NCBI GenBank assembly: GCA_902363675.1 | Contig: CABJAV010000006.1 | Coordinates: 71,025 to 135,024, forward strand | Direction of reading: 5' to 3' | Source: Lachnospiraceae bacterium | GTDB lineage: Bacteria > Bacillota > Clostridia > Lachnospirales > Lachnospiraceae | DNA: 64,000 bases | Part shown: piece after piece, positions 1-64,000 of the stretch | Layout: the number at the start of each line of letters is the position of its first letter | How positions within the stretch are numbered: position 1 is the stretch's first letter | Notes under the pieces: generated by a model | Seen by the model: the letters and a program-made list of their open reading frames with translations, nothing else | Database searches by the model: none | Told to the model about the DNA's origin: nothing | Made by a program: the position numbers and the translations under genes

Positions 1-1029
1 GTACAGGCAGCAGCGACATACACCCTGACCTTCCGCTCCGGAAATGTGGGAAGCTTTGATACGGCAAAAGTTGGCGCAGCTGTGAAAAATAGCAGTTTGG
101 TAGAAGTGAAAAAAGAGTACATCAAAGTGAAAGCGAAGAGAGGAGACAGTGTTGCCTCTGCTGTATATGATGCATTCGGCAGAGCCGTTCAGGGAAGCGG
201 AGATATGAATGCAATGTTTCTTAGTTTTTTGTCTGAGAACAAAGGATACACTCTGTTGGATGAATCTACCTGGGGACCAAAAACTTCAGATAACGTTCGG
301 CACAACAAAGAATATGTATTAGATTACGGTACAATCGTCAATCCGGTTTCCTATACCGTTAATTATGTTGATGCGGAGAGTGGTGATTCGGTAGCAGCTC
401 CAATTTTCAGTTATGGAAGCTCAGGAGACAGTGTTACAGTGGCTCCGGTTACTGTAAGCGAGTATGAGACAGATGACGATGCTGTGACAATTATACTGGA
501 TAAGAATTCGGATAATACAGTTACTTTCAAATATTCTTATACTGGAGAAACTTTTATACCGGGACAGACAACGCACAGAACGGTAACAGAATATCAGACA
601 AACGTAGTCACAGTTACACAGAATAACAACAATAATAACAATAATAATAACGCAAATGTCAATAATCCAAATGCAAACAACACGGATGACAATGCAGGAA
701 ACAATGATGCAAATGCGGATAATGGCAACAATGCAGACAATGGAAATGATGGTCAGGACATTCCGGATGATGATGTTCCACTGGACGATGGAAACGGAAA
801 TAACAATGGTGACAATGCAGCCACAAATGACTCAGCTAATAATCTGACAAATATTGAGGATGAGCAGACTGCAAAGAGTGCCAACTCACAGCAGTCTAAT
901 TCCTGGATCGTGGGTGGTATCGTTGCAGCAGTTGTATTGGTAGCAGCAGTTATTGGAACAACGCTTGTTATCAGAACCCGCAAAACCCGCAAAGCGAATG
1001 CCGGGGCAGGCAAAGAAAATAAAAAGTAG
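1..1029 (+). CDS. Surface protein with MucBP-like repeat, Asn/Asp-rich linker and C-terminal membrane anchor (5' partial)
   Basis: The frame is already open at base 1, so the N-terminus and any signal peptide lie outside the window. The visible part has about 342 residues. Roughly residues 117-183 read like a MucBP-type beta domain (YTVNYVDAESGDSV start, ending VTFKYSYTGE). A long Asn/Asp/Gly-rich linker follows (about 207-290, with ten consecutive Asn), then one hydrophobic segment (about 302-324) and a short Arg/Lys-rich tail (RTRKTRK). There is no LPXTG motif, so I infer anchoring by the membrane helix rather than by sortase. The next gene, 52 bp downstream, is another exported protein and may be in the same operon. 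The adhesive or structural role is inferred from architecture only; no enzyme motif was seen. Confidence 0.75.
   Translation, partial: VQAAATYTLTFRSGNVGSFDTAKVGAAVKNSSLVEVKKEYIKVKAKRGDSVASAVYDAFGRAVQGSGDMNAMFLSFLSENKGYTLLDESTWGPKTSDNVRHNKEYVLDYGTIVNPVSYTVNYVDAESGDSVAAPIFSYGSSGDSVTVAPVTVSEYETDDDAVTIILDKNSDNTVTFKYSYTGETFIPGQTTHRTVTEYQTNVVTVTQNNNNNNNNNNANVNNPNANNTDDNAGNNDANADNGNNADNGNDGQDIPDDDVPLDDGNGNNNGDNAATNDSANNLTNIEDEQTAKSANSQQSNSWIVGGIVAAVVLVAAVIGTTLVIRTRKTRKANAGAGKENKK
622..651 (+). repeat. AAT/AAC trinucleotide tract encoding ten Asn
   Basis: Ten consecutive Asn codons (AAT or AAC) form a simple repeat inside the surface-protein gene. Because the unit is three bases, slippage would change linker length without breaking the frame. 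Confidence 0.85.
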
Positions 1030-1081
1030 AAATAAAAGGAAATAAGAAATTATAAAGGATAAGGATAAAAGGAGATTAGTT

Positions 1082-1897
1082 ATGAAGAAGAAAGTAGTAG
1101 TATCCACATGTGCAGTTGCATTAGCAGGAACATTGGCAGTTGGAGGTGTGTTGGCGTATCTTCATGCACAGACAGACACTGTACGCAACGTATTTACCGG
1201 TGAACAGGATAACCTGAACGGACATATCGAAGAGGAATTTGAGAAAGATAAGGCAGATCGTTATGTTCCGGGTGATGTAATCACAAAGAAGCCGCATGTC
1301 GTAAATGAGAGCGATTCGATCACAGCATGGGTTGCTGTAAAAGTAAAGATCAACGTGGCAGACAAGACAATCAGCTATAAAGATTTTACAGATAACTACG
1401 GAACCATCCAGACAAAGTTCTCAGATACATATAAAGACGGATTTAATACAGGCGACAACGGAGCATTCGAGGAGCTGGATACGGATGGAAAGGATTACAA
1501 ACTCTTTATCTATAAGCAGGAAGTTCCAAAGAATACAGCGACTGCTGATATCTTTGATCGTGTGGAAATTCTTTCCGGCGTGAAGTCTGTATATGCTTCT
1601 TCTACAGAGACAAAGAATGTATGGAAAGAAGTAAAGAAGTCTGATTATGATGCAAGTTCCGCACAGAAGAAAGAAGATAACGGACGATACTATGTATTAG
1701 AAAATTCTATATCAAGTACTACATACGATCCGGAAGCGGATTATTTCGTAGACAAGAACGGAAAAATGACATCTGTCAGTCTCGGAAAGCTTCCGCACTT
1801 TGATATCGATGTAACTGGATATATGGTACAGTCTCAGAATGTAAGTTATGATACTGCAAAGACAGAACTTACAAATTTAGCTGCCAAATACGAATAA
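1082..1897 (+). CDS. SipW-dependent-type (TasA/CalY-like) secreted protein
   Basis: The 271-residue protein starts with a Lys-rich n-region and a hydrophobic segment (about residues 7-25), followed by AYLHAQTDTVRNVFTGEQ. That matches the AYxTDxxxxxNxFTxG pattern of SipW-type signal peptides carried by TasA/CalY biofilm-fibre proteins. The body is rich in Lys, Asp and Thr and resembles the beta-sandwich proteins of this group; no catalytic motif is visible. Start ATG 1082 has an AGGAG site (KVVVS begins the n-region). The gene follows a surface protein and is closed by a clear terminator at 1921-1950. No SipW signal peptidase gene is in the window; it may lie further left. Fibre or matrix function is inferred from the signal type only. 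Confidence 0.75.
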   Translation: MKKKVVVSTCAVALAGTLAVGGVLAYLHAQTDTVRNVFTGEQDNLNGHIEEEFEKDKADRYVPGDVITKKPHVVNESDSITAWVAVKVKINVADKTISYKDFTDNYGTIQTKFSDTYKDGFNTGDNGAFEELDTDGKDYKLFIYKQEVPKNTATADIFDRVEILSGVKSVYASSTETKNVWKEVKKSDYDASSAQKKEDNGRYYVLENSISSTTYDPEADYFVDKNGKMTSVSLGKLPHFDIDVTGYMVQSQNVSYDTAKTELTNLAAKYE

Positions 1898-1920
1898 AAA
1901 ATATAAAATTCCACACGAAT

Positions 1921-1950
1921 AAAGACAGGTTTCGCAAAACCTGTCTTTTT
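1921..1950 (+). terminator. Rho-independent terminator
   Basis: Perfect 12-bp arms AAAGACAGGTTT (1921-1932) and AAACCTGTCTTT (1937-1948) enclose a CGCA loop and end in a T run. It closes the surface-protein pair. Confidence 0.9.
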
Positions 1951-1965
1951 CGCATTTGTTAGATA

Positions 1966-1994
1966 TTGAAATTTCGAAATACATCATATATAAT
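1966..1994 (+). promoter_or_regulatory. Sigma-A-type promoter for the small membrane protein (and probably alaS)
   Basis: TTGAAA (1966-1971), 17-bp spacer, TATAAT (1989-1994). It lies just after the upstream terminator and 48 bp before the next start codon. Confidence 0.75.
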
Positions 1995-2042
1995 AAACTA
2001 GTTATGGAAAGTGTATTTTACCATGGCTTAGGAGGTGGCAAA

Positions 2043-2192
2043 ATGAGCGACTTTTTTATGTGTATTGCACAGTATGTGATCATACTTCTCGTATTGGTTG
2101 CTATCGGTGGAATTGGGGGATTTGTCGGAGTAAAGCTGCGCAAGCGCAAAGATGCCAAGGCGGCGAATACATCAGAAACGACAAAAGAGTAG
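2043..2192 (+). CDS. Small single-pass membrane protein, 49 aa
   Basis: ATG 2043 is preceded by AGGAGG at 2030-2035, which selects this start over upstream in-frame possibilities. The product has one long hydrophobic segment (about residues 6-30, with IGGIGGFVGV glycine spacing) followed by a basic stretch (KLRKRKDAK) and a polar tail, so an N-out/C-in orientation is likely. I do not recognise a family. It is transcribed from the promoter at 1966-1994 and lies 38 bp before alaS, so it is probably co-transcribed with it. Function unknown. Confidence 0.65.
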   Translation: MSDFFMCIAQYVIILLVLVAIGGIGGFVGVKLRKRKDAKAANTSETTKE

Positions 2193-2230
2193 ATTGAACG
2201 GTTAATGACCGGGTTTGGAGGAAATTGGTA

Positions 2231-4891
2231 ATGAAAAAGAGTTATGGCGTGAACGAGTTGCGCCGGATGTATCTGAACTTCTTTGAGAGCAAGGGTCATC
2301 TTGCAATGAAGAGCTTTTCATTAGTACCACACAATGACAACAGCTTATTACTGATTAATGCGGGTATGGCACCGCTTAAGCCATATTTTACAGGACAGGA
2401 GATTCCACCAAGAAGACGTGTGACCACATGTCAGAAATGTGTTCGTACAGGTGATATTGAAAACGTTGGTAAGACAGCACGTCACCTTACATTTTTTGAA
2501 ATGCTTGGAAACTTTTCTTTTGGTGATTATTTTAAACATGAGGCGATTGCATGGTCTTGGGAATTTTTAACAGAAGTACTAGGACTTGAGAAGGATCGCC
2601 TGTATCCATCAATCTATGGAGAGGATGATGAGGCATACGATATCTGGACCAAGGAAGTTGGTGTACCGGGAGATCGTATTACACGTTTCTACCGTGATCC
2701 AGAGACCGGTGAATGTGATAACTTCTGGGAGCATGGTGCTGGTCCTTGCGGTCCATGTTCTGAAATTTACTATGATAGAGGCGAAAAATACGGATGTGGC
2801 AAGCCGGATTGTAAGGTAGGCTGTGACTGTGACCGTTACATGGAAGTATGGAACAACGTATTTACCCAGTTCGAGGGAGATGGCAAGGGCGGTTATACTG
2901 AACTTGCACAGAAGAATATTGATACCGGTATGGGATTGGAGCGTCTTGCAGTTGTTATGCAGGATGTAGAGTCTGTATTTGATATTGATACAATGAAAGC
3001 CATCCGTGACAAGATTTGTGAAATGTCTGGAAAGAAATATCAGGTAGACGCAATGGATGATGTATCCATCCGTCTGATCACAGATCATATCCGTTCCTCA
3101 ACATTTCTTGTATCCGATGGTGTTATGCCGAGCAATGAGGGAAGAGGATACGTGCTTCGCCGTCTGATCCGTCGTGCTGCACGTCACGGAAAGATGCTTG
3201 GCATTGATGGACTGTTCCTTGCAAAGCTTTCTGAGACTGTTATCAATGAGAGCAAGGACGGATATCCAGAACTGGAAGAGAAGAAAGATTTCATCTTCAA
3301 GGTTCTGACACAGGAAGAAGAGAAATTTAATAAGACTATCGATCAGGGACTTGCAATTCTTTCTGATTTGATGGAGGAGATGAAGAAGAACGGAACCAAG
3401 GAGTTATCCGGTGCCGATACTTTCAAACTTTATGATACTTATGGATTCCCGGTTGATCTGACCGAAGAAATCCTTGAGGAACAGGGATTTAGCTATAACG
3501 AAGACGAATTCAAGGCATGCATGGAGGAACAGAGACAGAAGGCAAGAAATGCACGTAAGGTTACAAACTACATGGGTGCAGATGCTACTGTTTACGAGCA
3601 GATTGATCCTGCTATTACAACCGAATTTGTTGGTTATGATAACCTGACTTATACATCAAAAGTTACGGTAATGACTACAGAAACTGAAATCGTTGAAGCA
3701 CTCTCAGAGGGGGATGCAGGAACTATCATCGTAGAGAAAACACCTTTCTATGCAACTATGGGTGGTCAGCAGGGCGATAAAGGTGAAATTCGTACTGCAG
3801 ATGGTGTATTTGCCGTAGAAGATACCATCAAGCTTTTAGGTGGCAAATACGGACACATCGGACATATGGTATCCGGTATGATTCGTTCCGGAGAGAAAGT
3901 AGAACTTGCAGTAGATGCAAAACTTCGTGCACAGACCTGTGCAAATCATTCTGCAACTCATTTGCTGCAGAAAGCATTGCGTGAAGTATTAGGTACTCAC
4001 GTTGAGCAGGCAGGATCTTATCAGGACAGTGAGCGTACCAGATTTGACTTCACACATTTTGCTGCAATGACAGCAGAGGAGTTACAGAAGGTAGAAGATA
4101 TTGTAAATGAGAAGATTAACGAGGCTATTCCGGTACGTACCGATATCATGACCGTTGACGAAGCAAAGAAGACCGGAGCGATGGCTCTCTTTGGTGAGAA
4201 GTATGGCGAGACGGTACGTGTCGTATCCATGGACGATTTCTCCAAGGAATTTTGTGGAGGCACACATGTAGCCAATACATCCGATATAAAGACATTCAAG
4301 ATCCTTTCCGAGAGCGGTGTAGCAGCTGGTGTGCGTCGTATCGAGGCACTTACAGGTGACAATGTCATTGCATATTACAAGAAGATGGAAGCAGATTTTG
4401 AAGCAGCTGCCAAGGCTGTAAAATCCACACCTGCAAATCTTCTTGACCGTCTTGAGCATCTGACCGCAGAGCTGAAAGCATTACAGAGCGAGAATGAGTC
4501 TTTAAAGAGCAAAGCAGCAAAAGATGCATTGGGCGATGTAATGAATCAGGTAAAAGAAATCAAGGGTGTCAAGCTTCTTGCAACAAGCGTTTCCGGAGTA
4601 GATATGAACGGACTCCGTGATTTGGGAGATCAGCTGAAGGACAAGCTTGGCGAAGGTGTTGTAGTGATTGCCTCTGAGAACGATGGCAAAGTAAACCTTA
4701 TCGCTATGGCAACAGACGAAGCTATGAAACAGGGAGCACATGCAGGAAACCTTATTAAAGCAATCGCAGGCAAAGTCGGCGGTGGCGGCGGTGGACGTCC
4801 AAATATGGCACAGGCCGGAGGAAAGAATCCAGCAGGTATTCCGGATGCAATTGCAGAAGCTGCAACAGCATTGGAAGGAATGCTCGGATAA
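2231..4891 (+). CDS. alaS: Alanine--tRNA ligase
   Basis: Charges tRNA-Ala with alanine in the cytoplasm and hydrolyses mischarged Ser- and Gly-tRNA-Ala. The 886-residue product has the full family length. The class II catalytic domain is at the N-terminus (FFESKGHL, TFFEMLGNFSFGDYFK, RRLIRRAARHG). The editing domain shows the zinc ligands HSATH (His573/His577) and CGGTH (Cys675), and the C-Ala domain ends in a run of six glycines before RPNMAQAGG. ATG 2231 is chosen because GGAGG at 2217-2221 is correctly spaced; an upstream in-frame TTG at 2225 would leave almost no spacing. No T-box leader fits in the short upstream gap. A strong terminator follows at 4905-4937. Function is certain. Confidence 0.98.
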   Translation: MKKSYGVNELRRMYLNFFESKGHLAMKSFSLVPHNDNSLLLINAGMAPLKPYFTGQEIPPRRRVTTCQKCVRTGDIENVGKTARHLTFFEMLGNFSFGDYFKHEAIAWSWEFLTEVLGLEKDRLYPSIYGEDDEAYDIWTKEVGVPGDRITRFYRDPETGECDNFWEHGAGPCGPCSEIYYDRGEKYGCGKPDCKVGCDCDRYMEVWNNVFTQFEGDGKGGYTELAQKNIDTGMGLERLAVVMQDVESVFDIDTMKAIRDKICEMSGKKYQVDAMDDVSIRLITDHIRSSTFLVSDGVMPSNEGRGYVLRRLIRRAARHGKMLGIDGLFLAKLSETVINESKDGYPELEEKKDFIFKVLTQEEEKFNKTIDQGLAILSDLMEEMKKNGTKELSGADTFKLYDTYGFPVDLTEEILEEQGFSYNEDEFKACMEEQRQKARNARKVTNYMGADATVYEQIDPAITTEFVGYDNLTYTSKVTVMTTETEIVEALSEGDAGTIIVEKTPFYATMGGQQGDKGEIRTADGVFAVEDTIKLLGGKYGHIGHMVSGMIRSGEKVELAVDAKLRAQTCANHSATHLLQKALREVLGTHVEQAGSYQDSERTRFDFTHFAAMTAEELQKVEDIVNEKINEAIPVRTDIMTVDEAKKTGAMALFGEKYGETVRVVSMDDFSKEFCGGTHVANTSDIKTFKILSESGVAAGVRRIEALTGDNVIAYYKKMEADFEAAAKAVKSTPANLLDRLEHLTAELKALQSENESLKSKAAKDALGDVMNQVKEIKGVKLLATSVSGVDMNGLRDLGDQLKDKLGEGVVVIASENDGKVNLIAMATDEAMKQGAHAGNLIKAIAGKVGGGGGGRPNMAQAGGKNPAGIPDAIAEAATALEGMLG

Positions 4892-4904
4892 AATACAATG
4901 TATA

Positions 4905-4937
4905 AAATACGCACTGAGAAATCAGTGCGTATTTTTT
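4905..4937 (+). terminator. Rho-independent terminator of alaS
   Basis: Arms AAATACGCACTGA (4905-4917) and TCAGTGCGTATTT (4922-4934) with a GAAA tetraloop, then a T tract. Confidence 0.93.
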
Positions 4938-5076
4938 ATGCTTAAATACTTCACAAGTTCCTATCCTTAGTTTCGAAAAACACAAATGAAGGTAGAAAAA
5001 TCAACTATATATTCATAAAAAACGAAGAAATTACCCCAATTCGAGCAGAAGACCGATTTACTGGAACGTTCCATGA

Positions 5077-5265
5077 AATGAAATCGCAGAATCTGTAAAT
5101 ACGATTTCACATGCCATTGAAGATGGTGTCAGTGGTGTTGTATTGGCAGCGGACAGCACACAGGTGCTCGTTTTAGATATGGATAAAATTTCTCATAAAA
5201 TGGACGAAAACTTCGCAATCGCAGACGGATTGCGGAAAGAGATATCTGTATTTACAAAGCTGTAA
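5077..5265 (+). pseudogene. Remnant: C-terminal tail of a methyl-accepting chemotaxis protein
   Basis: This lies in the 500-bp gap between alaS and rpsU. The frame encodes NEIAESVNTISHAIEDG and ends ADGLRKEISVFTKL before TAA at 5263-5265. This is the pattern of the last 55-60 residues of clostridial methyl-accepting chemotaxis proteins (ISxAxxxxxxGVxxxA, helical heptads, IADxLRxExxxF). An in-frame TGA at 5074-5076 precedes it and there is no start codon or ribosome site. Bases 4980-5076 contain only short fragments in shifting frames. I infer the eroded 3' end of a deleted receptor gene. Confidence 0.6.
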
Positions 5266-5295
5266 GAGAAACTGGAAAAAAATTGCCGAAACCTA

Positions 5296-5323
5296 TTGAC
5301 AAATTGGGATATTTTGATAAAAT
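5296..5323 (+). promoter_or_regulatory. Promoter of rpsU
   Basis: Consensus TTGACA (5296-5301), 16-bp spacer, TAAAAT (5318-5323), about 70 bp before the rpsU start. Confidence 0.7.
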
Positions 5324-5394
5324 AATCGATAGTGCAATTAAGTTTACCTTACAGTTGATGCACAATACGCAACTGGAGGGAGGTTAGGTGTAGA

Positions 5395-5571
5395 ATGTCT
5401 AGTGTAATCGTAAAAGAGAATGAGACTTTAGATAGCGCATTACGTCGTTTCAAGAGAAACTGCGCAAAGGCTGGAATTCAGCAGGAGATTCGTAAGAGAG
5501 AGCATTACGAGAAGCCGAGCGTAAAGCGTAAGAAGAAATCTGAAGCTGCTAGAAAAAGAAAATACAACTAG
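5395..5571 (+). CDS. rpsU: 30S ribosomal protein bS21
   Basis: A 58-residue, strongly basic protein beginning [20 protein letters not shown] and ending [15 protein letters not shown], the full length and pattern of bacterial S21 (ALRRFKRxCxKAGI, then [12 protein letters not shown]). It joins the 30S subunit platform near the anti-Shine-Dalgarno region of 16S rRNA. A strong GGAGGGAGG site at 5375-5383 precedes ATG 5395. It is monocistronic, with its own promoter at 5296-5323 and terminator at 5583-5613. Confidence 0.96.
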
Positions 5572-5582
5572 TTGTGTTTAAG

Positions 5583-5613
5583 CAACCCCGGGATTCGTCC
5601 CGGGGTTGTTTTT
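5583..5613 (+). terminator. Rho-independent terminator of rpsU
   Basis: GC-rich arms CAACCCCGGGA (5583-5593) and TCCCGGGGTTG (5598-5608), TTCG loop, T5 tail. Confidence 0.95.
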
Positions 5614-5634
5614 ATGTAAAAATCCCGCTATAAT
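5606..5634 (+). promoter_or_regulatory. Promoter overlapping the rpsU terminator
   Basis: TTGTTT (5606-5611), 17-bp spacer, perfect TATAAT (5629-5634). The -35 hexamer lies in the 3' arm and T tract of the rpsU terminator, so initiation starts right where the upstream unit ends. It serves the oxidoreductase and MerR genes. Confidence 0.6.
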
Positions 5635-5664
5635 GAAACAAAAACGACATAGGAGTGATTACAA

Positions 5665-6639
5665 ATGATCAAATATCGTTGGGCAACATTGGGTTGCGGT
5701 GTAATTGCCAACCAGCTTGCACAGGCATTACAGGCACAGGGAAGCAACTTGTATTCGGTGGCGAACCGCACACATGACAAGGCAGTTGCATTCGCAGAAA
5801 AGTACGGCATCGAAAAAGTCTATGAGGATATTGATGAAGTTTTTACAGATGACAACGTCGACATCATTTATATTTCGACTCCACACAACACACATATCAA
5901 ATATCTGCGTAAAGCATTGGCAGCGGGAAAGCATGTACTGTGTGAAAAATCGATTACATTGAACAGTCAGGAACTGGATGAAGCCATAAAGCTTGCAGAG
6001 GACAACCATGTGATTCTAGCGGAGGCTATGACCATCTATCACATGCCTATTTATAAGAAATTAAATGAAATCATTGCATCTGACATTTTAGGGGAATTGA
6101 AGCTTTTGCAGATGAATTTTGGAAGTTATAAAGAGTATGATATGAATAATCGCTTTTTCAATCGTAATTTAGCGGGAGGAGCAATGTTAGACATTGGTGT
6201 CTACGCATTGTCTTTCGTGCGCTGGTTTTTAAGTGAAAAACCCGACCAGATTCTGTCACAGGTAAAATATGCACCGACAGGAGTGGATGAGCAGGCGGGT
6301 ATCCTTTTAAAAAATAAGAAGGAAGAGATGGCAACGGTAATCCTTTCACTTCATGCAAAGCAGCCGAAGAGAGGATTGATCGCTTTTGATAAGGGATATG
6401 TGGAACTATATGAATATCCGAGAGGTCAGGAAGCGGTGATCACATATACGAAGGACGGACACACTGAGACAATTCGGGAGGGTGAGACCAATCGTGCACT
6501 TGAATATGAAGTGCTGGATATGGAAGCTGCCGTGGCAGGAGAAAAAGATGACATGCATCTGGATTATACGAGGGATGTCATGGATATGATGACGCAGATC
6601 CGGCAGGAGTGGGGCATGCGTTATCCGGAGGAAGAGTAG
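5665..6639 (+). CDS. Gfo/Idh/MocA family NAD(P)-dependent oxidoreductase
   Basis: The 324-residue protein has an N-terminal Rossmann fold (GCGVIANQLAQAL, about residues 9-21) and the family signature with the catalytic-lysine region HVLCEKSITLN (about 91-101). The alpha/beta C-terminal domain carries GGAMLDIGVYAL (about 170-181). Members oxidise or reduce sugars, inositols or trans-dihydrodiols; the substrate cannot be read from sequence. ATG 5665 is preceded by AGGAG at 5651-5655. The next gene, a MerR regulator, begins 12 bp after the stop and must be co-transcribed. Confidence 0.88.
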   Translation: MIKYRWATLGCGVIANQLAQALQAQGSNLYSVANRTHDKAVAFAEKYGIEKVYEDIDEVFTDDNVDIIYISTPHNTHIKYLRKALAAGKHVLCEKSITLNSQELDEAIKLAEDNHVILAEAMTIYHMPIYKKLNEIIASDILGELKLLQMNFGSYKEYDMNNRFFNRNLAGGAMLDIGVYALSFVRWFLSEKPDQILSQVKYAPTGVDEQAGILLKNKKEEMATVILSLHAKQPKRGLIAFDKGYVELYEYPRGQEAVITYTKDGHTETIREGETNRALEYEVLDMEAAVAGEKDDMHLDYTRDVMDMMTQIRQEWGMRYPEEE

Positions 6640-6651
6640 TAAAAAGCAAAT

Positions 6652-7830
6652 ATGAAAAGTAAAAGGTATTATTCATCTGGTCAGTTCGCAAAGAAAGCTC
6701 ATGTAACACTTCGAACGATACGATATTATGATAAACAGAATATTTTAAAACCGACGTCAAAGACACCGGCGGGCGCCCGTCTGTATACAGAGGCTGATTT
6801 TGCAAAGCTGCAGCAGATTCTTCTTTTGAAATATCTGGGGTTTTCTTTGCAGGACATTCGTGAGATGACCCTTGCATCTGCGGATCAGCAGTATCTGTTA
6901 GAATCCATGCGTGTGCAGAAAAAGCTGATTCAGGCACGCATCGAGGAAATGCAGGCAATGAATGACGCGATTGACAGTACGATGAATGCGATTCAGCAGA
7001 AACAGGAGTTGGACTGGAATCGTATGTTCGATCTGATTCATCTGACTGCGGTGGAGCGGAGCTTGAAGACGCAGTACCAGAATGCAGCAAATATTTCCGC
7101 CCGTATTCGTTTGCACCGGGAGTATTCTGTGAATCCGAAAGGATGGTTTCCGTGGCTGCTTGAGCAGTGTGAGTTACATGAAGATATGCGAATTCTCGAG
7201 ATCGGCTGTGGAAACGGTGCACTTTGGAGCGAGAACCAGAAGCGGATTCCGATGGATATACAAGTAGTACTTTCAGACCAATCAGATGGAATGCTTCGTG
7301 ATGTGCAGCACGAGCTGGGTGAGGATAAACGTTTTTCCTATGAGAAATTTGATTGTAAAGAGATTCCATATAGGGAAGCGGAGTTTGATCTGGTTATTGC
7401 GAATCACGTATTGTTTTATTGTGAGGATATTTCACAGGTACTGTCTGAATGTAAAAGGGTACTTCGACCGAACGGTCAGTTTTTATGCAGTACATATGGA
7501 CATAATCACATGAAAGAAATTACCGAACTGGTTCAACGGTTTAATAAGGATATTGTGCTGTCTGCGGATTGTCTGTATGAACATTTTGGACTGGAAAATG
7601 GTGCAGATATTTTGAATGCATTTTTTGATGAGGTAGAAGAACGTATTTATGAAGATGCCATTGAAATAGATGAGCCGGAACCGTTGATTTCCTATATTTT
7701 GTCCTGTCATGGAAATCAGAATCAACTGTTGCTGGATCAATATAAAGAATTTGGTGAGTTTGTTTCAAATCAAATGCGTGGCGGATTTCATATTACAAAA
7801 GAGGCGGGAGCATTTGTTTGCAGAAAATAA
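6652..7830 (+). CDS. MerR-family regulator fused to a SAM-dependent methyltransferase
   Basis: A two-domain protein of 392 residues. Residues about 5-75 form a MerR winged helix (FAKKAHVTLRTIRYYDKQ, then GARLYTEADFAKLQQI and FSLQDIREM). A coiled dimerisation helix follows (about 85-125). Residues about 170-330 are a class I methyltransferase with SAM motif I ILEIGCGNG (about 180-188), FDLVIANHVLFY and the CKRVLRPNGQFLCSTYG strand. In MerR proteins the C-terminal part usually senses the ligand, so the methyltransferase may act as sensor or enzyme. It lies directly after an oxidoreductase and directly before a promoter of MerR type (7864-7894). I infer that it regulates the dTDP-rhamnose operon; that is not shown. 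Confidence 0.85.
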   Translation: MKSKRYYSSGQFAKKAHVTLRTIRYYDKQNILKPTSKTPAGARLYTEADFAKLQQILLLKYLGFSLQDIREMTLASADQQYLLESMRVQKKLIQARIEEMQAMNDAIDSTMNAIQQKQELDWNRMFDLIHLTAVERSLKTQYQNAANISARIRLHREYSVNPKGWFPWLLEQCELHEDMRILEIGCGNGALWSENQKRIPMDIQVVLSDQSDGMLRDVQHELGEDKRFSYEKFDCKEIPYREAEFDLVIANHVLFYCEDISQVLSECKRVLRPNGQFLCSTYGHNHMKEITELVQRFNKDIVLSADCLYEHFGLENGADILNAFFDEVEERIYEDAIEIDEPEPLISYILSCHGNQNQLLLDQYKEFGEFVSNQMRGGFHITKEAGAFVCRK

Positions 7831-7863
7831 ATAGTGAAATTTTTAAATTTATTTAAAAAGTAC

Positions 7864-7894
7864 TTGAAGGTGACCTTGGGTCACCTTTTATAAT
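7864..7894 (+). promoter_or_regulatory. MerR-type promoter (19-bp spacer with central dyad) ahead of rfbBDAC
   Basis: TTGAAG (7864-7869) and TATAAT (7889-7894) are separated by 19 bp, the over-long spacer characteristic of MerR-activated promoters. The spacer is filled by a perfect dyad with arms AAGGTGACC (7867-7875) and GGTCACCTT (7879-7887). The adjacent gene is a MerR regulator, so it is the obvious candidate activator. The dyad could also be read as a weak terminator, but the T run is short and interrupted. Confidence 0.65.
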
Positions 7895-7919
7895 ACATGT
7901 AACAGAGTTAAAAATAGTG

Positions 7920-7993
7920 TCAAGTTTTCTATGAAAACTTGATATGCAGCGTCAGTTCATTTGCTGAAAGCAAATTTTGCATGAGCTGATGTT
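7920..7993 (+). other. Structured 5' leader of rfbB
   Basis: Two stem-loops lie between the promoter and rfbB. The first has arms TCAAGTTTTC (7920-7929) and GAAAACTTGA (7933-7942). The second is built from CGTCAGTTCAT (about 7950-7960) and ATGAGCTGATG (about 7981-7991), with an inner ATTTGC/GCAAAT stem. Neither is followed by a T tract. It may be an mRNA-stabilising or regulatory leader; no known riboswitch class was recognised. Confidence 0.4.
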
Positions 7994-8013
7994 CAAGAAT
8001 GGAGGAAATGGAA

Positions 8014-9039
8014 ATGAACATCATTGTTACAGGTGGTGCCGGATTTATTGGTAGTAATTTTATTTTTTACGTGTTAAAAAAACATCCTAAGGATCGTATT
8101 ATATGCCTTGATTGTTTGACTTATGCGGGAAATTTATCAACACTTGCACCGGTTATGAATCAGCCAAATTTTCGTTTTGTAAAGCTTGATATTTGTGACA
8201 GACAAGGTGTTTATAAAATTTTTGAAGAGGAACATCCGGATGTAGTCGTAAATTTTGCAGCAGAATCTCATGTGGATCGTTCAATTGAGAATCCGGAAAT
8301 CTTTTTACAGACGAATATCATAGGAACTTCTGTTTTGATGGATGCATGTAGAAAATATGGAATCAGACGTTATCATCAGGTGTCTACCGATGAAGTGTAT
8401 GGTGATCTGCCGCTGGATCGCCCAGATTTATTTTTCCATGAAGACACACCTATTCATACATCCAGCCCATACAGCACGTCGAAGGCTTCTGCAGATCTGC
8501 TCGTTATGGCATATCACAGAACCTACGGACTTCCGGTGACAGTCAGCAGATGCTCCAACAATTATGGACCCTACCAGTTTCCGGAAAAGCTGATTCCTTT
8601 AATGATTGCGAACGCTTTGGCTGATAAGCCGCTTCCGGTGTACGGAGAGGGATTGAATGTACGGGACTGGCTTTATGTGGAGGATCATTGTAAGGCAATC
8701 GATATGATTCTTCATAATGGAACAGTTGGAGAAGTATATAATATCGGTGGTCATAATGAGATGAAGAATATTGATATTGTAAAACTTATTTGCAAATATT
8801 TACAGAAACCGGAAAGCCTGATTGAACATGTACAGGATCGTAAGGGTCATGACATGCGTTATGCGATCGATCCGACAAAAATCCATGACGAACTTGGATG
8901 GCTTCCAGAGACAATGTTTAAGGATGGTATCCGTCTGACCATTCAGTGGTATCTGGATAATAGAAAATGGTGGGAGAATATTGTAAACGGTGAGTATCAG
9001 AACTATTACAATGAAATGTATGGTAAAAAGGGTTTGTAA
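8014..9039 (+). CDS. rfbB: dTDP-glucose 4,6-dehydratase
   Basis: Second step of dTDP-L-rhamnose synthesis: dTDP-glucose to dTDP-4-keto-6-deoxyglucose. The 341-residue extended short-chain dehydrogenase has GGAGFIGSN for NAD at the N-terminus, STDEVYGDL with the Thr-Asp-Glu catalytic triad region, and YSTSK with the catalytic Tyr/Lys. ATG 8014 is preferred over the in-frame ATGs at 7999 and 8008 because GGAGG (8001-8005) is ideally spaced for it, and the protein then starts MNIIVTGG as homologues do. First gene of the rfbBDAC operon. Confidence 0.96.
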   Translation: MNIIVTGGAGFIGSNFIFYVLKKHPKDRIICLDCLTYAGNLSTLAPVMNQPNFRFVKLDICDRQGVYKIFEEEHPDVVVNFAAESHVDRSIENPEIFLQTNIIGTSVLMDACRKYGIRRYHQVSTDEVYGDLPLDRPDLFFHEDTPIHTSSPYSTSKASADLLVMAYHRTYGLPVTVSRCSNNYGPYQFPEKLIPLMIANALADKPLPVYGEGLNVRDWLYVEDHCKAIDMILHNGTVGEVYNIGGHNEMKNIDIVKLICKYLQKPESLIEHVQDRKGHDMRYAIDPTKIHDELGWLPETMFKDGIRLTIQWYLDNRKWWENIVNGEYQNYYNEMYGKKGL

Positions 9040-9054
9040 AAGAAAGGGTTATAA

Positions 9055-9957
9055 ATGAAAGTCTTTGTAACAGGCGTCGGTGGACAGTTAGGGCATGACG
9101 TGATCAATGAATTGACATCCAGAGGCTACGAAGCGATCGGTTCGGATGTGGTTGATATGGTTTTGTCAGGTGTGCCATACGTTGCTTTGGATATTACTGA
9201 TAAAATAGAAGTAGAGCGCGTGATTGCAGAAATAAGACCGGATGCTATCATACACTGTGCGGCATGGACGGCTGTGGATGCGGCAGAAGATGCAGACAAA
9301 CAGGAGAAAGTCAAAGCAATCAATGTGGATGGAACACAAAATATTGCAAATGCTGCAAAAATAGTGGATGCAAAAATGATATACATCAGCACCGATTACG
9401 TGTTTGATGGACAGGGAACTGTGCCATGGGAGCCGGATTGCAAAGAATATGCACCATTGAATGTATACGGGCAGACAAAGCTTGGTGGTGAACTTGCGGT
9501 CTCTTCGACATTAGAAAAATATTTTATCGTGCGTATTGCATGGGTATTTGGTTTGAATGGCGGAAATTTTATCAAGACGATGCTGCAGGTTGGCAAGAAT
9601 CATCCGCAGGTGCGTGTGGTCAATGACCAAATCGGTACACCGACATATACATATGATCTTGCCCGCCTTTTGGTAGATATGATCGAGTCTGAAAAATACG
9701 GATATTATCATGCAACAAATGAGGGTGGCTATATTTCCTGGTATGATTTCACGAAGGAGATTTACCGTCAGGCAGGTATGGATACGCAGGTGCTTCCAGT
9801 TACAACTGAAGAATATGGTCTGTCAAAAGCGGCCCGCCCGTTCAATAGCCGGCTGGATAAAAAGAAACTGACGGACAATGGTTTTGTACCTCTTCCAGAC
9901 TGGAAGGATGCATTACAGCGTTATTTACAGGAATTGAAAAAACAGGGAGAACAATAG
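9055..9957 (+). CDS. rfbD: dTDP-4-dehydrorhamnose reductase
   Basis: Last step of dTDP-L-rhamnose synthesis, the NAD(P)H-dependent reduction of dTDP-4-keto-rhamnose. The 300-residue protein has the N-terminal cofactor loop VTGVGGQLGHDV, the STDYVFDG signature of RfbD/RmlD, and YGQTKLGGE containing the Tyr-x-x-x-Lys pair. It begins 15 bp after rfbB and ends directly at the ATG of rfbA, so translation is probably coupled. Confidence 0.96.
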   Translation: MKVFVTGVGGQLGHDVINELTSRGYEAIGSDVVDMVLSGVPYVALDITDKIEVERVIAEIRPDAIIHCAAWTAVDAAEDADKQEKVKAINVDGTQNIANAAKIVDAKMIYISTDYVFDGQGTVPWEPDCKEYAPLNVYGQTKLGGELAVSSTLEKYFIVRIAWVFGLNGGNFIKTMLQVGKNHPQVRVVNDQIGTPTYTYDLARLLVDMIESEKYGYYHATNEGGYISWYDFTKEIYRQAGMDTQVLPVTTEEYGLSKAARPFNSRLDKKKLTDNGFVPLPDWKDALQRYLQELKKQGEQ

Positions 9958-10842
9958 ATGAAGGGAATTATTTTGGCAGGTGGTGCAGGTACACGTCTGT
10001 ATCCGCTTACAATGGTAACCAGTAAACAATTACTTCCGGTATACGATAAGCCGATGATTTATTATCCGCTGTCCACACTGATGCTTGCGGGAATCCGGGA
10101 TATTTTAATTATTTCCACACCGGAAGATACTCCACGTTTTGAGGCGTTGCTTGGCGATGGAAACCAGTTTGGCGTGAATTTGTCATATAAGGTACAGCCT
10201 TCACCGGACGGACTTGCACAGGCTTTTATATTGGGAGAAGAGTTTATCGGCGATGATGCCTGTGCCATGGTACTTGGTGATAACATCTTTTATGGAAATG
10301 GTTTCGGAAAGATTCTACGTTCAGCCGCTGAGGCTGCCGCACATGGAAAAGCTACAGTATTCGGCTATTATGTCAATGATCCGGAACGCTTTGGTGTAGT
10401 GGAATTTTCGGAGAATGGTCAGGCAATCTCGATTGAGGAGAAACCAGAAAATCCAAAGAGTAACTATGCGGTTACCGGATTGTATTTCTATCCGGCAGGA
10501 GTCAGCAGGATGGCAAATCAGGTGAAACCATCTGCACGTGGAGAGTTGGAGATTACAACTTTAAATGACATGTATCTTCAGGAACAGATATTGAATGTAC
10601 AGCTTTTGGGAAGAGGATTCGCATGGCTGGATACAGGAACAATGGACAGTCTGATTCAGGCTGCAGAATTTGTGCAGATGATCGAGCACCGTCAGGGTGT
10701 TACAATCTCTGCACCGGAAGAGATTGCCTATATTAACAAATGGATTGACAGGGAAAAGTTACTGGAGTCCGCTGCACGTTATGGAAAGAGTCCGTATGGA
10801 GCGCATTTGCATGCGGTTGCAGATGGAAAAGTCCGGTATTAA
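9958..10842 (+). CDS. rfbA: Glucose-1-phosphate thymidylyltransferase
   Basis: First step of the rhamnose pathway: dTTP plus glucose-1-phosphate to dTDP-glucose. The 294-residue protein starts with the nucleotidyltransferase signature [11 protein letters not shown] (about residues 6-16), followed by [18 protein letters not shown]. It has LGDNIFYG (about 104-111) for metal and nucleotide binding and VTGLYFYP, with the normal short-type RmlA length. The ATG abuts the rfbD stop codon without a gap. The order B-D-A-C supplies dTDP-rhamnose for the EPS glycosyltransferases downstream. Confidence 0.96.
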
Positions 10843-10860
10843 CAGAAGGGAGCGTAAAAA

Positions 10861-11454
10861 GTGGGTCAGATTTCATTAGAAAAGAATGTTGGCGGCATTG
10901 AAGGATTATGTGTGATTACGCCGGCAGTACATGGCGATGAGCGCGGATATTTTATGGAAACATACAATGTGAGAGAGATGCAGGAGGCCGGTTTTGATAT
11001 AAAATTCGTACAGGATAACCAGTCTATGTCCGTAAAAGGAGTATTGCGCGGACTGCATTTTCAGATTCATTACCCACAGTGCAAGCTGGTGCGTGCCGTT
11101 CGCGGAAGCGTATTCGACGTAGCGGTAGATTTAAGAGAGGGCTCTGCGACATATGGTAAATGGTATGGAGTGGAGCTTACAGAGGAGAACAAGAAGCAGT
11201 TTTTGATTCCGGAAGGATTTGCGCATGGTTTTCTGGTATTATCCGATGAGGCAGAGTTCTGTTATAAGGTAAATGACTTCTGGCATCCGAATGATGAGGG
11301 TGGTTTAGCATGGAATGATCCGGCAATCGGAATCAAGTGGCCACAGGTGAAAGGCACATACGATGGTACGCCTTCTGCGGCTGGATATACGATGGAAGAT
11401 GGCACGGCACTTACATTGTCTGAGAAGGATCAGAAATGGCCGGGACTGGAGTGA
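10861..11454 (+). CDS. rfbC: dTDP-4-dehydrorhamnose 3,5-epimerase
   Basis: Third rhamnose step. The 197-residue cupin-type epimerase shows GVLRGLHFQ with the catalytic His region (about residues 60-68), the DVAVDLR strand and the IPEGFAHGF motif (about 117-125). The start is GTG 10861, with a GGGAG site 8 bp upstream. It closes the rfb operon; no clear terminator follows and the EPS genes begin 190 bp later. Confidence 0.95.
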   Translation: MGQISLEKNVGGIEGLCVITPAVHGDERGYFMETYNVREMQEAGFDIKFVQDNQSMSVKGVLRGLHFQIHYPQCKLVRAVRGSVFDVAVDLREGSATYGKWYGVELTEENKKQFLIPEGFAHGFLVLSDEAEFCYKVNDFWHPNDEGGLAWNDPAIGIKWPQVKGTYDGTPSAAGYTMEDGTALTLSEKDQKWPGLE

Positions 11455-11482
11455 TAGTAGCATATTTTTATTTGAAGAAGCT

Positions 11483-11511
11483 TTGAATATCAGTTGAATT
11501 CTTGGTATTTA
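11483..11511 (+). promoter_or_regulatory. Possible promoter in the rfbC-cpsD gap
   Basis: TTGAAT (11483-11488), 17-bp spacer, weak TATTTA (11506-11511). The 190-bp gap shows no hairpin terminator, so read-through from rfbC is equally possible. Confidence 0.3.
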
Positions 11512-11643
11512 GGGCTTTTTTGTTACTTTATATAGGAAATAAGTCGCATTGCGCGAAGAAAGACAATGTAGTAAACTTGAAAAAAAGATTTTTATAGTGA
11601 TTTTTGCACGTTATGACAGGTTAGGGATAGGAAGGAAAAAAAG

Positions 11644-12420
11644 ATGCAAAAAACCAGGAAAATTACATTATATGAAAATAAAACACAGTTGATTATTTCT
11701 GCAATTGATAAGATTGTTGTAGAGATATTTAATAAAAAGGAAAATGATAAACAGGCACAATCGATTTTGCTGACCGGTTGTTCGGCATTGACCGGGACAA
11801 CCTCAACTTGTATCGGACTTGCAATTGCGGTGGCAAATACACAGAGAAAAACACTTTTGATCGACTGTGATATGCGAAAGATTGTTAAATACAAGAAATT
11901 AAATGAGCAGGCAACGACAGGGTTATCGGATTTTCTTTCGCAGGAACATTTGCAGGAAATCATGAAGCCGGAAGAGGTGTTCTATGAGACAAATATAGAG
12001 AATCTTACTTATATTCCGTGTGGAGCAAAAACGGATAATCCTACGAGACTATTGTGTTCAACGAAAATGGAAGAATTATTAAAAGTTGCAAATGAAAATT
12101 ATGACTGTATTATTTTCGATTTCCCATCCCTGACGATTGTTCCGGATGCGCAGACACTGTTTCCGGTAGTTGATGGCATCATCTTATTGTCTGCATTGGG
12201 AGAAACACGTAAGAGTCAGATTAAAGAAGCTAAGTTTCGTGTAAAACCATATCACGACAAGTATTACGGCATGATCGTCAACAAGATTCCGTTGGATATG
12301 TATCGCAGCAATGCAAAAGATTACGATTATTATTTTATCAATCAGGATGGAGAGCAGAAATTGAATGGTAGTCCGGCGCATAAAAAATATATGGAAGAGA
12401 CAGAAAGGAGAACGAAATAA
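11644..12420 (+). CDS. CpsD/CapB-like ATPase of the EPS locus with altered P-loop
   Basis: The 258-residue protein resembles cytoplasmic bacterial tyrosine kinases that control Wzz-dependent polysaccharide export. Walker A' is intact (KTLLIDCDMRK, about residues 76-86) and the Walker B strand is CIIFDFPSL. In place of the usual GxGKS/T, the P-loop reads GCSALTGTTST, lacking the invariant lysine. A small Tyr group (KDYDYYF, about residues 225-231) lies near the C-terminus. The Wzz-like membrane partner follows two genes downstream. The missing lysine makes normal kinase activity doubtful; it may be a regulatory ATPase. Confidence 0.75.
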   Translation: MQKTRKITLYENKTQLIISAIDKIVVEIFNKKENDKQAQSILLTGCSALTGTTSTCIGLAIAVANTQRKTLLIDCDMRKIVKYKKLNEQATTGLSDFLSQEHLQEIMKPEEVFYETNIENLTYIPCGAKTDNPTRLLCSTKMEELLKVANENYDCIIFDFPSLTIVPDAQTLFPVVDGIILLSALGETRKSQIKEAKFRVKPYHDKYYGMIVNKIPLDMYRSNAKDYDYYFINQDGEQKLNGSPAHKKYMEETERRTK

Positions 12421-12421
12421 G

Positions 12422-13342
12422 ATGAAAATGAGAGTTCATACATATTTCAAAAGGTGTATGGTGTTTTTTGCTACGCTGTGTGTGATACTTATTTCCAATC
12501 ATTCTGTTACATGGGCGGCGAGCGTACAGGGAAACTCACCGATGCTTATGGTCGATAAGTATACAGTAGAGAATGAAAAAATTGTTCCTGGACAGGATTT
12601 TACACTGACATTGACATTGAAAAATTACAGCAATACAAATACCGCAACAAATATTATGCTCAATGTAGAAAATCCGGAAGGAGTTGCACCGGTATATGGG
12701 ACAACTTCGCAGGTTTTTGTGGGAACACTTGGACCAGAGAAGACAAAGGAAGTTTCTATTAAGTACAGATCCTGGGCCAGCATTCAGGATGAAAGTCTTG
12801 ATTTCACATTGACAATTGTTTCTGATCAGCCGACGAATCAGGTGATTTTAAGAATTCCGGTAGGTGCAGACTCACCATTGAATATTATATCATCGTCGGT
12901 TTCTACAGATGTACAGGTGGGAGAGTCTGGAAGCGCCGTAATTTCCTTTGAGGCTCTGGCAGAAAATAATGTCAGTGATATTACTTTGATTTTGCGGGAG
13001 GGTGATACGAAGATTGCCAGCAGTAGTATCGGGAATGTGACAGCCGGTTCAACAAAAAGCAAAAAACTTCCATTTTACATTGATAAAGAGGGAAAACATG
13101 AAGTTGAGATGCTTTTACAATACAATAACCAGTTAGGACAGACACAGGAAGTAAGTCTTGGTAAATGGACGGTAAATGTAACGCAGGCGAGCACAAAGAG
13201 CAATACTGCAAATATTGATCAGATAATGAGTAGTGACGAATCCAATGTAAGCACAAGTCGTATTGCAATATTAGGAGTGAGTGGTGCTGCAATTCTGGGT
13301 ATCTGTATTCTGATTGTTGTTTTATTGCGCAAACGCAGATAG
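12422..13342 (+). CDS. Exported Ig-like/CARDB-type protein with C-terminal membrane anchor
   Basis: Of 306 residues, the first ~30 form a signal peptide (MVFFATLCVILISNHSVTWA). Two beta-rich domains resemble CARDB/NEW3-type folds (VPGQDFTLTLTLKNYSNTNTA; LGPEKTKEVSIKY; VQVGESGSAVISFEALAENN). A hydrophobic helix near the C-terminus (IAILGVSGAAILGICILIV) ends in RKRR, so the protein is membrane-anchored and faces outwards. ATG 12422 has an AGGAG site inside the end of the previous gene. Its place between the CpsD-like ATPase and the Wzz-like protein suggests a role in EPS export or surface attachment, which is an inference. Confidence 0.65.
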   Translation: MKMRVHTYFKRCMVFFATLCVILISNHSVTWAASVQGNSPMLMVDKYTVENEKIVPGQDFTLTLTLKNYSNTNTATNIMLNVENPEGVAPVYGTTSQVFVGTLGPEKTKEVSIKYRSWASIQDESLDFTLTIVSDQPTNQVILRIPVGADSPLNIISSSVSTDVQVGESGSAVISFEALAENNVSDITLILREGDTKIASSSIGNVTAGSTKSKKLPFYIDKEGKHEVEMLLQYNNQLGQTQEVSLGKWTVNVTQASTKSNTANIDQIMSSDESNVSTSRIAILGVSGAAILGICILIVVLLRKRR

Positions 13343-13352
13343 GAGATTGTTT

Positions 13353-14084
13353 ATGAAAATGAATATTGAAGAGTTGGAGACCGCAGATTATGATATTCTG
13401 GAAAATATCAAAGTAGCATTTTATCGATTGTGGAAGATGAAAATTGTTGTCCTTCTTATGACATTGATTGGCTTTCTGGCATTTGGGGTGTATGTTGGGC
13501 TTGCAGGTGTTAAAACATCTTATTTTGCTACAGCATCCATTTACAGTGCAGTGTATGGATCATATGAGGATTCCATGGGTGGCGTAACTGTCATGAATCA
13601 ATATGCAAGCATGCTTGGGTCTACAAGGGTTTGTGACCGTGCAGCAGGCAGCCTGCAGGAGTACGGCATTACTTCAAATGAACTCAGAAGCATGGTGGCA
13701 AATGGTAATATCAGTCTTAGTGGGGCCAGCACAGATTCAAAGACTTATGGAACGAAACTGACACTGGTCGTTAATGTAGGAACATCCGAATATGTGGTGG
13801 ATGTTGCAAATGCGATGGCAAAGGCATTCGCGGATGAAATCAATGATCTGCTTGGTGTAAGTACACTTCAGGTAATGGATGAAGCCGTTGAATATACGGC
13901 ACATCACTCCATTAATCTGACGCTTTACTTCATTTTATTTGGAGCGGTAGCATTTGTTGGAACGGCAGGAATTATTTTTATAAAAGAGTTTTTTTCTTCA
14001 AAGGTATACAGTGTGGCACAATGTGAGCAGGATGAGCGTTTGATTCTTGGAATGATTCCATACAACAAGGAAGAGAGGATGTAA
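13353..14084 (+). CDS. Wzz/YveK-type chain-length determinant protein
   Basis: The 243-residue protein has two membrane helices near the ends (KIVVLLMTLIGFLAFGVYV, about residues 31-49; YFILFGAVAFVGTAGIIFI, about 193-211) and an extracytoplasmic alpha/beta loop between them, the Wzz topology. ATG 13353 follows AGGAG at 13341-13345. It would control polymer length together with the CpsD-like ATPase. The C-terminal tail after the second helix is short and acidic/basic with no Tyr cluster. Confidence 0.8.
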   Translation: MKMNIEELETADYDILENIKVAFYRLWKMKIVVLLMTLIGFLAFGVYVGLAGVKTSYFATASIYSAVYGSYEDSMGGVTVMNQYASMLGSTRVCDRAAGSLQEYGITSNELRSMVANGNISLSGASTDSKTYGTKLTLVVNVGTSEYVVDVANAMAKAFADEINDLLGVSTLQVMDEAVEYTAHHSINLTLYFILFGAVAFVGTAGIIFIKEFFSSKVYSVAQCEQDERLILGMIPYNKEERM

Positions 14085-14087
14085 AAT

Positions 14088-14543
14088 ATGAAAATTGTTT
14101 TTGCAGCTTCGTCCGGCGGACATTATGAGCAACTTCTTATGCTGAAACCTTTAATGGAAAAATATGAAAGCGTTCTTGTGACGGAGAAGACGGATTACAG
14201 TGCAGGCAACACAGGAATCAAAACATACTATATGTGCCAGATAAATCGAAAAGAACCATTGTTTGTTCCAAAATTGATTGCAAATTCCTGGAAATCATTG
14301 GTGCTGATCATAAAGGAAAAACCAAAAGTCATGATTACTACTGGGGTATTGGCTGTGATTCCACTAGCCCTTCTGATGAAATTGTTTGGAGGAAAGCTGA
14401 TATATATAGAATCATTTGCCAAGGTATGTTCCAAAAATCTGACTGGCAATTTGTTATATCGTTTCGCGGATCAGTTTTATGTGCAGTGGGAAGAAATGCT
14501 GAAATTATATCCCAAGGCAATTTACAAAGGGGGAATATATTAG
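14088..14543 (+). CDS. Alg14/PssD-like glycosyltransferase subunit
   Basis: The 151-residue protein starts MKIVFAASSGGHYEQLLML, the GGH motif typical of the membrane-anchoring Alg14-like half of split GT28-type transferases. A hydrophobic stretch (about residues 80-105, VMITTGVLAVIPLALLMK) fits membrane attachment, and GKLIYIESFAK is also conserved. The stop codon abuts the ATG of the Alg13-like partner. Such pairs usually add the second sugar to a lipid-linked primer; the sugar is unknown here. Confidence 0.85.
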   Translation: MKIVFAASSGGHYEQLLMLKPLMEKYESVLVTEKTDYSAGNTGIKTYYMCQINRKEPLFVPKLIANSWKSLVLIIKEKPKVMITTGVLAVIPLALLMKLFGGKLIYIESFAKVCSKNLTGNLLYRFADQFYVQWEEMLKLYPKAIYKGGIY

Positions 14544-15026
14544 ATGATTTTTATTACATTAGGCTCCCAGAAGTTTCAATTTGATCGGTTGTTAAAGGAA
14601 GTAGACCGGCTGATCGCTGATGGTGTGATACAGGAGAAAGTATTTGCACAGATAGGTGCAAGTGAATATCTTCCACAAAATTATACATATGAACGCTTTC
14701 TGGATCGACAGCATTTTGCGCAGATCATGGATCAATGTGATTCTGTGATTACACATGGAGGAACCGGTGTTATTATTGGTGCTGTAAAAAAAGGAAAAAA
14801 AGTTATTGCGGTTCCGAGACTGGCAAAATATGGAGAACATGTAGATGACCATCAGTTGCAGTTATTGCATCAGTTTGATGATTTGCAACTAATCTGTGCA
14901 TGTTATGACGTAGAACAGCTTGGGGAATGTTATAAGAATTTGCAAAATATGCATTTTCGCCCGTATGTTTCAAATACCAGTGTGGTTATTGCATCTATTG
15001 ATGAATACCTGCAGAGTTTAGAATAA
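14544..15026 (+). CDS. Alg13/PssE-like glycosyltransferase catalytic subunit
   Basis: The 160-residue protein begins MIFITLGSQKFQFDRLL and contains SVITHGGTGVIIGAVKKGKK (about residues 67-86), the nucleotide-sugar binding HGG motif of GT28-type C-terminal domains, then VIAVPRLAKYGEHVDDHQ. It is directly coupled to the Alg14-like gene (no intergenic bases), and the two would form one enzyme at the membrane. Confidence 0.87.
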   Translation: MIFITLGSQKFQFDRLLKEVDRLIADGVIQEKVFAQIGASEYLPQNYTYERFLDRQHFAQIMDQCDSVITHGGTGVIIGAVKKGKKVIAVPRLAKYGEHVDDHQLQLLHQFDDLQLICACYDVEQLGECYKNLQNMHFRPYVSNTSVVIASIDEYLQSLE

Positions 15027-15044
15027 GTATGAAGAGAAGAGTGT

Positions 15045-15839
15045 ATGAGTGATAAGGCAAAGCGTATTATTCGTAAATATTACGAATTTTTAGTTACAAA
15101 ATTCAAAATATTACATGAACAGAAAATATTTGGCTATGAAAATGTGAAAGTAAAATACATGCTGAAAGAAGATGATGAAGCAGATACTTTGATAATCGTA
15201 TTTAGTGCATGTACCCGCAAAGGACTCAAAGCCAGATACAATTATGTGAAGACACTGGATGGAATACCATCAAATCGTCTGTATATTCTGGATGATTATG
15301 CAAAAGATCATAGGGGATCTTATTATATGGGAGAGAATTTTCAGTTCAATGAGGAAAAAGCAACCGATGCTTTGATTAAGAAAACAATTGCAGCCTTAAA
15401 GCCCAAAAAACTTATTTTCTGTGGATCAAGTAAAGGTGGCTATGCGGCATTAAATTTTGGTTTACAATATTGTGGGGCATATATGGTGATAGGAGCACCA
15501 CAATATTATCTGACATCTTATTTGAAAGATTCTGAAAATTTTGCAACGTTAGAACATATACTTGGAAAAGCAGATAAACAAAAAGAGGAAACTTTAGAGT
15601 ATCGGCTTCAAAACAAAATTTACAATAATGAGAAGTGTTCGTCACAGCATATCTATGTGCACTATTCGAATCAGGAACATACTTATCAGGAGCATGTCGT
15701 ACATATGCTAGAAGATATGAAAAAATGTAATTATCAAATCACGAATGATGTTGCAAGCTATACGAATCACGGTGATCTCAGTTACTATTTCCCGGATTTT
15801 TTAAGAAATACGATTGAAAAAATAGTAGAAAGCAGATAA
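15045..15839 (+). CDS. Asp2-like alpha/beta-hydrolase, possible polysaccharide O-acyl-modifying enzyme
   Basis: Of 264 residues, the central block LIFCGSSKGGYAALNFGLQY (about 123-142) has the nucleophile elbow GxSxGG of serine hydrolases. A late His (NHGDLSYY, about 245-252) could complete the triad. The pattern resembles the Asp2 domain of accessory Sec systems, which is also found alone in capsule loci. There is no signal peptide, so it is cytoplasmic. Within the EPS operon it may acetylate, deacetylate or otherwise tailor the sugar repeat; the reaction is an inference. Confidence 0.6.
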   Translation: MSDKAKRIIRKYYEFLVTKFKILHEQKIFGYENVKVKYMLKEDDEADTLIIVFSACTRKGLKARYNYVKTLDGIPSNRLYILDDYAKDHRGSYYMGENFQFNEEKATDALIKKTIAALKPKKLIFCGSSKGGYAALNFGLQYCGAYMVIGAPQYYLTSYLKDSENFATLEHILGKADKQKEETLEYRLQNKIYNNEKCSSQHIYVHYSNQEHTYQEHVVHMLEDMKKCNYQITNDVASYTNHGDLSYYFPDFLRNTIEKIVESR

Positions 15840-15855
15840 TGTGAGGCAAATTATT

Positions 15856-16839
15856 ATGAATAAAGTCAGTGTGATTGTACCCGTTTATAATGCGCAGAAT
15901 TTTTTGGAAAAGTGTATAGAATCTTTGACGCAACAAACCTTGAAGGAAATGGAATTGATCTTTGTGAATGATGGTTCAACGGATCAGTCATTACAGATTT
16001 TGGAGAAATATCAGAAGCGTTTTCCGAAAAAAGTGATGGTTTATTCTAAAGAGAATGGAGGACAGGCATCTGCCAGAAATCTTGGGATTGCAAAAAGTCG
16101 TGGAGAATATATTGGATTCATTGATGCAGATGATTATGTTGATACGCATATGTATGAAGCAATGTATAAGAAGGCGAAGAAAGAAAATAGTGATTATGTA
16201 GAATGCCAGTATCATTATTTACAGATCGATGCTAAGGGGCAGGAAAAAGAAATTCCGCAATATGGACATGTACGGGCATATAACAGTGAGAAAGAGATGT
16301 TTATAGATCCGCTGGTGTCTCCATGGAACAAGCTGTACAGGGCATCCGTTTTAAAAGAGAATCAGTGTCAGTTTACAGAGGGTGTGATTTATGAGGATAC
16401 TGCTTTTTATATAAAAGTAATTCCATATTTAAAGAAACGGAGTTTTTTGCCGGAGGCATATGTGTACCATTATCTTTGGCCGGGTTCCACCATGAATGAT
16501 AAAAAATATGAGAGGGTCGGAAATATTTTTGTGGTTCTCGAAGATGTCATTAAGTATTACAAAGAGAATGGTTTTGAACATATATATGGAATGGAATTGG
16601 AATATTTTTGTGTCAAAATATTACTGTGCAGTTCTTTAAAAAGAATTGCACAGATAAACAATAAAAAAATACGAAACCAGCTTGTAAAAAGAACAAATCG
16701 GTTCATAAAAGAATATTTTCCGGAATACAGAAAGAATGCATATGTCCGAAAAGAACATACGGGTTTGTACATGCGTTGTATGAATGCCGTGACTATTTTC
16801 GCTGCGGTGTGTGTTTTCAGGTTAAGACATAAAAAATGA
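15856..16839 (+). CDS. Family 2 glycosyltransferase
   Basis: The 327-residue GT-A enzyme opens VSVIVPVYNAQNFLEKCIES and carries VNDGSTDQS (UDP-sugar binding), GGQASARNLGIA and the metal-binding FIDADDYV (about 89-96). SPWNKLYRASVL and the EDTAF acceptor motif follow. ATG 15856 is favoured over GTG 15841 because GAGG at 15843-15846 fits it. It adds one sugar to the growing EPS repeat at the cytoplasmic membrane face. Confidence 0.9.
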   Translation: MNKVSVIVPVYNAQNFLEKCIESLTQQTLKEMELIFVNDGSTDQSLQILEKYQKRFPKKVMVYSKENGGQASARNLGIAKSRGEYIGFIDADDYVDTHMYEAMYKKAKKENSDYVECQYHYLQIDAKGQEKEIPQYGHVRAYNSEKEMFIDPLVSPWNKLYRASVLKENQCQFTEGVIYEDTAFYIKVIPYLKKRSFLPEAYVYHYLWPGSTMNDKKYERVGNIFVVLEDVIKYYKENGFEHIYGMELEYFCVKILLCSSLKRIAQINNKKIRNQLVKRTNRFIKEYFPEYRKNAYVRKEHTGLYMRCMNAVTIFAAVCVFRLRHKK

Positions 16840-16859
16840 TAGAAAAAGGAGTTATGCGT

Positions 16860-17747
16860 GTGAAATTTGTGTTTTTGATACTTCATTATAAAAATGATGA
16901 TGTGACAAAACAGTGCATCGAATCACTGATACAGTGCTTTGGAACCTTGCAAATGGAAATCATTGTAGTAGATAATGCTTCGGACAATGGCAGTTATGAG
17001 AAACTGCTGCAATGTTATGGGAATGCCTCGTATATTCATTTTTTACATAACAGGAAAAACCTTGGGTATGCAGCTGGTAATAACGTTGGTTTTCAGTATG
17101 CAAAGAAAGTGTTGAAGGCAGATTGGATTTGTCTTGCAAATAATGATGTGATATTTCAAGACAAAAAATGGATTGATAAAGTTAGAGGGCTGTATCAGAA
17201 TACGCCGTATTATGTATTGGGACCTGATATTGTAACACCACAGGGACAGCATCAGAATCCTTTTCGGGAACATGTGGCAAGCAATGCATCTGTGTTAAAA
17301 AACTGGTTACATGATATTGTTGTATATTTGGCTTTGAAGTTGAAATTACAACAAAAGATCAATCAGGATGTGAAGCCACAAAAGGAGTTACAGAAAGAGA
17401 CTTGGAAACAGGCAGATTTGGATTTTCATGGGGTCCTTCATGGAAGCTGTCTGTTATTTTCACCTGATTATGTGAAATCATTTGATGGTCTGTATGGAGG
17501 AACGTTTTTATATTGCGAAGAAGAAATTTTATGTTATATTCTGGAGAAAGTTGGATATCGATATGTATATTGCAGTGATGTGCAAGTGTTACATAATCAT
17601 TCGACATCCTTTAAACGGTCGGTGCAAAATGAAATTGAAAGGAAAAAAATAATAGTAAAGAATCGTATACAGTCTTACTATAAATTCCTTAAAATCACGA
17701 GATACCAGGGAGATATCAGAGAGTTTTTGAAAGAGAGAGGGGAATAA
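16860..17747 (+). CDS. Family 2 glycosyltransferase, rhamnosyltransferase-like
   Basis: The ~295-residue protein contains VVDNASDNGS, NLGYAAGNNVGFQ and LANNDVIF, the set seen in WbbL-type rhamnosyltransferases and related GT2 enzymes, plus FDGLYGGTFLYCEEEIL with the acidic acceptor motif. The start is uncertain: GTG 16860 is best spaced from AGGAG 16847-16851, while ATG 16836 overlaps the previous stop and ATG 16854 is too close to the site. The upstream dTDP-rhamnose operon makes rhamnose a plausible donor, but this is inference. Confidence 0.85.
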   Translation: MKFVFLILHYKNDDVTKQCIESLIQCFGTLQMEIIVVDNASDNGSYEKLLQCYGNASYIHFLHNRKNLGYAAGNNVGFQYAKKVLKADWICLANNDVIFQDKKWIDKVRGLYQNTPYYVLGPDIVTPQGQHQNPFREHVASNASVLKNWLHDIVVYLALKLKLQQKINQDVKPQKELQKETWKQADLDFHGVLHGSCLLFSPDYVKSFDGLYGGTFLYCEEEILCYILEKVGYRYVYCSDVQVLHNHSTSFKRSVQNEIERKKIIVKNRIQSYYKFLKITRYQGDIREFLKERGE

Positions 17748-17750
17748 TAC

Positions 17751-19088
17751 TTGAGAGAACAGTCGGCGTATGTGGCAGAAGAACCAGAGTTAAGAAATTT
17801 AAAAGTGCTATTTTCCCTGATGGTATTTTTGATTATCACGGATTTTGTTATGCCACAGTATTTTGGCATACATATAGGTTATGACCTGACTTGTACAAGA
17901 CTGGCAGATCTGCTGATTGTTTTGTATATGTTTTTGAATCGGAAAATACTGACCCATTTTGGCGATATGGTGATACACCATATATTTATCATACCATTTG
18001 CAATTTATTTGTTTGTATCCATTTATACGATGGTCTGCAGAGTTGATATTAATGCTTTTTTTCTTGTATTTCTGGAAATCCTTACCTTTTACATTTTAGT
18101 TTACGGGATTCGGTATATCGTGGGCTGGAAAAGGGCAATAAAATTAAGCATCGGATGTGCATATTTTTTAGGGATATATGGACTGATTGAGTTTTTTTGC
18201 GGACAATCCATTTTTTTGAAATTCTTTTCGACGGTGCCAAATAGTGTGGCAAATTCATATCGTTCCGGATTCTATCGTATTATGGGACCGTGTGGACATG
18301 CATTAGGTTATGGTTTGTTGCTGTTATTGTTTATTGCGCTGGCATGTATGGATATTGAAAAGGATGAGGTATATCTGTTTAAAAGACCGTTCCTTATTGG
18401 ATTGCTTTATGTCAATGTTTTTCTGACCGGTTCTCGATCGACATTAGGAATCGCTTTGATAGAGATGCTTTTGATTGTATTGATCAGCGGAGCAAAAAAT
18501 ATAAAGAAATCATGCATTATTATTTTCTTTCTTCTTGTTGCATTGGGTGGTTTCCTTTTGCTGTTTGGAAGAACTGGCATTGGACGTTATGTCATGATGC
18601 AGATCACTAGTGTAATGGATCAGTTTTTGGGAACAAGTTACTCAGGAATTTTCGGCGCAGATACCACAACTCTTGATAATAGTGAGGAGTATCGAAAATA
18701 TTTGCCAAGAATATTTCAGTTGGATTGGCTGAATCCATGGATTGGACGAGGGGTATCAAGAGTTTTCAGTGCACAAATAGATGGCATTTATATTAAGTCT
18801 ATCGATAATTTTTATGTAAGTCAGTATATTAAGTACGGGTATCCGGGAATGATTGCATACATATTGTTTATAGTTGTGGCAATAGTGTTCTTGATTCGGG
18901 CTGCGTGGAAATATCATTCCTGCGTTTTTAAGCTGGTATTGATTGCAACAGTGTGTTATTTTTTCAATTTATGGTGGCTGGATGCGTTACAGACGCTTAA
19001 ATTTGAATATGTACTGCTGGCAATTGCCTGTGCGTGCTATATGTGGAAAGAACAAATGATGAAATGTGACAATGAGCAGCTATGCTGA
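17751..19088 (+). CDS. O-antigen ligase/polymerase-like membrane protein (Wzy candidate)
   Basis: The 445-residue protein has 10-12 predicted membrane helices. It carries RIMGPCGHALGYGLLLLLF and FLTGSRSTLGIALIEML, the conserved GHxxxYG... and SRS patches of the Wzy/WaaL family, with a large extracytoplasmic loop (about residues 290-350) before the last helices. The start is TTG 17751, supported by a GAGGGG site 8-10 bp upstream. It would polymerise lipid-linked repeats outside the membrane with the Wzx protein at 22526. Confidence 0.82.
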   Translation: MREQSAYVAEEPELRNLKVLFSLMVFLIITDFVMPQYFGIHIGYDLTCTRLADLLIVLYMFLNRKILTHFGDMVIHHIFIIPFAIYLFVSIYTMVCRVDINAFFLVFLEILTFYILVYGIRYIVGWKRAIKLSIGCAYFLGIYGLIEFFCGQSIFLKFFSTVPNSVANSYRSGFYRIMGPCGHALGYGLLLLLFIALACMDIEKDEVYLFKRPFLIGLLYVNVFLTGSRSTLGIALIEMLLIVLISGAKNIKKSCIIIFFLLVALGGFLLLFGRTGIGRYVMMQITSVMDQFLGTSYSGIFGADTTTLDNSEEYRKYLPRIFQLDWLNPWIGRGVSRVFSAQIDGIYIKSIDNFYVSQYIKYGYPGMIAYILFIVVAIVFLIRAAWKYHSCVFKLVLIATVCYFFNLWWLDALQTLKFEYVLLAIACACYMWKEQMMKCDNEQLC

Positions 19089-19109
19089 TGCATACAAATG
19101 GGAGGTAAA

Positions 19110-20261
19110 ATGAGAGTAAGTTTACTTGGAGTTGAGTTTTATTCTGAAAATCGCGGATGTGGAGCGTTGGCGTATTCTATTGTTGAAATTTTAAAACAGA
19201 TATGCAAAAAAAAGGGAGATAATCTGCATATTACAGCGATTTTATTTTCAAATCATCCGGTTGTAATAAAAGATGATGATATTGAAGTTACTATAGAATG
19301 CATTAAAATCGCACCGAAGAAGTTCACTTATTGGAAAGCGTGCAAACGAGCTTTTGCAGACAGCGATTTTATATTGGATTTTAGTATGGGAGATAGTTTT
19401 GCAGATATATATGGAATGAAGCGATTTTTTTTGGCAAGCATGCTAAAAGAACTTGCAATCAAAAGCAAAACGGAATTTATTATGGCACCGCAAACGATAG
19501 GTCCTTTTTCGAGGAGAGAAGCAAAATTATGGGCATCTCATATTTTAAAAGCCTGTAATGAATGCTTTGTAAGAGATACTCTTTCAAAAAAGTATGTAAA
19601 GGAATTGTGTGGACGCAATGCACTACTTACTACAGATGTGGCATTTGCATTGCCTTATAAAGAAAGAATAATAGATAAAAAAGAAGGAATCGTCCGTGTG
19701 GGCTTGAATCCTTCCGGTCTGTTGTGGGGAAAAGAAAGTGGTTTTGATGCTGAGAAACATGTAAGTGTGGATTACAAAGAATATATTGAGTGTCTTATGC
19801 AGGCGTGGAAAAAGGACGAAATGGTAGAAATATATCTGATTCCTCATGTATTTGCCGAAGATGGATCAGGTATGGAGGATGACTTGCGGGTATGTAAGGA
19901 GTTGCATAAAAAATATCCGGCGACTGTGTTGGAGACAGGTGCTCGGACACCAATGGAAATTAAAAGTATTATTGCATCTATGGATGTGTTTACAGGAGCG
20001 CGTATGCATGCAACAATTGCGGCATTTTCAAGCGGCGTAGCAACAATACCGTTTTCTTACAGCCGTAAGTTTGAAGGGTTATATCATGATCTGGGATATG
20101 CGTATCTGATTAGTGGAGCATCAACAAATACACAGGAGGCTGTAAAAAAGACTTTAGCATGGGTGAAAGAATATAAAAAATTGAGGGAAAATGTGAAGGA
20201 ATGCAGAAAAAATATTCCAGATAAACAGCGCGTTTTTCTGGATGTGTTGAAAAATATGTAA
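19110..20261 (+). CDS. Polysaccharide pyruvyl transferase family protein
   Basis: The 383-residue protein has ENRGCGALAYSIVE near the start (the N-x-G-x-x-x-x family loop), FDFSMGDSFADIYG-type glycine motif, MAPQTIGPF and the late TGARMHATIAAFSSGV signature of CsaB/WcaK-like pyruvyl transferases. It transfers ketal pyruvate from phosphoenolpyruvate to a sugar, giving the polymer negative charge. ATG 19110 is chosen because GGGAGG (about 19101-19106) lies between the two candidate ATGs. The F420-dehydrogenase-beta-like gene two positions downstream is a common companion in EPS loci. Confidence 0.88.
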   Translation: MRVSLLGVEFYSENRGCGALAYSIVEILKQICKKKGDNLHITAILFSNHPVVIKDDDIEVTIECIKIAPKKFTYWKACKRAFADSDFILDFSMGDSFADIYGMKRFFLASMLKELAIKSKTEFIMAPQTIGPFSRREAKLWASHILKACNECFVRDTLSKKYVKELCGRNALLTTDVAFALPYKERIIDKKEGIVRVGLNPSGLLWGKESGFDAEKHVSVDYKEYIECLMQAWKKDEMVEIYLIPHVFAEDGSGMEDDLRVCKELHKKYPATVLETGARTPMEIKSIIASMDVFTGARMHATIAAFSSGVATIPFSYSRKFEGLYHDLGYAYLISGASTNTQEAVKKTLAWVKEYKKLRENVKECRKNIPDKQRVFLDVLKNM

Positions 20262-20282
20262 AAATGTATGAGGAGGCCGGCT

Positions 20283-21326
20283 ATGATAGGTAGGCTTATG
20301 AGGGTGTATCATTTGTATGCAACATCACTGTACTATGCAATTCGAAAAAAGACAACAAGTCGAAATAAACGAAAATTTGTTTTTCTGTTGTTGACCCCAT
20401 CATTGTTACTGGTTTGTTGTGTTAGTTATTTGTATGAGCATACAATAAAAAGAATGATAAATCAATGGCACAGTATGAATGATATGTGCAAAAAATTTGA
20501 ATATGAGATAGTATATGTGGCTATTGCAAAAAATGAGGGGCCTTATATAAGAGAATGGATTGAATATCACAGACAGGTTGGCGTACAGAAATTTCTAATT
20601 TATGATAACGAAAGTACCGATCAGATGCGTACGCTTTTAGAGCCATATATTCAGAAAGGGCTAGTTGATTATACTTATTTTCCTGGCAGAGCGAAACAAT
20701 TGGATGCATATTACGATGCACTGAAAAAATATCGGAAACGGGCAAGATATATGGGCTTTTTTGATCTTGACGAATTTGTTGTTCCCGTGGAGAAGAAAAC
20801 ACTGGTAGATGTTATACAGGAAATATTGAATAAAAATCCGTTTGCTGGCGGAGTGGCAATCAACTGGTATGTTTATGGATCGGCAGGGCATAAAACAAAA
20901 CCGGAAGGTCTTGTGATGGAGAATTATCTGTATCGGGCAAAGGACGATTACAGGAACAATCATTGTGTGAAGACTGTTGTAAATCCACGGTTAACCAAAG
21001 GCTACATATTTGATCCGCATACGCCTACATATTTTTGTGGATATCATAGCGTTACGGAAAAAGGAATGATAGTAGATGGTCCATGGAATGAATATCCAAA
21101 TAACAGCTATGAAAAAATCAGAATCAATCATTATTATTGCAAATCGGAAGAAGAAGGAAAAATAAAGTTTAACAGAGGACTGGCAACACATGAGGAAAAT
21201 GTGAAAAATGATTGGAAGAAATATGCAGAATTTGACAGGAATGATGTGTATGATGATTGTATTTTGTGCTATAGGGATTGCGTGAAACAAGCATTGAATG
21301 TGCTGGAAAAGAATAGGGGAAATTAA
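20283..21326 (+). CDS. Glycosyltransferase family 92 protein
   Basis: The ~347-residue protein has an N-terminal basic region and one membrane helix (FVFLLLTPSLLLVCCVSYL, about residues 35-55), then YVAIAKNEGPYIREWIEYH, FLIYDNESTD and FFDLDEFVVP. This is the GT92 (DUF23) pattern with a DxD-like DLDE metal site. ATG 20283 follows AGGAGG at 20271-20276; an upstream ATG at 20268 overlaps that site. It probably adds galactose or a related sugar; the donor is unknown. Confidence 0.83.
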   Translation: MIGRLMRVYHLYATSLYYAIRKKTTSRNKRKFVFLLLTPSLLLVCCVSYLYEHTIKRMINQWHSMNDMCKKFEYEIVYVAIAKNEGPYIREWIEYHRQVGVQKFLIYDNESTDQMRTLLEPYIQKGLVDYTYFPGRAKQLDAYYDALKKYRKRARYMGFFDLDEFVVPVEKKTLVDVIQEILNKNPFAGGVAINWYVYGSAGHKTKPEGLVMENYLYRAKDDYRNNHCVKTVVNPRLTKGYIFDPHTPTYFCGYHSVTEKGMIVDGPWNEYPNNSYEKIRINHYYCKSEEEGKIKFNRGLATHEENVKNDWKKYAEFDRNDVYDDCILCYRDCVKQALNVLEKNRGN

Positions 21327-21328
21327 TT

Positions 21329-22507
21329 ATGAAGACGTTTGATTTATGTAAAGAATATTGTATTGGATGCGGATTGTGTAAATCAGAACTTCATGCTGAC
21401 ATGAAAAAAAATGCGAAGGGTTTTTGGTTCCCAAATTTACAAAACAATGAAAAGACAGAACGGTTCCTAGAGCATGTATGTCCGATAGCGGACAATTGTC
21501 TTAATGAGCAGAATATTGATATCTGGGGTCCCTATATCCATGCATATGCGGGATATTCCACGGATGTGTCTATACGGAAAAAAGCGTCCAGTGGTGGAGT
21601 TTTGACAGGAATCGCACTGTATTTGCTGGAGAGTGGTAAGGTGGATGGCATCATTCAGGTTACAGCGGATAAAGAGAATCCGGTAGAGACTGTTGTGCAG
21701 GTAAGCACGACTGCGGAACAGGTTCTTGCGTGTTGTGGCTCCCGCTACAGTATATCTTCTCCATGGTTACATTTATCAGAGTGTATGGAACCGGGAAAAA
21801 CGTATGCTGCAATTGGAAAACCATGTGATATAAGGGCCGTGCGAAGATTGCAGGCATATAATGATTCCTATCAGCCGATTAAGTATTTGCTGTCGTTTTT
21901 TTGTGCCGGGTTACCAAGCAAGGATGCAAATGCAAAGTTACTTGCAACATTAGGCTGTAAGGAGAAAGCATGCAAATCACTGACGTACCGGGGCAATGGG
22001 TGGCCGGGAACGGTCACAGCCATCGATGAAGAAAAGAATACTTATCAAATGGAGTACAGTCAGGCATGGGGCGGTATTCTTGGACGCGATATTCATCCAT
22101 ATTGCCGTATTTGTTTTGATGGAATTGGTGAATGTGCAGATATTGCATGCGGTGATGGATGGTATATGGATGTACAAGGGAATCCGGACTTTACAGAGCA
22201 TCCGGGAAGAAATGTTATTTTTTCCAGAACACAGATTGGAGAGGAGCTGCTTCGGGAAGCAAAGGAAAATGAAAAGATCAGTTTATCAGATTGGGAGAAT
22301 ATAGGTGCACTCAGAAAAATCCAAAACTATCAGTATACGAGAAAAGCTACAATGCGCGCCAAGAAACTGGCTTATAGAATACTGTTAAGAAAATTTCCAG
22401 AATATGATAAAAGTTTATTGAAAAATTATGCAACAATGGTTCCAGTGAAAAAACGTATGAAAATTTTCCTTGGAACAGCAAAGAGGATTGTTCAAAAGCG
22501 AATTTAA
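21329..22507 (+). CDS. F420 hydrogenase/dehydrogenase beta-subunit-like iron-sulfur protein of EPS loci
   Basis: The 392-residue protein starts with a 4Fe-4S cysteine motif (CKEYCIGCGLC) and has KKASSGGVLTGIALYLLE plus GKPCDIRAVRRL. These mark the FrhB N- and C-terminal domain family. HPYCRICFDGIGECADIACGDGW supplies further Cys ligands (about residues 253-275). Such genes recur next to pyruvyl transferases and flippases in EPS clusters and are thought to reduce or modify a sugar nucleotide; true coenzyme F420 chemistry is not implied. Confidence 0.82.
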   Translation: MKTFDLCKEYCIGCGLCKSELHADMKKNAKGFWFPNLQNNEKTERFLEHVCPIADNCLNEQNIDIWGPYIHAYAGYSTDVSIRKKASSGGVLTGIALYLLESGKVDGIIQVTADKENPVETVVQVSTTAEQVLACCGSRYSISSPWLHLSECMEPGKTYAAIGKPCDIRAVRRLQAYNDSYQPIKYLLSFFCAGLPSKDANAKLLATLGCKEKACKSLTYRGNGWPGTVTAIDEEKNTYQMEYSQAWGGILGRDIHPYCRICFDGIGECADIACGDGWYMDVQGNPDFTEHPGRNVIFSRTQIGEELLREAKENEKISLSDWENIGALRKIQNYQYTRKATMRAKKLAYRILLRKFPEYDKSLLKNYATMVPVKKRMKIFLGTAKRIVQKRI

Positions 22508-22525
22508 AGGGGACAATGGAACAGT

Positions 22526-24049
22526 ATGAGCAGAACGAAAAAGAGTATTCGTAATGTAATATTTACGATTGTAGGATTCGTCGTCACTACATTATTACAG
22601 TTAGTGAACCGAAAAGTATTTATCTTATTTTTATCAAGTGAATACCTGGGACTTAACGGATTGTTTTCCAATATCCTTTCCATGCTTTCGCTATCGGAAA
22701 TGGGAATTGGTGCTGCAATTGTTTTTGCGTTATATAAACCGATAGCCGAAAAAAATACGGAAAAAGTAAAAAGCCTGATGGCTTTATATAAAAAGTTATA
22801 TACGATTATAGGAACCTTTGTATTAATTGCAGGAGCATTGCTCACACCTTTTTTACATCTTTTGATTAAAGAGATGCCGGATATTCCTTACATACATATA
22901 TACTATCTGATGTTTGTGATTGATTCGGGCCTGTCTTACTTTTATACGTATAAGCGCTCGCTGATTATATGTAATCAGGACAATTATATTTCGACTACAA
23001 CAACAATGTTATCGTCTGTTGGCACAAAAGTAGTGCAGTTGATTATTTTACTGTTGACACACAATTATTTTCTGTTTCTTTTGGTACAAATTCTTTTTAC
23101 CCGATTAGAAAATGTTCTTATTTCAAAAATCGCAGATAAGCAGTATCCATTTTTAAAAGATAAGCAGTATCAAAAATTAAGTAAGGATGAGATTAGAACA
23201 ATAAGAAACAATGTATTTGCAATGCTGGCTCATAAAATTGGCATGGTTATTGTGAATGCGACAGATAACCTGATTATTTCAAAGATACTGGGATTGGCAG
23301 TATTAGGTGTGTATTCAAATTATGTATTACTCACGCAGACAATTGAAAGTTTTGTTACAAAAATCTTTTCATCCATTACGGCAAGTATTGGAAATCTGGT
23401 AGCAGAGCAGTCAAAAGAAGAAGTAGAAAAAAATTTTAACAGAATACTTTTTTTGAATTATTGGATTATAGCTTTTTGCTCCATCTGTCTGATCTGTCTC
23501 ATACAGCCATTTATTCATTTATGGTTAGGAGCTGATTATCAGTTGCCGATGTTTACGGTATTAATTATTATTGTTGTTTTCTATTTTAATGGGATGAGAA
23601 GAACAGTATTGGAGTTTCGAAACGCTGCAGGCCTTTTTTGGGCCGATCGATATAAAGCTTTGGTAGAATCATTTGTGAATCTGGTGGTTTCTATTCCATT
23701 GACCTATGCATTAGGTGTAGCAGGTGTGAAATTGGGAACTTTAATCAGTTTGTTAGGGGTTGCTTTTTGGGTAGAAGGGAGAATTCTGTATAAATATTTG
23801 TTTCAAAAATCGGTTTTGCAGTATTTATTTTTGCAAACAAAATATGCTGTGGTTACAGGTATACAGCTGATTTGTGCATACTGGGCATGTCGGCTTATTG
23901 ATCTGACGAGTTTATCTATGCTGTTAAAGTTTGTTCTTCAAATGGTAATTTGCCTCATCATACCAAATGTTATGATTGTTATTATATTTTGGAAAACAGA
24001 TGAATTTCAATATGCAAAAAATCTTGTAAAAAAGATAATAAAAAGATAA
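22526..24049 (+). CDS. Wzx-type polysaccharide flippase
   Basis: The 507-residue protein has about 12-14 membrane helices. The first (VIFTIVGFVVTTLLQLVNR) is followed by EYLGLNGLFSNILSMLSLSEMGIGAAI, the typical MATE/MVF-like start of Firmicute Wzx proteins; the usual full length is about 480-510. It exports lipid-linked repeat units. It ends the compact glycosyltransferase run; two small membrane proteins follow 15 bp later. Confidence 0.9.
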   Translation: MSRTKKSIRNVIFTIVGFVVTTLLQLVNRKVFILFLSSEYLGLNGLFSNILSMLSLSEMGIGAAIVFALYKPIAEKNTEKVKSLMALYKKLYTIIGTFVLIAGALLTPFLHLLIKEMPDIPYIHIYYLMFVIDSGLSYFYTYKRSLIICNQDNYISTTTTMLSSVGTKVVQLIILLLTHNYFLFLLVQILFTRLENVLISKIADKQYPFLKDKQYQKLSKDEIRTIRNNVFAMLAHKIGMVIVNATDNLIISKILGLAVLGVYSNYVLLTQTIESFVTKIFSSITASIGNLVAEQSKEEVEKNFNRILFLNYWIIAFCSICLICLIQPFIHLWLGADYQLPMFTVLIIIVVFYFNGMRRTVLEFRNAAGLFWADRYKALVESFVNLVVSIPLTYALGVAGVKLGTLISLLGVAFWVEGRILYKYLFQKSVLQYLFLQTKYAVVTGIQLICAYWACRLIDLTSLSMLLKFVLQMVICLIIPNVMIVIIFWKTDEFQYAKNLVKKIIKR

Positions 24050-24064
24050 ATATAAGGAGTTCCT

Positions 24065-24436
24065 ATGCATTTATTTCTCAGTTATTGTAAATCACATATT
24101 TACGAATTGCATGCACTGTTGTCGGCTACGATTACGTTTTTTCTTATGTTTGAGATAAAAAAGCCTATAAAAGAATGGACACATAAATATGTTGCGGAAA
24201 AAGCCCAAAAGGATAAAAAATGGAGAGAAAACAGGCAGTTATATTATAAGAGATGTAATATGTTGGTTTTGATTGCAGCAATTTTGATTGCAGCGATAGT
24301 TTTTATTTTCTTTTCTTTGGTTTCACCATTTATCTATTTTTCGTGGCATATGACATGGTTAAGTGGTGCGTTCGCATTGACGGAATATGCAATATATGAT
24401 CAGGTGATTGGAAAGGAAAAGCAGGATTATGAATAG
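24065..24436 (+). CDS. Small three-helix membrane protein, copy 1 (unknown)
   Basis: Of 123 residues, hydrophobic segments lie at about 17-30, 65-85 and 88-108, with a basic cytoplasmic loop between (KKPIKEWTHKYVAEKAQKDKK). It shares the order ITFFxMxxxIKxPIK ... YKRxNxLxxI ... GAxAxxxYAIYxQ with the next gene, so the two are tandem paralogues. Start ATG 24065 has an AAGGAG site. No family was recognised. The position after the flippase suggests EPS or lasso-region membrane function, which is inference. Confidence 0.6.
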   Translation: MHLFLSYCKSHIYELHALLSATITFFLMFEIKKPIKEWTHKYVAEKAQKDKKWRENRQLYYKRCNMLVLIAAILIAAIVFIFFSLVSPFIYFSWHMTWLSGAFALTEYAIYDQVIGKEKQDYE

Positions 24437-24725
24437 TGTGATAACCTTTTTTGTGGGTTGTGCAGCATTTGCCGTCATGATGCTTGTAAAAATTCCTATA
24501 AAAAAATTGAATTGGGAACTGGCAAAAAGTGAATTACAATATAAACGTTTGAATATTTTCTTAATAATATTAACTTTTTTGGTAGCAATCATATGTTATT
24601 GCTTTGCATTGGTTTGGCTTGGGGAAACGCATTTTAAATTATGTTGTGCTATAAAGGGGGCATCCGTTGCGATGGCATTTTATGCAATTTATGAACAATG
24701 GTGCGGAGATGACAGAAAAAGTTAA
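24429..24725 (+). CDS. Small three-helix membrane protein, copy 2 (unknown)
   Basis: A 98-residue paralogue of the preceding protein. It starts MNSVITFFVGCAAFAVMMLV, has KIPIKKLNWELAKSELQYKRLN, then two more helices and AIYEQWCG near the end. ATG 24429 overlaps the previous stop codon, so translation is coupled. Function unknown. Confidence 0.58.
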   Translation: MNSVITFFVGCAAFAVMMLVKIPIKKLNWELAKSELQYKRLNIFLIILTFLVAIICYCFALVWLGETHFKLCCAIKGASVAMAFYAIYEQWCGDDRKS

Positions 24726-24765
24726 GAATAGAGAGGTTTGGTTACAAATAAAAATGGAGGAGAAT

Positions 24766-25932
24766 ATGTCAATTTTAGCCAATTATCTAGCACAATTGAT
24801 AAAAGCACAGTTAAATGGAGAGAAGCCTGTATCTGTGCCAGAAGAAATACAAGTAGAAGATCTGATACATCTGTCCTGCAAAAATCATATGGAATATCTT
24901 GTTATGGGGGCTTTGTTAAAAACGGATGGAATTTCGGAAGAGATACAGGGGATACTTCGTAGTCACGTGATGAGAAGTATTGTTCGAACTACGACACAAA
25001 TAATGGATTTGAAAGAGATCATAAGACGTTTCGAAGAGAAGAAAATTGTAAATCAACCCATGAAGGGGGCACAGATGAAATTTATATATCCGTCTCCAGA
25101 GATGAGGGAAATGTCGGATATCGACATTTTGATTCGCCATGATTGCATGGATCGGGCTGCGGAAGAGTTAAAGGACATGGGGTATGTTTTAGAGCAGGCA
25201 ATTAAGCATCATGATATATATGTGAAAGAACCTTTTATGGTCGTTGAAGCACATCGTGCAATGTATGATAAAACGGTGGACAATAATCAGTATGAGTATT
25301 TTTCAAATTTTTCCAAAGCAATATTGAAAAAGGGATATAAATATACTTATGATTTTAATGATGAAGATTTTTATATCTATATGATTGCACATATGGCAAA
25401 ACATTTTTATGTAAAAGGATGCGGAGTACGTAATCTTGTAGATATTTATGTATATTTAAATGCAAAAGAAGATGTTTTAAATCATAAATATGTGGAGGAA
25501 GAGTTGAAAAAACTTGGATTATCAACATTTACAAAACATATGGAAAAACTTGCGTTTGCATGGCTGGATCAAAAACCATTTACGGAATTTCAACAGCAGG
25601 TATTTGACTATATGTTAGACAGCGGTATCTATGGAAAGGACGAAAATGGAATTTGGAATAAGTTTTCTGAATTTAAAATGAAGGGGAAAGAAGTGTCAAA
25701 GTTTCGATTAAAATTGTGGTATTTTTTTCCACCAGTCGTGTATATGGCTGAATATTATCCGTGGATTGAAGGAAAACCATTTTTACTTCCGATTGCGTGG
25801 GGAATCCGGGCATGCAGAGGAATTTTTATGAGAAAAGGGACAGATAAAAGAAAAATGATTCATGAAATTGAACAGGAACAGGTTCAAGTGTATAAGAATA
25901 TATATCAAAAAATGCAGTTGCATTTTAAATAA
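24766..25932 (+). CDS. Nucleotidyltransferase-like protein (NTP_transf_5 type)
   Basis: The ~388-residue protein carries MKGAQMKFIYPSPEMREMSD followed by IDILIRHDC (about residues 96-125), the KG...YP...R...DIDIL pattern of the uncharacterised NTP_transf_5 nucleotidyltransferases, then EAHRAMYD (about 160-167). Such proteins are recurrent companions of paeninodin-type lasso clusters and also of EPS loci. Here it lies 6 kb from the lasso genes, so membership is possible but unproven. ATG 24766 follows GGAGG; a longer frame from 24667 overlaps the previous gene and is less likely. Confidence 0.75.
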   Translation: MSILANYLAQLIKAQLNGEKPVSVPEEIQVEDLIHLSCKNHMEYLVMGALLKTDGISEEIQGILRSHVMRSIVRTTTQIMDLKEIIRRFEEKKIVNQPMKGAQMKFIYPSPEMREMSDIDILIRHDCMDRAAEELKDMGYVLEQAIKHHDIYVKEPFMVVEAHRAMYDKTVDNNQYEYFSNFSKAILKKGYKYTYDFNDEDFYIYMIAHMAKHFYVKGCGVRNLVDIYVYLNAKEDVLNHKYVEEELKKLGLSTFTKHMEKLAFAWLDQKPFTEFQQQVFDYMLDSGIYGKDENGIWNKFSEFKMKGKEVSKFRLKLWYFFPPVVYMAEYYPWIEGKPFLLPIAWGIRACRGIFMRKGTDKRKMIHEIEQEQVQVYKNIYQKMQLHFK

Positions 25933-25989
25933 AAGAAAATTTGGCAGATGCAAATGTCATAGGACATTTATGTGTGAGGAGTCTATTGG

Positions 25990-26976
25990 ATGTGTAATAG
26001 TAAGCAGCCTTTGATCAGTATTATTGTTTGTGTATATAACACGGAGAAATACATCGCAAAATGTTTGAAATCTATTTGTGCACAAACATATGCAAATATA
26101 GAGATTATTGTTGTAAATGATGGCTCTACAGACAAGACAGCGATGATTATAAATGAGTGGCAGGAAAAGGATGAAAGGATTGTTCTTGTTCAGCAGGAAA
26201 ATAAGGGATTAGCAGTTGCAAGAAATGTTGGGCTTGATATTTCGAGGGGAGAGTATATTGGTTTTGTGGATGCGGACGATTATATAGAAAAAGACATGTT
26301 TCAGATATTGTATGATGCAATTTTACAAAGCGATTGCATGCTATCCATGTGTGCATACAGGATTATGGATACGAATGGAAAACTTTTTCCTAAAAATATA
26401 GAAAATCCTAAAAGTCAAATTTATGATGTAGAAAAATTTTTCTTCACGGCAATTGCTGACCGGATGTATTATGGAATGTGTGTATGTGCATGGAACAAAT
26501 TATATAAAAAAAGTTTATTTGATGGATTGCGTTATCCGATAGAAAAATTGTATGAGGATAATTGGATGATACATAAACTGATCTATAAAGCAAAATCTGT
26601 TGTGTTCATAGATAAAGAATTATATTATTATCGCCGAACGGATAATAGTATCATGCATTGTGCGTTTTCGTTAAAGAGATTTGATAATTATTTTGCACAG
26701 GTGGACCGCATTGCTTTTTTTGAAAAGAATCATGCTTCGAGAAACTTGATCGATGCATGGAAAGTGGACTGTGTGAAGTTTGGTATTAGTTACTGGTTTC
26801 AAATGAAAGATTCTAAATGTGCAACAAAAGAAGAAGAAAAAGAGTATTATACTGCTGTAAAAAACAGTATACAGGATTTTGTTAAATTATGCCCAATTCC
26901 TTTACGGATGAAGGGAATTATTTTTTTAAAGATGCCACACTTATTTTTTTTATTACATTGTGCAAAACAAAATTGA
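25990..26976 (+). CDS. Family 2 glycosyltransferase (module 1)
   Basis: The 328-residue protein has ISIIVCVYNTEKYIAKCL, VNDGSTDKT, KGLAVARNVGLDI, FVDADDYIE (metal site) and AWNKLYKKSLF with YEDNW, all typical of GT2. ATG 25990 follows GAGGAG. It is followed by a beta-helix/LRR exported protein, and the same pair recurs at 28722/29807. Confidence 0.88.
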   Translation: MCNSKQPLISIIVCVYNTEKYIAKCLKSICAQTYANIEIIVVNDGSTDKTAMIINEWQEKDERIVLVQQENKGLAVARNVGLDISRGEYIGFVDADDYIEKDMFQILYDAILQSDCMLSMCAYRIMDTNGKLFPKNIENPKSQIYDVEKFFFTAIADRMYYGMCVCAWNKLYKKSLFDGLRYPIEKLYEDNWMIHKLIYKAKSVVFIDKELYYYRRTDNSIMHCAFSLKRFDNYFAQVDRIAFFEKNHASRNLIDAWKVDCVKFGISYWFQMKDSKCATKEEEKEYYTAVKNSIQDFVKLCPIPLRMKGIIFLKMPHLFFLLHCAKQN

Positions 26977-27009
26977 TTGATATTACGGCTTGTGAGGAGA
27001 AACTATTTT

Positions 27010-28680
27010 ATGAAAATTACAAAGAAAATATGGCTTTTACGCATATGTACGGTGTTGTATACTGCTATTTTCTGCATAGGATGTGTTGCAAAAGGCGGAG
27101 TGTTACAGGATGTGTATGCGTCATCTGCAAATACTGTACTTGTGAAAAAAACAAAGGCAGATAAAAATGTGATTCCTGATAAATATAATACGGGTGCCAA
27201 AGGAAACTTAAAGAAAGTAAAGCTAGGTGCTGTCGTTGGCGGAATCCAGTTTACGGCTGCAAGTGGGAATACAAAAAATTCACTTGATTTTTATTACAAT
27301 AATAAACAGGTAAAAGGAAAGATAATTTTTAAAGATTATGATTTCTCTGAATATCCGGTCGTTTGTTATAATTCCCAAAAAGTAGAGCAAAAAATTAATG
27401 TTACATTTATAAATTGCAAGTTTTCTTATTTTGCAACAGATCGAGCATGTACAAACGTGTCATATGAGTTTCAAAAATGCACATTCAAAAATTTTGGAGG
27501 AAGTAATGCTTCATTTGACAGGTGTAAATTTGGCGGAAGTTATAATGATGGATTAAATCCGTTTCAGAAGATTAACGTTAAAAATTCTTTTTTTTGTGAT
27601 CTTGGAAGTGTAAAGTCAGATAAGGTGATACATTCCGATGGAACACAGATTTATGGGTGGAAAGGAATTACGGCAAAAGATATTTTGTATAAAAATTGCA
27701 GATTTGAAATTCCACAGATTGCACCGAAAGGGAGTAAAGCAGGGGTGAATGCGTGTATCATGCTCCAGCTGGAATATAGTGGTGCAGAGTCTATAAAATT
27801 TGAAGATTGTATCTTGAATGGAGGAGGGTATAGTATATATGCTCATTCAATCAGCAAAAAGTATCCTTTAAAAAATATAGAGTTTAAAAATATTCAGGTC
27901 GGAGGTGCAAAAACATACGGAAGCATATATCCGGATGTGTCATCTGCTGTAACATTTGAAAATGCAAAAGAAACATCAACATTGTACGTTGGTTCTGTAT
28001 GGAAGGAAAAAGGAAAAGTTCATTTGAGTGTTACAAATGATTCTTGTCGGAAACGTAAGTTGTTAGTTATTACAGATCAGGGAAAATATTCTTATACTAT
28101 CCCTGCCTGTCCTAAGGGTGGTCAAACAGACATTAGCCAAACATATGCAGATATGCCATTTGACCAGAAAATTGTAATTCCCCAAAAGTGTAAGTATATT
28201 ATATGTTATGATAATACATTTTCTGGAGCAGCGGAACAGATTCGATTTGTAAACTGGCAGGGGAAAAAAGTTTATTTATCACAAAAAGAAAATAAAAATT
28301 TATACAGCAAAAAGAATGAAAATATTACATCAGGAAAATGTGGAGAAAAAATCCGGTATACATTGTCGAAAGCTGGCGTTCTCACGCTAAGAGGTAAAGG
28401 AGAAACATATTCTTATCACTCGAATAAGAAGACCCCATGGCATAAATACAGTGACCTGATAAAAATCGTGAAAGTAGAGAAAGGTATAACCGGACTAGGA
28501 AACCAGCTGTTTAAAGAATGTGGAGCGATTCAACAGGTAAGTTTGCCAAAAGAATTACAAAATATTGGGGACCGGACCTTTTATGGGGCTGTTTTTTTGA
28601 AGCGGGTGGAGTTGCAAAAGAAAACAAAATATAACAAAAGCACCTCGTTTTCGGGAAAAACAATAGTAATAAGGAAATAA
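27010..28680 (+). CDS. Exported beta-helix / BspA-type leucine-rich-repeat protein (module 1)
   Basis: The 556-residue protein has an N-terminal signal segment (IWLLRICTVLYTAIFCIGC) and cleavage is likely near VYASSA. Residues about 45-370 read like a right-handed beta-helix (FINCKFSYF, FQKCTFKNFGG, HSDGTQIYGW, FKNIQVGG). Residues about 440-556 form one BspA-like LRR unit (GKCGEKIRYTLSKAGVLTL, PWHKYSDL, GNQLFKECGAIQQVSLP) that ends early. It is a shorter paralogue of the 742-residue protein at 29807. ATG 27010 follows GAGGAG at 26994-26999. The fold suggests glycan binding or cleavage, but no catalytic residues can be assigned. Confidence 0.7.
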   Translation: MKITKKIWLLRICTVLYTAIFCIGCVAKGGVLQDVYASSANTVLVKKTKADKNVIPDKYNTGAKGNLKKVKLGAVVGGIQFTAASGNTKNSLDFYYNNKQVKGKIIFKDYDFSEYPVVCYNSQKVEQKINVTFINCKFSYFATDRACTNVSYEFQKCTFKNFGGSNASFDRCKFGGSYNDGLNPFQKINVKNSFFCDLGSVKSDKVIHSDGTQIYGWKGITAKDILYKNCRFEIPQIAPKGSKAGVNACIMLQLEYSGAESIKFEDCILNGGGYSIYAHSISKKYPLKNIEFKNIQVGGAKTYGSIYPDVSSAVTFENAKETSTLYVGSVWKEKGKVHLSVTNDSCRKRKLLVITDQGKYSYTIPACPKGGQTDISQTYADMPFDQKIVIPQKCKYIICYDNTFSGAAEQIRFVNWQGKKVYLSQKENKNLYSKKNENITSGKCGEKIRYTLSKAGVLTLRGKGETYSYHSNKKTPWHKYSDLIKIVKVEKGITGLGNQLFKECGAIQQVSLPKELQNIGDRTFYGAVFLKRVELQKKTKYNKSTSFSGKTIVIRK

Positions 28681-28721
28681 ACAAAATGTAGGAATTTCGT
28701 TTCAGAGTATGAGGATTTAAG

Positions 28722-29690
28722 ATGGAAGATCTATTAGTTAGTGTGATAGTGACAGCGTATAATGTTGAAAAATATATCGACGAATGCATAGAAAGCATTG
28801 TGAATCAAAGTTACAAAAATCTGGAGATAATTATTGTGGATGATGGATCTCCGGATTCTGTTCCACAAAAATGTGATGAATGGAGAGAAAGAGATACAAG
28901 GATTAAAGTGATTCACAAAACGAATGGTGGAGTTTCATCCGCAAAAAACACTGGGGTAGCGGCAGCAACAGGGGAACTCATCGGATTTGTAGATGGTGAT
29001 GATTGTATTGCTTTAAATTATTATGAAACATTGGTCAATGCGTTAAAAAAGAATGAGAGTGATATTGTTCGTATGGGGATGGAACGAATTGATGAAAATG
29101 GAAAGTTCATTAACCGGGTCATTCCTAAGAAAGCCTCTTATAGCGGTTATGAAGCGTTACAATGTATTGGAAAAGATGATGGAATATTTATAATGAATCA
29201 GCTGTCTTTGAGTAAAAGAGAGGTATTTGAAAACATTTCTTTTCCGGAGGGACGTGTGTGTGAAGATGCAGCTGTTGCACATCAATTTTACATGAAAATA
29301 AAGAAACTGACAGTATTACCATATGATTTATATCGGTATCGGATTGTCTCGCAGAGTATTATGCATAAAAAGATAGTCATAAAGAGACTGGATATTATAG
29401 AGGCTTTGTATGACCGTTTTCTGTCTTATCAGAATTCAGGGTATATAGAATTGCTGGCAGATACATGTAATATTGCAAAAAACAAAATGTGGATACTTGG
29501 AAGAATTAAATTTGTTACAAAAGCAGATAAAGCCAGAAAGCAGCAGATTATTAAGATGTATCGATACATGTATAGAAATGTAGAAAAAACTGTAAGCATC
29601 CAATGCACATTGTGCTATTTTTTCCCATATTTATATAATAAAATGAGGGAAAGATTGAAATTTAAAAGAAATTTCATGCATGTTTTATAA
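28722..29690 (+). CDS. Family 2 glycosyltransferase (module 2)
   Basis: The 322-residue GT2 enzyme carries VSVIVTAYNVEKYIDECI, VDDGSPDSV, GGVSSAKNTGVA and FVDGDDCI (DxD-type site), with CEDAAV in the acceptor motif. It is related to, but clearly diverged from, the GT2 at 25990. It is followed by a structured leader and the second beta-helix/LRR gene. Confidence 0.87.
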   Translation: MEDLLVSVIVTAYNVEKYIDECIESIVNQSYKNLEIIIVDDGSPDSVPQKCDEWRERDTRIKVIHKTNGGVSSAKNTGVAAATGELIGFVDGDDCIALNYYETLVNALKKNESDIVRMGMERIDENGKFINRVIPKKASYSGYEALQCIGKDDGIFIMNQLSLSKREVFENISFPEGRVCEDAAVAHQFYMKIKKLTVLPYDLYRYRIVSQSIMHKKIVIKRLDIIEALYDRFLSYQNSGYIELLADTCNIAKNKMWILGRIKFVTKADKARKQQIIKMYRYMYRNVEKTVSIQCTLCYFFPYLYNKMRERLKFKRNFMHVL

Positions 29691-29692
29691 GC

Positions 29693-29789
29693 GTCATGAG
29701 TTCTCATAGAGAATTGGCTGGTTGAAAACAAATTATGCATATGTTAAAGTATTTATATGGTACTTTAGTCACAAAAGAAAGCTCATGAC
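29693..29789 (+). other. Candidate structured RNA leader before the second beta-helix/LRR gene
   Basis: A closing stem GTCATGAG (29693-29700) / CTCATGAC (29782-29789) encloses two further stems, TTCTC/GAGAA (29701-29705/29709-29713) and TAAAGTA/TACTTTA (29745-29751/29761-29767), a three-way-junction layout. The right arm directly abuts the AGGAG ribosome site (29790-29794), so folding could affect translation. No known riboswitch class was recognised. Confidence 0.4.
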
Positions 29790-29806
29790 AGGAGAAGTAG
29801 TAAGCT

Positions 29807-32035
29807 ATGAAAAATAAGAGAGTATTGCGTGCAACAGCAGTGCTGTTGGGAATGGTAACATTATTGACAGGGGTCGTCTTTGGATTAAAATCATCAGTGA
29901 ATATAGATGATGATCCGATTGCTCTTGGAGGAACGGAAGTGTCTGAAGATTTTTTGGTACATCAGACGGAGGATGATGTGAGAATAATTCCAGATAAGTA
30001 TAATACTGGAGCAAAAGGAACACTGATCAACGTAGAACTCGGGGGAATGGTTGGAGATATTCAACTTGTTGCAGGCAGTGGGGGAACAAAAAACGTATTC
30101 GATTTTTATTACCGAAATAAGAATATTGAGGGAACGGTTACATTAGAAAATTATGATTTTTCAAAATATCCGTTAGTTTTGTATAAGGCTGATAAAGTAG
30201 AGAAAAATATAAATTTTGTTTTTAATAATTGTAAATTTTCTATGGTATCGGTAGGAAACAAAAGCGCAAGTATTTCTTATGCATTCAACAACTGTACTAT
30301 TGAAAATTTTTATGGAAGCAATGCAAAATTCAGCAAATGTAAGATTGGTGGCAGTTATTATGATGGAATAAATCCTTTTCAGAACGTAGAAGTGACAGAT
30401 TGTTTCATTTCAGATTTTGGAAGTACAAAGGATACTGGTAAGGAGATTCATTCAGATGGAACACAGATTTATGGGGCGGCAGATGCAGAGGTAAAGAATA
30501 TTTCATTTGACAATTGCAGGTTTGAAATTCCGCCGGTTGCTCCGGCTGGCAGCAATGCATATGTAAATTCCTGTATTATGCTTTCTTTGGAATATAGTAA
30601 TGCAAAAGCAGTTCAATTTTCAAATTGTATTTTAAATGGAGGCGGATATACGATATATACCTGTGCCAAAAAGGATAATTTTAAATTAGAGGATATTAAT
30701 TTATCAAATTTGCGCGTGGGATGCGCAAAGAAATATGGTACCATTTATTACAAAATATCTCCAGGTGTGACTTATGATACGGTGGAAGATACAGAGGCTT
30801 TGTATGTTGCATCCGTATGGAAAGAAAACGGAAATACGCATTTTAGTGTTAGTAACGACACGAATAAGGAGAGGACACTGAAAATTATTACAAAGTCTGG
30901 GGCATATGATTATACAATTCCGGCTTGCAAAAATGGAAACGATATGTCGGAGGAGGATACGTATGCAGAGATGCCGTTTGATGTCGATATTACAATTGCA
31001 GAAGATGCGGAATATGCAATCTGTTATGATACGACAATTGAAGGATGCGCGAAGCAGATTCGATTTATGAACTGGGGAGATGCCAAGGTATATCTTACCA
31101 AGGAACAATTCTCAACATTATTTTCTGGAGCGGAAGATGTGCTGTATTCTGGACAATGTGGGAAAAATGTAGAGTATGAATTGAATAAAAAAGGCGAGCT
31201 TACATTGGAAGGAACTGGAGACACATATTCTTATAGTTCGGGAAAACCAGCTCCATGGACAAATTACAGCGATTTGGTAAATGATGTAAAAGTAGAAGAA
31301 GGTATTGAGGGATTAGGACAACAGTTATTTAGAAACTGTACAGCAATTAAAAAGGTTTCTCTGCCAGATAGTCTTACAAAAATAGAAACAAGAACCTTTT
31401 TCGGATGTACGGGATTGCGAACCATTACGTTACCAGCAGCATTAGAAAGTCTTGGAGATTATTCTCTGCCATACGAAACCCTTACAAGTGTATATTATGA
31501 TGGGTTGCAGTGGGATAAAGTATATGTATCTGCTAAAAATGAGGGATTAAATGATAAATTATACTTGAATGAAACAAATGAAGAAACGGATATTCTCGAG
31601 AATGGAAAATGCGGAACAGATGCGACTTACACCCTTTCAAAGAGTGGTGTGTTGAAGATTACCGGTACCGGAGAAACTTACAATTATAATACTGGGAAAC
31701 CCGCACCATGGTATGATAACCGGGAGCTGATTGTAAAGGTAGAAATTAGTGAAGGAATTACCGCCATTGGAGAACAGTTATTCAGAAAGTGCAGTAATAT
31801 ATCGGAAATTGATTTGCCGAATGGTATCGTTAAGATTGGGAAGAATGCATTTATTTCCTGTAGTAATTTGCGTAGCATAATAATTCCTGGCTCGGTCGAA
31901 GAAATCCAGACACGTGCATTTGATGCAACAGCACTGGAATCGGTCAAATATCAGGGAACAAAGGAACAGTGGGATAAAATTGTAATTGGTAATTTTAATA
32001 CGAGACTGGTTGAAAATATTTCATTTACAGAATAA
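29807..32035 (+). CDS. Exported beta-helix / BspA-type LRR protein (module 2)
   Basis: The 742-residue protein has an N-terminal hydrophobic segment (AVLLGMVTLLTGVVFGL, signal peptide or anchor) and a beta-helix region (about 60-430) with the same landmarks as the 27010 protein: IPDKYNTGAKG, HSDGTQIYG, CRFEIPPVAPAGSNA. Two BspA-like LRR modules follow (about 445-590 and 600-742), each opening GKCG/GQCG...L..TGTGETY-like and containing LP...I....F..C. The shorter paralogue has only one. It may bind or process the EPS; role unknown. Confidence 0.72.
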   Translation: MKNKRVLRATAVLLGMVTLLTGVVFGLKSSVNIDDDPIALGGTEVSEDFLVHQTEDDVRIIPDKYNTGAKGTLINVELGGMVGDIQLVAGSGGTKNVFDFYYRNKNIEGTVTLENYDFSKYPLVLYKADKVEKNINFVFNNCKFSMVSVGNKSASISYAFNNCTIENFYGSNAKFSKCKIGGSYYDGINPFQNVEVTDCFISDFGSTKDTGKEIHSDGTQIYGAADAEVKNISFDNCRFEIPPVAPAGSNAYVNSCIMLSLEYSNAKAVQFSNCILNGGGYTIYTCAKKDNFKLEDINLSNLRVGCAKKYGTIYYKISPGVTYDTVEDTEALYVASVWKENGNTHFSVSNDTNKERTLKIITKSGAYDYTIPACKNGNDMSEEDTYAEMPFDVDITIAEDAEYAICYDTTIEGCAKQIRFMNWGDAKVYLTKEQFSTLFSGAEDVLYSGQCGKNVEYELNKKGELTLEGTGDTYSYSSGKPAPWTNYSDLVNDVKVEEGIEGLGQQLFRNCTAIKKVSLPDSLTKIETRTFFGCTGLRTITLPAALESLGDYSLPYETLTSVYYDGLQWDKVYVSAKNEGLNDKLYLNETNEETDILENGKCGTDATYTLSKSGVLKITGTGETYNYNTGKPAPWYDNRELIVKVEISEGITAIGEQLFRKCSNISEIDLPNGIVKIGKNAFISCSNLRSIIIPGSVEEIQTRAFDATALESVKYQGTKEQWDKIVIGNFNTRLVENISFTE

Positions 32036-32054
32036 GGGTAGGTGGAAATGTCAG

Positions 32055-32480
32055 ATGAATCCAATTAACTTTTTGAAATATAATCCGCAGAAACGATTAA
32101 CAGTATATGCATATATATATTCCGCAATTTATCGTTTAGAATTATTTTTTATTAAACCAAAATATTTACAGAAACATTGGGGAATCGAAGGAAAAGAATC
32201 ACCGGAAGAAGAAGCTCCATGGAAATACCGGTATGCGATGAATGTATCAAGGGTTGTGAACCGGATCTGCTCTAAGACGGCATGGGAAAGTAAATGTCTG
32301 GTACGTGCATTGACTGCACAAAAAATACTTAAGAAAAAGGGAATACATTCTACATTGTATTTAGGATGTGGGATGGAAGCTGAAAAGATGGTGGCACACG
32401 CCTGGTTGAGATGCGGAAAAATGTATGTGACCGGTGGTGATGGAACTGGATATTCTATTGTAGATAAGTTTTGTGCTTGA
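32055..32480 (+). CDS. Lasso peptide biosynthesis B2 protein (leader peptidase)
   Basis: The 141-residue protein matches the stand-alone transglutaminase-like B2 family: WESKCLVRALTAQKILKKKG with catalytic Cys81, LGCGMEAEKMVAHAW with catalytic His115, and an Asp downstream (TGGDG, Asp129). B2 cleaves the precursor leader so that the cyclase can close the ring. ATG 32055 is favoured; a GGTGG site lies 9 bp upstream. It precedes precursor A1 by 112 bp on the same strand. It is the only B2 gene seen, so it probably serves both precursors. Confidence 0.87.
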   Translation: MNPINFLKYNPQKRLTVYAYIYSAIYRLELFFIKPKYLQKHWGIEGKESPEEEAPWKYRYAMNVSRVVNRICSKTAWESKCLVRALTAQKILKKKGIHSTLYLGCGMEAEKMVAHAWLRCGKMYVTGGDGTGYSIVDKFCA

Positions 32481-32523
32481 ATATATGTCGAAAAATTTAA
32501 TTCTAACAATCATGATAGAAAAG

Positions 32524-32552
32524 TTTACCCAATATGTAGGATATGCTAGACT
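32524..32552 (+). promoter_or_regulatory. Promoter of lasso precursor A1
   Basis: TTTACC (32524-32529), 17-bp spacer, TAGACT (32547-32552), 41 bp before the precursor ATG; TATAGT at 32554-32559 is an alternative -10. Confidence 0.45.
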
Positions 32553-32592
32553 TTATAGTGTCAATAGATATTGAGTAAAGGAGAATAATATT

Positions 32593-32775
32593 ATGAAAAA
32601 TTGGAGAAACGCAGAAATTGTAGAACTGAACATTAACGAGACAGCACAGGGTGGCAAGGATAGTACACGTGTCGATGGAATGTGGACAGATAGAAATACA
32701 GGTAATGCATGGGCTAGTTTCGCAAGTGGTGGAAACGCAGGCGGACCTGAAATTGATGTAAGACCAATACAGTAG
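32593..32775 (+). CDS. Lasso peptide precursor A1, 60 aa
   Basis: The leader reads MKNWRNAEIVELNINETAQ and shares MKxW....I.ELNINETA.G with the precursor on the other strand at 37748-37909. This is the paeninodin-type pattern (aromatic residue, conserved Leu, Thr near the cleavage site). The core most likely starts at Gly20, giving Asp28 as ring position 9; starting at Gly21 makes it position 8. The 41-residue core is long for the class, ends RPIQ, and lacks a C-terminal Ser. AAAGGAG lies 9 bp before ATG 32593. A terminator follows at 32791-32832. Its neighbours are B2 upstream and a convergent cyclase downstream. Confidence 0.82.
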   Translation: MKNWRNAEIVELNINETAQGGKDSTRVDGMWTDRNTGNAWASFASGGNAGGPEIDVRPIQ

Positions 32776-32790
32776 AAATGGCAAATATGA

Positions 32791-32832
32791 AACCACCTCA
32801 ATTCCGATAATTGGAATTGAGGTGGTTTTTTA
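32791..32832. terminator. Bidirectional terminator between precursor A1 and cyclase C1
   Basis: Arms AACCACCTCAATTCC (32791-32805) and GGAATTGAGGTGGTT (32813-32827) with T runs on the + strand side. It stops A1 transcription and lies 10 bp beyond the 3' end of the convergent cyclase gene. Confidence 0.9.
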
Positions 32833-32841
32833 ATGAAAGAA

Positions 32842-34779
32842 TTAAGACGGATGGTCGTAATTAGACAAATAGTAACTGAGTGAAACTGTATAGAGCAAAT
32901 AGATAATCGGCTTGCTGTCACATTTAGGGTTAAGCTGCTTGTGAGTTTTGCAAAATGTTATCATTTCATTTATTTTATCTTGTTTTAAATAAGTTGATAA
33001 CTGAGGATTATTTATAGTTTCCAGGATATTCAAACGATCCTGTTCCCATGATCGGGCTAAGCGATATATATAATCGCCACCCTGTAATCCACGGTGAGCA
33101 GTGTCAGTGGTGATATGTTCGGGAAGAATATCAGCCAGATAGCCGCGCACCAGATAACGTTCGATTCCATGTGACACAAAGCAGGTCATTGGAAGTGTAA
33201 GACATAATTCAATCATTCGTTTATCCTTGGTAGGATCGCGTTCTATAATACCATGAAGCAGACTTGAAATTGTATTGTACAGTCCAATCTGCTGAAAAGT
33301 AATTTGAGAGCAAATGTTATTGCGTCGTTGAGAATCGGTAAGCAGTGAGCCGTTTCCACAGGAGTGGAAGAGTTTTTGGTTCTGATACTTTATATGATAT
33401 TTGTTTATCAGATTATCTCGGACATTTCCGTTCTTGTATGTGGATGAAATGCCGAAATAATCACAACATTTCTCTTTCCAGGCAGAATAAAAAGTATGTA
33501 AAAAATATTTTTTTGGTACATGATTTTTTTTCAGAAAATCACATATAGATTGTTTTGCCTGTATTAGATGAAACGTTCGCATTTGATGATAGGTGAGGGA
33601 TAAAATATCTCCATAAGAAAGTGTCCCATTCCCCATCTGCCCGGTTAATTGTATTTTGCAACCTCTGGCATGTGCATCGTGGTTGACTTGATATATCCAG
33701 CTTAGATTTATCGCGGATTTTATTGGTAGATCATATTCTTCTACAAACTTCTTCAGATGCGTGAGAGCGTTTTCTCCTTTACAGTCAATAAAATGACTTT
33801 TAATATTCGGAAAACATGCCACGGTTTTTTTTACAGCTGAAGATTCATCCGGAACAAAATAGGCATCTGATTCGTAATCGTGTGCTTCATCTGGAATGGA
33901 AGTATAAGTATGTAAGATTTCACCGCGCTTTTCTAAAAATGGGGCAGCAATACTGACGATGGATGTCGAGTCAAGTCCACTGCTTAAGTTTGCTGCTATC
34001 TGTGTTCCGGGACGAAGTAAATCCTCTACGCATTTGCGGAAGGTCTGAACGACCAGATCTTTGTATTGCTCTTCTTCCTGATAATGGATTTTTTTACACT
34101 TCTGCGGCTTCCAATATTGGATTTCAGATAATTTTCCATTTGTATATTTGATATAATGTGCAGCCTTTAACTGGAATACCTCTTCGAAAGGGGTAAGTCC
34201 CGGAAAAGCAAGCATACATGCGGACGGTTCAGATTCACATGCAGTAATCCATTTTTCAGATAATTTTAATTGTTCAGAGGAAAAGCACTCTTTAAACAAA
34301 TCGTAGGTGGTACAGAAATATAATGTCTGACCTTGCAGAGAATAGTTGATGCATCGATTTCCGACATGATCGGTATAGAGCAGGAAAGTGTCTGTATCCG
34401 GTACATAGATGGCAAAAGAAAAAGCACCGAGCAGATGTTCCACAAAACGTTCTCCCCATGTCAGGTAGGCATGATAACTGAGAAGTCCATCCGGGATGTC
34501 AGCATCTGTAATATGAAGTTCTTGCATAAGTTCCGGACGGTTGTCCAAAATACAATCTGCAGTAAAAAAAATATTACGTTCCTTATCATGGTAAGGAAGG
34601 ATTTCATGTACGGCTTCCGGTGTAAAATACTGGTGACCACATGCAAAATAGAATTTGTCGCTTAGCAGATCATCGATACGGTCAATTTTATATTTTCCCA
34701 TTCTTTTTTTCATGGAAACAGAGAGTTCGGGTTGGATATTTGATTCGCTATGTGAAAGGATTCCCCATATGGCAGCCAT
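32842..34779 (-). CDS. Lasso peptide cyclase C1 (asparagine-synthetase-like)
   Basis: The 645-residue protein has a glutaminase-type N-terminal domain that begins MAAIWGILSH, so the catalytic N-terminal Cys of true asparagine synthetase is absent. The synthetase domain carries the ATP-pyrophosphatase motif SSGLDST (266-272). C proteins adenylate the ring Asp/Glu side chain and close the macrolactam. The gene overlaps the stop of the kinase-like gene by one base (coupled). It is last in the minus-strand block A2-C2-K1-C1. Which precursor it uses is not known. Confidence 0.86.
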   Translation of the reverse strand: MAAIWGILSHSESNIQPELSVSMKKRMGKYKIDRIDDLLSDKFYFACGHQYFTPEAVHEILPYHDKERNIFFTADCILDNRPELMQELHITDADIPDGLLSYHAYLTWGERFVEHLLGAFSFAIYVPDTDTFLLYTDHVGNRCINYSLQGQTLYFCTTYDLFKECFSSEQLKLSEKWITACESEPSACMLAFPGLTPFEEVFQLKAAHYIKYTNGKLSEIQYWKPQKCKKIHYQEEEQYKDLVVQTFRKCVEDLLRPGTQIAANLSSGLDSTSIVSIAAPFLEKRGEILHTYTSIPDEAHDYESDAYFVPDESSAVKKTVACFPNIKSHFIDCKGENALTHLKKFVEEYDLPIKSAINLSWIYQVNHDAHARGCKIQLTGQMGNGTLSYGDILSLTYHQMRTFHLIQAKQSICDFLKKNHVPKKYFLHTFYSAWKEKCCDYFGISSTYKNGNVRDNLINKYHIKYQNQKLFHSCGNGSLLTDSQRRNNICSQITFQQIGLYNTISSLLHGIIERDPTKDKRMIELCLTLPMTCFVSHGIERYLVRGYLADILPEHITTDTAHRGLQGGDYIYRLARSWEQDRLNILETINNPQLSTYLKQDKINEMITFCKTHKQLNPKCDSKPIIYLLYTVSLSYYLSNYDHPS

Positions 34780-35705
34780 TAGTTATCCTCCTCGGAATGA
34801 AAAATTATTTTCTGAATCTTTTGAAGCTGTGTATCGGTGCTGTCAATTCCGAATGGACGCATCATGCGATAGAGTGGAAGTGTTTGTACCGTTAGCAGAC
34901 ATTTTTGCATATCCTCGACGCAAAAACCACCGGAATTGCGAAACATTGGAAAAAGAAAGTTATTTTCCAAAAAAGAAATTAGTTTTTGATGTCCGTTCAA
35001 TTCTGTTAAAAGTACATCGCTATCTTCATTTTGGACGGAAAGGCAGAGCATTGCGGACAGTTTACAAGGACTTTCGCAAAAACAGTTACGGCGTGGAACT
35101 GCAAATTTGTCGCGGTCCTCATCAATATAAAGAAGATCTTCGGTGTTCAAATGATTCCGGTGTACGGCATCCCGACAGAGTTTTTGCTGTGGAAATGCAG
35201 GATAAACCATGATATCCCCTTCTGAAGAAATATCAACAATTGCTACATCATCCGTCATCAGACGGAAGCCTTTTTCAAGCAGTTTTGTCGTAAGTGTTGA
35301 TTTTCCGGAACCGCTGTCTCCGGCGATGATTAGAGCATTCCCATCATGTTCTACAGCACTGCAGTGAATTGCAAGCTGATTACGCTGCCAAAAGAGCATA
35401 GCAATACAATATCCAAATACAAAAGGAGTTAGTTGATTCATAGAAATTCCTTCTTTTGGACATATATCAATGATTATCCCGTCTGTGATCTGAAAAATTC
35501 CTACCTGATTGCAAAACAAAATATGAGTTTTGGTGATAGGAGATACATAATATGTGGTTTCTTTTTCTGCCATAGATAAAAGAGATGATGTAGTTTTTAT
35601 GTAAATATCTGCGTCGCGCTCATCTGTTGGAATTAGATGTGAATATTCGATTTCTGAGCAGAGCGTAGTTCCATAAATTTTGTACCAAAATAATTCGTTG
35701 TTCAT
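34779..35705 (-). CDS. HPr-kinase-like lasso peptide kinase K1
   Basis: The 308-residue protein has LAIHCSAVEHDGNALIIAG followed by P-loop GDSGSGKST (129-137) and GFRLMTDDVAIV, the HPrK/P core. It lacks the N-terminal DRTGG-like domain and the K/P-loop partner region of true HPr kinase. Homologues in paeninodin-type clusters (PadeK, ThcoK) phosphorylate the C-terminal Ser of the precursor. It lies between two cyclases in one operon with precursor A2, which ends in Ser. The start is ATG 35705 with a weak AAGG site. Confidence 0.83.
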   Translation of the reverse strand: MNNELFWYKIYGTTLCSEIEYSHLIPTDERDADIYIKTTSSLLSMAEKETTYYVSPITKTHILFCNQVGIFQITDGIIIDICPKEGISMNQLTPFVFGYCIAMLFWQRNQLAIHCSAVEHDGNALIIAGDSGSGKSTLTTKLLEKGFRLMTDDVAIVDISSEGDIMVYPAFPQQKLCRDAVHRNHLNTEDLLYIDEDRDKFAVPRRNCFCESPCKLSAMLCLSVQNEDSDVLLTELNGHQKLISFLENNFLFPMFRNSGGFCVEDMQKCLLTVQTLPLYRMMRPFGIDSTDTQLQKIQKIIFHSEEDN

Positions 35706-35760
35706 AATAAAATTACCTTATTTGTTTTTAAAACGGATGTAAATAAAACTATCATAATTG

Positions 35761-37662
35761 TTAGAATTTCTCAGAGGTCTTCTCAATAAGATTTTGAGTC
35801 ATCACGCAATAGAACAGATTCATTAAAACAAAAGAATCATGGTCACGTTCTTCTTCGGAAGGCTTTCCTTTTTGCATCCACTGATCTATTACGGCAAAAT
35901 CAAGGTATTTTGACCAGAAAGTCCGGTCTAATTTCTTGTTGACGATTGTTTTCATTTCCGCAAACTCCTTGTACCAATTGGGATTAGAAGGATAATTTTT
36001 GGCGCTCATGTCTTCCTTGATATGAACGGAATACAAAGATTTTGGCATAATGTCACGAAATGCTTCGCGGAAAATAAAGCGGTTATGCGAATTTTTCAGG
36101 TATAGGTGCCGTGGAATCGATACAGCAAAGTCAATAACGCGGTAATCAAGGTATGGAACGATGTAGCGAATATTGTTGTAAGCGCCCAATAATGCGACAT
36201 TGTCCAGACGATTCCGACTGCCTCCATCCGCAATGTATCGAATCGGATCATAAGAAAAATGTAAGGCGGGCATATCCTTTTCAGAAAAATGACTGCGGAA
36301 GTTCTTGTTCAAAAATTCAGGTGTGGCAAAAACTGTGCAAAATGCACCAGTTAAAGTGCGGCGTTTCGGTCCGAGCTGGTTTTTACAGGCTTTAAGTGTT
36401 CTAAAAATACGTCCTTTTTGTCCATGGGTTGAGGACCACATAGAACGGAAAAAATGGTAGTACTCATGGTGATAAAACATTTCGTAAGGAGAACTGCGAT
36501 GACTGATTCCTTCGTCACCGCCGTGTCCGGTAAATATAACGGAGGCTCCGTTTTCGTGCATGCATGAACAAGAATCACAAAGTGCCATGGCATTGATATA
36601 TGGTGGCATTGCATAGCGGAGTGCCGGTGGTTCGTTTTCATCCAAGGAAAATCCTAAAGATTGCATTTGCCGGGCAAGAAGGCTATTCATACTGCGATCA
36701 CTTTTCATCTGACTGTAGTGGCATTGGATATGTTCCTGTTTACAAATATCTTTAATAATTAAACGTTCGTCATGGTCCGCATAGGGAATTTCATTCGGAT
36801 CGACTGACCAGGAAAAATAAACACAGTCGCGGCCGAGACGATGAATTAAAATACCAATGACACCGGAATCGAGTCCGCCAGAGAGCTCAGCACCGGCTTT
36901 TCCCGGAATTGCCTGCAGACGACGCTGAATGGAATCCGTTACAAGTTCTTTGAGTTTTGCTTTATACAGTTCGAAAGAAGTGTAGTGAATTTTCTTTTTA
37001 CCCAATTGCCAATAGCTGTGGATTTCCTGACTTATTTTTTCATTTTTTATAGAAAAAGTTATATAGGATGCTGGGGAAACACAGAAAATATTCTGATATT
37101 CTGTACTTGTTACACTGTCAACAAAATATCCGGAAAGCGTTCGGTAAATCCAGTCTTCATTAAGAGAAGAATCTACACCGTCTAATCCTAAAAGACCACG
37201 AATGTCCGTAGAAAAAGCCATAAAGGAATTGTCTGCGTAGTAATATAATGGGCGGATGCCCATATGATCGCGAAAGAGGGTCAGTGTTTGTGCATTCTCA
37301 TCATATATGACACCGCTAAAGTCTCCATTGACATCTTTTAGTGCGCTCATACCAAATTGCGTGAGATAAGATAGCAGGAGCTCCTCGTCGGAAATGGAAG
37401 TTGGGGCATTGCATTTTATAATCAGTTCTTCACGGTTATACAGAAGTAGATCTATAGCCGCATACATGGAGTTCATATGTAAAATGGGAGAAGTTGTGGT
37501 ATGTGTGGCTAACATTTGCAGACAACATCCAATTTGTATATTGTTTTTTTCAAAGATTTGTTTTGCATCCCGGCCATAAGCATTGTTCCATAAAATAAGT
37601 TTTTTCTTATTTTTATCCTGTGTATGTATCGAATTGCAAAATGTTCCAAAAATACCGCTCAT
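35761..37662 (-). CDS. Lasso peptide cyclase C2 (asparagine-synthetase-like)
   Basis: The 633-residue protein starts MSGIFGTFCNS, again without the Cys2 needed for glutaminase activity. It has SGGLDS (261-266) for ATP binding and HGGDEG-type GHGGDEGISHRS later. It diverges from C1, so the two are old paralogues rather than a recent copy. ATG 37662 has GGAGGA 6 bp upstream. Precursor A2 lies 86 bp upstream across a terminator, so C2 is the natural partner of A2. Confidence 0.87.
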   Translation of the reverse strand: MSGIFGTFCNSIHTQDKNKKKLILWNNAYGRDAKQIFEKNNIQIGCCLQMLATHTTTSPILHMNSMYAAIDLLLYNREELIIKCNAPTSISDEELLLSYLTQFGMSALKDVNGDFSGVIYDENAQTLTLFRDHMGIRPLYYYADNSFMAFSTDIRGLLGLDGVDSSLNEDWIYRTLSGYFVDSVTSTEYQNIFCVSPASYITFSIKNEKISQEIHSYWQLGKKKIHYTSFELYKAKLKELVTDSIQRRLQAIPGKAGAELSGGLDSGVIGILIHRLGRDCVYFSWSVDPNEIPYADHDERLIIKDICKQEHIQCHYSQMKSDRSMNSLLARQMQSLGFSLDENEPPALRYAMPPYINAMALCDSCSCMHENGASVIFTGHGGDEGISHRSSPYEMFYHHEYYHFFRSMWSSTHGQKGRIFRTLKACKNQLGPKRRTLTGAFCTVFATPEFLNKNFRSHFSEKDMPALHFSYDPIRYIADGGSRNRLDNVALLGAYNNIRYIVPYLDYRVIDFAVSIPRHLYLKNSHNRFIFREAFRDIMPKSLYSVHIKEDMSAKNYPSNPNWYKEFAEMKTIVNKKLDRTFWSKYLDFAVIDQWMQKGKPSEEERDHDSFVLMNLFYCVMTQNLIEKTSEKF

Positions 37663-37698
37663 TGGGTTCCTCCAGTTAAGTTTTTCTCATTTTATCGT

Positions 37699-37729
37699 AA
37701 AAAAAGAACTCCTGTCAATCCGACAGGAG
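37699..37729 (-). terminator. Terminator/attenuator between precursor A2 and cyclase C2
   Basis: Read on the minus strand, CTCCTGTC and GACAGGAG arms (37709-37729) are followed by a T run (37699-37706). It would let the precursor be made in excess, with partial read-through to the enzyme genes. Confidence 0.85.
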
Positions 37730-37747
37730 CCTGTAATTGAATCTGAA

Positions 37748-37909
37748 TTATGAATGTGCGTTTGTGTCTGGATCTGGAGCAACCGGCTTGTTTTCATTTC
37801 TGTCACCAAAAACGATATCGAAAGGTCCTTCATAGCCGACCTTGAAATATCCGTTTGCAGTTTCGTTAATGTTTAACTCGGTGATACTAGGTGTATTCCA
37901 TTTTTTCAT
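37748..37909 (-). CDS. Lasso peptide precursor A2 with C-terminal Ser, 53 aa
   Basis: The minus-strand ORF begins MKKWNTPSITELNINETAN, with a W-x-x-P motif equivalent to the Y-x-x-P recognised by B1. With the core at Gly20, Glu27 would be ring position 8 (position 9 if Asn19 starts the core). The tail ends PVAPDPDTNAHS, closely resembling the PDPD...H..S end of paeninodin, whose last Ser is phosphorylated. The core is 34 residues. GGAGGA lies 7 bp before the ATG at 37909-37907. Its own promoter (37951-37978) and terminator (37699-37729) flank it. Confidence 0.87.
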   Translation of the reverse strand: MKKWNTPSITELNINETANGYFKVGYEGPFDIVFGDRNENKPVAPDPDTNAHS

Positions 37910-37950
37910 AATGTCTTCCTCCATTAAACCTTATAAATAATTATAATCTA

Positions 37951-37978
37951 ATTATACAGCTTTGTCGAAACCAGTCAA
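37951..37978 (-). promoter_or_regulatory. Promoter of precursor A2
   Basis: On the minus strand, TTGACT (37978-37973), 16-bp spacer, perfect TATAAT (37956-37951), about 40 bp before the precursor ATG. It is divergent from kinase K2. Confidence 0.7.
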
Positions 37979-38070
37979 TATATCTAACAAAAATGATAGA
38001 GTTGAAAGAATAGAGGATACAAATAACAGTCAATGTGTTAAGATGAAGAAAAACAAAAGGGAAAAGGGTC

Positions 38071-38994
38071 ATGGAAAGATATTGTTTATATGGAATGTCT
38101 CTTGTTTCGGATCTTGCGTTTCCACAACTTGTTAAAGAGACAGAAGAATATCGGCGGCAGCATCCGGATGACTGGCAGATTGAGATTGTAAAGGGAAAGA
38201 TCCCGCAGGATATCCGGGAACGTACCGACGTAAAATACGAGTTTGGGGATGATTTCAGCTGGCTGGTAAACAGTACGGCATGGATCATCGTGGAGAACGG
38301 AAAACGGATTACTTACGAGTTGAAGGAAGGCGGCAGGGTGGATTATCTGCGCTCGTATCTTCTGGGATGGGGAATGTCCATGCTTGCTTTGCAGAGAGGA
38401 ATACTTGCAATCCATTGCAGCGCAGTGGCGGATGAAGCAGGTGCGATTCTGATCTGTGGGGAGAGCGGAGCCGGTAAATCAACCGTGACGACCGCTTTTT
38501 TGGAAAAAGGGTATCGCCTTATGGCCGATGATATGGCCTTTGTTGAGGTGACGGAGGATGGAATTGCAATGGCAAGCCCGGCATTTCCGTATCAGAAGCT
38601 TTGCAGAGATGCGGCGCTTGCAAAAGGATATCATATGGAAAATATGATATATATAGATGAAGAGAAAGACAAATTTCTTGTGCCGTATACCGGAAATTTC
38701 TCTCTTTACCCAGTTCCGGTACGTGGCATGTGTATGCTTGGCATTGTTTCGGGAAAGCAGGTTGTATCAGCAAAAATAAAAGGCATGGATCAATTTCATC
38801 TTGTTGCCAATAATCTATTTTTGCGGCACTTACTTGGAGCAAAGAAATATGAGCCGAAGATTGGACAGCTTTGCCTGAAGATGGCAGCGTCTGTGCCTTG
38901 CGGTTTTATAGGAAGACCGCAGAAAGGGGATTACATCGAAGCGATTATGGATTCTGCAACGGAATTTTTAAATGAATGGACAGCTGAAAAATAA
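38071..38994 (+). CDS. HPr-kinase-like lasso peptide kinase K2
   Basis: The 307-residue paralogue of K1 has LAIHCSAVADEAGAILIC then GESGAGKST (130-138) and GYRLMADDMAFV. Shared landmarks are SPAFPYQKLCRDA and IYIDEEKDKFLVP. It is transcribed divergently from A2, upstream of B1 and the exporter. Two kinases with one Ser-ending precursor suggest that one has another target or is specialised; that is inference. Start ATG 38071, with an AAAGGG site. Confidence 0.82.
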   Translation: MERYCLYGMSLVSDLAFPQLVKETEEYRRQHPDDWQIEIVKGKIPQDIRERTDVKYEFGDDFSWLVNSTAWIIVENGKRITYELKEGGRVDYLRSYLLGWGMSMLALQRGILAIHCSAVADEAGAILICGESGAGKSTVTTAFLEKGYRLMADDMAFVEVTEDGIAMASPAFPYQKLCRDAALAKGYHMENMIYIDEEKDKFLVPYTGNFSLYPVPVRGMCMLGIVSGKQVVSAKIKGMDQFHLVANNLFLRHLLGAKKYEPKIGQLCLKMAASVPCGFIGRPQKGDYIEAIMDSATEFLNEWTAEK

Positions 38995-38996
38995 AT

Positions 38997-39025
38997 TTGA
39001 ATTAGAAAATCGGGTATAGTATAAT
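38997..39025 (+). promoter_or_regulatory. Promoter of B1 and exporter genes
   Basis: TTGAAT (38997-39002), 17-bp spacer, perfect TATAAT (39020-39025). It starts at the K2 stop codon and gives B1-D a separate promoter. Confidence 0.75.
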
Positions 39026-39090
39026 TATAACTATTCAGTTAATTATATAGATTACATTTTAAATATGGAAAAGCAGAAGGAGAATTTAGT

Positions 39091-39363
39091 ATGAAACGTG
39101 ATCAGGCAATCGAATTAAAGAAAACACTTAATGTAACGGACCTTGCAGGGGAAAAGGTTATGGTAGATTTTGAGCAGGGCAAGTATTTTATGATTAAGGG
39201 AACCGGAAATGACATCTGGGATATGTTACAGGAAAACAAAAATATTACACCGGGAGAGATTATTGATAAACTGCTGGCAGAGTACGAAGTCAGCCAGGAG
39301 GAATGTGAAGCGTCTGTGATGGAGTTCCTGGGAAAAATGCAGGAATTAGGCTTTATTGCCTAA
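39091..39363 (+). CDS. Lasso peptide biosynthesis B1 protein (PqqD-like leader recognition)
   Basis: The 90-residue protein has the winged-helix RRE pattern: VTDLAGEKVMVDFEQGKYF, then GTGNDIWDMLQENKNITPGE and LLAEYEV..EEC..SVMEFL. B1 binds the leader and presents it to B2 and the cyclase. ATG 39091 has AAGGAG 8 bp upstream. It is the only B1 in the window, followed 18 bp later by the exporter. Confidence 0.9.
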   Translation: MKRDQAIELKKTLNVTDLAGEKVMVDFEQGKYFMIKGTGNDIWDMLQENKNITPGEIIDKLLAEYEVSQEECEASVMEFLGKMQELGFIA

Positions 39364-39381
39364 GCATGAGAGGGTAATAAT

Positions 39382-41061
39382 GTGATAAAACGATTAAAAA
39401 CTATGTGGGATGACAGGGAGAATCAGGCACGGTATATGAAGTGGCTGATGCAGTATTCCAAGCCGTACATAGGAAAAATTATACTTGTCATGCTTCTCGG
39501 AATTGCAAGTACGGTTGCGTCACTTGTAATGGTTCAGATTTCAAAGGTTATCATCGACAATGCCTCTTTTGGAAATGCGTTTGTCCGGCTGCTGGTTGTT
39601 TACCTGTTGCTGATGTTGTTGATGCAGGGAATTTCCATTGTAAATACGCTGGTATCTACGATGTTAACGGAGCGTTTTTCGTTCGGCATAAGAAAACAGA
39701 TTTACGAAAAGATCATTCGGTCACACTGGATGAGTATTACAAAGTATCACACGGGCGATTTGATGACTCGGCTGACCAGTGATGCGGGAAATATTGCGGA
39801 TGGTATTATCGGAACGATTCCAAATATCATAATGCTTATTGTAGAACTGGTTATGGTATTTTTTACATTGTTCTATTATTCGCCGCTGCTTGCAATTCTT
39901 GCGCTTCTGGTGGCACCGGTTGCAGCAATCATGGCATGGTGGCTCGGCAAAAAGCTTCGCGTATTGCAGAAAAAAGTGCAGGAGACGGAATCTGCATACC
40001 GGTCATTTTTGCAGGAGAGTATGGCAAACCTTCTTGTTGTAAAGGCTTTTACAAATGAAGATTATTCGGTGAATCGATTGACCGATTTGCGGGAGAATCG
40101 TTTTTACTGGGTATATAAAAAGACAAAAATGGGAGTGATAAGCTCGACGGCAATGTCATTGGCATTTCAGCTCGGATATATCGCAGCATTTTCATACGGC
40201 GTATACCAGATTGCAAATGGAGCAATTACATATGGAACGATGTCGGTTTTCCTGTCATTGGTGAACCGTGTGCAGTCACCTGTGCTGGAATTGGCGCAGC
40301 AGGTTCCAAGGATTGTCATGATTCTGACCTCCACAGGACGAATTGTTGAGTTGCAGAATATTCCGTTGGAGGAAAGCAGCAAGAAGCAGATCGAGGCAAA
40401 AAAAATTGGTGTCAAGGTTGAAAATCTTTCCTTTGGATATACGCAGGAACCTGTGTTAAAGGATACGTCATTGACGATTGAGCCGGGGGAGTTTGTAGCA
40501 ATTATCGGAGAATCCGGTATTGGTAAAACGACACTGATTCGCCTGATCATGTCTTTTATGAATACTTATCAGGGTTCGATTACGTATTTTAATGAAAAAG
40601 GAGAGACAGAACCGGCAAATGCCGCGACACGTGAATTTGTCTCCTATGTACCGCAGGGCAATACATTATTTAGCGGAACAATCCGTGAAAATATCCGTAT
40701 TGGTAACCTGAATGCAACAGAAGAAGAAATGTGGAAAGCACTTCGCATGGCATCGGCAGAAACTTTTATCAGGAATCTTCCGCAGGGACTTGACACAGTA
40801 ATCGGTGAGAGAGGACATGGACTCTCGGAAGGACAGGCGCAGCGTATTGCAATCGCCAGAGCCTTTGTACGCAAAGCCCCGTTTTTGATTTTGGATGAGG
40901 CAACTTCGGCATTGGACGAGGATACAGAGATGGCAGTGATACAGGGACTGCAGGAACTTACACCAAGACCGACCTGCCTGGTAATTACACATAGAAAAAG
41001 CATTTTACAATATTGTGATCGCGAAATAAAGATCGAAAATAAAAAAGCATCGGATTTATAA
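39382..41061 (+). CDS. ABC exporter of the lasso peptide(s) (D protein)
   Basis: The 559-residue half-transporter has a six-helix membrane domain (about 25-320) and a nucleotide-binding domain with Walker A GESGIGKTT (about 372-380), signature LSEGQAQRIAIARAF and Walker B FLILDEATSALD. There is no N-terminal C39 peptidase domain, as expected for lasso exporters where B2 does the cleavage. The start is GTG 39382. It would export the mature peptide and give self-immunity. Confidence 0.88.
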   Translation: MIKRLKTMWDDRENQARYMKWLMQYSKPYIGKIILVMLLGIASTVASLVMVQISKVIIDNASFGNAFVRLLVVYLLLMLLMQGISIVNTLVSTMLTERFSFGIRKQIYEKIIRSHWMSITKYHTGDLMTRLTSDAGNIADGIIGTIPNIIMLIVELVMVFFTLFYYSPLLAILALLVAPVAAIMAWWLGKKLRVLQKKVQETESAYRSFLQESMANLLVVKAFTNEDYSVNRLTDLRENRFYWVYKKTKMGVISSTAMSLAFQLGYIAAFSYGVYQIANGAITYGTMSVFLSLVNRVQSPVLELAQQVPRIVMILTSTGRIVELQNIPLEESSKKQIEAKKIGVKVENLSFGYTQEPVLKDTSLTIEPGEFVAIIGESGIGKTTLIRLIMSFMNTYQGSITYFNEKGETEPANAATREFVSYVPQGNTLFSGTIRENIRIGNLNATEEEMWKALRMASAETFIRNLPQGLDTVIGERGHGLSEGQAQRIAIARAFVRKAPFLILDEATSALDEDTEMAVIQGLQELTPRPTCLVITHRKSILQYCDREIKIENKKASDL

Positions 41062-41077
41062 TCCTTTGCTTTTTTTT
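41041..41077. terminator. Bidirectional terminator between exporter and histidine kinase genes
   Basis: AAAAAAGCA...GGAT / ATCC...TGCTTTTTTTT with a short internal mismatch. It overlaps the 3' end of the exporter gene, and T/A runs on both sides serve the convergent genes. Confidence 0.75.
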
Positions 41078-41079
41078 AT

Positions 41080-41904
41080 TTACGGATTTATATGAATTGG
41101 GAGCTGAATTGTGAAAGTACTTCCTTTTCCAGGCTGACTGGTACAGGAAACGGTTCCATTATGTCGTTCTACAATGGCTTTCACGATTGCAAGTCCCAGA
41201 CCGCTGCCGGTGGCAGAATTTGGAGTGCGTGAAGCGGAAACCGTATAGGTACGGCCAAACAGGTGTGGCAAGGCTTCCGGTGGAATGCCTGGACCATTAT
41301 CACTGACGGCTATCTGTAAAAATTGATGATCCGAAGTGATTTTGGCGTGCAAAGTGATGGAGCTTCCTTTTGGCGTGTATTTTGCGGCATTTGTAAAAAG
41401 ATTATCGAGTACACGTACCATTTTCTGGACATCGATATCGATTTGACATTGTAAATCTTCCGGAAGATCTAAAATCATTTCATGATCATCGTAAAGACTT
41501 GCGGCTGTGGCATCGTAAAAGTATTCTTCCAGGAAAGGCAAGGCATCGATTGGCTGCAGATCCAGTTCTTTTGAGGTGTCTTCCACACAAAAAAGATAAT
41601 ACATATCCTGTATGAGATTTTCCAGAGTGGCAGTCCTGTGATTAATCAGACGGATGGATGATTCATAGTCTTCCAGACGGATATTCTGTCCGGAGGTGAG
41701 ATAATCGATCGCGCTGCGGATTGCTGTAATGGGAGCACGCAGATCGTGGGAGATGTTGGCCAGCATGGTTTCTCGTTCCTGCTGCAATTTTTCCAGTTCC
41801 CGATTGGCGTTGGAAAGCTGTAAATTGGCTTCCAGCAATTTTTGCGATAAGCTTTCGATACTTTCCGGTTCAATGGAAGGGGATAAAAACGTTTGTTTTT
41901 CCAT
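41080..41904 (-). CDS. Soluble sensor histidine kinase without transmembrane segment
   Basis: The 274-residue protein has an N-terminal coiled coil (about 15-48) and H box ISHDLRAPITA with the phospho-His (about residue 55). The N box is DNLFTNAAKYTP, with G boxes DNGPGIP and GSGLGLAI. No membrane helix, PAS or GAF domain is visible, so the signal must reach it through the coiled coil or a partner protein. It lies just behind the response regulator gene (34-bp gap), and the pair lies between the lasso exporter and the EPS priming enzyme. Confidence 0.87.
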   Translation of the reverse strand: MEKQTFLSPSIEPESIESLSQKLLEANLQLSNANRELEKLQQERETMLANISHDLRAPITAIRSAIDYLTSGQNIRLEDYESSIRLINHRTATLENLIQDMYYLFCVEDTSKELDLQPIDALPFLEEYFYDATAASLYDDHEMILDLPEDLQCQIDIDVQKMVRVLDNLFTNAAKYTPKGSSITLHAKITSDHQFLQIAVSDNGPGIPPEALPHLFGRTYTVSASRTPNSATGSGLGLAIVKAIVERHNGTVSCTSQPGKGSTFTIQLPIHINP

Positions 41905-41938
41905 AGTTATGTGCTCACTTTCTCTGTGTTACAATCAT

Positions 41939-42625
41939 CTATTTCATAATGAGACGGTAGCCTTTGGACCATACAGTTTCAATCATATTTTTTAACTCGT
42001 AATTGTTTTCGAATTTTTTGCGGAGCCGGCTGACGTTAACCATGACAGAACGTCGGTCAGAGTCCTGATAATAGCCAAACAGGGCAGTGCCTAATTCTTC
42101 GAAAGTCACTTCCTGATTTGGGTGTTCTGCGAGATAGAGTAGTACTTCATATTCGCGATTGGCAAGTCCGAGATCTTCACCCTGAAATATTGCTTTGTGC
42201 GCGATTTTATCGATAGTCAGATTTTGAATTTGAATCAGATTATTGTTCGGAACCTGCTGTGTCTTTGCAAATCGGCGGAGCAGAACATCGATTCTGGCGC
42301 GCAGCTCACGCAGACTGTAGGGCTTTACCATATAATCATCCGCACCTGTGAGCAGTCCGTTGATTTTATCATCTTCGGAACTTTTTCCGGTCAGAAAAAT
42401 GATTGGAACATCGGAAAATGTACGGATTTTTTTACAAACCTGATAACCATCCGCCTGTGGCATCATAATGTCCAGAATAATACAGTCTGGTGAAATCTGA
42501 CAAATCAGTTTCAGTGCGTCGGTCGGATTGGATGCGGTGTAAACGCTGTAGCCTTCTCCGGAAAGGTATTTGCAATTAATAGAAAGAACTTCATCATCGT
42601 CATCAATTAGCAGTAATGTTGACAT
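41939..42625 (-). CDS. OmpR-family response regulator
   Basis: The 228-residue protein has a receiver domain starting TLLLIDDDDEV, phospho-acceptor Asp in CIILDIMMPQADG and Lys in MVKPYSL. A winged-helix output domain follows (NREYEVLLYLAEHPNQEVTF, YYQDSDRRSVMVNVSRLRKK). ATG 42625-42623 has GGAG upstream, so the longer frame from 42661 is not needed. It may control the divergent EPS priming gene or the lasso genes. Confidence 0.9.
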   Translation of the reverse strand: MSTLLLIDDDDEVLSINCKYLSGEGYSVYTASNPTDALKLICQISPDCIILDIMMPQADGYQVCKKIRTFSDVPIIFLTGKSSEDDKINGLLTGADDYMVKPYSLRELRARIDVLLRRFAKTQQVPNNNLIQIQNLTIDKIAHKAIFQGEDLGLANREYEVLLYLAEHPNQEVTFEELGTALFGYYQDSDRRSVMVNVSRLRKKFENNYELKNMIETVWSKGYRLIMK

Positions 42626-42658
42626 AATATACTCCTTTTTGCGACTGTCAAAATGTAT

Positions 42659-42673
42659 CATTACAAAGTAATG
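42659..42673. promoter_or_regulatory. Small perfect dyad between response regulator and EPS priming gene
   Basis: CATTAC (42659-42664), AAA, GTAATG (42668-42673). It is a possible operator in the divergent control region. Confidence 0.35.
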
Positions 42674-42698
42674 CTATCATAAAATGAAGGAAATGAAC

Positions 42699-42744
42699 AT
42701 AGGAACAATGTCCTATTGAATAGAACTATTGGATACCGTATACT
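42699..42744 (+). promoter_or_regulatory. Promoter with operator dyad, repeated element copy 1
   Basis: An upstream dyad ATAGGA (42699-42704) / TCCTAT (42711-42716) runs into TTGAAT (42716-42721), 17-bp spacer with GGATACCG, and TATACT (42739-42744). A near-identical 46-bp element lies at 48068-48113 (39 of 46 bases the same by eye). It drives the priming glycosyltransferase, 50 bp downstream. Confidence 0.7.
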
Positions 42745-42793
42745 TATTGTGAGTTAGAGAAAATGTGTTGATATTCAAATGAAAGGGAATTAT

Positions 42794-44188
42794 ATGAATC
42801 GTACAAACACAGGGGCCAATACGGATACAGAGCAGATACTGGTAGATATATTCGTGATGGCAATCGCTTTTGGAATAGATTTACTGCTTTTTAAGAATAT
42901 GATAGGGGCAGGAGAATTACCAGGTCTTATTATAGTTGTGATTACTTTTATCACAATCAATATTCTTGCAAATAAGGGAGAGTATTTGTATAATGTGACA
43001 TTATTCAATTATTTAGATCGTATTCATGGAAAAAATCTTAAGTCATTTATATTATCATCTGTTATTACACTGTTGCTTTTATATTTACCGGTAAAAACAA
43101 ATCGCCAGTCATTTCGATTTTATGTGATATTTTTAATCATAGCATATATTTTAGGGTGTGTGAAAATGTTAATTTACCGGCCTTTTTATGACCGGATTGC
43201 AAAGAGGGATAAGCCAAGAACACTTTTTGTTGGAGAAAAAGCGTCTTTTGAAAAATTCCGTAATTTTTTAGATAAAACAAACATTCGTCTGGAACCGGTA
43301 GGATATGTCGCGCTGAATAAGGCAGAACTGGATAATTCTTATATTGGGTGCCTGGAGAATTTGGAGGATTTGATACGTTCTTATCAGATAGATCAGATTT
43401 GTATTATTCAGCGACACGAAGATGAACTTGCATTCACCCAGAAGTATGAGGATTTGTGTATAAAAATGGGGGTAACTGTTCGTCTGGTTGTAGATCTGTA
43501 TAATTGGCGCAGAGCGGATCATTACGTTTCAACCGTTGGAACTTATCCGGTCGTTACATTCCATACAATCACTTTAAATACATATGAACAGATTATCAAA
43601 CGGACAATGGATATTTTGGCAGGAATTGTAGGCGTGATCTTATCTTCACCGATTATGTTAGTGACGGCAATTGCTATAAAATTGGATTCTCCGGGACCGA
43701 TTCTGTTTAAGCAGACGCGAGTTGGACAAAATGGGCGTCATTTTAAAATGTACAAATTCCGAAGTATGTATATTGATGCGGAAGAACGAAAAAAGGAGTT
43801 GCTTGAACAAAACGAACTTGAAGGCGGAGTAATGTTCAAAATAAAAGATGATCCCCGCATTACAAGAGTTGGAAAATTCATTCGTAAAACCAGCATTGAT
43901 GAACTTCCGCAGTTCTTTAATATTTTAGGTGGGAGTATGAGTCTTGTCGGAACCAGACCTCCGACACTTGACGAGGTTGAAAAGTATGAGACAAGTCAGT
44001 GGCGACGTATCAGTATTAAGCCGGGACTGACCGGTATGTGGCAGGTAAGTGGACGTAGCAATATTAAAAGTTTTGATGAAATTGTGGAATTGGATACGGA
44101 ATATATTGATAATTGGACATTGGGAATGGATATTAAAATTATTTTTAAGACAATTCTTGTATTATTGAAACATGATGATGCTTATTAA
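42794..44188 (+). CDS. Polyprenyl-phosphate sugar-1-phosphate transferase (EPS priming enzyme)
   Basis: The 464-residue protein has an N-terminal block of four to five membrane helices and a nucleotide-binding-like middle domain. The C-terminal bacterial sugar transferase domain carries RTMDILAGIVGVILSSPIML, GPILFKQTRVGQNGRHFKMYKFRSM, RITRVGKFIRKTSIDELPQ and GLTGMWQVSGR. This architecture belongs to WbaP/CpsE-type enzymes that start the repeat by linking sugar-1-phosphate to undecaprenyl phosphate. ATG 42794 follows a GAAAGGG site. It completes the EPS pathway although it is 18 kb from the flippase. Confidence 0.92.
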   Translation: MNRTNTGANTDTEQILVDIFVMAIAFGIDLLLFKNMIGAGELPGLIIVVITFITINILANKGEYLYNVTLFNYLDRIHGKNLKSFILSSVITLLLLYLPVKTNRQSFRFYVIFLIIAYILGCVKMLIYRPFYDRIAKRDKPRTLFVGEKASFEKFRNFLDKTNIRLEPVGYVALNKAELDNSYIGCLENLEDLIRSYQIDQICIIQRHEDELAFTQKYEDLCIKMGVTVRLVVDLYNWRRADHYVSTVGTYPVVTFHTITLNTYEQIIKRTMDILAGIVGVILSSPIMLVTAIAIKLDSPGPILFKQTRVGQNGRHFKMYKFRSMYIDAEERKKELLEQNELEGGVMFKIKDDPRITRVGKFIRKTSIDELPQFFNILGGSMSLVGTRPPTLDEVEKYETSQWRRISIKPGLTGMWQVSGRSNIKSFDEIVELDTEYIDNWTLGMDIKIIFKTILVLLKHDDAY

Positions 44189-44212
44189 GCATAGGAAAGA
44201 GGAAGGTAAGGC

Positions 44213-44383
44213 ATGCGTTTGAAACGTAATTTTGTGAAACAAATAATTATAAGTCTTTTGTTTGTTATAATTGCTGTGATTTTGTGGAATTATATCGAAC
44301 CTTTGCTTGGTGTACTCGTATTACTGATGGCTTTTTGGAATGCAGGGGTAGCGTTACTTGCTTATTTTAAAACTGGCAATTAA
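44213..44383 (+). CDS. Small membrane protein, 56 aa, unknown
   Basis: It begins MRLKRNFVKQIIISLLFVI and has two hydrophobic segments (about residues 9-24 and 31-52) separated by NYIEPLLG, ending AYFKTGN. GGAAGG lies upstream of ATG 44213. It starts 25 bp after the priming transferase stop, so it is probably co-transcribed with it. No family was recognised; a helper of the priming enzyme is a guess. Confidence 0.6.
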   Translation: MRLKRNFVKQIIISLLFVIIAVILWNYIEPLLGVLVLLMAFWNAGVALLAYFKTGN

Positions 44384-44396
44384 AGAATATTATGAT

Positions 44397-44427
44397 ATGA
44401 GGGTCAAAAGGTATTTTGCCCCTCATT
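44397..44427. terminator. Probable bidirectional terminator
   Basis: ATGAGGGTCAAAA (44397-44409) pairs with TTTTGCCCCTCAT (44414-44426) with one mismatch. It lies between two convergent genes; the T tail is short. Confidence 0.55.
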
Positions 44428-44432
44428 TATGA

Positions 44433-45914
44433 TTAATCCCGTTGGAATAAATCGCGGGTATACACTTTTTCTTTAATATCATCCAGGCAGGGATTGTATC
44501 GGTTGGCAATCACGGCCTGTGACATTTCTTTGAATTCCTTTAAGTTATTGACAATTTTACTTCCAAAGAAAGTGGTGCCATCTTCTAAAGTCGGTTCATA
44601 AATGATAACGGTAGCGCCTTTGGCTTTGATACGTTTCATAACGCCCTGTATACTGCTCTGACGGAAGTTGTCTGAGTTGCTTTTCATTGTCAGACGATAT
44701 ACGCCGATGACACATTCTTTCTCCATATCAGCAGAATATTCCCCATTTTTGTTGTAAGCGTAATAGCCTGCCAGTTCAAGTACGCGGTCTGCGATAAAGT
44801 CTTTTCTGGTGCGGTTGCTTTCGACAATGGCACTCATCATATTCTGTGGAACATCATTGTAGTTGGCAAGAAGCTGCTTGGTGTCTTTTGGAAGACAGTA
44901 ACCGCCATAACCAAAGGAAGGATTATTATAATGCATGCCGATACGGGGATCGAGACATACGCCGTTGATGATATCCTGCGTATTGAGGCCCTTCATCTCC
45001 GCATAGGTATCTAATTCGTTGAAATAGGATACGCGGAGTGCCAGATAAGTATTGGCAAAAAGCTTTACCGCTTCGGCTTCCGTAAATCCCATGAACAGAG
45101 TATCGATGTCTTCTTTTAATGCACCTTCCTGTAAGAGAGCAGCAAACTTATGTGATGCTTCTACAAGTTTTGTATCATTTTTGTCAGTAGATACAATGAT
45201 ACGGCTTGGATACAGATTGTCGTACAGTGCTTTGGATTCCCGCAAGAATTCAGGGCTGAATATGATATTCTTTGTGTCATATTTTTTGCGAACAGATTCT
45301 GTATATCCGACAGGGATTGTTGATTTGATGACCATGATGGCATCCGAATTTACCTTTAAGACCAGTTCGATAACGGCTTCGACAGCGGAAGTATCAAAAT
45401 AGTTTTTCTGGCTGTCATAATTGGTAGGAGCTGCAATTACAACAAAGTCTGCGTTTTTGTAGGCTGTTTCACCGTCCAGGGTGGCAGATAGATCAAGTTT
45501 TTTTTCTGCCAGATATTTTTCTATATATTCATCCTGAATCGGAGATATACGATTGTTAATCTGTTCTACTTTTTCCGGAATAATATCTACGGCAGTCACA
45601 TGATTATGCTGTGCCAGCAATGTGGCGATAGACAGACCGACATATCCTGTTCCGGCAACGGCAATATTCATAGGGGCGGGAGAGGCAAGATTTTCAGAAC
45701 AGCTATTGGTAAACAGCTCTGTAATATCAAAAGCGAGAACTTCTCCGAGATGTTCCAGTTGTTCAATAGAAGGAACAAAATCATGCTGCTCAATGCGGGA
45801 AATCAGTGCGCGGTTAATTCCGGTTGCATCGGCAAGTTGTGCCTGTGTCATTGATTTTTCTCTTCGAAGTCTTGCGACAGTGTCGGCAAGACGGGAAGGG
45901 GATAACTTTTTCAT
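44433..45914 (-). CDS. XRE-type HTH fused to UDP-glucose 6-dehydrogenase
   Basis: Of 493 residues, about 1-70 form a Cro/CI-type helix-turn-helix ([20 protein letters not shown], then ALISRIEQ). From Met82 the protein is a complete nucleotide-sugar dehydrogenase: [14 protein letters not shown] (NAD site), FSPEFLRES, and [11 protein letters not shown] with catalytic Cys340. The enzyme makes UDP-glucuronate for EPS. The normal enzyme start corresponds to Met82, but the HTH frame is continuous and the only good ribosome site (AAGGAG) is upstream of Met1. A perfect dyad overlaps its -10 box, so the enzyme may repress its own gene. Confidence 0.85.
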
Positions 45915-45941
45915 ACAAATACTCCTTTATAATGTTACTTA

Positions 45942-45979
45942 CTATAACAAATTATAGCGATATTGACCGGAAAAATCAA
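45942..45979 (-). promoter_or_regulatory. Promoter of the HTH-dehydrogenase gene with overlapping dyad
   Basis: On the minus strand, TTGATT (45979-45974), 17-bp spacer, TATAAT (45956-45951). A perfect dyad CTATAA/TTATAG (45942-45947/45952-45957) covers the -10, a fitting site for autorepression by the fused HTH. Confidence 0.65.
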
Positions 45980-46106
45980 GCATATTGTATATATATTGTC
46001 AAAAGTCAAAAGCGTGTTAATTATAATAACAAATTAGAAATTTGCGTTTGGCTATACAACAAATGAAGAAAGTGATACGATTGCAGGACTCCAGGCGGTA
46101 TATGGA

Positions 46107-48068
46107 TTGTATGGATCGGTATTTCCTATTCTCGCATTTGCATTTTTTTCAACATCGTCGCAGTTTATTTTTGGGGTGGATGCTGCACCGGCAGCGTTGA
46201 TTGGAGCTGCGTTGCTGAATTTAAATATTGAAAGTGGTTCAAAGGAAGCACTTTCAGTAGTGCCACAACTTACATTTTTTGTTGCTGTCTGGTTGTTTGC
46301 TTTTTATCTGATGAAGGCTGGAAAATTGGTAAACTATATATCAGCACCTGTAATGGGTGGGTTTATAACAGGTATCTGTACAACGATTATTCTAATGCAG
46401 TTGCCAAAGCTGATGGGAGGTACCGCAGGGACTGGTGAATTGCCGGAATTGGTGAAACATATTGCAAAGACACTTTCGGAAATCAACGTTCCTTCACTTA
46501 TTTTGGGGTTGGTATCGCTTGGAATTTTATTGGCTACCAAAAAGATATGGCCCAAGGTGCCATTTGCTGTCCTTTTGATGGTGGCGGGCGCCGTTATGAC
46601 AAGATTTCTACCGGTTGAAGCATGTGGCGTACATACGCTCAGTAAAGTAGAACCAGGACTTCCAGTATGGAAATTACCGGATTTATCACTGATTTCAATG
46701 AAAGAGACAATTACGATCAGCTTGTCTGTGGCTGTGGTTATTATGGCAGAGACACTTCTTGCAGAAAATAATTTTGCACAGAAAAACGGTTATGCAATTG
46801 ACGATAATAGAGAAATTCTTGCTTTTTCGATGGGCAATCTGATTGCATCGCTGACTGGATGCTGTCCGATCAACGGCTCCGTATCCCGGACCGCAATGGG
46901 AGAACAGTATCAAAGTAAGACACAGTTGACAGGAATTGTAGCCGGACTTTCTATGATGGTTGTTCTATTAGGAGGAACGGGATTTATTGGTTATTTACCG
47001 GTTCCGGTGCTGACGGCAATTGTAATTTCTGCGTTGCTTGGCGCAACTGAGTTTGAACTGGCAGCAAGATTGTGGAAGGTTTCGCGGACCGAATTTTTTA
47101 TTTTTGTTGGTGCATTTGTGGGGGTATTGATGCTTGGTACAATTAACGGAGTTTTGATAGGCATTATTTTGTCTTTTTCAGAAATGATTATCCGGACATC
47201 CAAGCCGGCACGTTGTTTCCTTGGAATTCAGCCGGGACACAGCCATTTTCGGGATCTGAAAGAAAGCAGTCAGATACATGAAATCTCGTCAGTTGTGATC
47301 TACCGGTTTAGTAGTAATCTGTTTTTTGCGAATATTGCGGTATTGCAGAACGACATTGAAAGTCATATCAGGAAGGATACGAAAGCAGTCATTCTAGATG
47401 CCAGTGGAGTAGGGAGTATTGATATTACGGCGGCAGATCGACTGGAAATCTTGTACCGCTCTTTGAAAGAACGTGGAATTCGTTTTTATATGACAGAGCA
47501 TATTTCAGCCGTAAACGAACAATTACGCCAGTTGGGACTGGGGTATCTGATTGAAGAAGGATGTGTACGCAGAACCATTCATATCGCACTTAAGGATATG
47601 GAAATTCATCGCCCGTATCCTCTTGATGGGGTTGATAATGAAATGAGAAGTGCATCCCGGAAACGTGCGGACAATCGTGTGCAGGAACTTGTATGGGCGT
47701 TTGGAAGTGAGTCGGAAGAACAGATTGAAAAGCAAATACGTCTGCAGATTGAGCAGTTGAAAAAAACAGGTGATGTTGAAGAACTGTTGCATGGACGCTG
47801 GTCACATATGGAAGAATTGGATGAAGATGAGTGGTTGGAACATTTGGAAGAGCATTTAAAAGAAATTGTGCATATTTCAGGCAAGGATGAGAAGACGATT
47901 GCAGCACATTTTGAGGCGCATCGTCGGGAGGTGTATGAGCGAATTGCAAGAGAACATCCGGAACTCGCGGAACGTTTTCGGGAGAGGCGTCATATGCTGG
48001 ACGAACATATGAAAGAAAAAAATCCAGAAATTTATGCACTTATTGTCAGTATGCGAAAGAAAAAGTAA
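46107..48068 (+). CDS. SulP-family anion transporter with STAS domain, N-terminally truncated (possible pseudogene)
   Basis: About 653 residues from TTG 46107. The membrane part carries FIFGVDAAPAALIGAALL, the SulP substrate-site strand, and later NLIASLTGCCPINGSVSRTA. A STAS domain follows (VVIYRFSSNLFFANIAV, KAVILDASGVGSIDITAADR), then a charged 140-residue tail. SulP proteins normally begin about 35-50 residues earlier with TM1. Here homology can be followed upstream in frame only to about 46040 (GYTTNEESDTIAGLQAVYG), where a TAG (46035-46037) intervenes and no ATG or ribosome site exists. It may be a decayed gene; the transported anion (sulfate, bicarbonate or other) cannot be told. Confidence 0.7.
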   Translation: MYGSVFPILAFAFFSTSSQFIFGVDAAPAALIGAALLNLNIESGSKEALSVVPQLTFFVAVWLFAFYLMKAGKLVNYISAPVMGGFITGICTTIILMQLPKLMGGTAGTGELPELVKHIAKTLSEINVPSLILGLVSLGILLATKKIWPKVPFAVLLMVAGAVMTRFLPVEACGVHTLSKVEPGLPVWKLPDLSLISMKETITISLSVAVVIMAETLLAENNFAQKNGYAIDDNREILAFSMGNLIASLTGCCPINGSVSRTAMGEQYQSKTQLTGIVAGLSMMVVLLGGTGFIGYLPVPVLTAIVISALLGATEFELAARLWKVSRTEFFIFVGAFVGVLMLGTINGVLIGIILSFSEMIIRTSKPARCFLGIQPGHSHFRDLKESSQIHEISSVVIYRFSSNLFFANIAVLQNDIESHIRKDTKAVILDASGVGSIDITAADRLEILYRSLKERGIRFYMTEHISAVNEQLRQLGLGYLIEEGCVRRTIHIALKDMEIHRPYPLDGVDNEMRSASRKRADNRVQELVWAFGSESEEQIEKQIRLQIEQLKKTGDVEELLHGRWSHMEELDEDEWLEHLEEHLKEIVHISGKDEKTIAAHFEAHRREVYERIAREHPELAERFRERRHMLDEHMKEKNPEIYALIVSMRKKK

Positions 48069-48113
48069 TAGGAATAATGTCCTATTGGATAGACCGTGCG
48101 GATACCGTATACT
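48068..48113 (+). promoter_or_regulatory. Promoter with operator dyad, repeated element copy 2
   Basis: ATAGGA (48068-48073) / TCCTAT (48080-48085), TTGGAT (48085-48090), 17-bp spacer ending GGATACCG, TATACT (48108-48113). It starts within the SulP stop codon and lies 138 bp before the GH43 gene, which also has a closer promoter. Confidence 0.6.
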
Positions 48114-48189
48114 TTTTACTGGTACATGTAAAATAATTATGGAAAATGGCAAGAGGATGAATAAATTTTTCTTTTTCTTCTTTTTCCCT

Positions 48190-48217
48190 TTGCAAACCCC
48201 CCATTTTCCTGTATGAT
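48190..48217 (+). promoter_or_regulatory. Promoter of the GH43 gene
   Basis: TTGCAA (48190-48195), 16-bp spacer, TATGAT (48212-48217), with AAGGAGG and ATG 48251 following. Confidence 0.55.
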
Positions 48218-48250
48218 AGAGATAGATTAACAGTAAGGAGGCATACAGTT

Positions 48251-49873
48251 ATGTTGCAGATTAAAAATCCGGTTTTGCCGGGATTTAATGCAGATCCATC
48301 CATTATCCGTGTGGATGATACATATTACATTGCGAACTCTACGTTTGAGTGGTTTCCGGGAGTTCGTCTGCACGAGTCAAAAGATTTAGTACATTGGAAT
48401 CTTCTTCCATCCGCATTGTCCACGACGACATTGCTTGATATGAAAGGAAATCCGTCATCGGGAGGTATCTGGGCACCGGATCTTTCCTATGCAGATGGAA
48501 AATTCTGGCTGATTTATACGGATGTAAAAGTAACCGAAGGACCATTCAAAGACATGATCAATTATCTGACGACGGCAGAAGATATCCGCGGACCATGGTC
48601 GGATCCGATCCGTGTCAATGGTGTGGGATTTGACGCATCGTTGTTCCATGATGATGACGGACGCAAATACCTTGTTCAGCAGACATGGGATCATCGCGAA
48701 TACCACCATGCTTTTGACGGTATTACAGTGACGGAATTTGACACAGAGACAATGAAATTAAAACCGGAGACAGCACGTACGATCTACGCCGGAACGGACG
48801 TTAAACTGGTTGAGGGACCACATTTGTATAAGATCAACGGATATTATTATCTGTTTGCTGCACAGGGTGGAACCGTTTGGACACATCAGGAAGTAGTAGC
48901 TCGTTCAAAGACGTTAGATGCGTTGAGTTTTGAGACAGAGCCTGGCGATCCGTTTATTACAAACTTTGATACGCCGGAACTTGAGATCCAGAAGCAGGGA
49001 CATGGTGCTCTCGTAGAGACTCCCGGCGGTGAGTGGTATTATGCAAGTTTGTGTGGAAGACCGTGGCACCACGAAAATGAAAGTTCGATCGACCCACGCG
49101 GCTGGTGTCCGCTTGGCCGTGAGACGGCAATTCAGAAAGTATACTGGGATGAAGAAGGCTGGCCTCGTATCGAGGGCGGACATGGCGGAAAAGTGCTTGT
49201 GGATGCGCCGAAAGATGCAATCTTGACAGAAGCACCGGCAGATCATTCGATGCATGATGAATTTGACACACCAAAACTTCATGATGAGTGGAATACCCTC
49301 CGCGTACCATTTACCGAGGAAATGGGTACGACAGGGGATGGCAGGCTGACATTGGTCGGAAAAGGATCCCTCAGCAATAAGCATGAGCTTTCGTTGGTGG
49401 CAAAACGCTGGCAGGCATTTAACTTTGATGCCGAAGTGAAAGTGAAATTTGATCCGTTCAACTATCAGCAGATGGCTGGATTGACAAATTTTTACAATGA
49501 TAAGCACTGGTCATTCGCTTTCGTTACGTGGAATGAGAAAAATGGCCGCGTGATCGAAGTGGCAGAGTGCAATCGTGGCGGATATCGTTCGTTCCTTCGC
49601 GACGATGCGATTCCGGTACCGGATGATGTTGAATTTGTATGGCTTCGCACAAAAGTAAGAAAGCAGTCTTACAGCTACGAGTATTCCTTTGACGGAAAGA
49701 ACTATACAGAGATTCCGGGCACACTGGATGCCGCTGTATTGTCCGATGATTACGTACTCCAGTCATACGGTGGATTCTTCACCGGAGCATTTGTCGGCAT
49801 GGCATGCGTGGACTACTCCGGATACGATCAGACAGCAGAATTCCGCAGTTTTGACTATAAAGAACTGGATTAA
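48251..49873 (+). CDS. GH43 family beta-xylosidase
   Basis: The 540-residue protein has no signal peptide, so it acts in the cytoplasm on imported xylo-oligosaccharides. The five-blade propeller carries NPVLPGFNADPSIIRVDDTYY (general base Asp in NADPS), GFDASLFHDDDG and the acid in LVEGPHLYK. A C-terminal beta-sandwich domain (about 330-540, MHDEFDTPKLHDEWNTLR onwards) is typical of XynB-type enzymes. It ends 4 bp inside the convergent YesL-like gene. It faces a sugar ABC transporter and YesMN-type regulators, which together look like a xylan-oligosaccharide utilisation locus. Confidence 0.9.
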   Translation: MLQIKNPVLPGFNADPSIIRVDDTYYIANSTFEWFPGVRLHESKDLVHWNLLPSALSTTTLLDMKGNPSSGGIWAPDLSYADGKFWLIYTDVKVTEGPFKDMINYLTTAEDIRGPWSDPIRVNGVGFDASLFHDDDGRKYLVQQTWDHREYHHAFDGITVTEFDTETMKLKPETARTIYAGTDVKLVEGPHLYKINGYYYLFAAQGGTVWTHQEVVARSKTLDALSFETEPGDPFITNFDTPELEIQKQGHGALVETPGGEWYYASLCGRPWHHENESSIDPRGWCPLGRETAIQKVYWDEEGWPRIEGGHGGKVLVDAPKDAILTEAPADHSMHDEFDTPKLHDEWNTLRVPFTEEMGTTGDGRLTLVGKGSLSNKHELSLVAKRWQAFNFDAEVKVKFDPFNYQQMAGLTNFYNDKHWSFAFVTWNEKNGRVIEVAECNRGGYRSFLRDDAIPVPDDVEFVWLRTKVRKQSYSYEYSFDGKNYTEIPGTLDAAVLSDDYVLQSYGGFFTGAFVGMACVDYSGYDQTAEFRSFDYKELD

Positions 49874-50466
49874 TCAATAGCAAGAGCCTTTTTTAAACCA
49901 GGCTCAATCAGATGGCTGGCGATGCCGCAGAGGATTCCGGGAAAAAGGACGAAAAGTCCGGGAACCAGGAAGACGATGAGGCAGGCGCCGGCCATTGTAA
50001 ATAATAAGATGAAAGTTTCTTTGATGTGACCTGCCATCAGGCGCACGGAGAGCAGAAGAACTGCCGGAAATGAAGCTCGCAGGTGTGAGATCACGGCAAA
50101 GATATAATTGGCGAGAACCCAGAGGACGAGGCAGATTACCATCCATAGAAAGGGCGGTAAAAGATTGCCGTTTTTTCCGGTAAAGACTTGGGAAAGATCT
50201 ACAGCCATCGTGGCACCGTAGCAGAGAAACAGGATTGTTGGTGCAAGAGACTGGAAAAAATTGGATTTAAATGCCGAAAAATATTCCCGGCAGATGTGAG
50301 CGGAAGTTTGTGTGTGACCGCGCGAGATACAATGATAAAGCGCCGTCAAAGAAGCCCCTGAAGTGATAAGAGGGACACTCGTAAATAAAAATAAAAAGCC
50401 AAGCACGATTATCTGACATGCAGTAGTCAGCCAGTCGTACAATTTGTTTTCAAGTAATGATTTCAT
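49870..50466 (-). CDS. YesL/DUF624-family membrane protein
   Basis: The 198-residue protein has about five membrane helices and the family start KLYDWLTTACQIIVLGFLFLF, plus TSGASLTALYH. DUF624 proteins are regular partners of YesM/YesN-type two-component systems and CUT1 sugar ABC transporters; their function is unknown. It is last in the minus-strand operon that begins with the sugar-binding protein. Confidence 0.85.
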   Translation of the reverse strand: MKSLLENKLYDWLTTACQIIVLGFLFLFTSVPLITSGASLTALYHCISRGHTQTSAHICREYFSAFKSNFFQSLAPTILFLCYGATMAVDLSQVFTGKNGNLLPPFLWMVICLVLWVLANYIFAVISHLRASFPAVLLLSVRLMAGHIKETFILLFTMAGACLIVFLVPGLFVLFPGILCGIASHLIEPGLKKALAID

Positions 50467-50508
50467 AGAAACCTCCCCAAATAAATGATAAATTAAGCGG
50501 ATTTCCGG

Positions 50509-51249
50509 TTAGGTGGACAGCCGCAGTTTGAGCAGTTCGGAATACGAACTTCCGGTATATTTTTTAAAACATTTTCCAAAATAATTTGGATCCGGAATGC
50601 CGACTTCTTTTGCCGTCATATACATAAGCATCCGCGATTCCAGACATTTTTTGGCCTTTTCCATGCGGCAGGCCGTGATGTAATCTGAGATATTCTGGCC
50701 GCAGTCAGCTTTAAAACGGCGGCTCAGGTAACTCGGATTGTAGCCGAATTCCTGCGCGATCGCGGTGAGATTTAAAGCGGAATCCGGATAGTGGTTATCA
50801 ATATACTGCTTGACGTGTTCCATATCCGAAGAGACATCCTGCAGGACGGGCTGCTCCGGTACGGCGGCAGGCAGGGCATCCAGTTCGCGGATCGCTTTTT
50901 GGCAGGCTTCCCGGATGTCTGTGCGAACGATCGGTTTTAGAAGATAATCCGTGATCCCAAGTCCGATGCACTGCTTTGCATATTCAAATTCGTCAAAGGC
51001 AGTCAGGATAATGATTTTCATCTGCCGATACCGTTTTAACGCAATTTTGGAAAATTCGATGCCATCCATAAAGGGCATACGAATGTCTACAAAAATAATG
51101 TCCGGATGAAGTTTATCGATAATATTGATCGCTTCAATCCCACTTGCTGCTTCGCCAACAACTTCCAGCCCCATTTCCTGCCAGTCGACCGCTGCTTTTA
51201 AAAGATTGCGAAGCGCCTTTTCATCGTCAATGATCATAACACGATACAT
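50509..51249 (-). CDS. YesN-type AraC-family response regulator
   Basis: The 246-residue protein has an N-terminal receiver (MIIDDEKALRNLL, IIFVDIRMPFMDG with phospho-Asp, YLLKPI with Lys). The C-terminal AraC DNA-binding domain carries EFGYNPSYLSRRFKADCGQ and EVGIPDPNYFGKCFKKYTG. ATG 51249-51247 is chosen; a longer frame would overlap the sensor gene. It would activate the sugar transporter genes with the YesM-like sensor next to it. Confidence 0.92.
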   Translation of the reverse strand: MYRVMIIDDEKALRNLLKAAVDWQEMGLEVVGEAASGIEAINIIDKLHPDIIFVDIRMPFMDGIEFSKIALKRYRQMKIIILTAFDEFEYAKQCIGLGITDYLLKPIVRTDIREACQKAIRELDALPAAVPEQPVLQDVSSDMEHVKQYIDNHYPDSALNLTAIAQEFGYNPSYLSRRFKADCGQNISDYITACRMEKAKKCLESRMLMYMTAKEVGIPDPNYFGKCFKKYTGSSYSELLKLRLST

Positions 51250-51286
51250 AAAAACTACACTCTCCTTTACATTATAACAAAAATAT

Positions 51287-53005
51287 CTAACAGCCATTTG
51301 AAAGTGGCAGTTTCAAAATAATCTCACAATATTCCCCTTCTGTACTGTGTATCTCAAAGACATCTTCCGTTTTATAATAATAACGGATTCTTTCAATGGT
51401 TCCCTGAAATCCAAAACTTCGGCTGTCTTTGCCGGAAAATAGAAGTTCCCGCTGGTGTGCGGACATACCGATTCCATTGTCGTAAATGCTAAGAAATAGA
51501 AAATCTTCCTGACGTTTTACCGTGACACGGATAACCCCATGTTCGCCTTTTGGGCGAATCCCATGATAAATGGAATTTTCTACGAGCGGCTGCAGAATCA
51601 GGCGCGGAACACGGATGGAAGACAGGCCTTCTTCAATTTCATATTCATCTGTAAAAATATCCTCAAAACGTGTTCTCTGCAGTGTAAGATAGCTTTTTAC
51701 AATTTCTATTTCTTCTCCCAGAGACAAGTCCGTGCTTCCTTTACTTAAGAAACGACGGTAAAAATTTCCAAGAGTTTCCAACATATTATATACTTCATCG
51801 GTTCGGTTTTCCAAAGCCATATAACGGATCATATCCAGAGTGTTATACAAAAAGTGGGGCTTCATTTGCTCCTGAAGAGCATCTAATTCAGCCATCCGCA
51901 GTGTTTTTTCTTTTTGAAGAAGTTCTTCGATCAATTGATTGATCTCAATCAGCATAGCGTTGTAGCTGTTTTTTAAAAGACCGATCTCGTCATCGTTTAC
52001 ATTCATACTAACGCGGTGCAGCCAGCCGTTTTGCACTTCGGCCATGCTGTCGACCAAACGCTGGATCGGGTAGATGACATTTTTGGCAATATAAGTATTG
52101 ATCAGCCACATAAATGCGAGAAGTATAAAAGCGCCGATGATCAAAGCGACCAGTAATTTGGCAGGGAGCCCGTCTAAAATCCGTACTTCCAGACGGGAAG
52201 CAAGGATGAAATGAGAGTCTCCCAATGTGTCGCAGGTAAATATACTTTTGTAAAATAGTTTGTCCGTTTCTTCGCGCGTGTTTTGAAGTAGATTTTCCGG
52301 ATTTAAGGAGGAAAATGTGCTTTCATTATCCTTGCAGATTAATCTGCCGGATGCGTCATAAAGAGCAAAATGGCTGGTTTCGCCGGAAAGCCCTTCATAT
52401 GCCTGTTCAAAGAAGCGGCTTGGGAGATTGATTGCCAGGATACCGATCGGTTTTTGGGTGTTTATGTCATTGATGACACGGACAAAAGACACCATTTCGC
52501 CAATGTTTGAGCGAAAGGCATCGCGAGTGCCTGCTTTAATAACGTAATTTCCCTTTTGAGCCATGACTTCGTCCAGCCATTCTGTTTCAAAAATCTTGTC
52601 GGTATTGACATAGGTGATTCCCGGACCGGTGTTAAGGTATTGGCCGTCCATGCGGAGAATCACGACATTACAAGAAAGATTAAATGTATTTAGAATGTCG
52701 TGGATCTCCTGGAGAGCATTTCGTGTGCGAGGAGTAGAATTACTCTCTGCAAGTAAAAAAGTGCGTACAGTGCTGCGAAGCATGGTAAGGCGGCTGATGC
52801 TGTTAATGGACTTCATGGTGCTGTCCAAGTTATTGGAAATAGCAGTTCGATTACTGATTTCTTTGTCGGCGATCGATTGCTGCATTTGATTTTCCAAAAT
52901 CAGATAGAAGATACCTGAGCAGAATAAAATGCATACAATCATTGTACAAAGAAACAAAAACTGAATTTTTTCCCGAAGCCCCAATGACAAAAAACGTTTC
53001 TTCAT
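51287..53005 (-). CDS. YesM-type sensor histidine kinase
   Basis: The 572-residue protein has an N-terminal helix (about 13-35), an extracellular double-Cache-like sensor domain (about 36-275), a second helix (about 283-305) and a HAMP segment (about 305-360). The His_kinase family domain has MKPHFLYNTLDMIRY (phospho-His in HFLYN). The ATPase domain has LQPLVENSIYHGI and DNGIGM. It senses extracellular sugar or binding-protein state. It sits between the permease and YesN genes in the minus-strand operon. Confidence 0.92.
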   Translation of the reverse strand: MKKRFLSLGLREKIQFLFLCTMIVCILFCSGIFYLILENQMQQSIADKEISNRTAISNNLDSTMKSINSISRLTMLRSTVRTFLLAESNSTPRTRNALQEIHDILNTFNLSCNVVILRMDGQYLNTGPGITYVNTDKIFETEWLDEVMAQKGNYVIKAGTRDAFRSNIGEMVSFVRVINDINTQKPIGILAINLPSRFFEQAYEGLSGETSHFALYDASGRLICKDNESTFSSLNPENLLQNTREETDKLFYKSIFTCDTLGDSHFILASRLEVRILDGLPAKLLVALIIGAFILLAFMWLINTYIAKNVIYPIQRLVDSMAEVQNGWLHRVSMNVNDDEIGLLKNSYNAMLIEINQLIEELLQKEKTLRMAELDALQEQMKPHFLYNTLDMIRYMALENRTDEVYNMLETLGNFYRRFLSKGSTDLSLGEEIEIVKSYLTLQRTRFEDIFTDEYEIEEGLSSIRVPRLILQPLVENSIYHGIRPKGEHGVIRVTVKRQEDFLFLSIYDNGIGMSAHQRELLFSGKDSRSFGFQGTIERIRYYYKTEDVFEIHSTEGEYCEIILKLPLSNGC

Positions 53006-53056
53006 AGTGCGTTATATCCCCAAAAATAACTATAAAATAAATTTATTATAGCACAT

Positions 53057-53881
53057 TTATCCTTTAATTGCACCTGCCATTAAACTTTCTTGTATTTTTT
53101 TGCTCATAAAACAATAAATGATGAGTGTCGGGAACGTGGCGATGACAAGAGCAGCACCGATCGGCCCCCATTTGGTCGTGTAAGCCCCGGAAAGTGCCTG
53201 GATACCTACCGACAATGTACGATATTTACTGTCACTGATAAAGATGACGGCAAACATAAGCTCATTCCACGCTTGTAGAAAGGTAAAAATGCCAATGGTA
53301 GAAAGTGCCGGTTTCATGAGCGGAAGCACAATGCGGAAGAAAATGCCATAGACACCACAGCCGTCGATACAGGCAGACTCTTCAAGTTCACGTGGAATAT
53401 TTTCAATGAAACTTTGACAGATCATAATCGCCATCGCCAATGCAAATGCGGTGTAAGGAATTATGAGTGCCTGATAGGAGTTTGTCATCTTTAATTCGCG
53501 TAAGATGATAAAAATTGGCAGGATTGCCGCGTGAATCGGTACCGTTAAGCCGAGCATAAAAATGCTGTTGACAAGTTTGCGGCCGCGCCATTCCATGCGG
53601 GAAAGTGCATAAGTCGCCATCAGGGAAAAGATGACAGTCAATGCAATCGTAGCAAAGGTGACAATGGCACTATTGGCAAAGTAAAGTGCCATATTTCCGG
53701 TATCGAGAGCCTCCGAATAGTTGCTCCACAGCCATTCTTTTGGCAGGCCGATGATGTTGTCGCCAAAGATTTCTTTATTTGTCTTTAGGGAGAAGGTAAA
53801 CATCCAATACAGCGGAAATAGGTTTACCAATGCCCAAAGAGAAAGTAAAATGTACATTATACTGGTTTTTACTTTTTTCAT
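53057..53881 (-). CDS. Carbohydrate ABC transporter permease, MalG type
   Basis: The 274-residue protein has six membrane helices and the EAA loop ESACIDGCGVYGIFFRIVLPLMKP (about residues 174-197), which docks the ATPase. It starts directly after the MalF-type gene with no gap. No ATP-binding gene is in the locus, so a shared MsmX-like ATPase elsewhere is likely. Confidence 0.93.
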   Translation of the reverse strand: MKKVKTSIMYILLSLWALVNLFPLYWMFTFSLKTNKEIFGDNIIGLPKEWLWSNYSEALDTGNMALYFANSAIVTFATIALTVIFSLMATYALSRMEWRGRKLVNSIFMLGLTVPIHAAILPIFIILRELKMTNSYQALIIPYTAFALAMAIMICQSFIENIPRELEESACIDGCGVYGIFFRIVLPLMKPALSTIGIFTFLQAWNELMFAVIFISDSKYRTLSVGIQALSGAYTTKWGPIGAALVIATFPTLIIYCFMSKKIQESLMAGAIKG

Positions 53882-54763
53882 TTAGTCCACCTCCGTTCGA
53901 AAACAGCGTTTGATCAGTATTGCGAAAAAGAAGCACAGGAAAATGATAAACATGGCAATCGAGCTTCCAAGTCCATAGCGGCTTCGGTCGAAGATCATGT
54001 TAATCATCAAGGTACTTGGTACTTCACTTGCGTGAGCCGGACCGCCGCCGGTCAATACATAGATCAGGTCAAAGGCCTTCAAAGAACCGGTTACCGCAAA
54101 GATCACACACATACGCAAAACCGGCTTGATCATAGGAATTGTGATATAACGTGATAATTGGTGGTCATTGGCACCGTCAATCTTAGCTGCTTCACGGATA
54201 TCCGGTGACAGACTTTTAATGCCTGCGTACATGAGGAGCATGTGGTAGCCGACGTATTGCCAAAGCATCGGGATGAAGCAGGCGGCAAGAGCATATTTTT
54301 GGTCGCCGAGCCAGGTCTTGCACCATGTGTCAAGACCGACGGCATGCAAAAAGGAATTGACAATACCGTATTGTGGATTGTATATTTTCATCCACAATTG
54401 TCCGATGACGGTTGTGGATAACAAAACCGGAATGAAGAACACCGCCACAAAAAATCGTTCACCCTTGATGCCCTTTGCCAAAGTCAGAGCCAAAAGCAGG
54501 GCGAGGGGAAGCTGTAAAAAGACAGAAAGTCCGGCAAAGATAAAGGCGTTTCGCACGGTAGGGCCGAAGCCAAGACTTTTTTCTGTAAATAATTCAATGT
54601 AATTTTGTATACCAACAAATGTGCCGGAAGTGATGCCGTCCCAGTCTAAAAGACTATAATATCCGGACATAAAGATTGGTAAGATAATAATGGCTAAAAA
54701 CAGCAATGCAGAAGGAAAGAGAAAAACGAAGATTGCTGTTTTGTTTTTTCTTATTTTGTCCAT
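53882..54763 (-). CDS. Carbohydrate ABC transporter permease, MalF type
   Basis: The 293-residue protein has six helices and the EAA loop REAAKIDGANDHQLSRYITIP (about 195-215). ATG 54763-54761 with an AAAGGAGG site is favoured over the longer frame from 54856, which runs through the intergenic hairpin. It pairs with the MalG-type protein. The hairpin upstream separates it from the highly expressed binding-protein gene. Confidence 0.93.
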   Translation of the reverse strand: MDKIRKNKTAIFVFLFPSALLFLAIIILPIFMSGYYSLLDWDGITSGTFVGIQNYIELFTEKSLGFGPTVRNAFIFAGLSVFLQLPLALLLALTLAKGIKGERFFVAVFFIPVLLSTTVIGQLWMKIYNPQYGIVNSFLHAVGLDTWCKTWLGDQKYALAACFIPMLWQYVGYHMLLMYAGIKSLSPDIREAAKIDGANDHQLSRYITIPMIKPVLRMCVIFAVTGSLKAFDLIYVLTGGGPAHASEVPSTLMINMIFDRSRYGLGSSIAMFIIFLCFFFAILIKRCFRTEVD

Positions 54764-54791
54764 GAAATCCTCCTTTAAACGAATCGTTATA

Positions 54792-54846
54792 ATGCCGGGC
54801 GGCTCCCGGACTGCAGCAATGCTGCTGTCTGGGAGCCGCCCGGCAT
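54792..54846 (-). other. Strong intercistronic stem-loop after the sugar-binding-protein gene
   Basis: A perfect 16-bp GC-rich stem, ATGCCGGGCGGCTCCC (54792-54807) with GGGAGCCGCCCGGCAT (54831-54846), has an inner CAG/CTG stem and no T tract. Such hairpins protect the binding-protein mRNA and reduce read-through into permease genes. Confidence 0.8.
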
Positions 54847-54875
54847 CAAATCCCATTCACAAAATTAACGTGTGA

Positions 54876-56162
54876 CTATTTTTTACTTAACTGCTTATCC
54901 ATGCTGGCAGCAAATTCTTCCGGTTTCAGATCGCCTGCGAAGAGGGACTGAAGGAGTGTCAGATATTCTCCAGCATCATCGGAAGACATCAACGTATCAA
55001 ACCACAACGTATAGGAAGTTGCGTTTCCGGCAATATCTGCTACCTGCTGTGTTAAGGCAGGGACGGAAGAAACATCATAATCTACGGTCCAAGCCGGAAT
55101 TCCAGCACCACTTAAGTAAGCATATTTGGAAACTCCTCTTGTAATCTCAAAAGCAGCGGCAGCGGCAAGGTCTTTGTTCTTCGTGTCGGCGGATACCATC
55201 AAAGTATCGGAACCTCCGCCCATGAAGTCGGTTACACTTGCATTTTCGCTGTTGACAACAGGAATTGGTGCAACAGCGAAGTTATCCGGGTTCTCGGCAT
55301 CGGTAATGATGGAACCACCCATCCAGCTTCCGGTGAAGTACATTGGAACCTGTTCTGCATAGAAAGAAGCACTTGCTTCATCATTGGAAAGACCGGTTGC
55401 GCCGTCGATGAAAGCGCCCATATCAACCAATTCTTTGATGCAGTTAGCAGCTTTTACAAAGTCCGGATCGTTGTAGGACTGACCCTGCTTTGTCAAAGCC
55501 TTGGTGACTTTGTCTGCTCCGGCAGATTTAAGTGCTAATCCGTCATGAAGCATAGCAAGTACCCAAGTGTCTTTTACACTGGTTCCAATCGGTTTAATGC
55601 CTGCATCAATGAATTTCTTGCAGACAGCTTTGAAATCATCCCATGTGGCTGGTACTTCGACACCTTGTTCTTTGAACATTTCTTTGTTGTACCACATTAC
55701 GGATACCGGTGTACAAGTTACGGAACCATACAATTTGCCATCGTAGATATCGTTGGCAAGAGCGGCTTTACTGATTTCCTTTTCGTAATTTTTGTAATAA
55801 TCATCCAGGCACATTACTTTTCCGGAAGATACGAAAGATTCGGAAAATCCACCCGCCCAGGTAAAGAAAATGTCAGGAAGTTCATTGGCAGCGACGGCCG
55901 CTTTGATCTTCGTTTTATAGGATTCATTTTCAAATGTTTCCATATTAATCTTTACACCGGGATGATTTTTCTCAAACTCCTCGATTGCCTGAAGATACGG
56001 TTTGTGGAAAGAGTCGCTTTCTGTGGCGATCGTCCACATGGTCAGGGTTGTCTCATCCCCTGATGAGCTGTCTTTCTCTGAACTGCTGCCACAGCCGGTC
56101 AACGCGGACACAGCCATAATGACAGATAAAGCCAGAGGAAGAATTCGTTTTTTAAGTAACAT
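54876..56162 (-). CDS. Sugar ABC transporter solute-binding lipoprotein
   Basis: The 428-residue protein starts with a lipoprotein signal and lipobox ALTGC (Cys24), followed by a Ser-rich linker and the SBP_bac_1 fold (TLTMWTIATESDSF, NELPDIFFTWAGG, FTGSWMGG). ATG 56162-56160 has AAGGAGG upstream. It is first in the minus-strand operon SBP-MalF-MalG-YesM-YesN-YesL. A nearby GH10 remnant and GH43 gene suggest xylo-oligosaccharides as ligand, an inference. Confidence 0.93.
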   Translation of the reverse strand: MLLKKRILPLALSVIMAVSALTGCGSSSEKDSSSGDETTLTMWTIATESDSFHKPYLQAIEEFEKNHPGVKINMETFENESYKTKIKAAVAANELPDIFFTWAGGFSESFVSSGKVMCLDDYYKNYEKEISKAALANDIYDGKLYGSVTCTPVSVMWYNKEMFKEQGVEVPATWDDFKAVCKKFIDAGIKPIGTSVKDTWVLAMLHDGLALKSAGADKVTKALTKQGQSYNDPDFVKAANCIKELVDMGAFIDGATGLSNDEASASFYAEQVPMYFTGSWMGGSIITDAENPDNFAVAPIPVVNSENASVTDFMGGGSDTLMVSADTKNKDLAAAAAFEITRGVSKYAYLSGAGIPAWTVDYDVSSVPALTQQVADIAGNATSYTLWFDTLMSSDDAGEYLTLLQSLFAGDLKPEEFAASMDKQLSKK

Positions 56163-56196
56163 AAAAATCCCTCCTTGTTCAAATAATGATATAGCC

Positions 56197-56225
56197 ATTA
56201 TAAGGAAAATGTAATCGAATTTGAA
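56197..56225 (-). promoter_or_regulatory. Promoter of the sugar transporter operon
   Basis: On the minus strand, TTCAAA (56225-56220), 17-bp spacer, TATAAT (56202-56197). A sequence resembling a catabolite-repression site, but with a mismatch, lies in the spacer and -35. Confidence 0.6.
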
Positions 56226-56338
56226 CGGATTAATTTTACTTTAAGGGGTAAAATTTTTACTTTTGTAAAAAAAATTCCCTGCCGCATTGCATGTAATACA
56301 GCAGAGAATTTTTGCGGTAACCATTCGGTTACTTCCTA

Positions 56339-56700
56339 TCAGCCCATAGATTTTGCAGCGTTGATAAATTCATCGAAAGAAGCTTTTGGATCGGTGATTC
56401 CGGTGTCAAAAAGCAGTGGAGAGCAGGAAGCACGCCAGGAGATCGTGTCGTACAATCCCCACAAAGTGATGCCGGTTACGCCCTTAGGATTCACATTTTT
56501 ATTGCGGTTACGGTTTTTCTATAAAATCGTCTTCATCAACTGGCCGATGTATTTGGCTTGGTCGGCATTTGTCTCATTTTCGTCGACATAAGAATAACTT
56601 GCAGATGAAAATCGGTAAGCCTCCATAGGTATACCAATCCATAAGATTACAAATAGCCTGAAACTCATTTTTCAGACGTCCGCGTTGAACTTCTAAATCG
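56339..56700 (-). pseudogene. Degraded GH10 endo-xylanase, C-terminal part
   Basis: The minus-strand frame ends with NPKGVTGITLWGLYDTISWR, SPLLFDTGITDPK and FINAAKSMG before TGA at 56341-56339. This is the family-10 xylanase C-terminus (TxWGLxDxxSWR, PLLFD). An in-frame TAG lies at 56521-56519. Upstream, DENETNADQAKYIGQLMKT is readable, then a frame break near 56620 and the start of the gene is missing. It is a clear relic of a xylanase that belonged with the neighbouring transporter and GH43. Confidence 0.8.
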
Positions 56701-56831
56701 AGATACCTCTTAGAACATAGTTCATATAATGAGATGGTATGAACCGTCAATCAAAGAAAATAAGATGACAGAAAATATCTCTGATTCCGTTTGCAAAGAG
56801 TTGTATTGCAAATGGAGAAGTAGCGATATTG

Positions 56832-56994
56832 ACAAAAACTGGAGAACCGTGCGAATGTATTTACTACGTGGGACCGTGAAAAATACATGCGAGGAAATAA
56901 AGGCGACTATCTGGCATGCCGGAAAGATGATCTGCAGGATGTACATATCATCGGAAAGGACATCTTTGCAAAAACTTATGAAGCAAAGCAATAA
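56832..56994 (+). pseudogene. Fragment of an unknown gene ending in a GDYLACRKDD motif
   Basis: The + strand frame reads RANVFTTWDREKYMRG, NKGDYLACRKDDLQDVH and IIGKDIFAKTYEAKQ before TAA at 56992-56994. This resembles the C-terminal PGDYxA...D...VYxI...F..TYE pattern of several small clostridial proteins. There is no start codon or ribosome site and earlier frames have stops. A 95-codon frame at 56729-57016 overlaps it in another phase and is not credible as a gene. Confidence 0.4.
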
Positions 56995-57012
56995 TTTAAA
57001 AGTAAAAAATGC

Positions 57013-57041
57013 TTGACGAATAAAACGTCATTGCATATTAT
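57013..57041 (+). promoter_or_regulatory. Promoter of the riboswitch-antiporter unit
   Basis: TTGACG (57013-57018), 17-bp spacer, TATTAT (57036-57041). Confidence 0.7.
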
Positions 57042-57049
57042 AGTATATA

Positions 57050-57172
57050 AGTGAAAGGGAGTAGCCGGCATCAAAAGATGTTTACTCACCCGTCAGTACG
57101 ATTGGAAACAATCCGGGAAGTAATCAAATGGCGAGACTTTTGTTGTTTACACAGCAGAAGTCTCGCTTTTTT
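57050..57172 (+). promoter_or_regulatory. yybP-ykoY-type (manganese) riboswitch with terminator
   Basis: The leader begins AAAGGGAGTAGCC (57054-57066), the hallmark of the yybP-ykoY aptamer. It continues through CAGTACG and a small ATTGGAAACAAT hairpin. A terminator follows, GCGAGACTT (57131-57139) / AAGTCTCGC (57158-57166) plus T6. The class binds Mn2+ and usually turns on transporters. The next gene, a CaCA antiporter, fits. A covariance-model search was not possible here. Confidence 0.75.
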
Positions 57173-57231
57173 GCGTTTTTCTGCAGGTAAACGAAATTAT
57201 ATTTTAATGGTTCTAAAAAGGAGGAACGCAT

Positions 57232-58170
57232 ATGATTTTTGTAGCAATGTTGATGTTGGTAATTGGTTTTACAGCGCTGGTAAAGGGCGCAGATGTTTTT
57301 GTGGATGGTGCTGCGGCGCTGGCAGGAAAATTCGGGATTCCCCAACTTGTAATCGGACTTACAATCGTAGCGATGGGCACATCGCTGCCAGAAGCGGCTG
57401 TGAGTATAACCGCCGGACTAAAGGGAAATGCCGGGATCACGGTTGGAAACATAGTAGGAAGCAATATACTTAATATCCTGATTATTCTCGGAGTAACTGC
57501 ACTGATTACGAATGTGACCATACAAAAGTCTACATTCAAATATGAAATTCCATACATGCTTTTCATTACCGCTGTGCTTCTGGTAATGGGAGCGACCGGA
57601 AATGAAATCAATTTTGTAGAAGGAATCGTACTATGGGTTTTATTTATCGCATATCTGATCTATTTGTACTTTCTGGCAAAGAAGGGCGATGCGGGAGAAG
57701 ATGACAACCAGTCGTTCGCACAGTATCCATTATGGAAATGTGGGCTGTTTATTGTATTAGGAGCTGTGCTTGTCGTCGCAGGAAGCAATTTTGTAGTAAA
57801 TGGAGCAACTACGATTGCTAGAGCGTGTGGCATGAGTGAGCGTTTTATTGGACTTACGATTGTTGCTTTCGGTACATCGCTTCCGGAACTTGTAACATCA
57901 GTCTCAGCAGCGAGAAAAGGAAATGCCGGTATTGCGATTGGGAATATTGTGGGAAGCAATATATTCAATATTCTGTTTGTAATCGGAACCGTTGCACTCA
58001 TTTGTCCGGTGCCGTTCGAAGGCAGATTCCTGATTGATACCGTCATTGCAATTCTTTGTGGCATATTGCTTTGGATAGGAACGATTCGGCATCGGCAGTT
58101 GCGCCGGCCGTGCGGAGTGATCATGTTACTTGCATATGCTGGATATTTTGTGTATTTGTTGTCTTTGTAA
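57232..58170 (+). CDS. CaCA-family calcium/sodium (or manganese) antiporter
   Basis: The 312-residue protein has ten helices arranged as two inverted repeats. Each half carries an alpha-repeat: GTSLPEAAVS...GNIVGSNILN (about 44-75) and GTSLPELVTS...GNIVGSNIFN (about 210-245), with ion-binding Glu and Asn. ATG 57232 has AAAGGAGG upstream. The Mn2+-type riboswitch leader suggests manganese efflux or linked Ca2+/Mn2+ homeostasis. Confidence 0.92.
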   Translation: MIFVAMLMLVIGFTALVKGADVFVDGAAALAGKFGIPQLVIGLTIVAMGTSLPEAAVSITAGLKGNAGITVGNIVGSNILNILIILGVTALITNVTIQKSTFKYEIPYMLFITAVLLVMGATGNEINFVEGIVLWVLFIAYLIYLYFLAKKGDAGEDDNQSFAQYPLWKCGLFIVLGAVLVVAGSNFVVNGATTIARACGMSERFIGLTIVAFGTSLPELVTSVSAARKGNAGIAIGNIVGSNIFNILFVIGTVALICPVPFEGRFLIDTVIAILCGILLWIGTIRHRQLRRPCGVIMLLAYAGYFVYLLSL

Positions 58171-58240
58171 TTATGTGAGTGCTGTATGCTAAATAGCTGA
58201 TATAAACGATACTAATAAATTAGAAATAATAGTCTCCTTT

Positions 58241-58269
58241 TTGAATGATATGTGGTACAATAGTACTAT
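58241..58269 (+). promoter_or_regulatory. Promoter of the secreted Ig-like protein gene
   Basis: TTGAAT (58241-58246), 17-bp spacer, TACTAT (58264-58269). Confidence 0.65.
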
Positions 58270-58292
58270 AAATTTAAAAAGGAGGTTTTTTA

Positions 58293-59318
58293 ATGAAAAC
58301 AATTAAGAAAAGTGTGATCAGTATTGTGCTTGCCTTGGTTATGATTGCAATGCCAGTGGGCGATACACTTGCATTGACACCGGTGTATGCAGACACAACC
58401 GTTTATGTTACACGGACCGGAAGCAAATATCATACCCACAAATGTGGCAATGGTACTTATTATGCATCGACGCTTTCCGCGGCGATAGCAAGGGGACTTA
58501 CTGCATGTGCAAAGTGTTTTGGAGGCTCATCCGGTTATAGTTATACAAGTTCCACCAGTTCATCGAGTCACGCGGCAAGCAAGCCGGCACATAAAGTAGC
58601 ACCATTTAAATTGAAAACAACCTCTGTTTTCTTACTGAAAGGGAAAACCAAAAAAATAGAAACAAAGAACGCCAAGGGTAAAATCACATGGTCGAGCAAT
58701 AAGAAATCAGTAGCAACGGTTTCCGGTGGCAAAGTGATTGCAAAAGGTGCAGGAAAAGCAACAATCACAGCTGTTTGCAATGGAAAGAAAGCAAATTGTA
58801 AAATTACAGTGGAAGATCTAAAGCTTTCTGCAACAAGTATGCGTATAAATTTTGACGGAGAGAAGACATTGAAACTGAAGGGGTGTAAGCATCATGTTTC
58901 ATGGTATACTTCCGATTCCGATATATGTGAAATTTATGATAATACAGTATATGCCTATGCACCGGGCAAAGCGACAATTAAGGCAAGGGTACATGGAAAA
59001 ACATATACTTGTAAAGTGGTGGTAAACAAGCCGGTAATTAAAAACTTTTCGTTGTCGGATTCAAAGCTACAGTTGTATAGCGATGAACAGGAGTTGCAGT
59101 ATATTTTTGTAGAAAATGTCGATGAAGATTATTTCTCTTATTATAATGTAAGTGCGGTATCTTCAAATTCTGATGTAGTCGAAGTTTATGATATTGCGGA
59201 CGGAGAAATTTCATTTGTGGTAAATGGGATTGGCGAAGCAGATATTTCGGTTTCATTTGGTGGAAAACAGAAAATTTGTCATGTTGTAGTGCTTGCGGCA
59301 GAAGAAACGGAATACTGA
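58293..59318 (+). CDS. Secreted protein with Ada-like Cys/His motif and Big_2 Ig-like domains
   Basis: The 341-residue protein has a signal peptide (about 1-34, cleavage near VYADT). A short domain follows, VYVTRTGSKYHTHKC...CAKCF (about 36-75), whose His, Cys and CxxC spacing resembles a zinc-binding Ada-type motif. The rest contains one or two bacterial Ig-like Big_2 domains (LLKGKTKKIETKNAKGKITW; SVATVSGGKVIAKGAGKATI) and a less clear third. It is exported and has its own promoter and terminator. A cell-surface binding role is inferred. Confidence 0.78.
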   Translation: MKTIKKSVISIVLALVMIAMPVGDTLALTPVYADTTVYVTRTGSKYHTHKCGNGTYYASTLSAAIARGLTACAKCFGGSSGYSYTSSTSSSSHAASKPAHKVAPFKLKTTSVFLLKGKTKKIETKNAKGKITWSSNKKSVATVSGGKVIAKGAGKATITAVCNGKKANCKITVEDLKLSATSMRINFDGEKTLKLKGCKHHVSWYTSDSDICEIYDNTVYAYAPGKATIKARVHGKTYTCKVVVNKPVIKNFSLSDSKLQLYSDEQELQYIFVENVDEDYFSYYNVSAVSSNSDVVEVYDIADGEISFVVNGIGEADISVSFGGKQKICHVVVLAAEETEY

Positions 59319-59389
59319 GAGTTCAAATATTTATTTTTAGATTGAAAGTAAAGAAAGCATAATAAGGTAAATAAATGATTTTGAAAAAT

Positions 59390-59425
59390 ATCCTATCTGA
59401 GCATAATCAGATAGGATGTTTTTTT
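59390..59425 (+). terminator. Rho-independent terminator
   Basis: ATCCTATCTGA (59390-59400), GCATAA loop, TCAGATAGGAT (59407-59417), T7 run. Confidence 0.93.
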
Positions 59426-59491
59426 GAATTAAGAGATATTTATGTGAATGATGCTTAAATATGAATGAAAAAATATATGAAAATCATCTAA

Positions 59492-59520
59492 TTGACCAGT
59501 ATTTAACAGCGCTGTATACT
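59492..59520 (+). promoter_or_regulatory. Promoter of the GH53 gene
   Basis: TTGACC (59492-59497), 17-bp spacer, TATACT (59515-59520), about 70 bp before ATG 59589. Confidence 0.78.
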
Positions 59521-59588
59521 AAAGTTATATAGAACAACCGTTTGCGCACGCGTGGAGGAAAATGTTATGTTCAGGGAGGAAGGTAGAC

Positions 59589-61376
59589 ATGAAGAAGGTA
59601 TTGAAGCAATGGGCGAGTTTACTGTTACTGACAGTAATGGTTGTAGCAAATGTATTGGCAACAGGGAGAATTGAAAAAATCCAGGCTGCTACATCTGTAT
59701 CGGGAGTAAGTAAAGTATCAAATATGTCATCTGATTTTATGAGGGGAGTGGATGTATCGGCGGTGGCTGCTTTGGAAAAAAGTGGAGTCAGCTATAAATA
59801 CTTAGATGGTACATCCGGAGATGTTTTTGATATTTTTGCAGGAGCGGGAGTAAACTATGTACGTATCCGTATTTGGAACAATCCGTATGACTCATCTTCT
59901 CCATATAAAGGATATGGTGGTGGAAACTGTGACCTTTATAATGCGAAGATTCTTGGTAAACGTGCGACTGATGCAGGAATGAAAGTGTTTATTGATTTTC
60001 ATTATTCTGATTTTTGGGCAGATCCTGCAAAACAGTTTGCACCAAAAGCATGGAAGAATTATAGCCTTTCATACAAAAAAGATGCCGTGTACAATTTTAC
60101 ATATCAAAGCATCAAAGAATTGTTGGATTATGGCGTAGATATTGGCATGGTGCAGATTGGAAATGAGACTAATAGCACTATGTGTGGAGTAGGTGGATTG
60201 TATGATGGTGTATGGAATTTTAGCTCGGGAGTTGCGACACTAATGCAACAAGGATGTTATGCAGTTGATGATATTAATTCTTTATATGGAAAATCAATTT
60301 TGAAAGTATTGCACTTTACAGATCTTCTCGCAAATGGAAAATGGTATGCGCAGTGTATGGCAGAACAAGGTGTTGACTATGATGTATTTGCCACTTCATA
60401 TTATCCTATGTGGCATGGATCGGCATCTGATTTGCAGGATACGTTGACATATATAGCGAAAACATATAACAAAAAAGTGTTGGTTGCGGAAACAGCATAT
60501 CCGTATACTTATGATAACTTTGATTCGCAGGGAAATAATATTGGAGATTCCAGCGCTATGAATTTTAAGGATTATAATGTTAGTGTAAGTGGTCAGGCAC
60601 AGGCATTGCGCGATGTGTTTTCTGCTGTGGCACAGGTGAATAAAACAAAATCTGGATACGGACTTGGTGCATTTTATTGGGAACCAGAGTGGATAGCAAC
60701 AAATTCTTCTACATGGGGAAGTTGTGGTTCTGGATGGGCATCGTCGACATCGGGAAATTATGAATATTCAAATAGCGGATTAAATTCTCTGTATTCAAGT
60801 TCTGATGGCGGCTCTACCTGGGACAATATGACTTTGTTCGATAAAAATGGGCAGGCAATGAAATCCTTGTATGTATTTAACGACATTTGCGGCAAAGAGA
60901 GCACAACTTCTTCTGGAATATCGGCTGCAGATAATTTGGACGGCACTTATTATATTAGAAGTTGTTTTAGTAGCAAATACTTGGAAATTGCAAATGGAAG
61001 TTCTTCGAACGGAGCTGTTTTACAGCAGAACACTTATACGGGCAAAACACAGCAGAAGTTTAAGCTGGTTAAGGGAGAAAATGGATATTATAGCATATAT
61101 ACAGGTTCGTCCGATTATACAAAAGTATTGGATGTAAAGGGAAAAAGCACAGCAGATGGAACGACAATTCTGCAGTATAGTGATAGTCAGAAAACCAATC
61201 AAAAGTTTGAATTAGTGGAAATTTCATCTGGAGTATATGCAATTAAAACGTGTGTGACTTCCGGAACATCTGGATTGGATGTGTATGGATGGAACACCGC
61301 AGATCTGGCTCCGGTTAAACAGTGGAATTACTGGGGTGGAGCATGTCAGTTATGGTATCTGGAAAAAGCACAATAA
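59589..61376 (+). CDS. Secreted GH53 endo-beta-1,4-galactanase with ricin-type lectin domain
   Basis: The 595-residue protein has a signal peptide ending near IQAAT (about residue 35). The GH53 barrel (about 50-430) starts MRGVDVSAVAALE and carries VNYVRIRIWNNPYD, DFHYSDFWADP, the acid/base Glu in VQIGNETNS and the nucleophile Glu in LVAETAYPY. Residues about 465-595 form a ricin B/CBM13-like domain (YLEIANGSSSNGAVLQQNTY, QQKFKL repeats). It cleaves arabinogalactan/galactan side chains of pectin outside the cell. ATG 59589 follows GGGAGGA. Confidence 0.93.
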   Translation: MKKVLKQWASLLLLTVMVVANVLATGRIEKIQAATSVSGVSKVSNMSSDFMRGVDVSAVAALEKSGVSYKYLDGTSGDVFDIFAGAGVNYVRIRIWNNPYDSSSPYKGYGGGNCDLYNAKILGKRATDAGMKVFIDFHYSDFWADPAKQFAPKAWKNYSLSYKKDAVYNFTYQSIKELLDYGVDIGMVQIGNETNSTMCGVGGLYDGVWNFSSGVATLMQQGCYAVDDINSLYGKSILKVLHFTDLLANGKWYAQCMAEQGVDYDVFATSYYPMWHGSASDLQDTLTYIAKTYNKKVLVAETAYPYTYDNFDSQGNNIGDSSAMNFKDYNVSVSGQAQALRDVFSAVAQVNKTKSGYGLGAFYWEPEWIATNSSTWGSCGSGWASSTSGNYEYSNSGLNSLYSSSDGGSTWDNMTLFDKNGQAMKSLYVFNDICGKESTTSSGISAADNLDGTYYIRSCFSSKYLEIANGSSSNGAVLQQNTYTGKTQQKFKLVKGENGYYSIYTGSSDYTKVLDVKGKSTADGTTILQYSDSQKTNQKFELVEISSGVYAIKTCVTSGTSGLDVYGWNTADLAPVKQWNYWGGACQLWYLEKAQ

Positions 61377-61420
61377 CATTGAAATAAGACACATACTGTG
61401 ATATATTTATATTAAATTTT

Positions 61421-61437
61421 ATCGACAGACTTCGACA
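61421..61437 (+). promoter_or_regulatory. Two Spo0A-box-like sites upstream of spo0A
   Basis: TTCGACA (61431-61437), a perfect 0A box in reverse orientation (TGTCGAA), and ATCGACA (61421-61427) with one mismatch lie 65-80 bp before the start. They suggest autoregulation by Spo0A. Confidence 0.45.
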
Positions 61438-61500
61438 AAATTTACTGACATGACTTGTTTATAGTTTATATGACTGAATTTGACATCTAGGAGGCCTATA

Positions 61501-62295
61501 ATGGGAAAACTAAATGTCGCAATCGCAGATGATAATCAGCTTACTTTAGACTTATTAGGAGATATTGTCTCTAGTGACAGTGAGCTTCAGGTAGTTGGAA
61601 CCGCAAAAGATGGGGAGTCAGCTTATCGTTTGATTAAAGAGAAACAACCGGATGTCGTATTGTTGGATATTGTCATGCCAAAGCTAGATGGACTTGGCGT
61701 ATTAGACAAAATTCGTTCGGATCAGGCGGTAAAAAATCCACCCAGTGTGCTGATGGTGAGTGCTGTAGGCAATGAAGGCATTACAGAGGACGCATTTGCA
61801 AAAGGTGCTGATTATTATATTATGAAACCTTTTGATCAGAAAACGATACTCGATCGTATTAAATCTGTACGCAAGCGTCGTCATGCAAAGAATTTTCAAT
61901 CGAACAATGGGACAAAAGAATACGTAGAACAGGATATGATGAAATCTCTTGAAGAGGATGTGACGGGGATCATACATGAAGTTGGGGTGCCGGCACATAT
62001 TAAGGGGTATCAATACTTACGTGAAGCCATTATTATGTCTGTCAATAATATGGATATGCTTAATTCGATAACAAAGATTTTGTATCCGAGTATCGCAAAG
62101 AAATTTCAGACGACGCCGAGTCGTGTGGAGAGAGCAATCCGGCATGCAATCGAAGTTGCATGGAGCAGAGGCAAGATGGATACACTCGATGATCTGTTTG
62201 GTTACACCATCAGCAATGGAAAAGGAAAACCGACAAATTCGGAGTTTATTGCCTTGATTACCGATAAGATTCGCTTACAGATGAAGAACAAATAA
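61501..62295 (+). CDS. spo0A: Sporulation master regulator Spo0A
   Basis: The 264-residue protein has a receiver domain ([17 protein letters not shown], phospho-Asp in [17 protein letters not shown]). The DNA-binding effector domain has [20 protein letters not shown] and the recognition-helix region [21 protein letters not shown], hallmark of Spo0A. ATG 61501 follows AGGAGG at 61490-61495. Phosphorylated Spo0A starts endosporulation. Upstream spoIVB, its common neighbour, is replaced here by the galactanase gene. Confidence 0.97.
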
Positions 62296-62331
62296 GGGAG
62301 AAGTTTCTCTTATATTGTGGAGGTGGTTATT

Positions 62332-63780
62332 ATGAAGAAGGTTCTGTTTGTTTCATCAGAAGCTATTCCATTTATTAAGACAGGAGGGCTGGCAGATGTT
62401 GTTGGTTCTTTGCCAAAGTACTTTAATCGTAAAGAATATGATGTGCGGGTTATGATCCCGAAGTATGCATGTATGGATGCATCATTTCTTCCGAGTCTTA
62501 AGTTTGTATGTCATTTCTATGTGAATTTGAACTGGAGACGGCAGTATGTTGGAATATTTGAGACAGAATATAAAGGAGTTCATTTTTATTTTGTAGATAA
62601 TGAATTTTATTTTGCAGGACCATCTCCTTATAATAATATCTATGAGGATGTAGAAAAGTTTGCATATTTTTCGAAGGCAGTATTAGAGAGCCTGCCATAT
62701 TTGGATTTCGCACCGAATATCATCCATTGTCATGACTGGCAGACTGGATTGGTACCTGTATACTTGCGGACAACATATGGAGATGATAATTTTTATGCTG
62801 GAATGAAAACGGTTTATTCTATACATAATATGAAATTTCAGGGCAGATGGAGAATACAGGAAGTTATGGATATTACAGGGCTTCCAAAACAGATTTTTAA
62901 TGCAAATGAGTTGGAATCTTATGGAGAGGCAAATTATCTGAAAGGCGGTATTGTATATGCAGACGCAGTATCGACGGTCAGTCCGACCTATGCGAAAGAG
63001 ATTACGACTGTTGAAGGAGGCGAGGGGCTGGATGGGCTAATGAGTGCCAGAAGAGACAGTCTCTATGGAATTCTTAACGGAATTGATTACGAAGAGTATA
63101 ATCCCAAAATTGATCCTTATATTGACACTAATTTCAGCCGTAAGGATGTATTTACCGGAAAGAAGAAAAACAAGGCAGCTCTCCAGAAGGAGTTAGGACT
63201 TCCGCAGCGAGAAGATACTTTTCTGGTGGGCATCGTATCACGTATGACGAATCAGAAAGGATTTGACCTGATCGCTTATGTGATGGATGAGTTGCTGTCA
63301 TCGATGGATATACAGTTGGTGGTTCTAGGTACTGGCGAGAGTCAGTATGAAAATATGTTTCACCATTTTCAGAATAAGTATCCGGATAAGATTTCTTCTT
63401 ATATTGGATATTCTGAGGAACGTGCCCATAAGATTTATGCATCAGCAGATGCATTTTTGATGCCATCATTGTTTGAACCTTGTGGGCTCAGTCAGATGAT
63501 GTCGATGCGCTATGGAACCATTCCAATTGTCCGTGAGACCGGAGGACTTAAGGATACGGTAGATGCATACAATGAATATGAAAAAACTGGAACAGGATTT
63601 TCTTTTAAAAATTACAATGCTCATGAAATGCTGTTTATTATTCGCTATGCCGAAAATGTGTTTACAAACAATAAGGCAGCGTGGCAAAATCTGGTGCGTA
63701 GAGCTATGGATGAGAATTTTTCGTGGGATGCCTCTGCAAGGCAATATGAAACACTGTATGACAAGATGAGTGATAATTAG
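62332..63780 (+). CDS. glgA: Glycogen synthase
   Basis: The 482-residue GT5 enzyme starts KKVLFVSSEAIPFIKTGGLAD with the KTGGL ADP-glucose motif. It has ILNGIDYEEYNP, SRMTNQKGFDLI (second substrate loop) and MPSLFEPCGLSQMMSMRYG, the C-terminal EPCGL motif. It extends alpha-1,4-glucan from ADP-glucose. ATG 62332 is chosen because GGAGG (62319-62323) is well placed; GTG 62317 overlaps it. No other glycogen genes are adjacent. Confidence 0.95.
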   Translation: MKKVLFVSSEAIPFIKTGGLADVVGSLPKYFNRKEYDVRVMIPKYACMDASFLPSLKFVCHFYVNLNWRRQYVGIFETEYKGVHFYFVDNEFYFAGPSPYNNIYEDVEKFAYFSKAVLESLPYLDFAPNIIHCHDWQTGLVPVYLRTTYGDDNFYAGMKTVYSIHNMKFQGRWRIQEVMDITGLPKQIFNANELESYGEANYLKGGIVYADAVSTVSPTYAKEITTVEGGEGLDGLMSARRDSLYGILNGIDYEEYNPKIDPYIDTNFSRKDVFTGKKKNKAALQKELGLPQREDTFLVGIVSRMTNQKGFDLIAYVMDELLSSMDIQLVVLGTGESQYENMFHHFQNKYPDKISSYIGYSEERAHKIYASADAFLMPSLFEPCGLSQMMSMRYGTIPIVRETGGLKDTVDAYNEYEKTGTGFSFKNYNAHEMLFIIRYAENVFTNNKAAWQNLVRRAMDENFSWDASARQYETLYDKMSDN

Positions 63781-63840
63781 CACGGTTGAAAATACAAAAC
63801 GGTTATTAATATAAAAACTACAGATTAAAATGAGATTTTT

Positions 63841-63879
63841 GGACCTATAAAGAAACATTTTTCTTTATAGGTCCTTTTT
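63841..63879 (+). terminator. Rho-independent terminator of glgA
   Basis: GGACCTATAAAGAA (63841-63854) / TTCTTTATAGGTCC (63861-63874), 6-base loop, T5. Confidence 0.93.
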
Positions 63880-63882
63880 GTT

Positions 63883-64000
63883 AGGGCAAGGCCCTGTTGA
63901 GCAAAGCTCAACTAATAAACCACTTGCTATGCGAGTGGTTGAAGACGCTTTAGCTTACAGTAAAAAACCTCCAGTGATATAGTAAATGCAGGTTCGCCAA
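63883..64000. mobile_element. Possible end of an IS200/IS605-like element (edge)
   Basis: Three consecutive hairpins occupy 63883-63940: AGGGC/GCCCT, GTTGAGC/GCTCAAC with AAA loop, and AACCACTTGC/GCGAGTGGTT with TAT loop. The last resembles subterminal hairpins of IS200/IS605 elements. A non-coding stretch follows to the window edge. No transposase is visible, so the call is tentative. Confidence 0.35.

What the first reader, a model, noticed from the sequence alone, without database searches (positions are those of the whole stretch)
32055..41061. Twin lasso-peptide locus inserted in an EPS gene cluster: two precursors, two cyclases, two kinases, one shared B1/B2/exporter set
Seen: B2 and precursor A1 on the + strand; precursor A2, cyclase C2, kinase K1 and cyclase C1 on the - strand; kinase K2, B1 and ABC exporter on the + strand. 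The two precursors share the leader pattern MKxW....I.ELNINETA.G but have unrelated cores. From family knowledge, B1 binds leaders, B2 cleaves them and C closes the ring. The single B1/B2 probably serves both cores. The set lies between the Wzx flippase and the priming enzyme of an EPS locus. I do not know of a described two-product system with duplicated cyclase and kinase.
Basis: partly seen in the sequence, partly recalled or inferred. Interest (0 to 1): 0.88.

Follow-up and report, generated by a model that had tools for sequence, protein, structure and literature searches.

The report
Two-armed lasso-peptide gene cluster
A gut-type bacterium's gene cluster appears to make two different knotted (lasso) peptides, each with its own ring-closing enzyme and probably its own kinase, from one shared set of leader-handling and export genes; some related bacteria carry the same two-armed plan.

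Summary
In detail: every named gene is an intact reading frame. B2 passes its curated lasso model; B1 and both cyclases have lasso families as best match but below the cut-offs. Neither cyclase has the glutaminase cysteine.

Relatives show two arms. Precursors beside C1-type cyclases carry Glu at core position 8 (11 of 11); precursors nearest C2-type cyclases carry Asp9 (25 of 28). Cores are otherwise about 16-18% identical. A wider search gave Glu8 in 118 of 120 listed A2-type precursors, although its profile contained Glu8. Of 13 relatives with C1, 11 have B1 and B2, nearly always one copy each. One relative lacks C1, and its A2-like precursor lacks Glu8 (L001).

Best reading: two dedicated lasso peptides whose rings differ by one residue, closed by dedicated cyclases and probably phosphorylated by separate kinases, sharing B1, B2 and the exporter: a new variant of the paeninodin-like kind. 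Threading, products, phosphorylation and cleavage site are untested.

The parts
24667..25932 (+). NTP_transf_5 nucleotidyltransferase, the tailoring gene typical of paeninodin-type lasso clusters; set apart from B2 here by two glycosyltransferases and two LRR proteins
   Evidence: PF14907 149.7 bits; relatives of it lie next to B2 in L004, L006, L008, L026, L081, L083 and L095
32055..32480 (+). B2 leader peptidase (shared)
   Evidence: NF033537 73.6 bits against cut-off 33; PF13471 71 bits
32593..32775 (+). Precursor A1 (60 aa): leader 32593-32649, core from Gly at 32650, acceptor Asp9 (arm I)
   Evidence: ORF; D9 class and W-x-S-F-x-S-G tail
32793..32831 (+). Terminator-like hairpin after A1
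   Evidence: Read directly from the sequence; the scan does not list it
32842..34779 (-). C2 macrolactam (lasso) cyclase of arm I
   Evidence: NF033535 198.5 bits, below cut-off 525; no Cys2; PP-loop SSGLDS; start overlaps the K1 stop by one base
34779..35705 (-). K1 HprK-like kinase of arm I
   Evidence: TIGR04352 55.6 bits, below cut-off 200; H..GxSGxGKS..DD; outside the K2 clade of the kinase tree
35761..37662 (-). C1 macrolactam (lasso) cyclase of arm II
   Evidence: NF033535 191.7 bits, below cut-off 525; separate clade 100/100
37707..37731 (-). Terminator/attenuator-like hairpin between A2 and C1
   Evidence: the number of such hairpins in the region is near chance
37748..37909 (-). Precursor A2 (53 aa from the better start): leader 37909-37853, core from Gly at 37852, acceptor Glu8, C-terminal Ser (arm II)
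   Evidence: NF033524 14.8 bits, below cut-off 27
38071..38994 (+). K2 HprK-like kinase of arm II
   Evidence: TIGR04352 44.1 bits, below cut-off 200; K2 clade 99/99
39091..39363 (+). B1 leader-binding protein (RRE, PqqD-like; shared)
   Evidence: PF05402 70.3 bits; NF033536 72.3 bits, below cut-off 80; nearest solved chain PbaB1 9x90_B
39382..41061 (+). MsbA-like ABC exporter (shared)
   Evidence: PF00664 and PF00005
41080..41904 (-). Histidine kinase without an evident membrane segment (by eye), likely regulator of the cluster
   Evidence: HisKA and HATPase_c; homologues near related clusters
41939..42661 (-). OmpR-type response regulator
   Evidence: Response_reg and Trans_reg_C

Best explanation
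The locus encodes a two-armed lasso-peptide pathway. Shared B1 would bind the similar leaders of A1 and A2, and shared B2 would remove them. Arm I (A1, K1, C2) would close Gly1 onto Asp9; arm II (A2, K2, C1) would close Gly1 onto Glu8. Each kinase would phosphorylate a Ser in its own core before cyclisation: the C-terminal Ser of A2, and probably a Ser of the W-x-S-F-x-S-G tail of A1. The nucleotidyltransferase, perhaps with the EPS glycosyltransferases, could then cap the phosphate, and one exporter would release both products. Shown by sequence: gene content, acceptor classes that follow the neighbouring cyclase type, separate cyclase and kinase clades, and mostly single B1/B2 per relative genome. 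Inferred: ring closure, threading, phosphorylation, capping, the cleavage site, and which kinase acts on which core. The positions 8 and 9 assume cleavage just before Gly (Thr at -3). If Thr is at -2 they become 9 and 10; the one-residue difference between the arms stays.
For: Glu8 in 11 of 11 precursors beside C1-type cyclases against 1 of 28 assigned to C2-type; Asp9 in 25 of 28 against 0 of 11; Fisher p 7e-9 (for rows treated as independent, which they are not); 0 of 20,000 core shuffles reached either count. Mean identity at the other core positions 16% and 18%. Glu8 in 118 of 120 listed members of the A2-type family, last residue Ser in 106 of those 118. C1-type and C2-type cyclases form separate groups with 100/100 support. 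The six kinases within 500 bases of a C1-type cyclase all fall in the K2 clade; the 18 within 500 bases of a clade-IIa C2-type cyclase (the clade of the window's C2) all fall outside it (my count from the tree). L001 matches the window's order but lacks the C1 gene, and its A2-like precursor has no Glu8. Of 13 relatives with C1, 11 have B2 (one copy in 10) and 11 have B1 (one strong copy each). B1's nearest solved relative is a paeninodin-type leader binder. One published B1 of a phosphorylated lasso cluster, BsfB1, also aids phosphorylation (PMC10368454, abstract and passages).
Against: Both cyclases score below NCBI's lasso-cyclase cut-off, all their relatives scanned also match the asparagine synthase model, and their nearest folds are general AsnB-type enzymes; PMC13352647 states that no lasso cyclase crystal structure exists (passage). 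A1's leader has W-x-x-A, not W-x-x-P. The acceptor rule spans essentially one cyclase divergence, so the precursors are not independent. The 120-protein search used a profile that already contained Glu8. Three C2-type precursors depart from Asp9 (two Asp8, one Glu9), and one of the 25 with Asp9 also has Glu8. K2-clade kinases sit beside C2-type cyclases of other subclades more often (13 rows within 500 bases) than beside C1-type ones (6 rows), so kinase clade and ring class are not matched one to one. Two relatives with C1 (G307, G379) show no B1 or B2. Four of 15 stretches with a C1-type gene gave no precursor: three lie at contig ends or are partial (L007, L081, L082), one (L086) showed none. 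No whole genome is held for the window, so its own B1/B2 count is known only for these 64 kb.
Confidence: 0.74

Rival explanations
1. Two lasso arms, but cleavage follows the classical rule with Thr at -2. Then the A2 core starts at Asn (Asn1-Glu9) and the A1 core at Gln (Gln1-Asp10).
For: The W-to-T spacing is 13 in all 40 precursors, and PbaA, with W at -15, would have the same spacing if its Thr is at -2 (recalled). Thr at the penultimate position is the usual rule (PMC10368454, passages). Metanodin shows that Asn can be residue 1 (PMC12670498, passages).
Against: All 120 listed A2-type proteins have Gly right after T-x-x, and so do the 39 curated cyclase-linked precursors (where the search pattern required it), while the residue before that Gly varies (N, H, D, Q, Y, F, G, S, A). 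A 10-residue ring would be unusual (recalled). PMC7533575 places Gly first with Thr at -3 in this group, and PMC13289728 used Gx7D.
Confidence: 0.2
2. C1 is an AsnB-like peptide ligase or amidating enzyme that does not make a threaded lasso: an unthreaded macrolactam, or another modification of Glu8.
For: C1 keeps an AsnB-like GHGGDE motif in 11 of 13 sequences where C2-type enzymes mostly read G-x-x-G-N (the AsnB likeness is recalled). C1 scores higher to AsnB models than C2 does. The nearest fold is the hydroxyamidotransferase TsnB9.
Against: No glutaminase Cys; lasso cyclase is the best family; A2-type precursors carry the leader, Gly and acceptor spacing expected of lasso precursors, and most genomes with C1 have lasso B1/B2.
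Confidence: 0.14
3. One arm, probably arm II, is decaying or silent and the cluster makes a single lasso peptide.
For: L001 lacks the C1 gene and Glu8. One short-contig variant of A2 (P0336) lacks five ring residues. Several single-cyclase clusters exist.
Against: All genes are open. Close C1 and C2 relatives stand for similar numbers of sequences (398 for P0101; 432 for P0001). Glu8 is kept in 118 of 120 listed A2-type precursors.
Confidence: 0.08
4. The two cyclases act together on both precursors, or redundantly, rather than as dedicated enzymes.
For: They lie on the same strand in one likely operon, A2-C1-K1-C2.
Against: The precursors split by acceptor class according to the neighbouring cyclase. 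A2-C1 pairs also occur without a C2-type gene in the fetched stretch (L074-L079), and C2-type clusters without C1 in the stretch.
Confidence: 0.05

Closest known systems
Paeninodin / pseudomycoidin-type lasso clusters of Bacillota (PMC9266682 passages; PMC13381572 abstract and parts of Results)
   Same: Discrete B1 and B2, AsnB-like cyclase, HprK-like kinase with the His-Lys-Asp-Asp motif, NTP_transf_5, MsbA-like exporter, W-x-x-P leader (A2), C-terminal Ser (A2), setting among polysaccharide genes.
   Different: Two cyclases 23% identical, two kinases 32% identical, and two precursors with different acceptors, for one B1/B2/exporter set.
Rumen Lachnospiraceae lasso clusters (PMC7533575, sections 14 and 16 and passages; PMC13289728, passages)
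   Same: Same family of leaders, Gly...Asp cores, kinases, nucleotidyltransferase, histidine kinase and glycosyltransferase neighbours; several genomes have more than one precursor.
   Different: What I read does not report paired cyclases. PMC13289728 required the motif Gx7D, which would exclude a Gly...Glu8 precursor without Asp9.
LPP (linear polyphosphorylated peptide) clusters beside lasso clusters in Bacilli (PMC13381572)
   Same: Two related peptide pathways side by side in capsule loci, each with a kinase.
   Different: LPP systems have their own RRE and an SpI-like peptidase and no cyclase; here one B1/B2 pair and two cyclases.
Two-peptide lantibiotic clusters with two LanM enzymes and one transporter (recalled, no call)
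   Same: Two precursors, two dedicated modification enzymes, shared export.
   Different: Different chemistry; nothing shows that the two peptides here act together.

Membership tests
Lasso-peptide biosynthetic cluster | B2 leader peptidase model NF033537 | tested here: met
   73.6 bits against cut-off 33
Lasso-peptide biosynthetic cluster | B1 PqqD-like leader binder (NF033536 / PF05402) | tested here: inconclusive
   NF033536 72.3 bits against cut-off 80, PF05402 passes, nearest solved chain is PbaB1
Lasso-peptide biosynthetic cluster | Lasso cyclase model NF033535 passed at its cut-off | tested here: not met
   198.5 and 191.7 bits against cut-off 525; it is nonetheless the best family for both. 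All members of both alignments hit it (25 of 25, 23 of 23), and all also hit the asparagine synthase model TIGR01536 (the window's C1 is a row of both)
Lasso-peptide biosynthetic cluster | Precursor with conserved Thr near the leader end, then Gly and an Asp/Glu at 7-9 | tested here: met
   A1 TAQ|G...D9, A2 TAN|G...E8; exact cleavage site inferred
Lasso-peptide biosynthetic cluster | Threaded product with isopeptide bond | not testable with these tools
   needs mass spectrometry
Paeninodin-type (phosphorylated) subfamily | HprK-like kinase with H-K-D-D residues | tested here: met
   K1 and K2 both match my pattern, as do 46 of 52 kinase rows; motif described in PMC9266682. NCBIfam HprK-related models are hit only below cut-off
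Paeninodin-type (phosphorylated) subfamily | W-x-x-P leader motif | tested here: inconclusive
   A2 WNTP yes; A1 WRNA no; Ala replaces Pro in 3 of 11 C1-linked and 8 of 28 C2-linked precursors, window included
Paeninodin-type (phosphorylated) subfamily | C-terminal Ser as phosphorylation site | tested here: inconclusive
   A2 ends in Ser, A1 ends in Gln; last residue Ser in 9 of 11 C1-linked and 3 of 28 C2-linked precursors
Paeninodin-type (phosphorylated) subfamily | NCBIfam precursor model NF033524 passed | tested here: not met
   A2 14.8 bits against 27; A1 no hit
True asparagine synthetase | N-terminal glutaminase Cys2 and TIGR01536 cut-off | tested here: not met
   C1 starts MSGIFG, C2 MAAIWG; 143.9 and 116.3 bits against 267.1
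LPP cluster | SpI-like leader peptidase and second RRE | tested here: inconclusive
   No spare ORF of that size was seen in the listing of 30000-43500 (by eye), and one PqqD protein among the nine scanned; no SpI family search was run

The most novel reading that the evidence does not exclude
The cluster is a two-component lasso system: two dedicated lasso peptides of different ring class are made, phosphorylated, sugar-capped through the nucleotidyltransferase and glycosyltransferases, exported together and act as a pair, perhaps attached to the exopolysaccharide whose genes surround them.
Probability: 0.1. Interest if true: 0.87.

Novelty: new variant of a known kind. Interest (0 to 1): 0.62.

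Why it matters
What decides ring size and acceptor residue in a lasso cyclase looks open to me; PMC13352647 says no lasso cyclase crystal structure exists (passage). Here nature supplies two diverged cyclases that share similar leaders, B1 and B2 but go with Glu8 or Asp9, so leader recognition is held constant and swap experiments test the cyclase alone. A2-type precursors (the search gave 242 hits, 120 listed and read) would be missed by the Gx7D rule used in a recent survey.

Tried and rejected
True asparagine synthetase: rejected (Cys2 absent, lower score). LPP-type second pathway: not favoured for this locus, since one RRE and no SpI-sized spare ORF were seen (no SpI search). Leader-based sorting of the two precursors: not favoured, since leaders are about as alike between arms (48% over 16 residues) as within arm I (45%), though 63% within arm II. 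Fully parallel descent of the two arms: not favoured; by eye, the C1 and C2 parts of the tree group partner genomes differently (no formal test). Recent tandem duplication: rejected (cyclases 23%, kinases 32% identical). Promoter and terminator scans were near chance, used only for the A2-C1 hairpin. A search for precursors beside cyclases without one gave nothing convincing except those already counted and one candidate in L103 with other spacing.

Rows left out before counts: L019, L087 and L089 were removed as duplicates; in my count of stretches also L084, L085, L092, L100 (overlaps) and L104 (not lasso-type). In one search, eight loci were skipped (L084, L085, L092, L100, L104, L022, L025, L082), as were cyclases of 500 aa or less, kinases outside 250-400 aa (such as a 690-aa one in L008) were left out and L027's kinase entered twice. 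L023's two precursors were left out as near copies of L010's, and L103's candidate. Each precursor was assigned by hand to the nearest cyclase; L012's two lie over 3 kb from theirs.

Papers: no listing of my seven searches showed a cluster with two dedicated lasso cyclases (an open-licence library, so most subscription papers were not searched, and most listed papers were not opened).
Full report
What is there. The window is a stretch of a bacterial genome, by its relatives probably a member of Lachnospiraceae; no whole genome is held for it and I did not name the species. B2 passes the lasso model NF033537. B1 falls just below its curated cut-off, and both cyclases fall far below theirs, but lasso families are the best match in each case. 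C1 and C2 are 23% identical, K1 and K2 32%, so this is not a recent duplication. Both cyclases begin without the glutaminase Cys, keep a PP-loop, and by predicted structure (mean pLDDT 86.5 for C1, 92.1 for C2) resemble TsnB9, AsnB and beta-lactam synthetase. The cluster also takes in an NTP_transf_5 gene and a histidine kinase/response regulator pair.

Relatives. One scan of named genome contigs with a C2 alignment gave 28 loci: 25 recorded as Lachnospiraceae or as Butyrivibrio, Lachnospira, Acetitomaculum or Acetatifactor, one as Clostridiales, one as 'bacterium', and one (L027) from Billgrantia. A C1 alignment found strong matches in further genomes. After removing duplicates I count 49 distinct stretches with a lasso-type cyclase in the listing, some of them partial; nine, the window included, hold two such cyclases: six pair a C1-type with a C2-type (window, L003, L007, L008, L073, L080) and three pair two C2-types (L006, L017, L026). 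Several stretches end at contig ends. In a sample of 397 genomes of the family, C1-type cyclases (E up to 1e-60) occur in 5 and C2-type ones above 400 bits in 10; three genomes have both, where chance would give about 0.13 (hypergeometric p 1.1e-4). At most three candidates per genome were scored in those two searches, so both counts may be low. The arrangement is rare but recurrent.

The acceptor rule. I curated 39 precursors, each assigned to the nearest cyclase of known type. With Gly as residue 1, all 11 next to C1-type cyclases have Glu at position 8 and none has Asp at 9. Of 28 assigned to C2-type cyclases, 25 have Asp9; the others have Asp8 (L016, L017) or Glu9 (one of L026). One of the 25, L094, has Glu8 as well as Asp9. 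Shuffling core residues within each peptide never reached either count in 20,000 trials. Other core positions agree only 16% and 18% on average. Of 15 stretches with a C1-type gene, 11 gave a precursor; L007, L081 and L082 lie at contig ends or are partial, and L086 gave none. A profile of eight A2-type precursors found 242 proteins, 120 listed; 118 of the 120 have Glu8. Of the two exceptions, P0319 was misparsed by my pattern and by eye also has Glu8, and P0336, from an 849-base contig, lacks five ring residues. That profile contained Glu8 itself, so the count is supportive rather than independent.

Tails and kinases. Nine of the 11 C1-linked precursors end in Ser, as paeninodin-type precursors do; 3 of 28 C2-linked ones do. 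Instead, 16 of 18 precursors of the C2 clade that holds the window's C2 (clade IIa, 19 rows) carry a [WY]-x-S-[FYWC]-x-S motif, absent from all 11 C1-linked cores and from the 10 other C2-linked ones. By my reading of the kinase tree, all six kinases within 500 bases of a C1-type cyclase fall in the K2 clade (24 rows), and all 18 within 500 bases of a clade-IIa cyclase fall outside it. Against a simple pairing, 13 of the 24 K2-clade rows sit within 500 bases of C2-type cyclases of other subclades, so the K2 clade is not tied to Glu8 alone. In the window the K1 stop overlaps the C2 start (TAATG), fitting a K1-C2 pair.

Shared leader handling. In 30 chosen genomes I counted B2 and B1. Thirteen carry a C1-type cyclase (G004 only as a fragment with a stop inside, G070 only in part). 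Eleven of the 13 have B2, one copy in 10 and two in G023; eleven have B1, one strong copy each, with a second weak hit in G004. Ten of the eleven also carry a C2-type cyclase. In G003, G015, G024 and G025 the C1 gene lies about 20-29 kb from B1/B2 on the same contig, and in G014 on another contig. G307 and G379 have C1 but no detectable B1/B2, through loss or incompleteness. Window B1's nearest solved chain is PbaB1 (9x90_B), whose complex with its leader is described in PMC13381572.

A natural deletion. L001 is the closest relative by C2 among the fetched loci (70%) and has the same order (K2, A2-like precursor, K1, C2, A1-like precursor, B2). C1 is missing: only a gap of about 80 bases with a terminator-like hairpin separates the A2-like precursor from K1. 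The best match to the C1 model anywhere in that genome is 87 bits, with all seven candidates scored, where true C1-type genes score about 800-1070. Its A2-like precursor keeps leader and C-terminal Ser but has no Glu8. It is one metagenome-assembled genome, so a suggestive case only.

How it most likely works. B1 presents both leaders; B2 cuts them; each core goes to its own cyclase and probably its own kinase; one exporter releases both. Phosphorylation before ring closure and capping by the nucleotidyltransferase follow paeninodin and pseudomycoidin as summarised in PMC9266682 (passages). The register is inferred: with Thr at -3 the rings have 8 and 9 residues; with Thr at -2 they would have 9 and 10, and metanodin shows that Asn1 is possible. 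The difference between the arms does not depend on this.

Known or new. Paeninodin-like clusters in capsule loci, kinases, nucleotidyltransferases and multiple precursors in Lachnospiraceae are in print (PMC13381572, PMC7533575, PMC13289728; sections or passages read). I found no description of a cluster with two dedicated lasso cyclases of different acceptor class in seven searches of an open-licence library. I file it as a new variant of a known kind.

Noticed in passing
window 26977-28680 and 29807-32035: Two related large proteins with BspA-type leucine-rich repeats lie before B2; homologues flank the C1 modules in L074 and L076. Could be partners, anchors or EPS-related surface proteins.
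   Followed up: no
window 41080-41904: The histidine kinase has no evident membrane segment by eye and is likely cytosolic; it and its regulator accompany many related lasso clusters.
   Followed up: partly
L014, L015, L018, L020, L025, L028, L097: Pairs of a K2-like kinase and a C2-type cyclase with no B1, B2 or convincing precursor in the fetched stretch (L025 was not in the search): possibly a separate phosphopeptide pathway or one served in trans.
   Followed up: partly
L001:1720-2016: A2-like precursor with C-terminal Ser but no Glu8 acceptor and no C1 gene: possibly a lasso arm turned into a linear phosphopeptide arm.
   Followed up: partly
P0336: A variant of the window's A2 on an 849-base contig lacks five ring residues.
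   Followed up: no
L010:12164-12756: Lachnospira multipara ATCC 19207 shows three adjacent precursors; Table 3 of PMC7533575 lists one for this strain.
   Followed up: no
L005:1456-3158: In Butyrivibrio sp. XPD2006 the homologue of the exporter is in two separate frames.
   Followed up: no
window 1082-1897: Protein with a weak camelysin-like (PF12389) match, below cut-off, near the window start.
   Followed up: no
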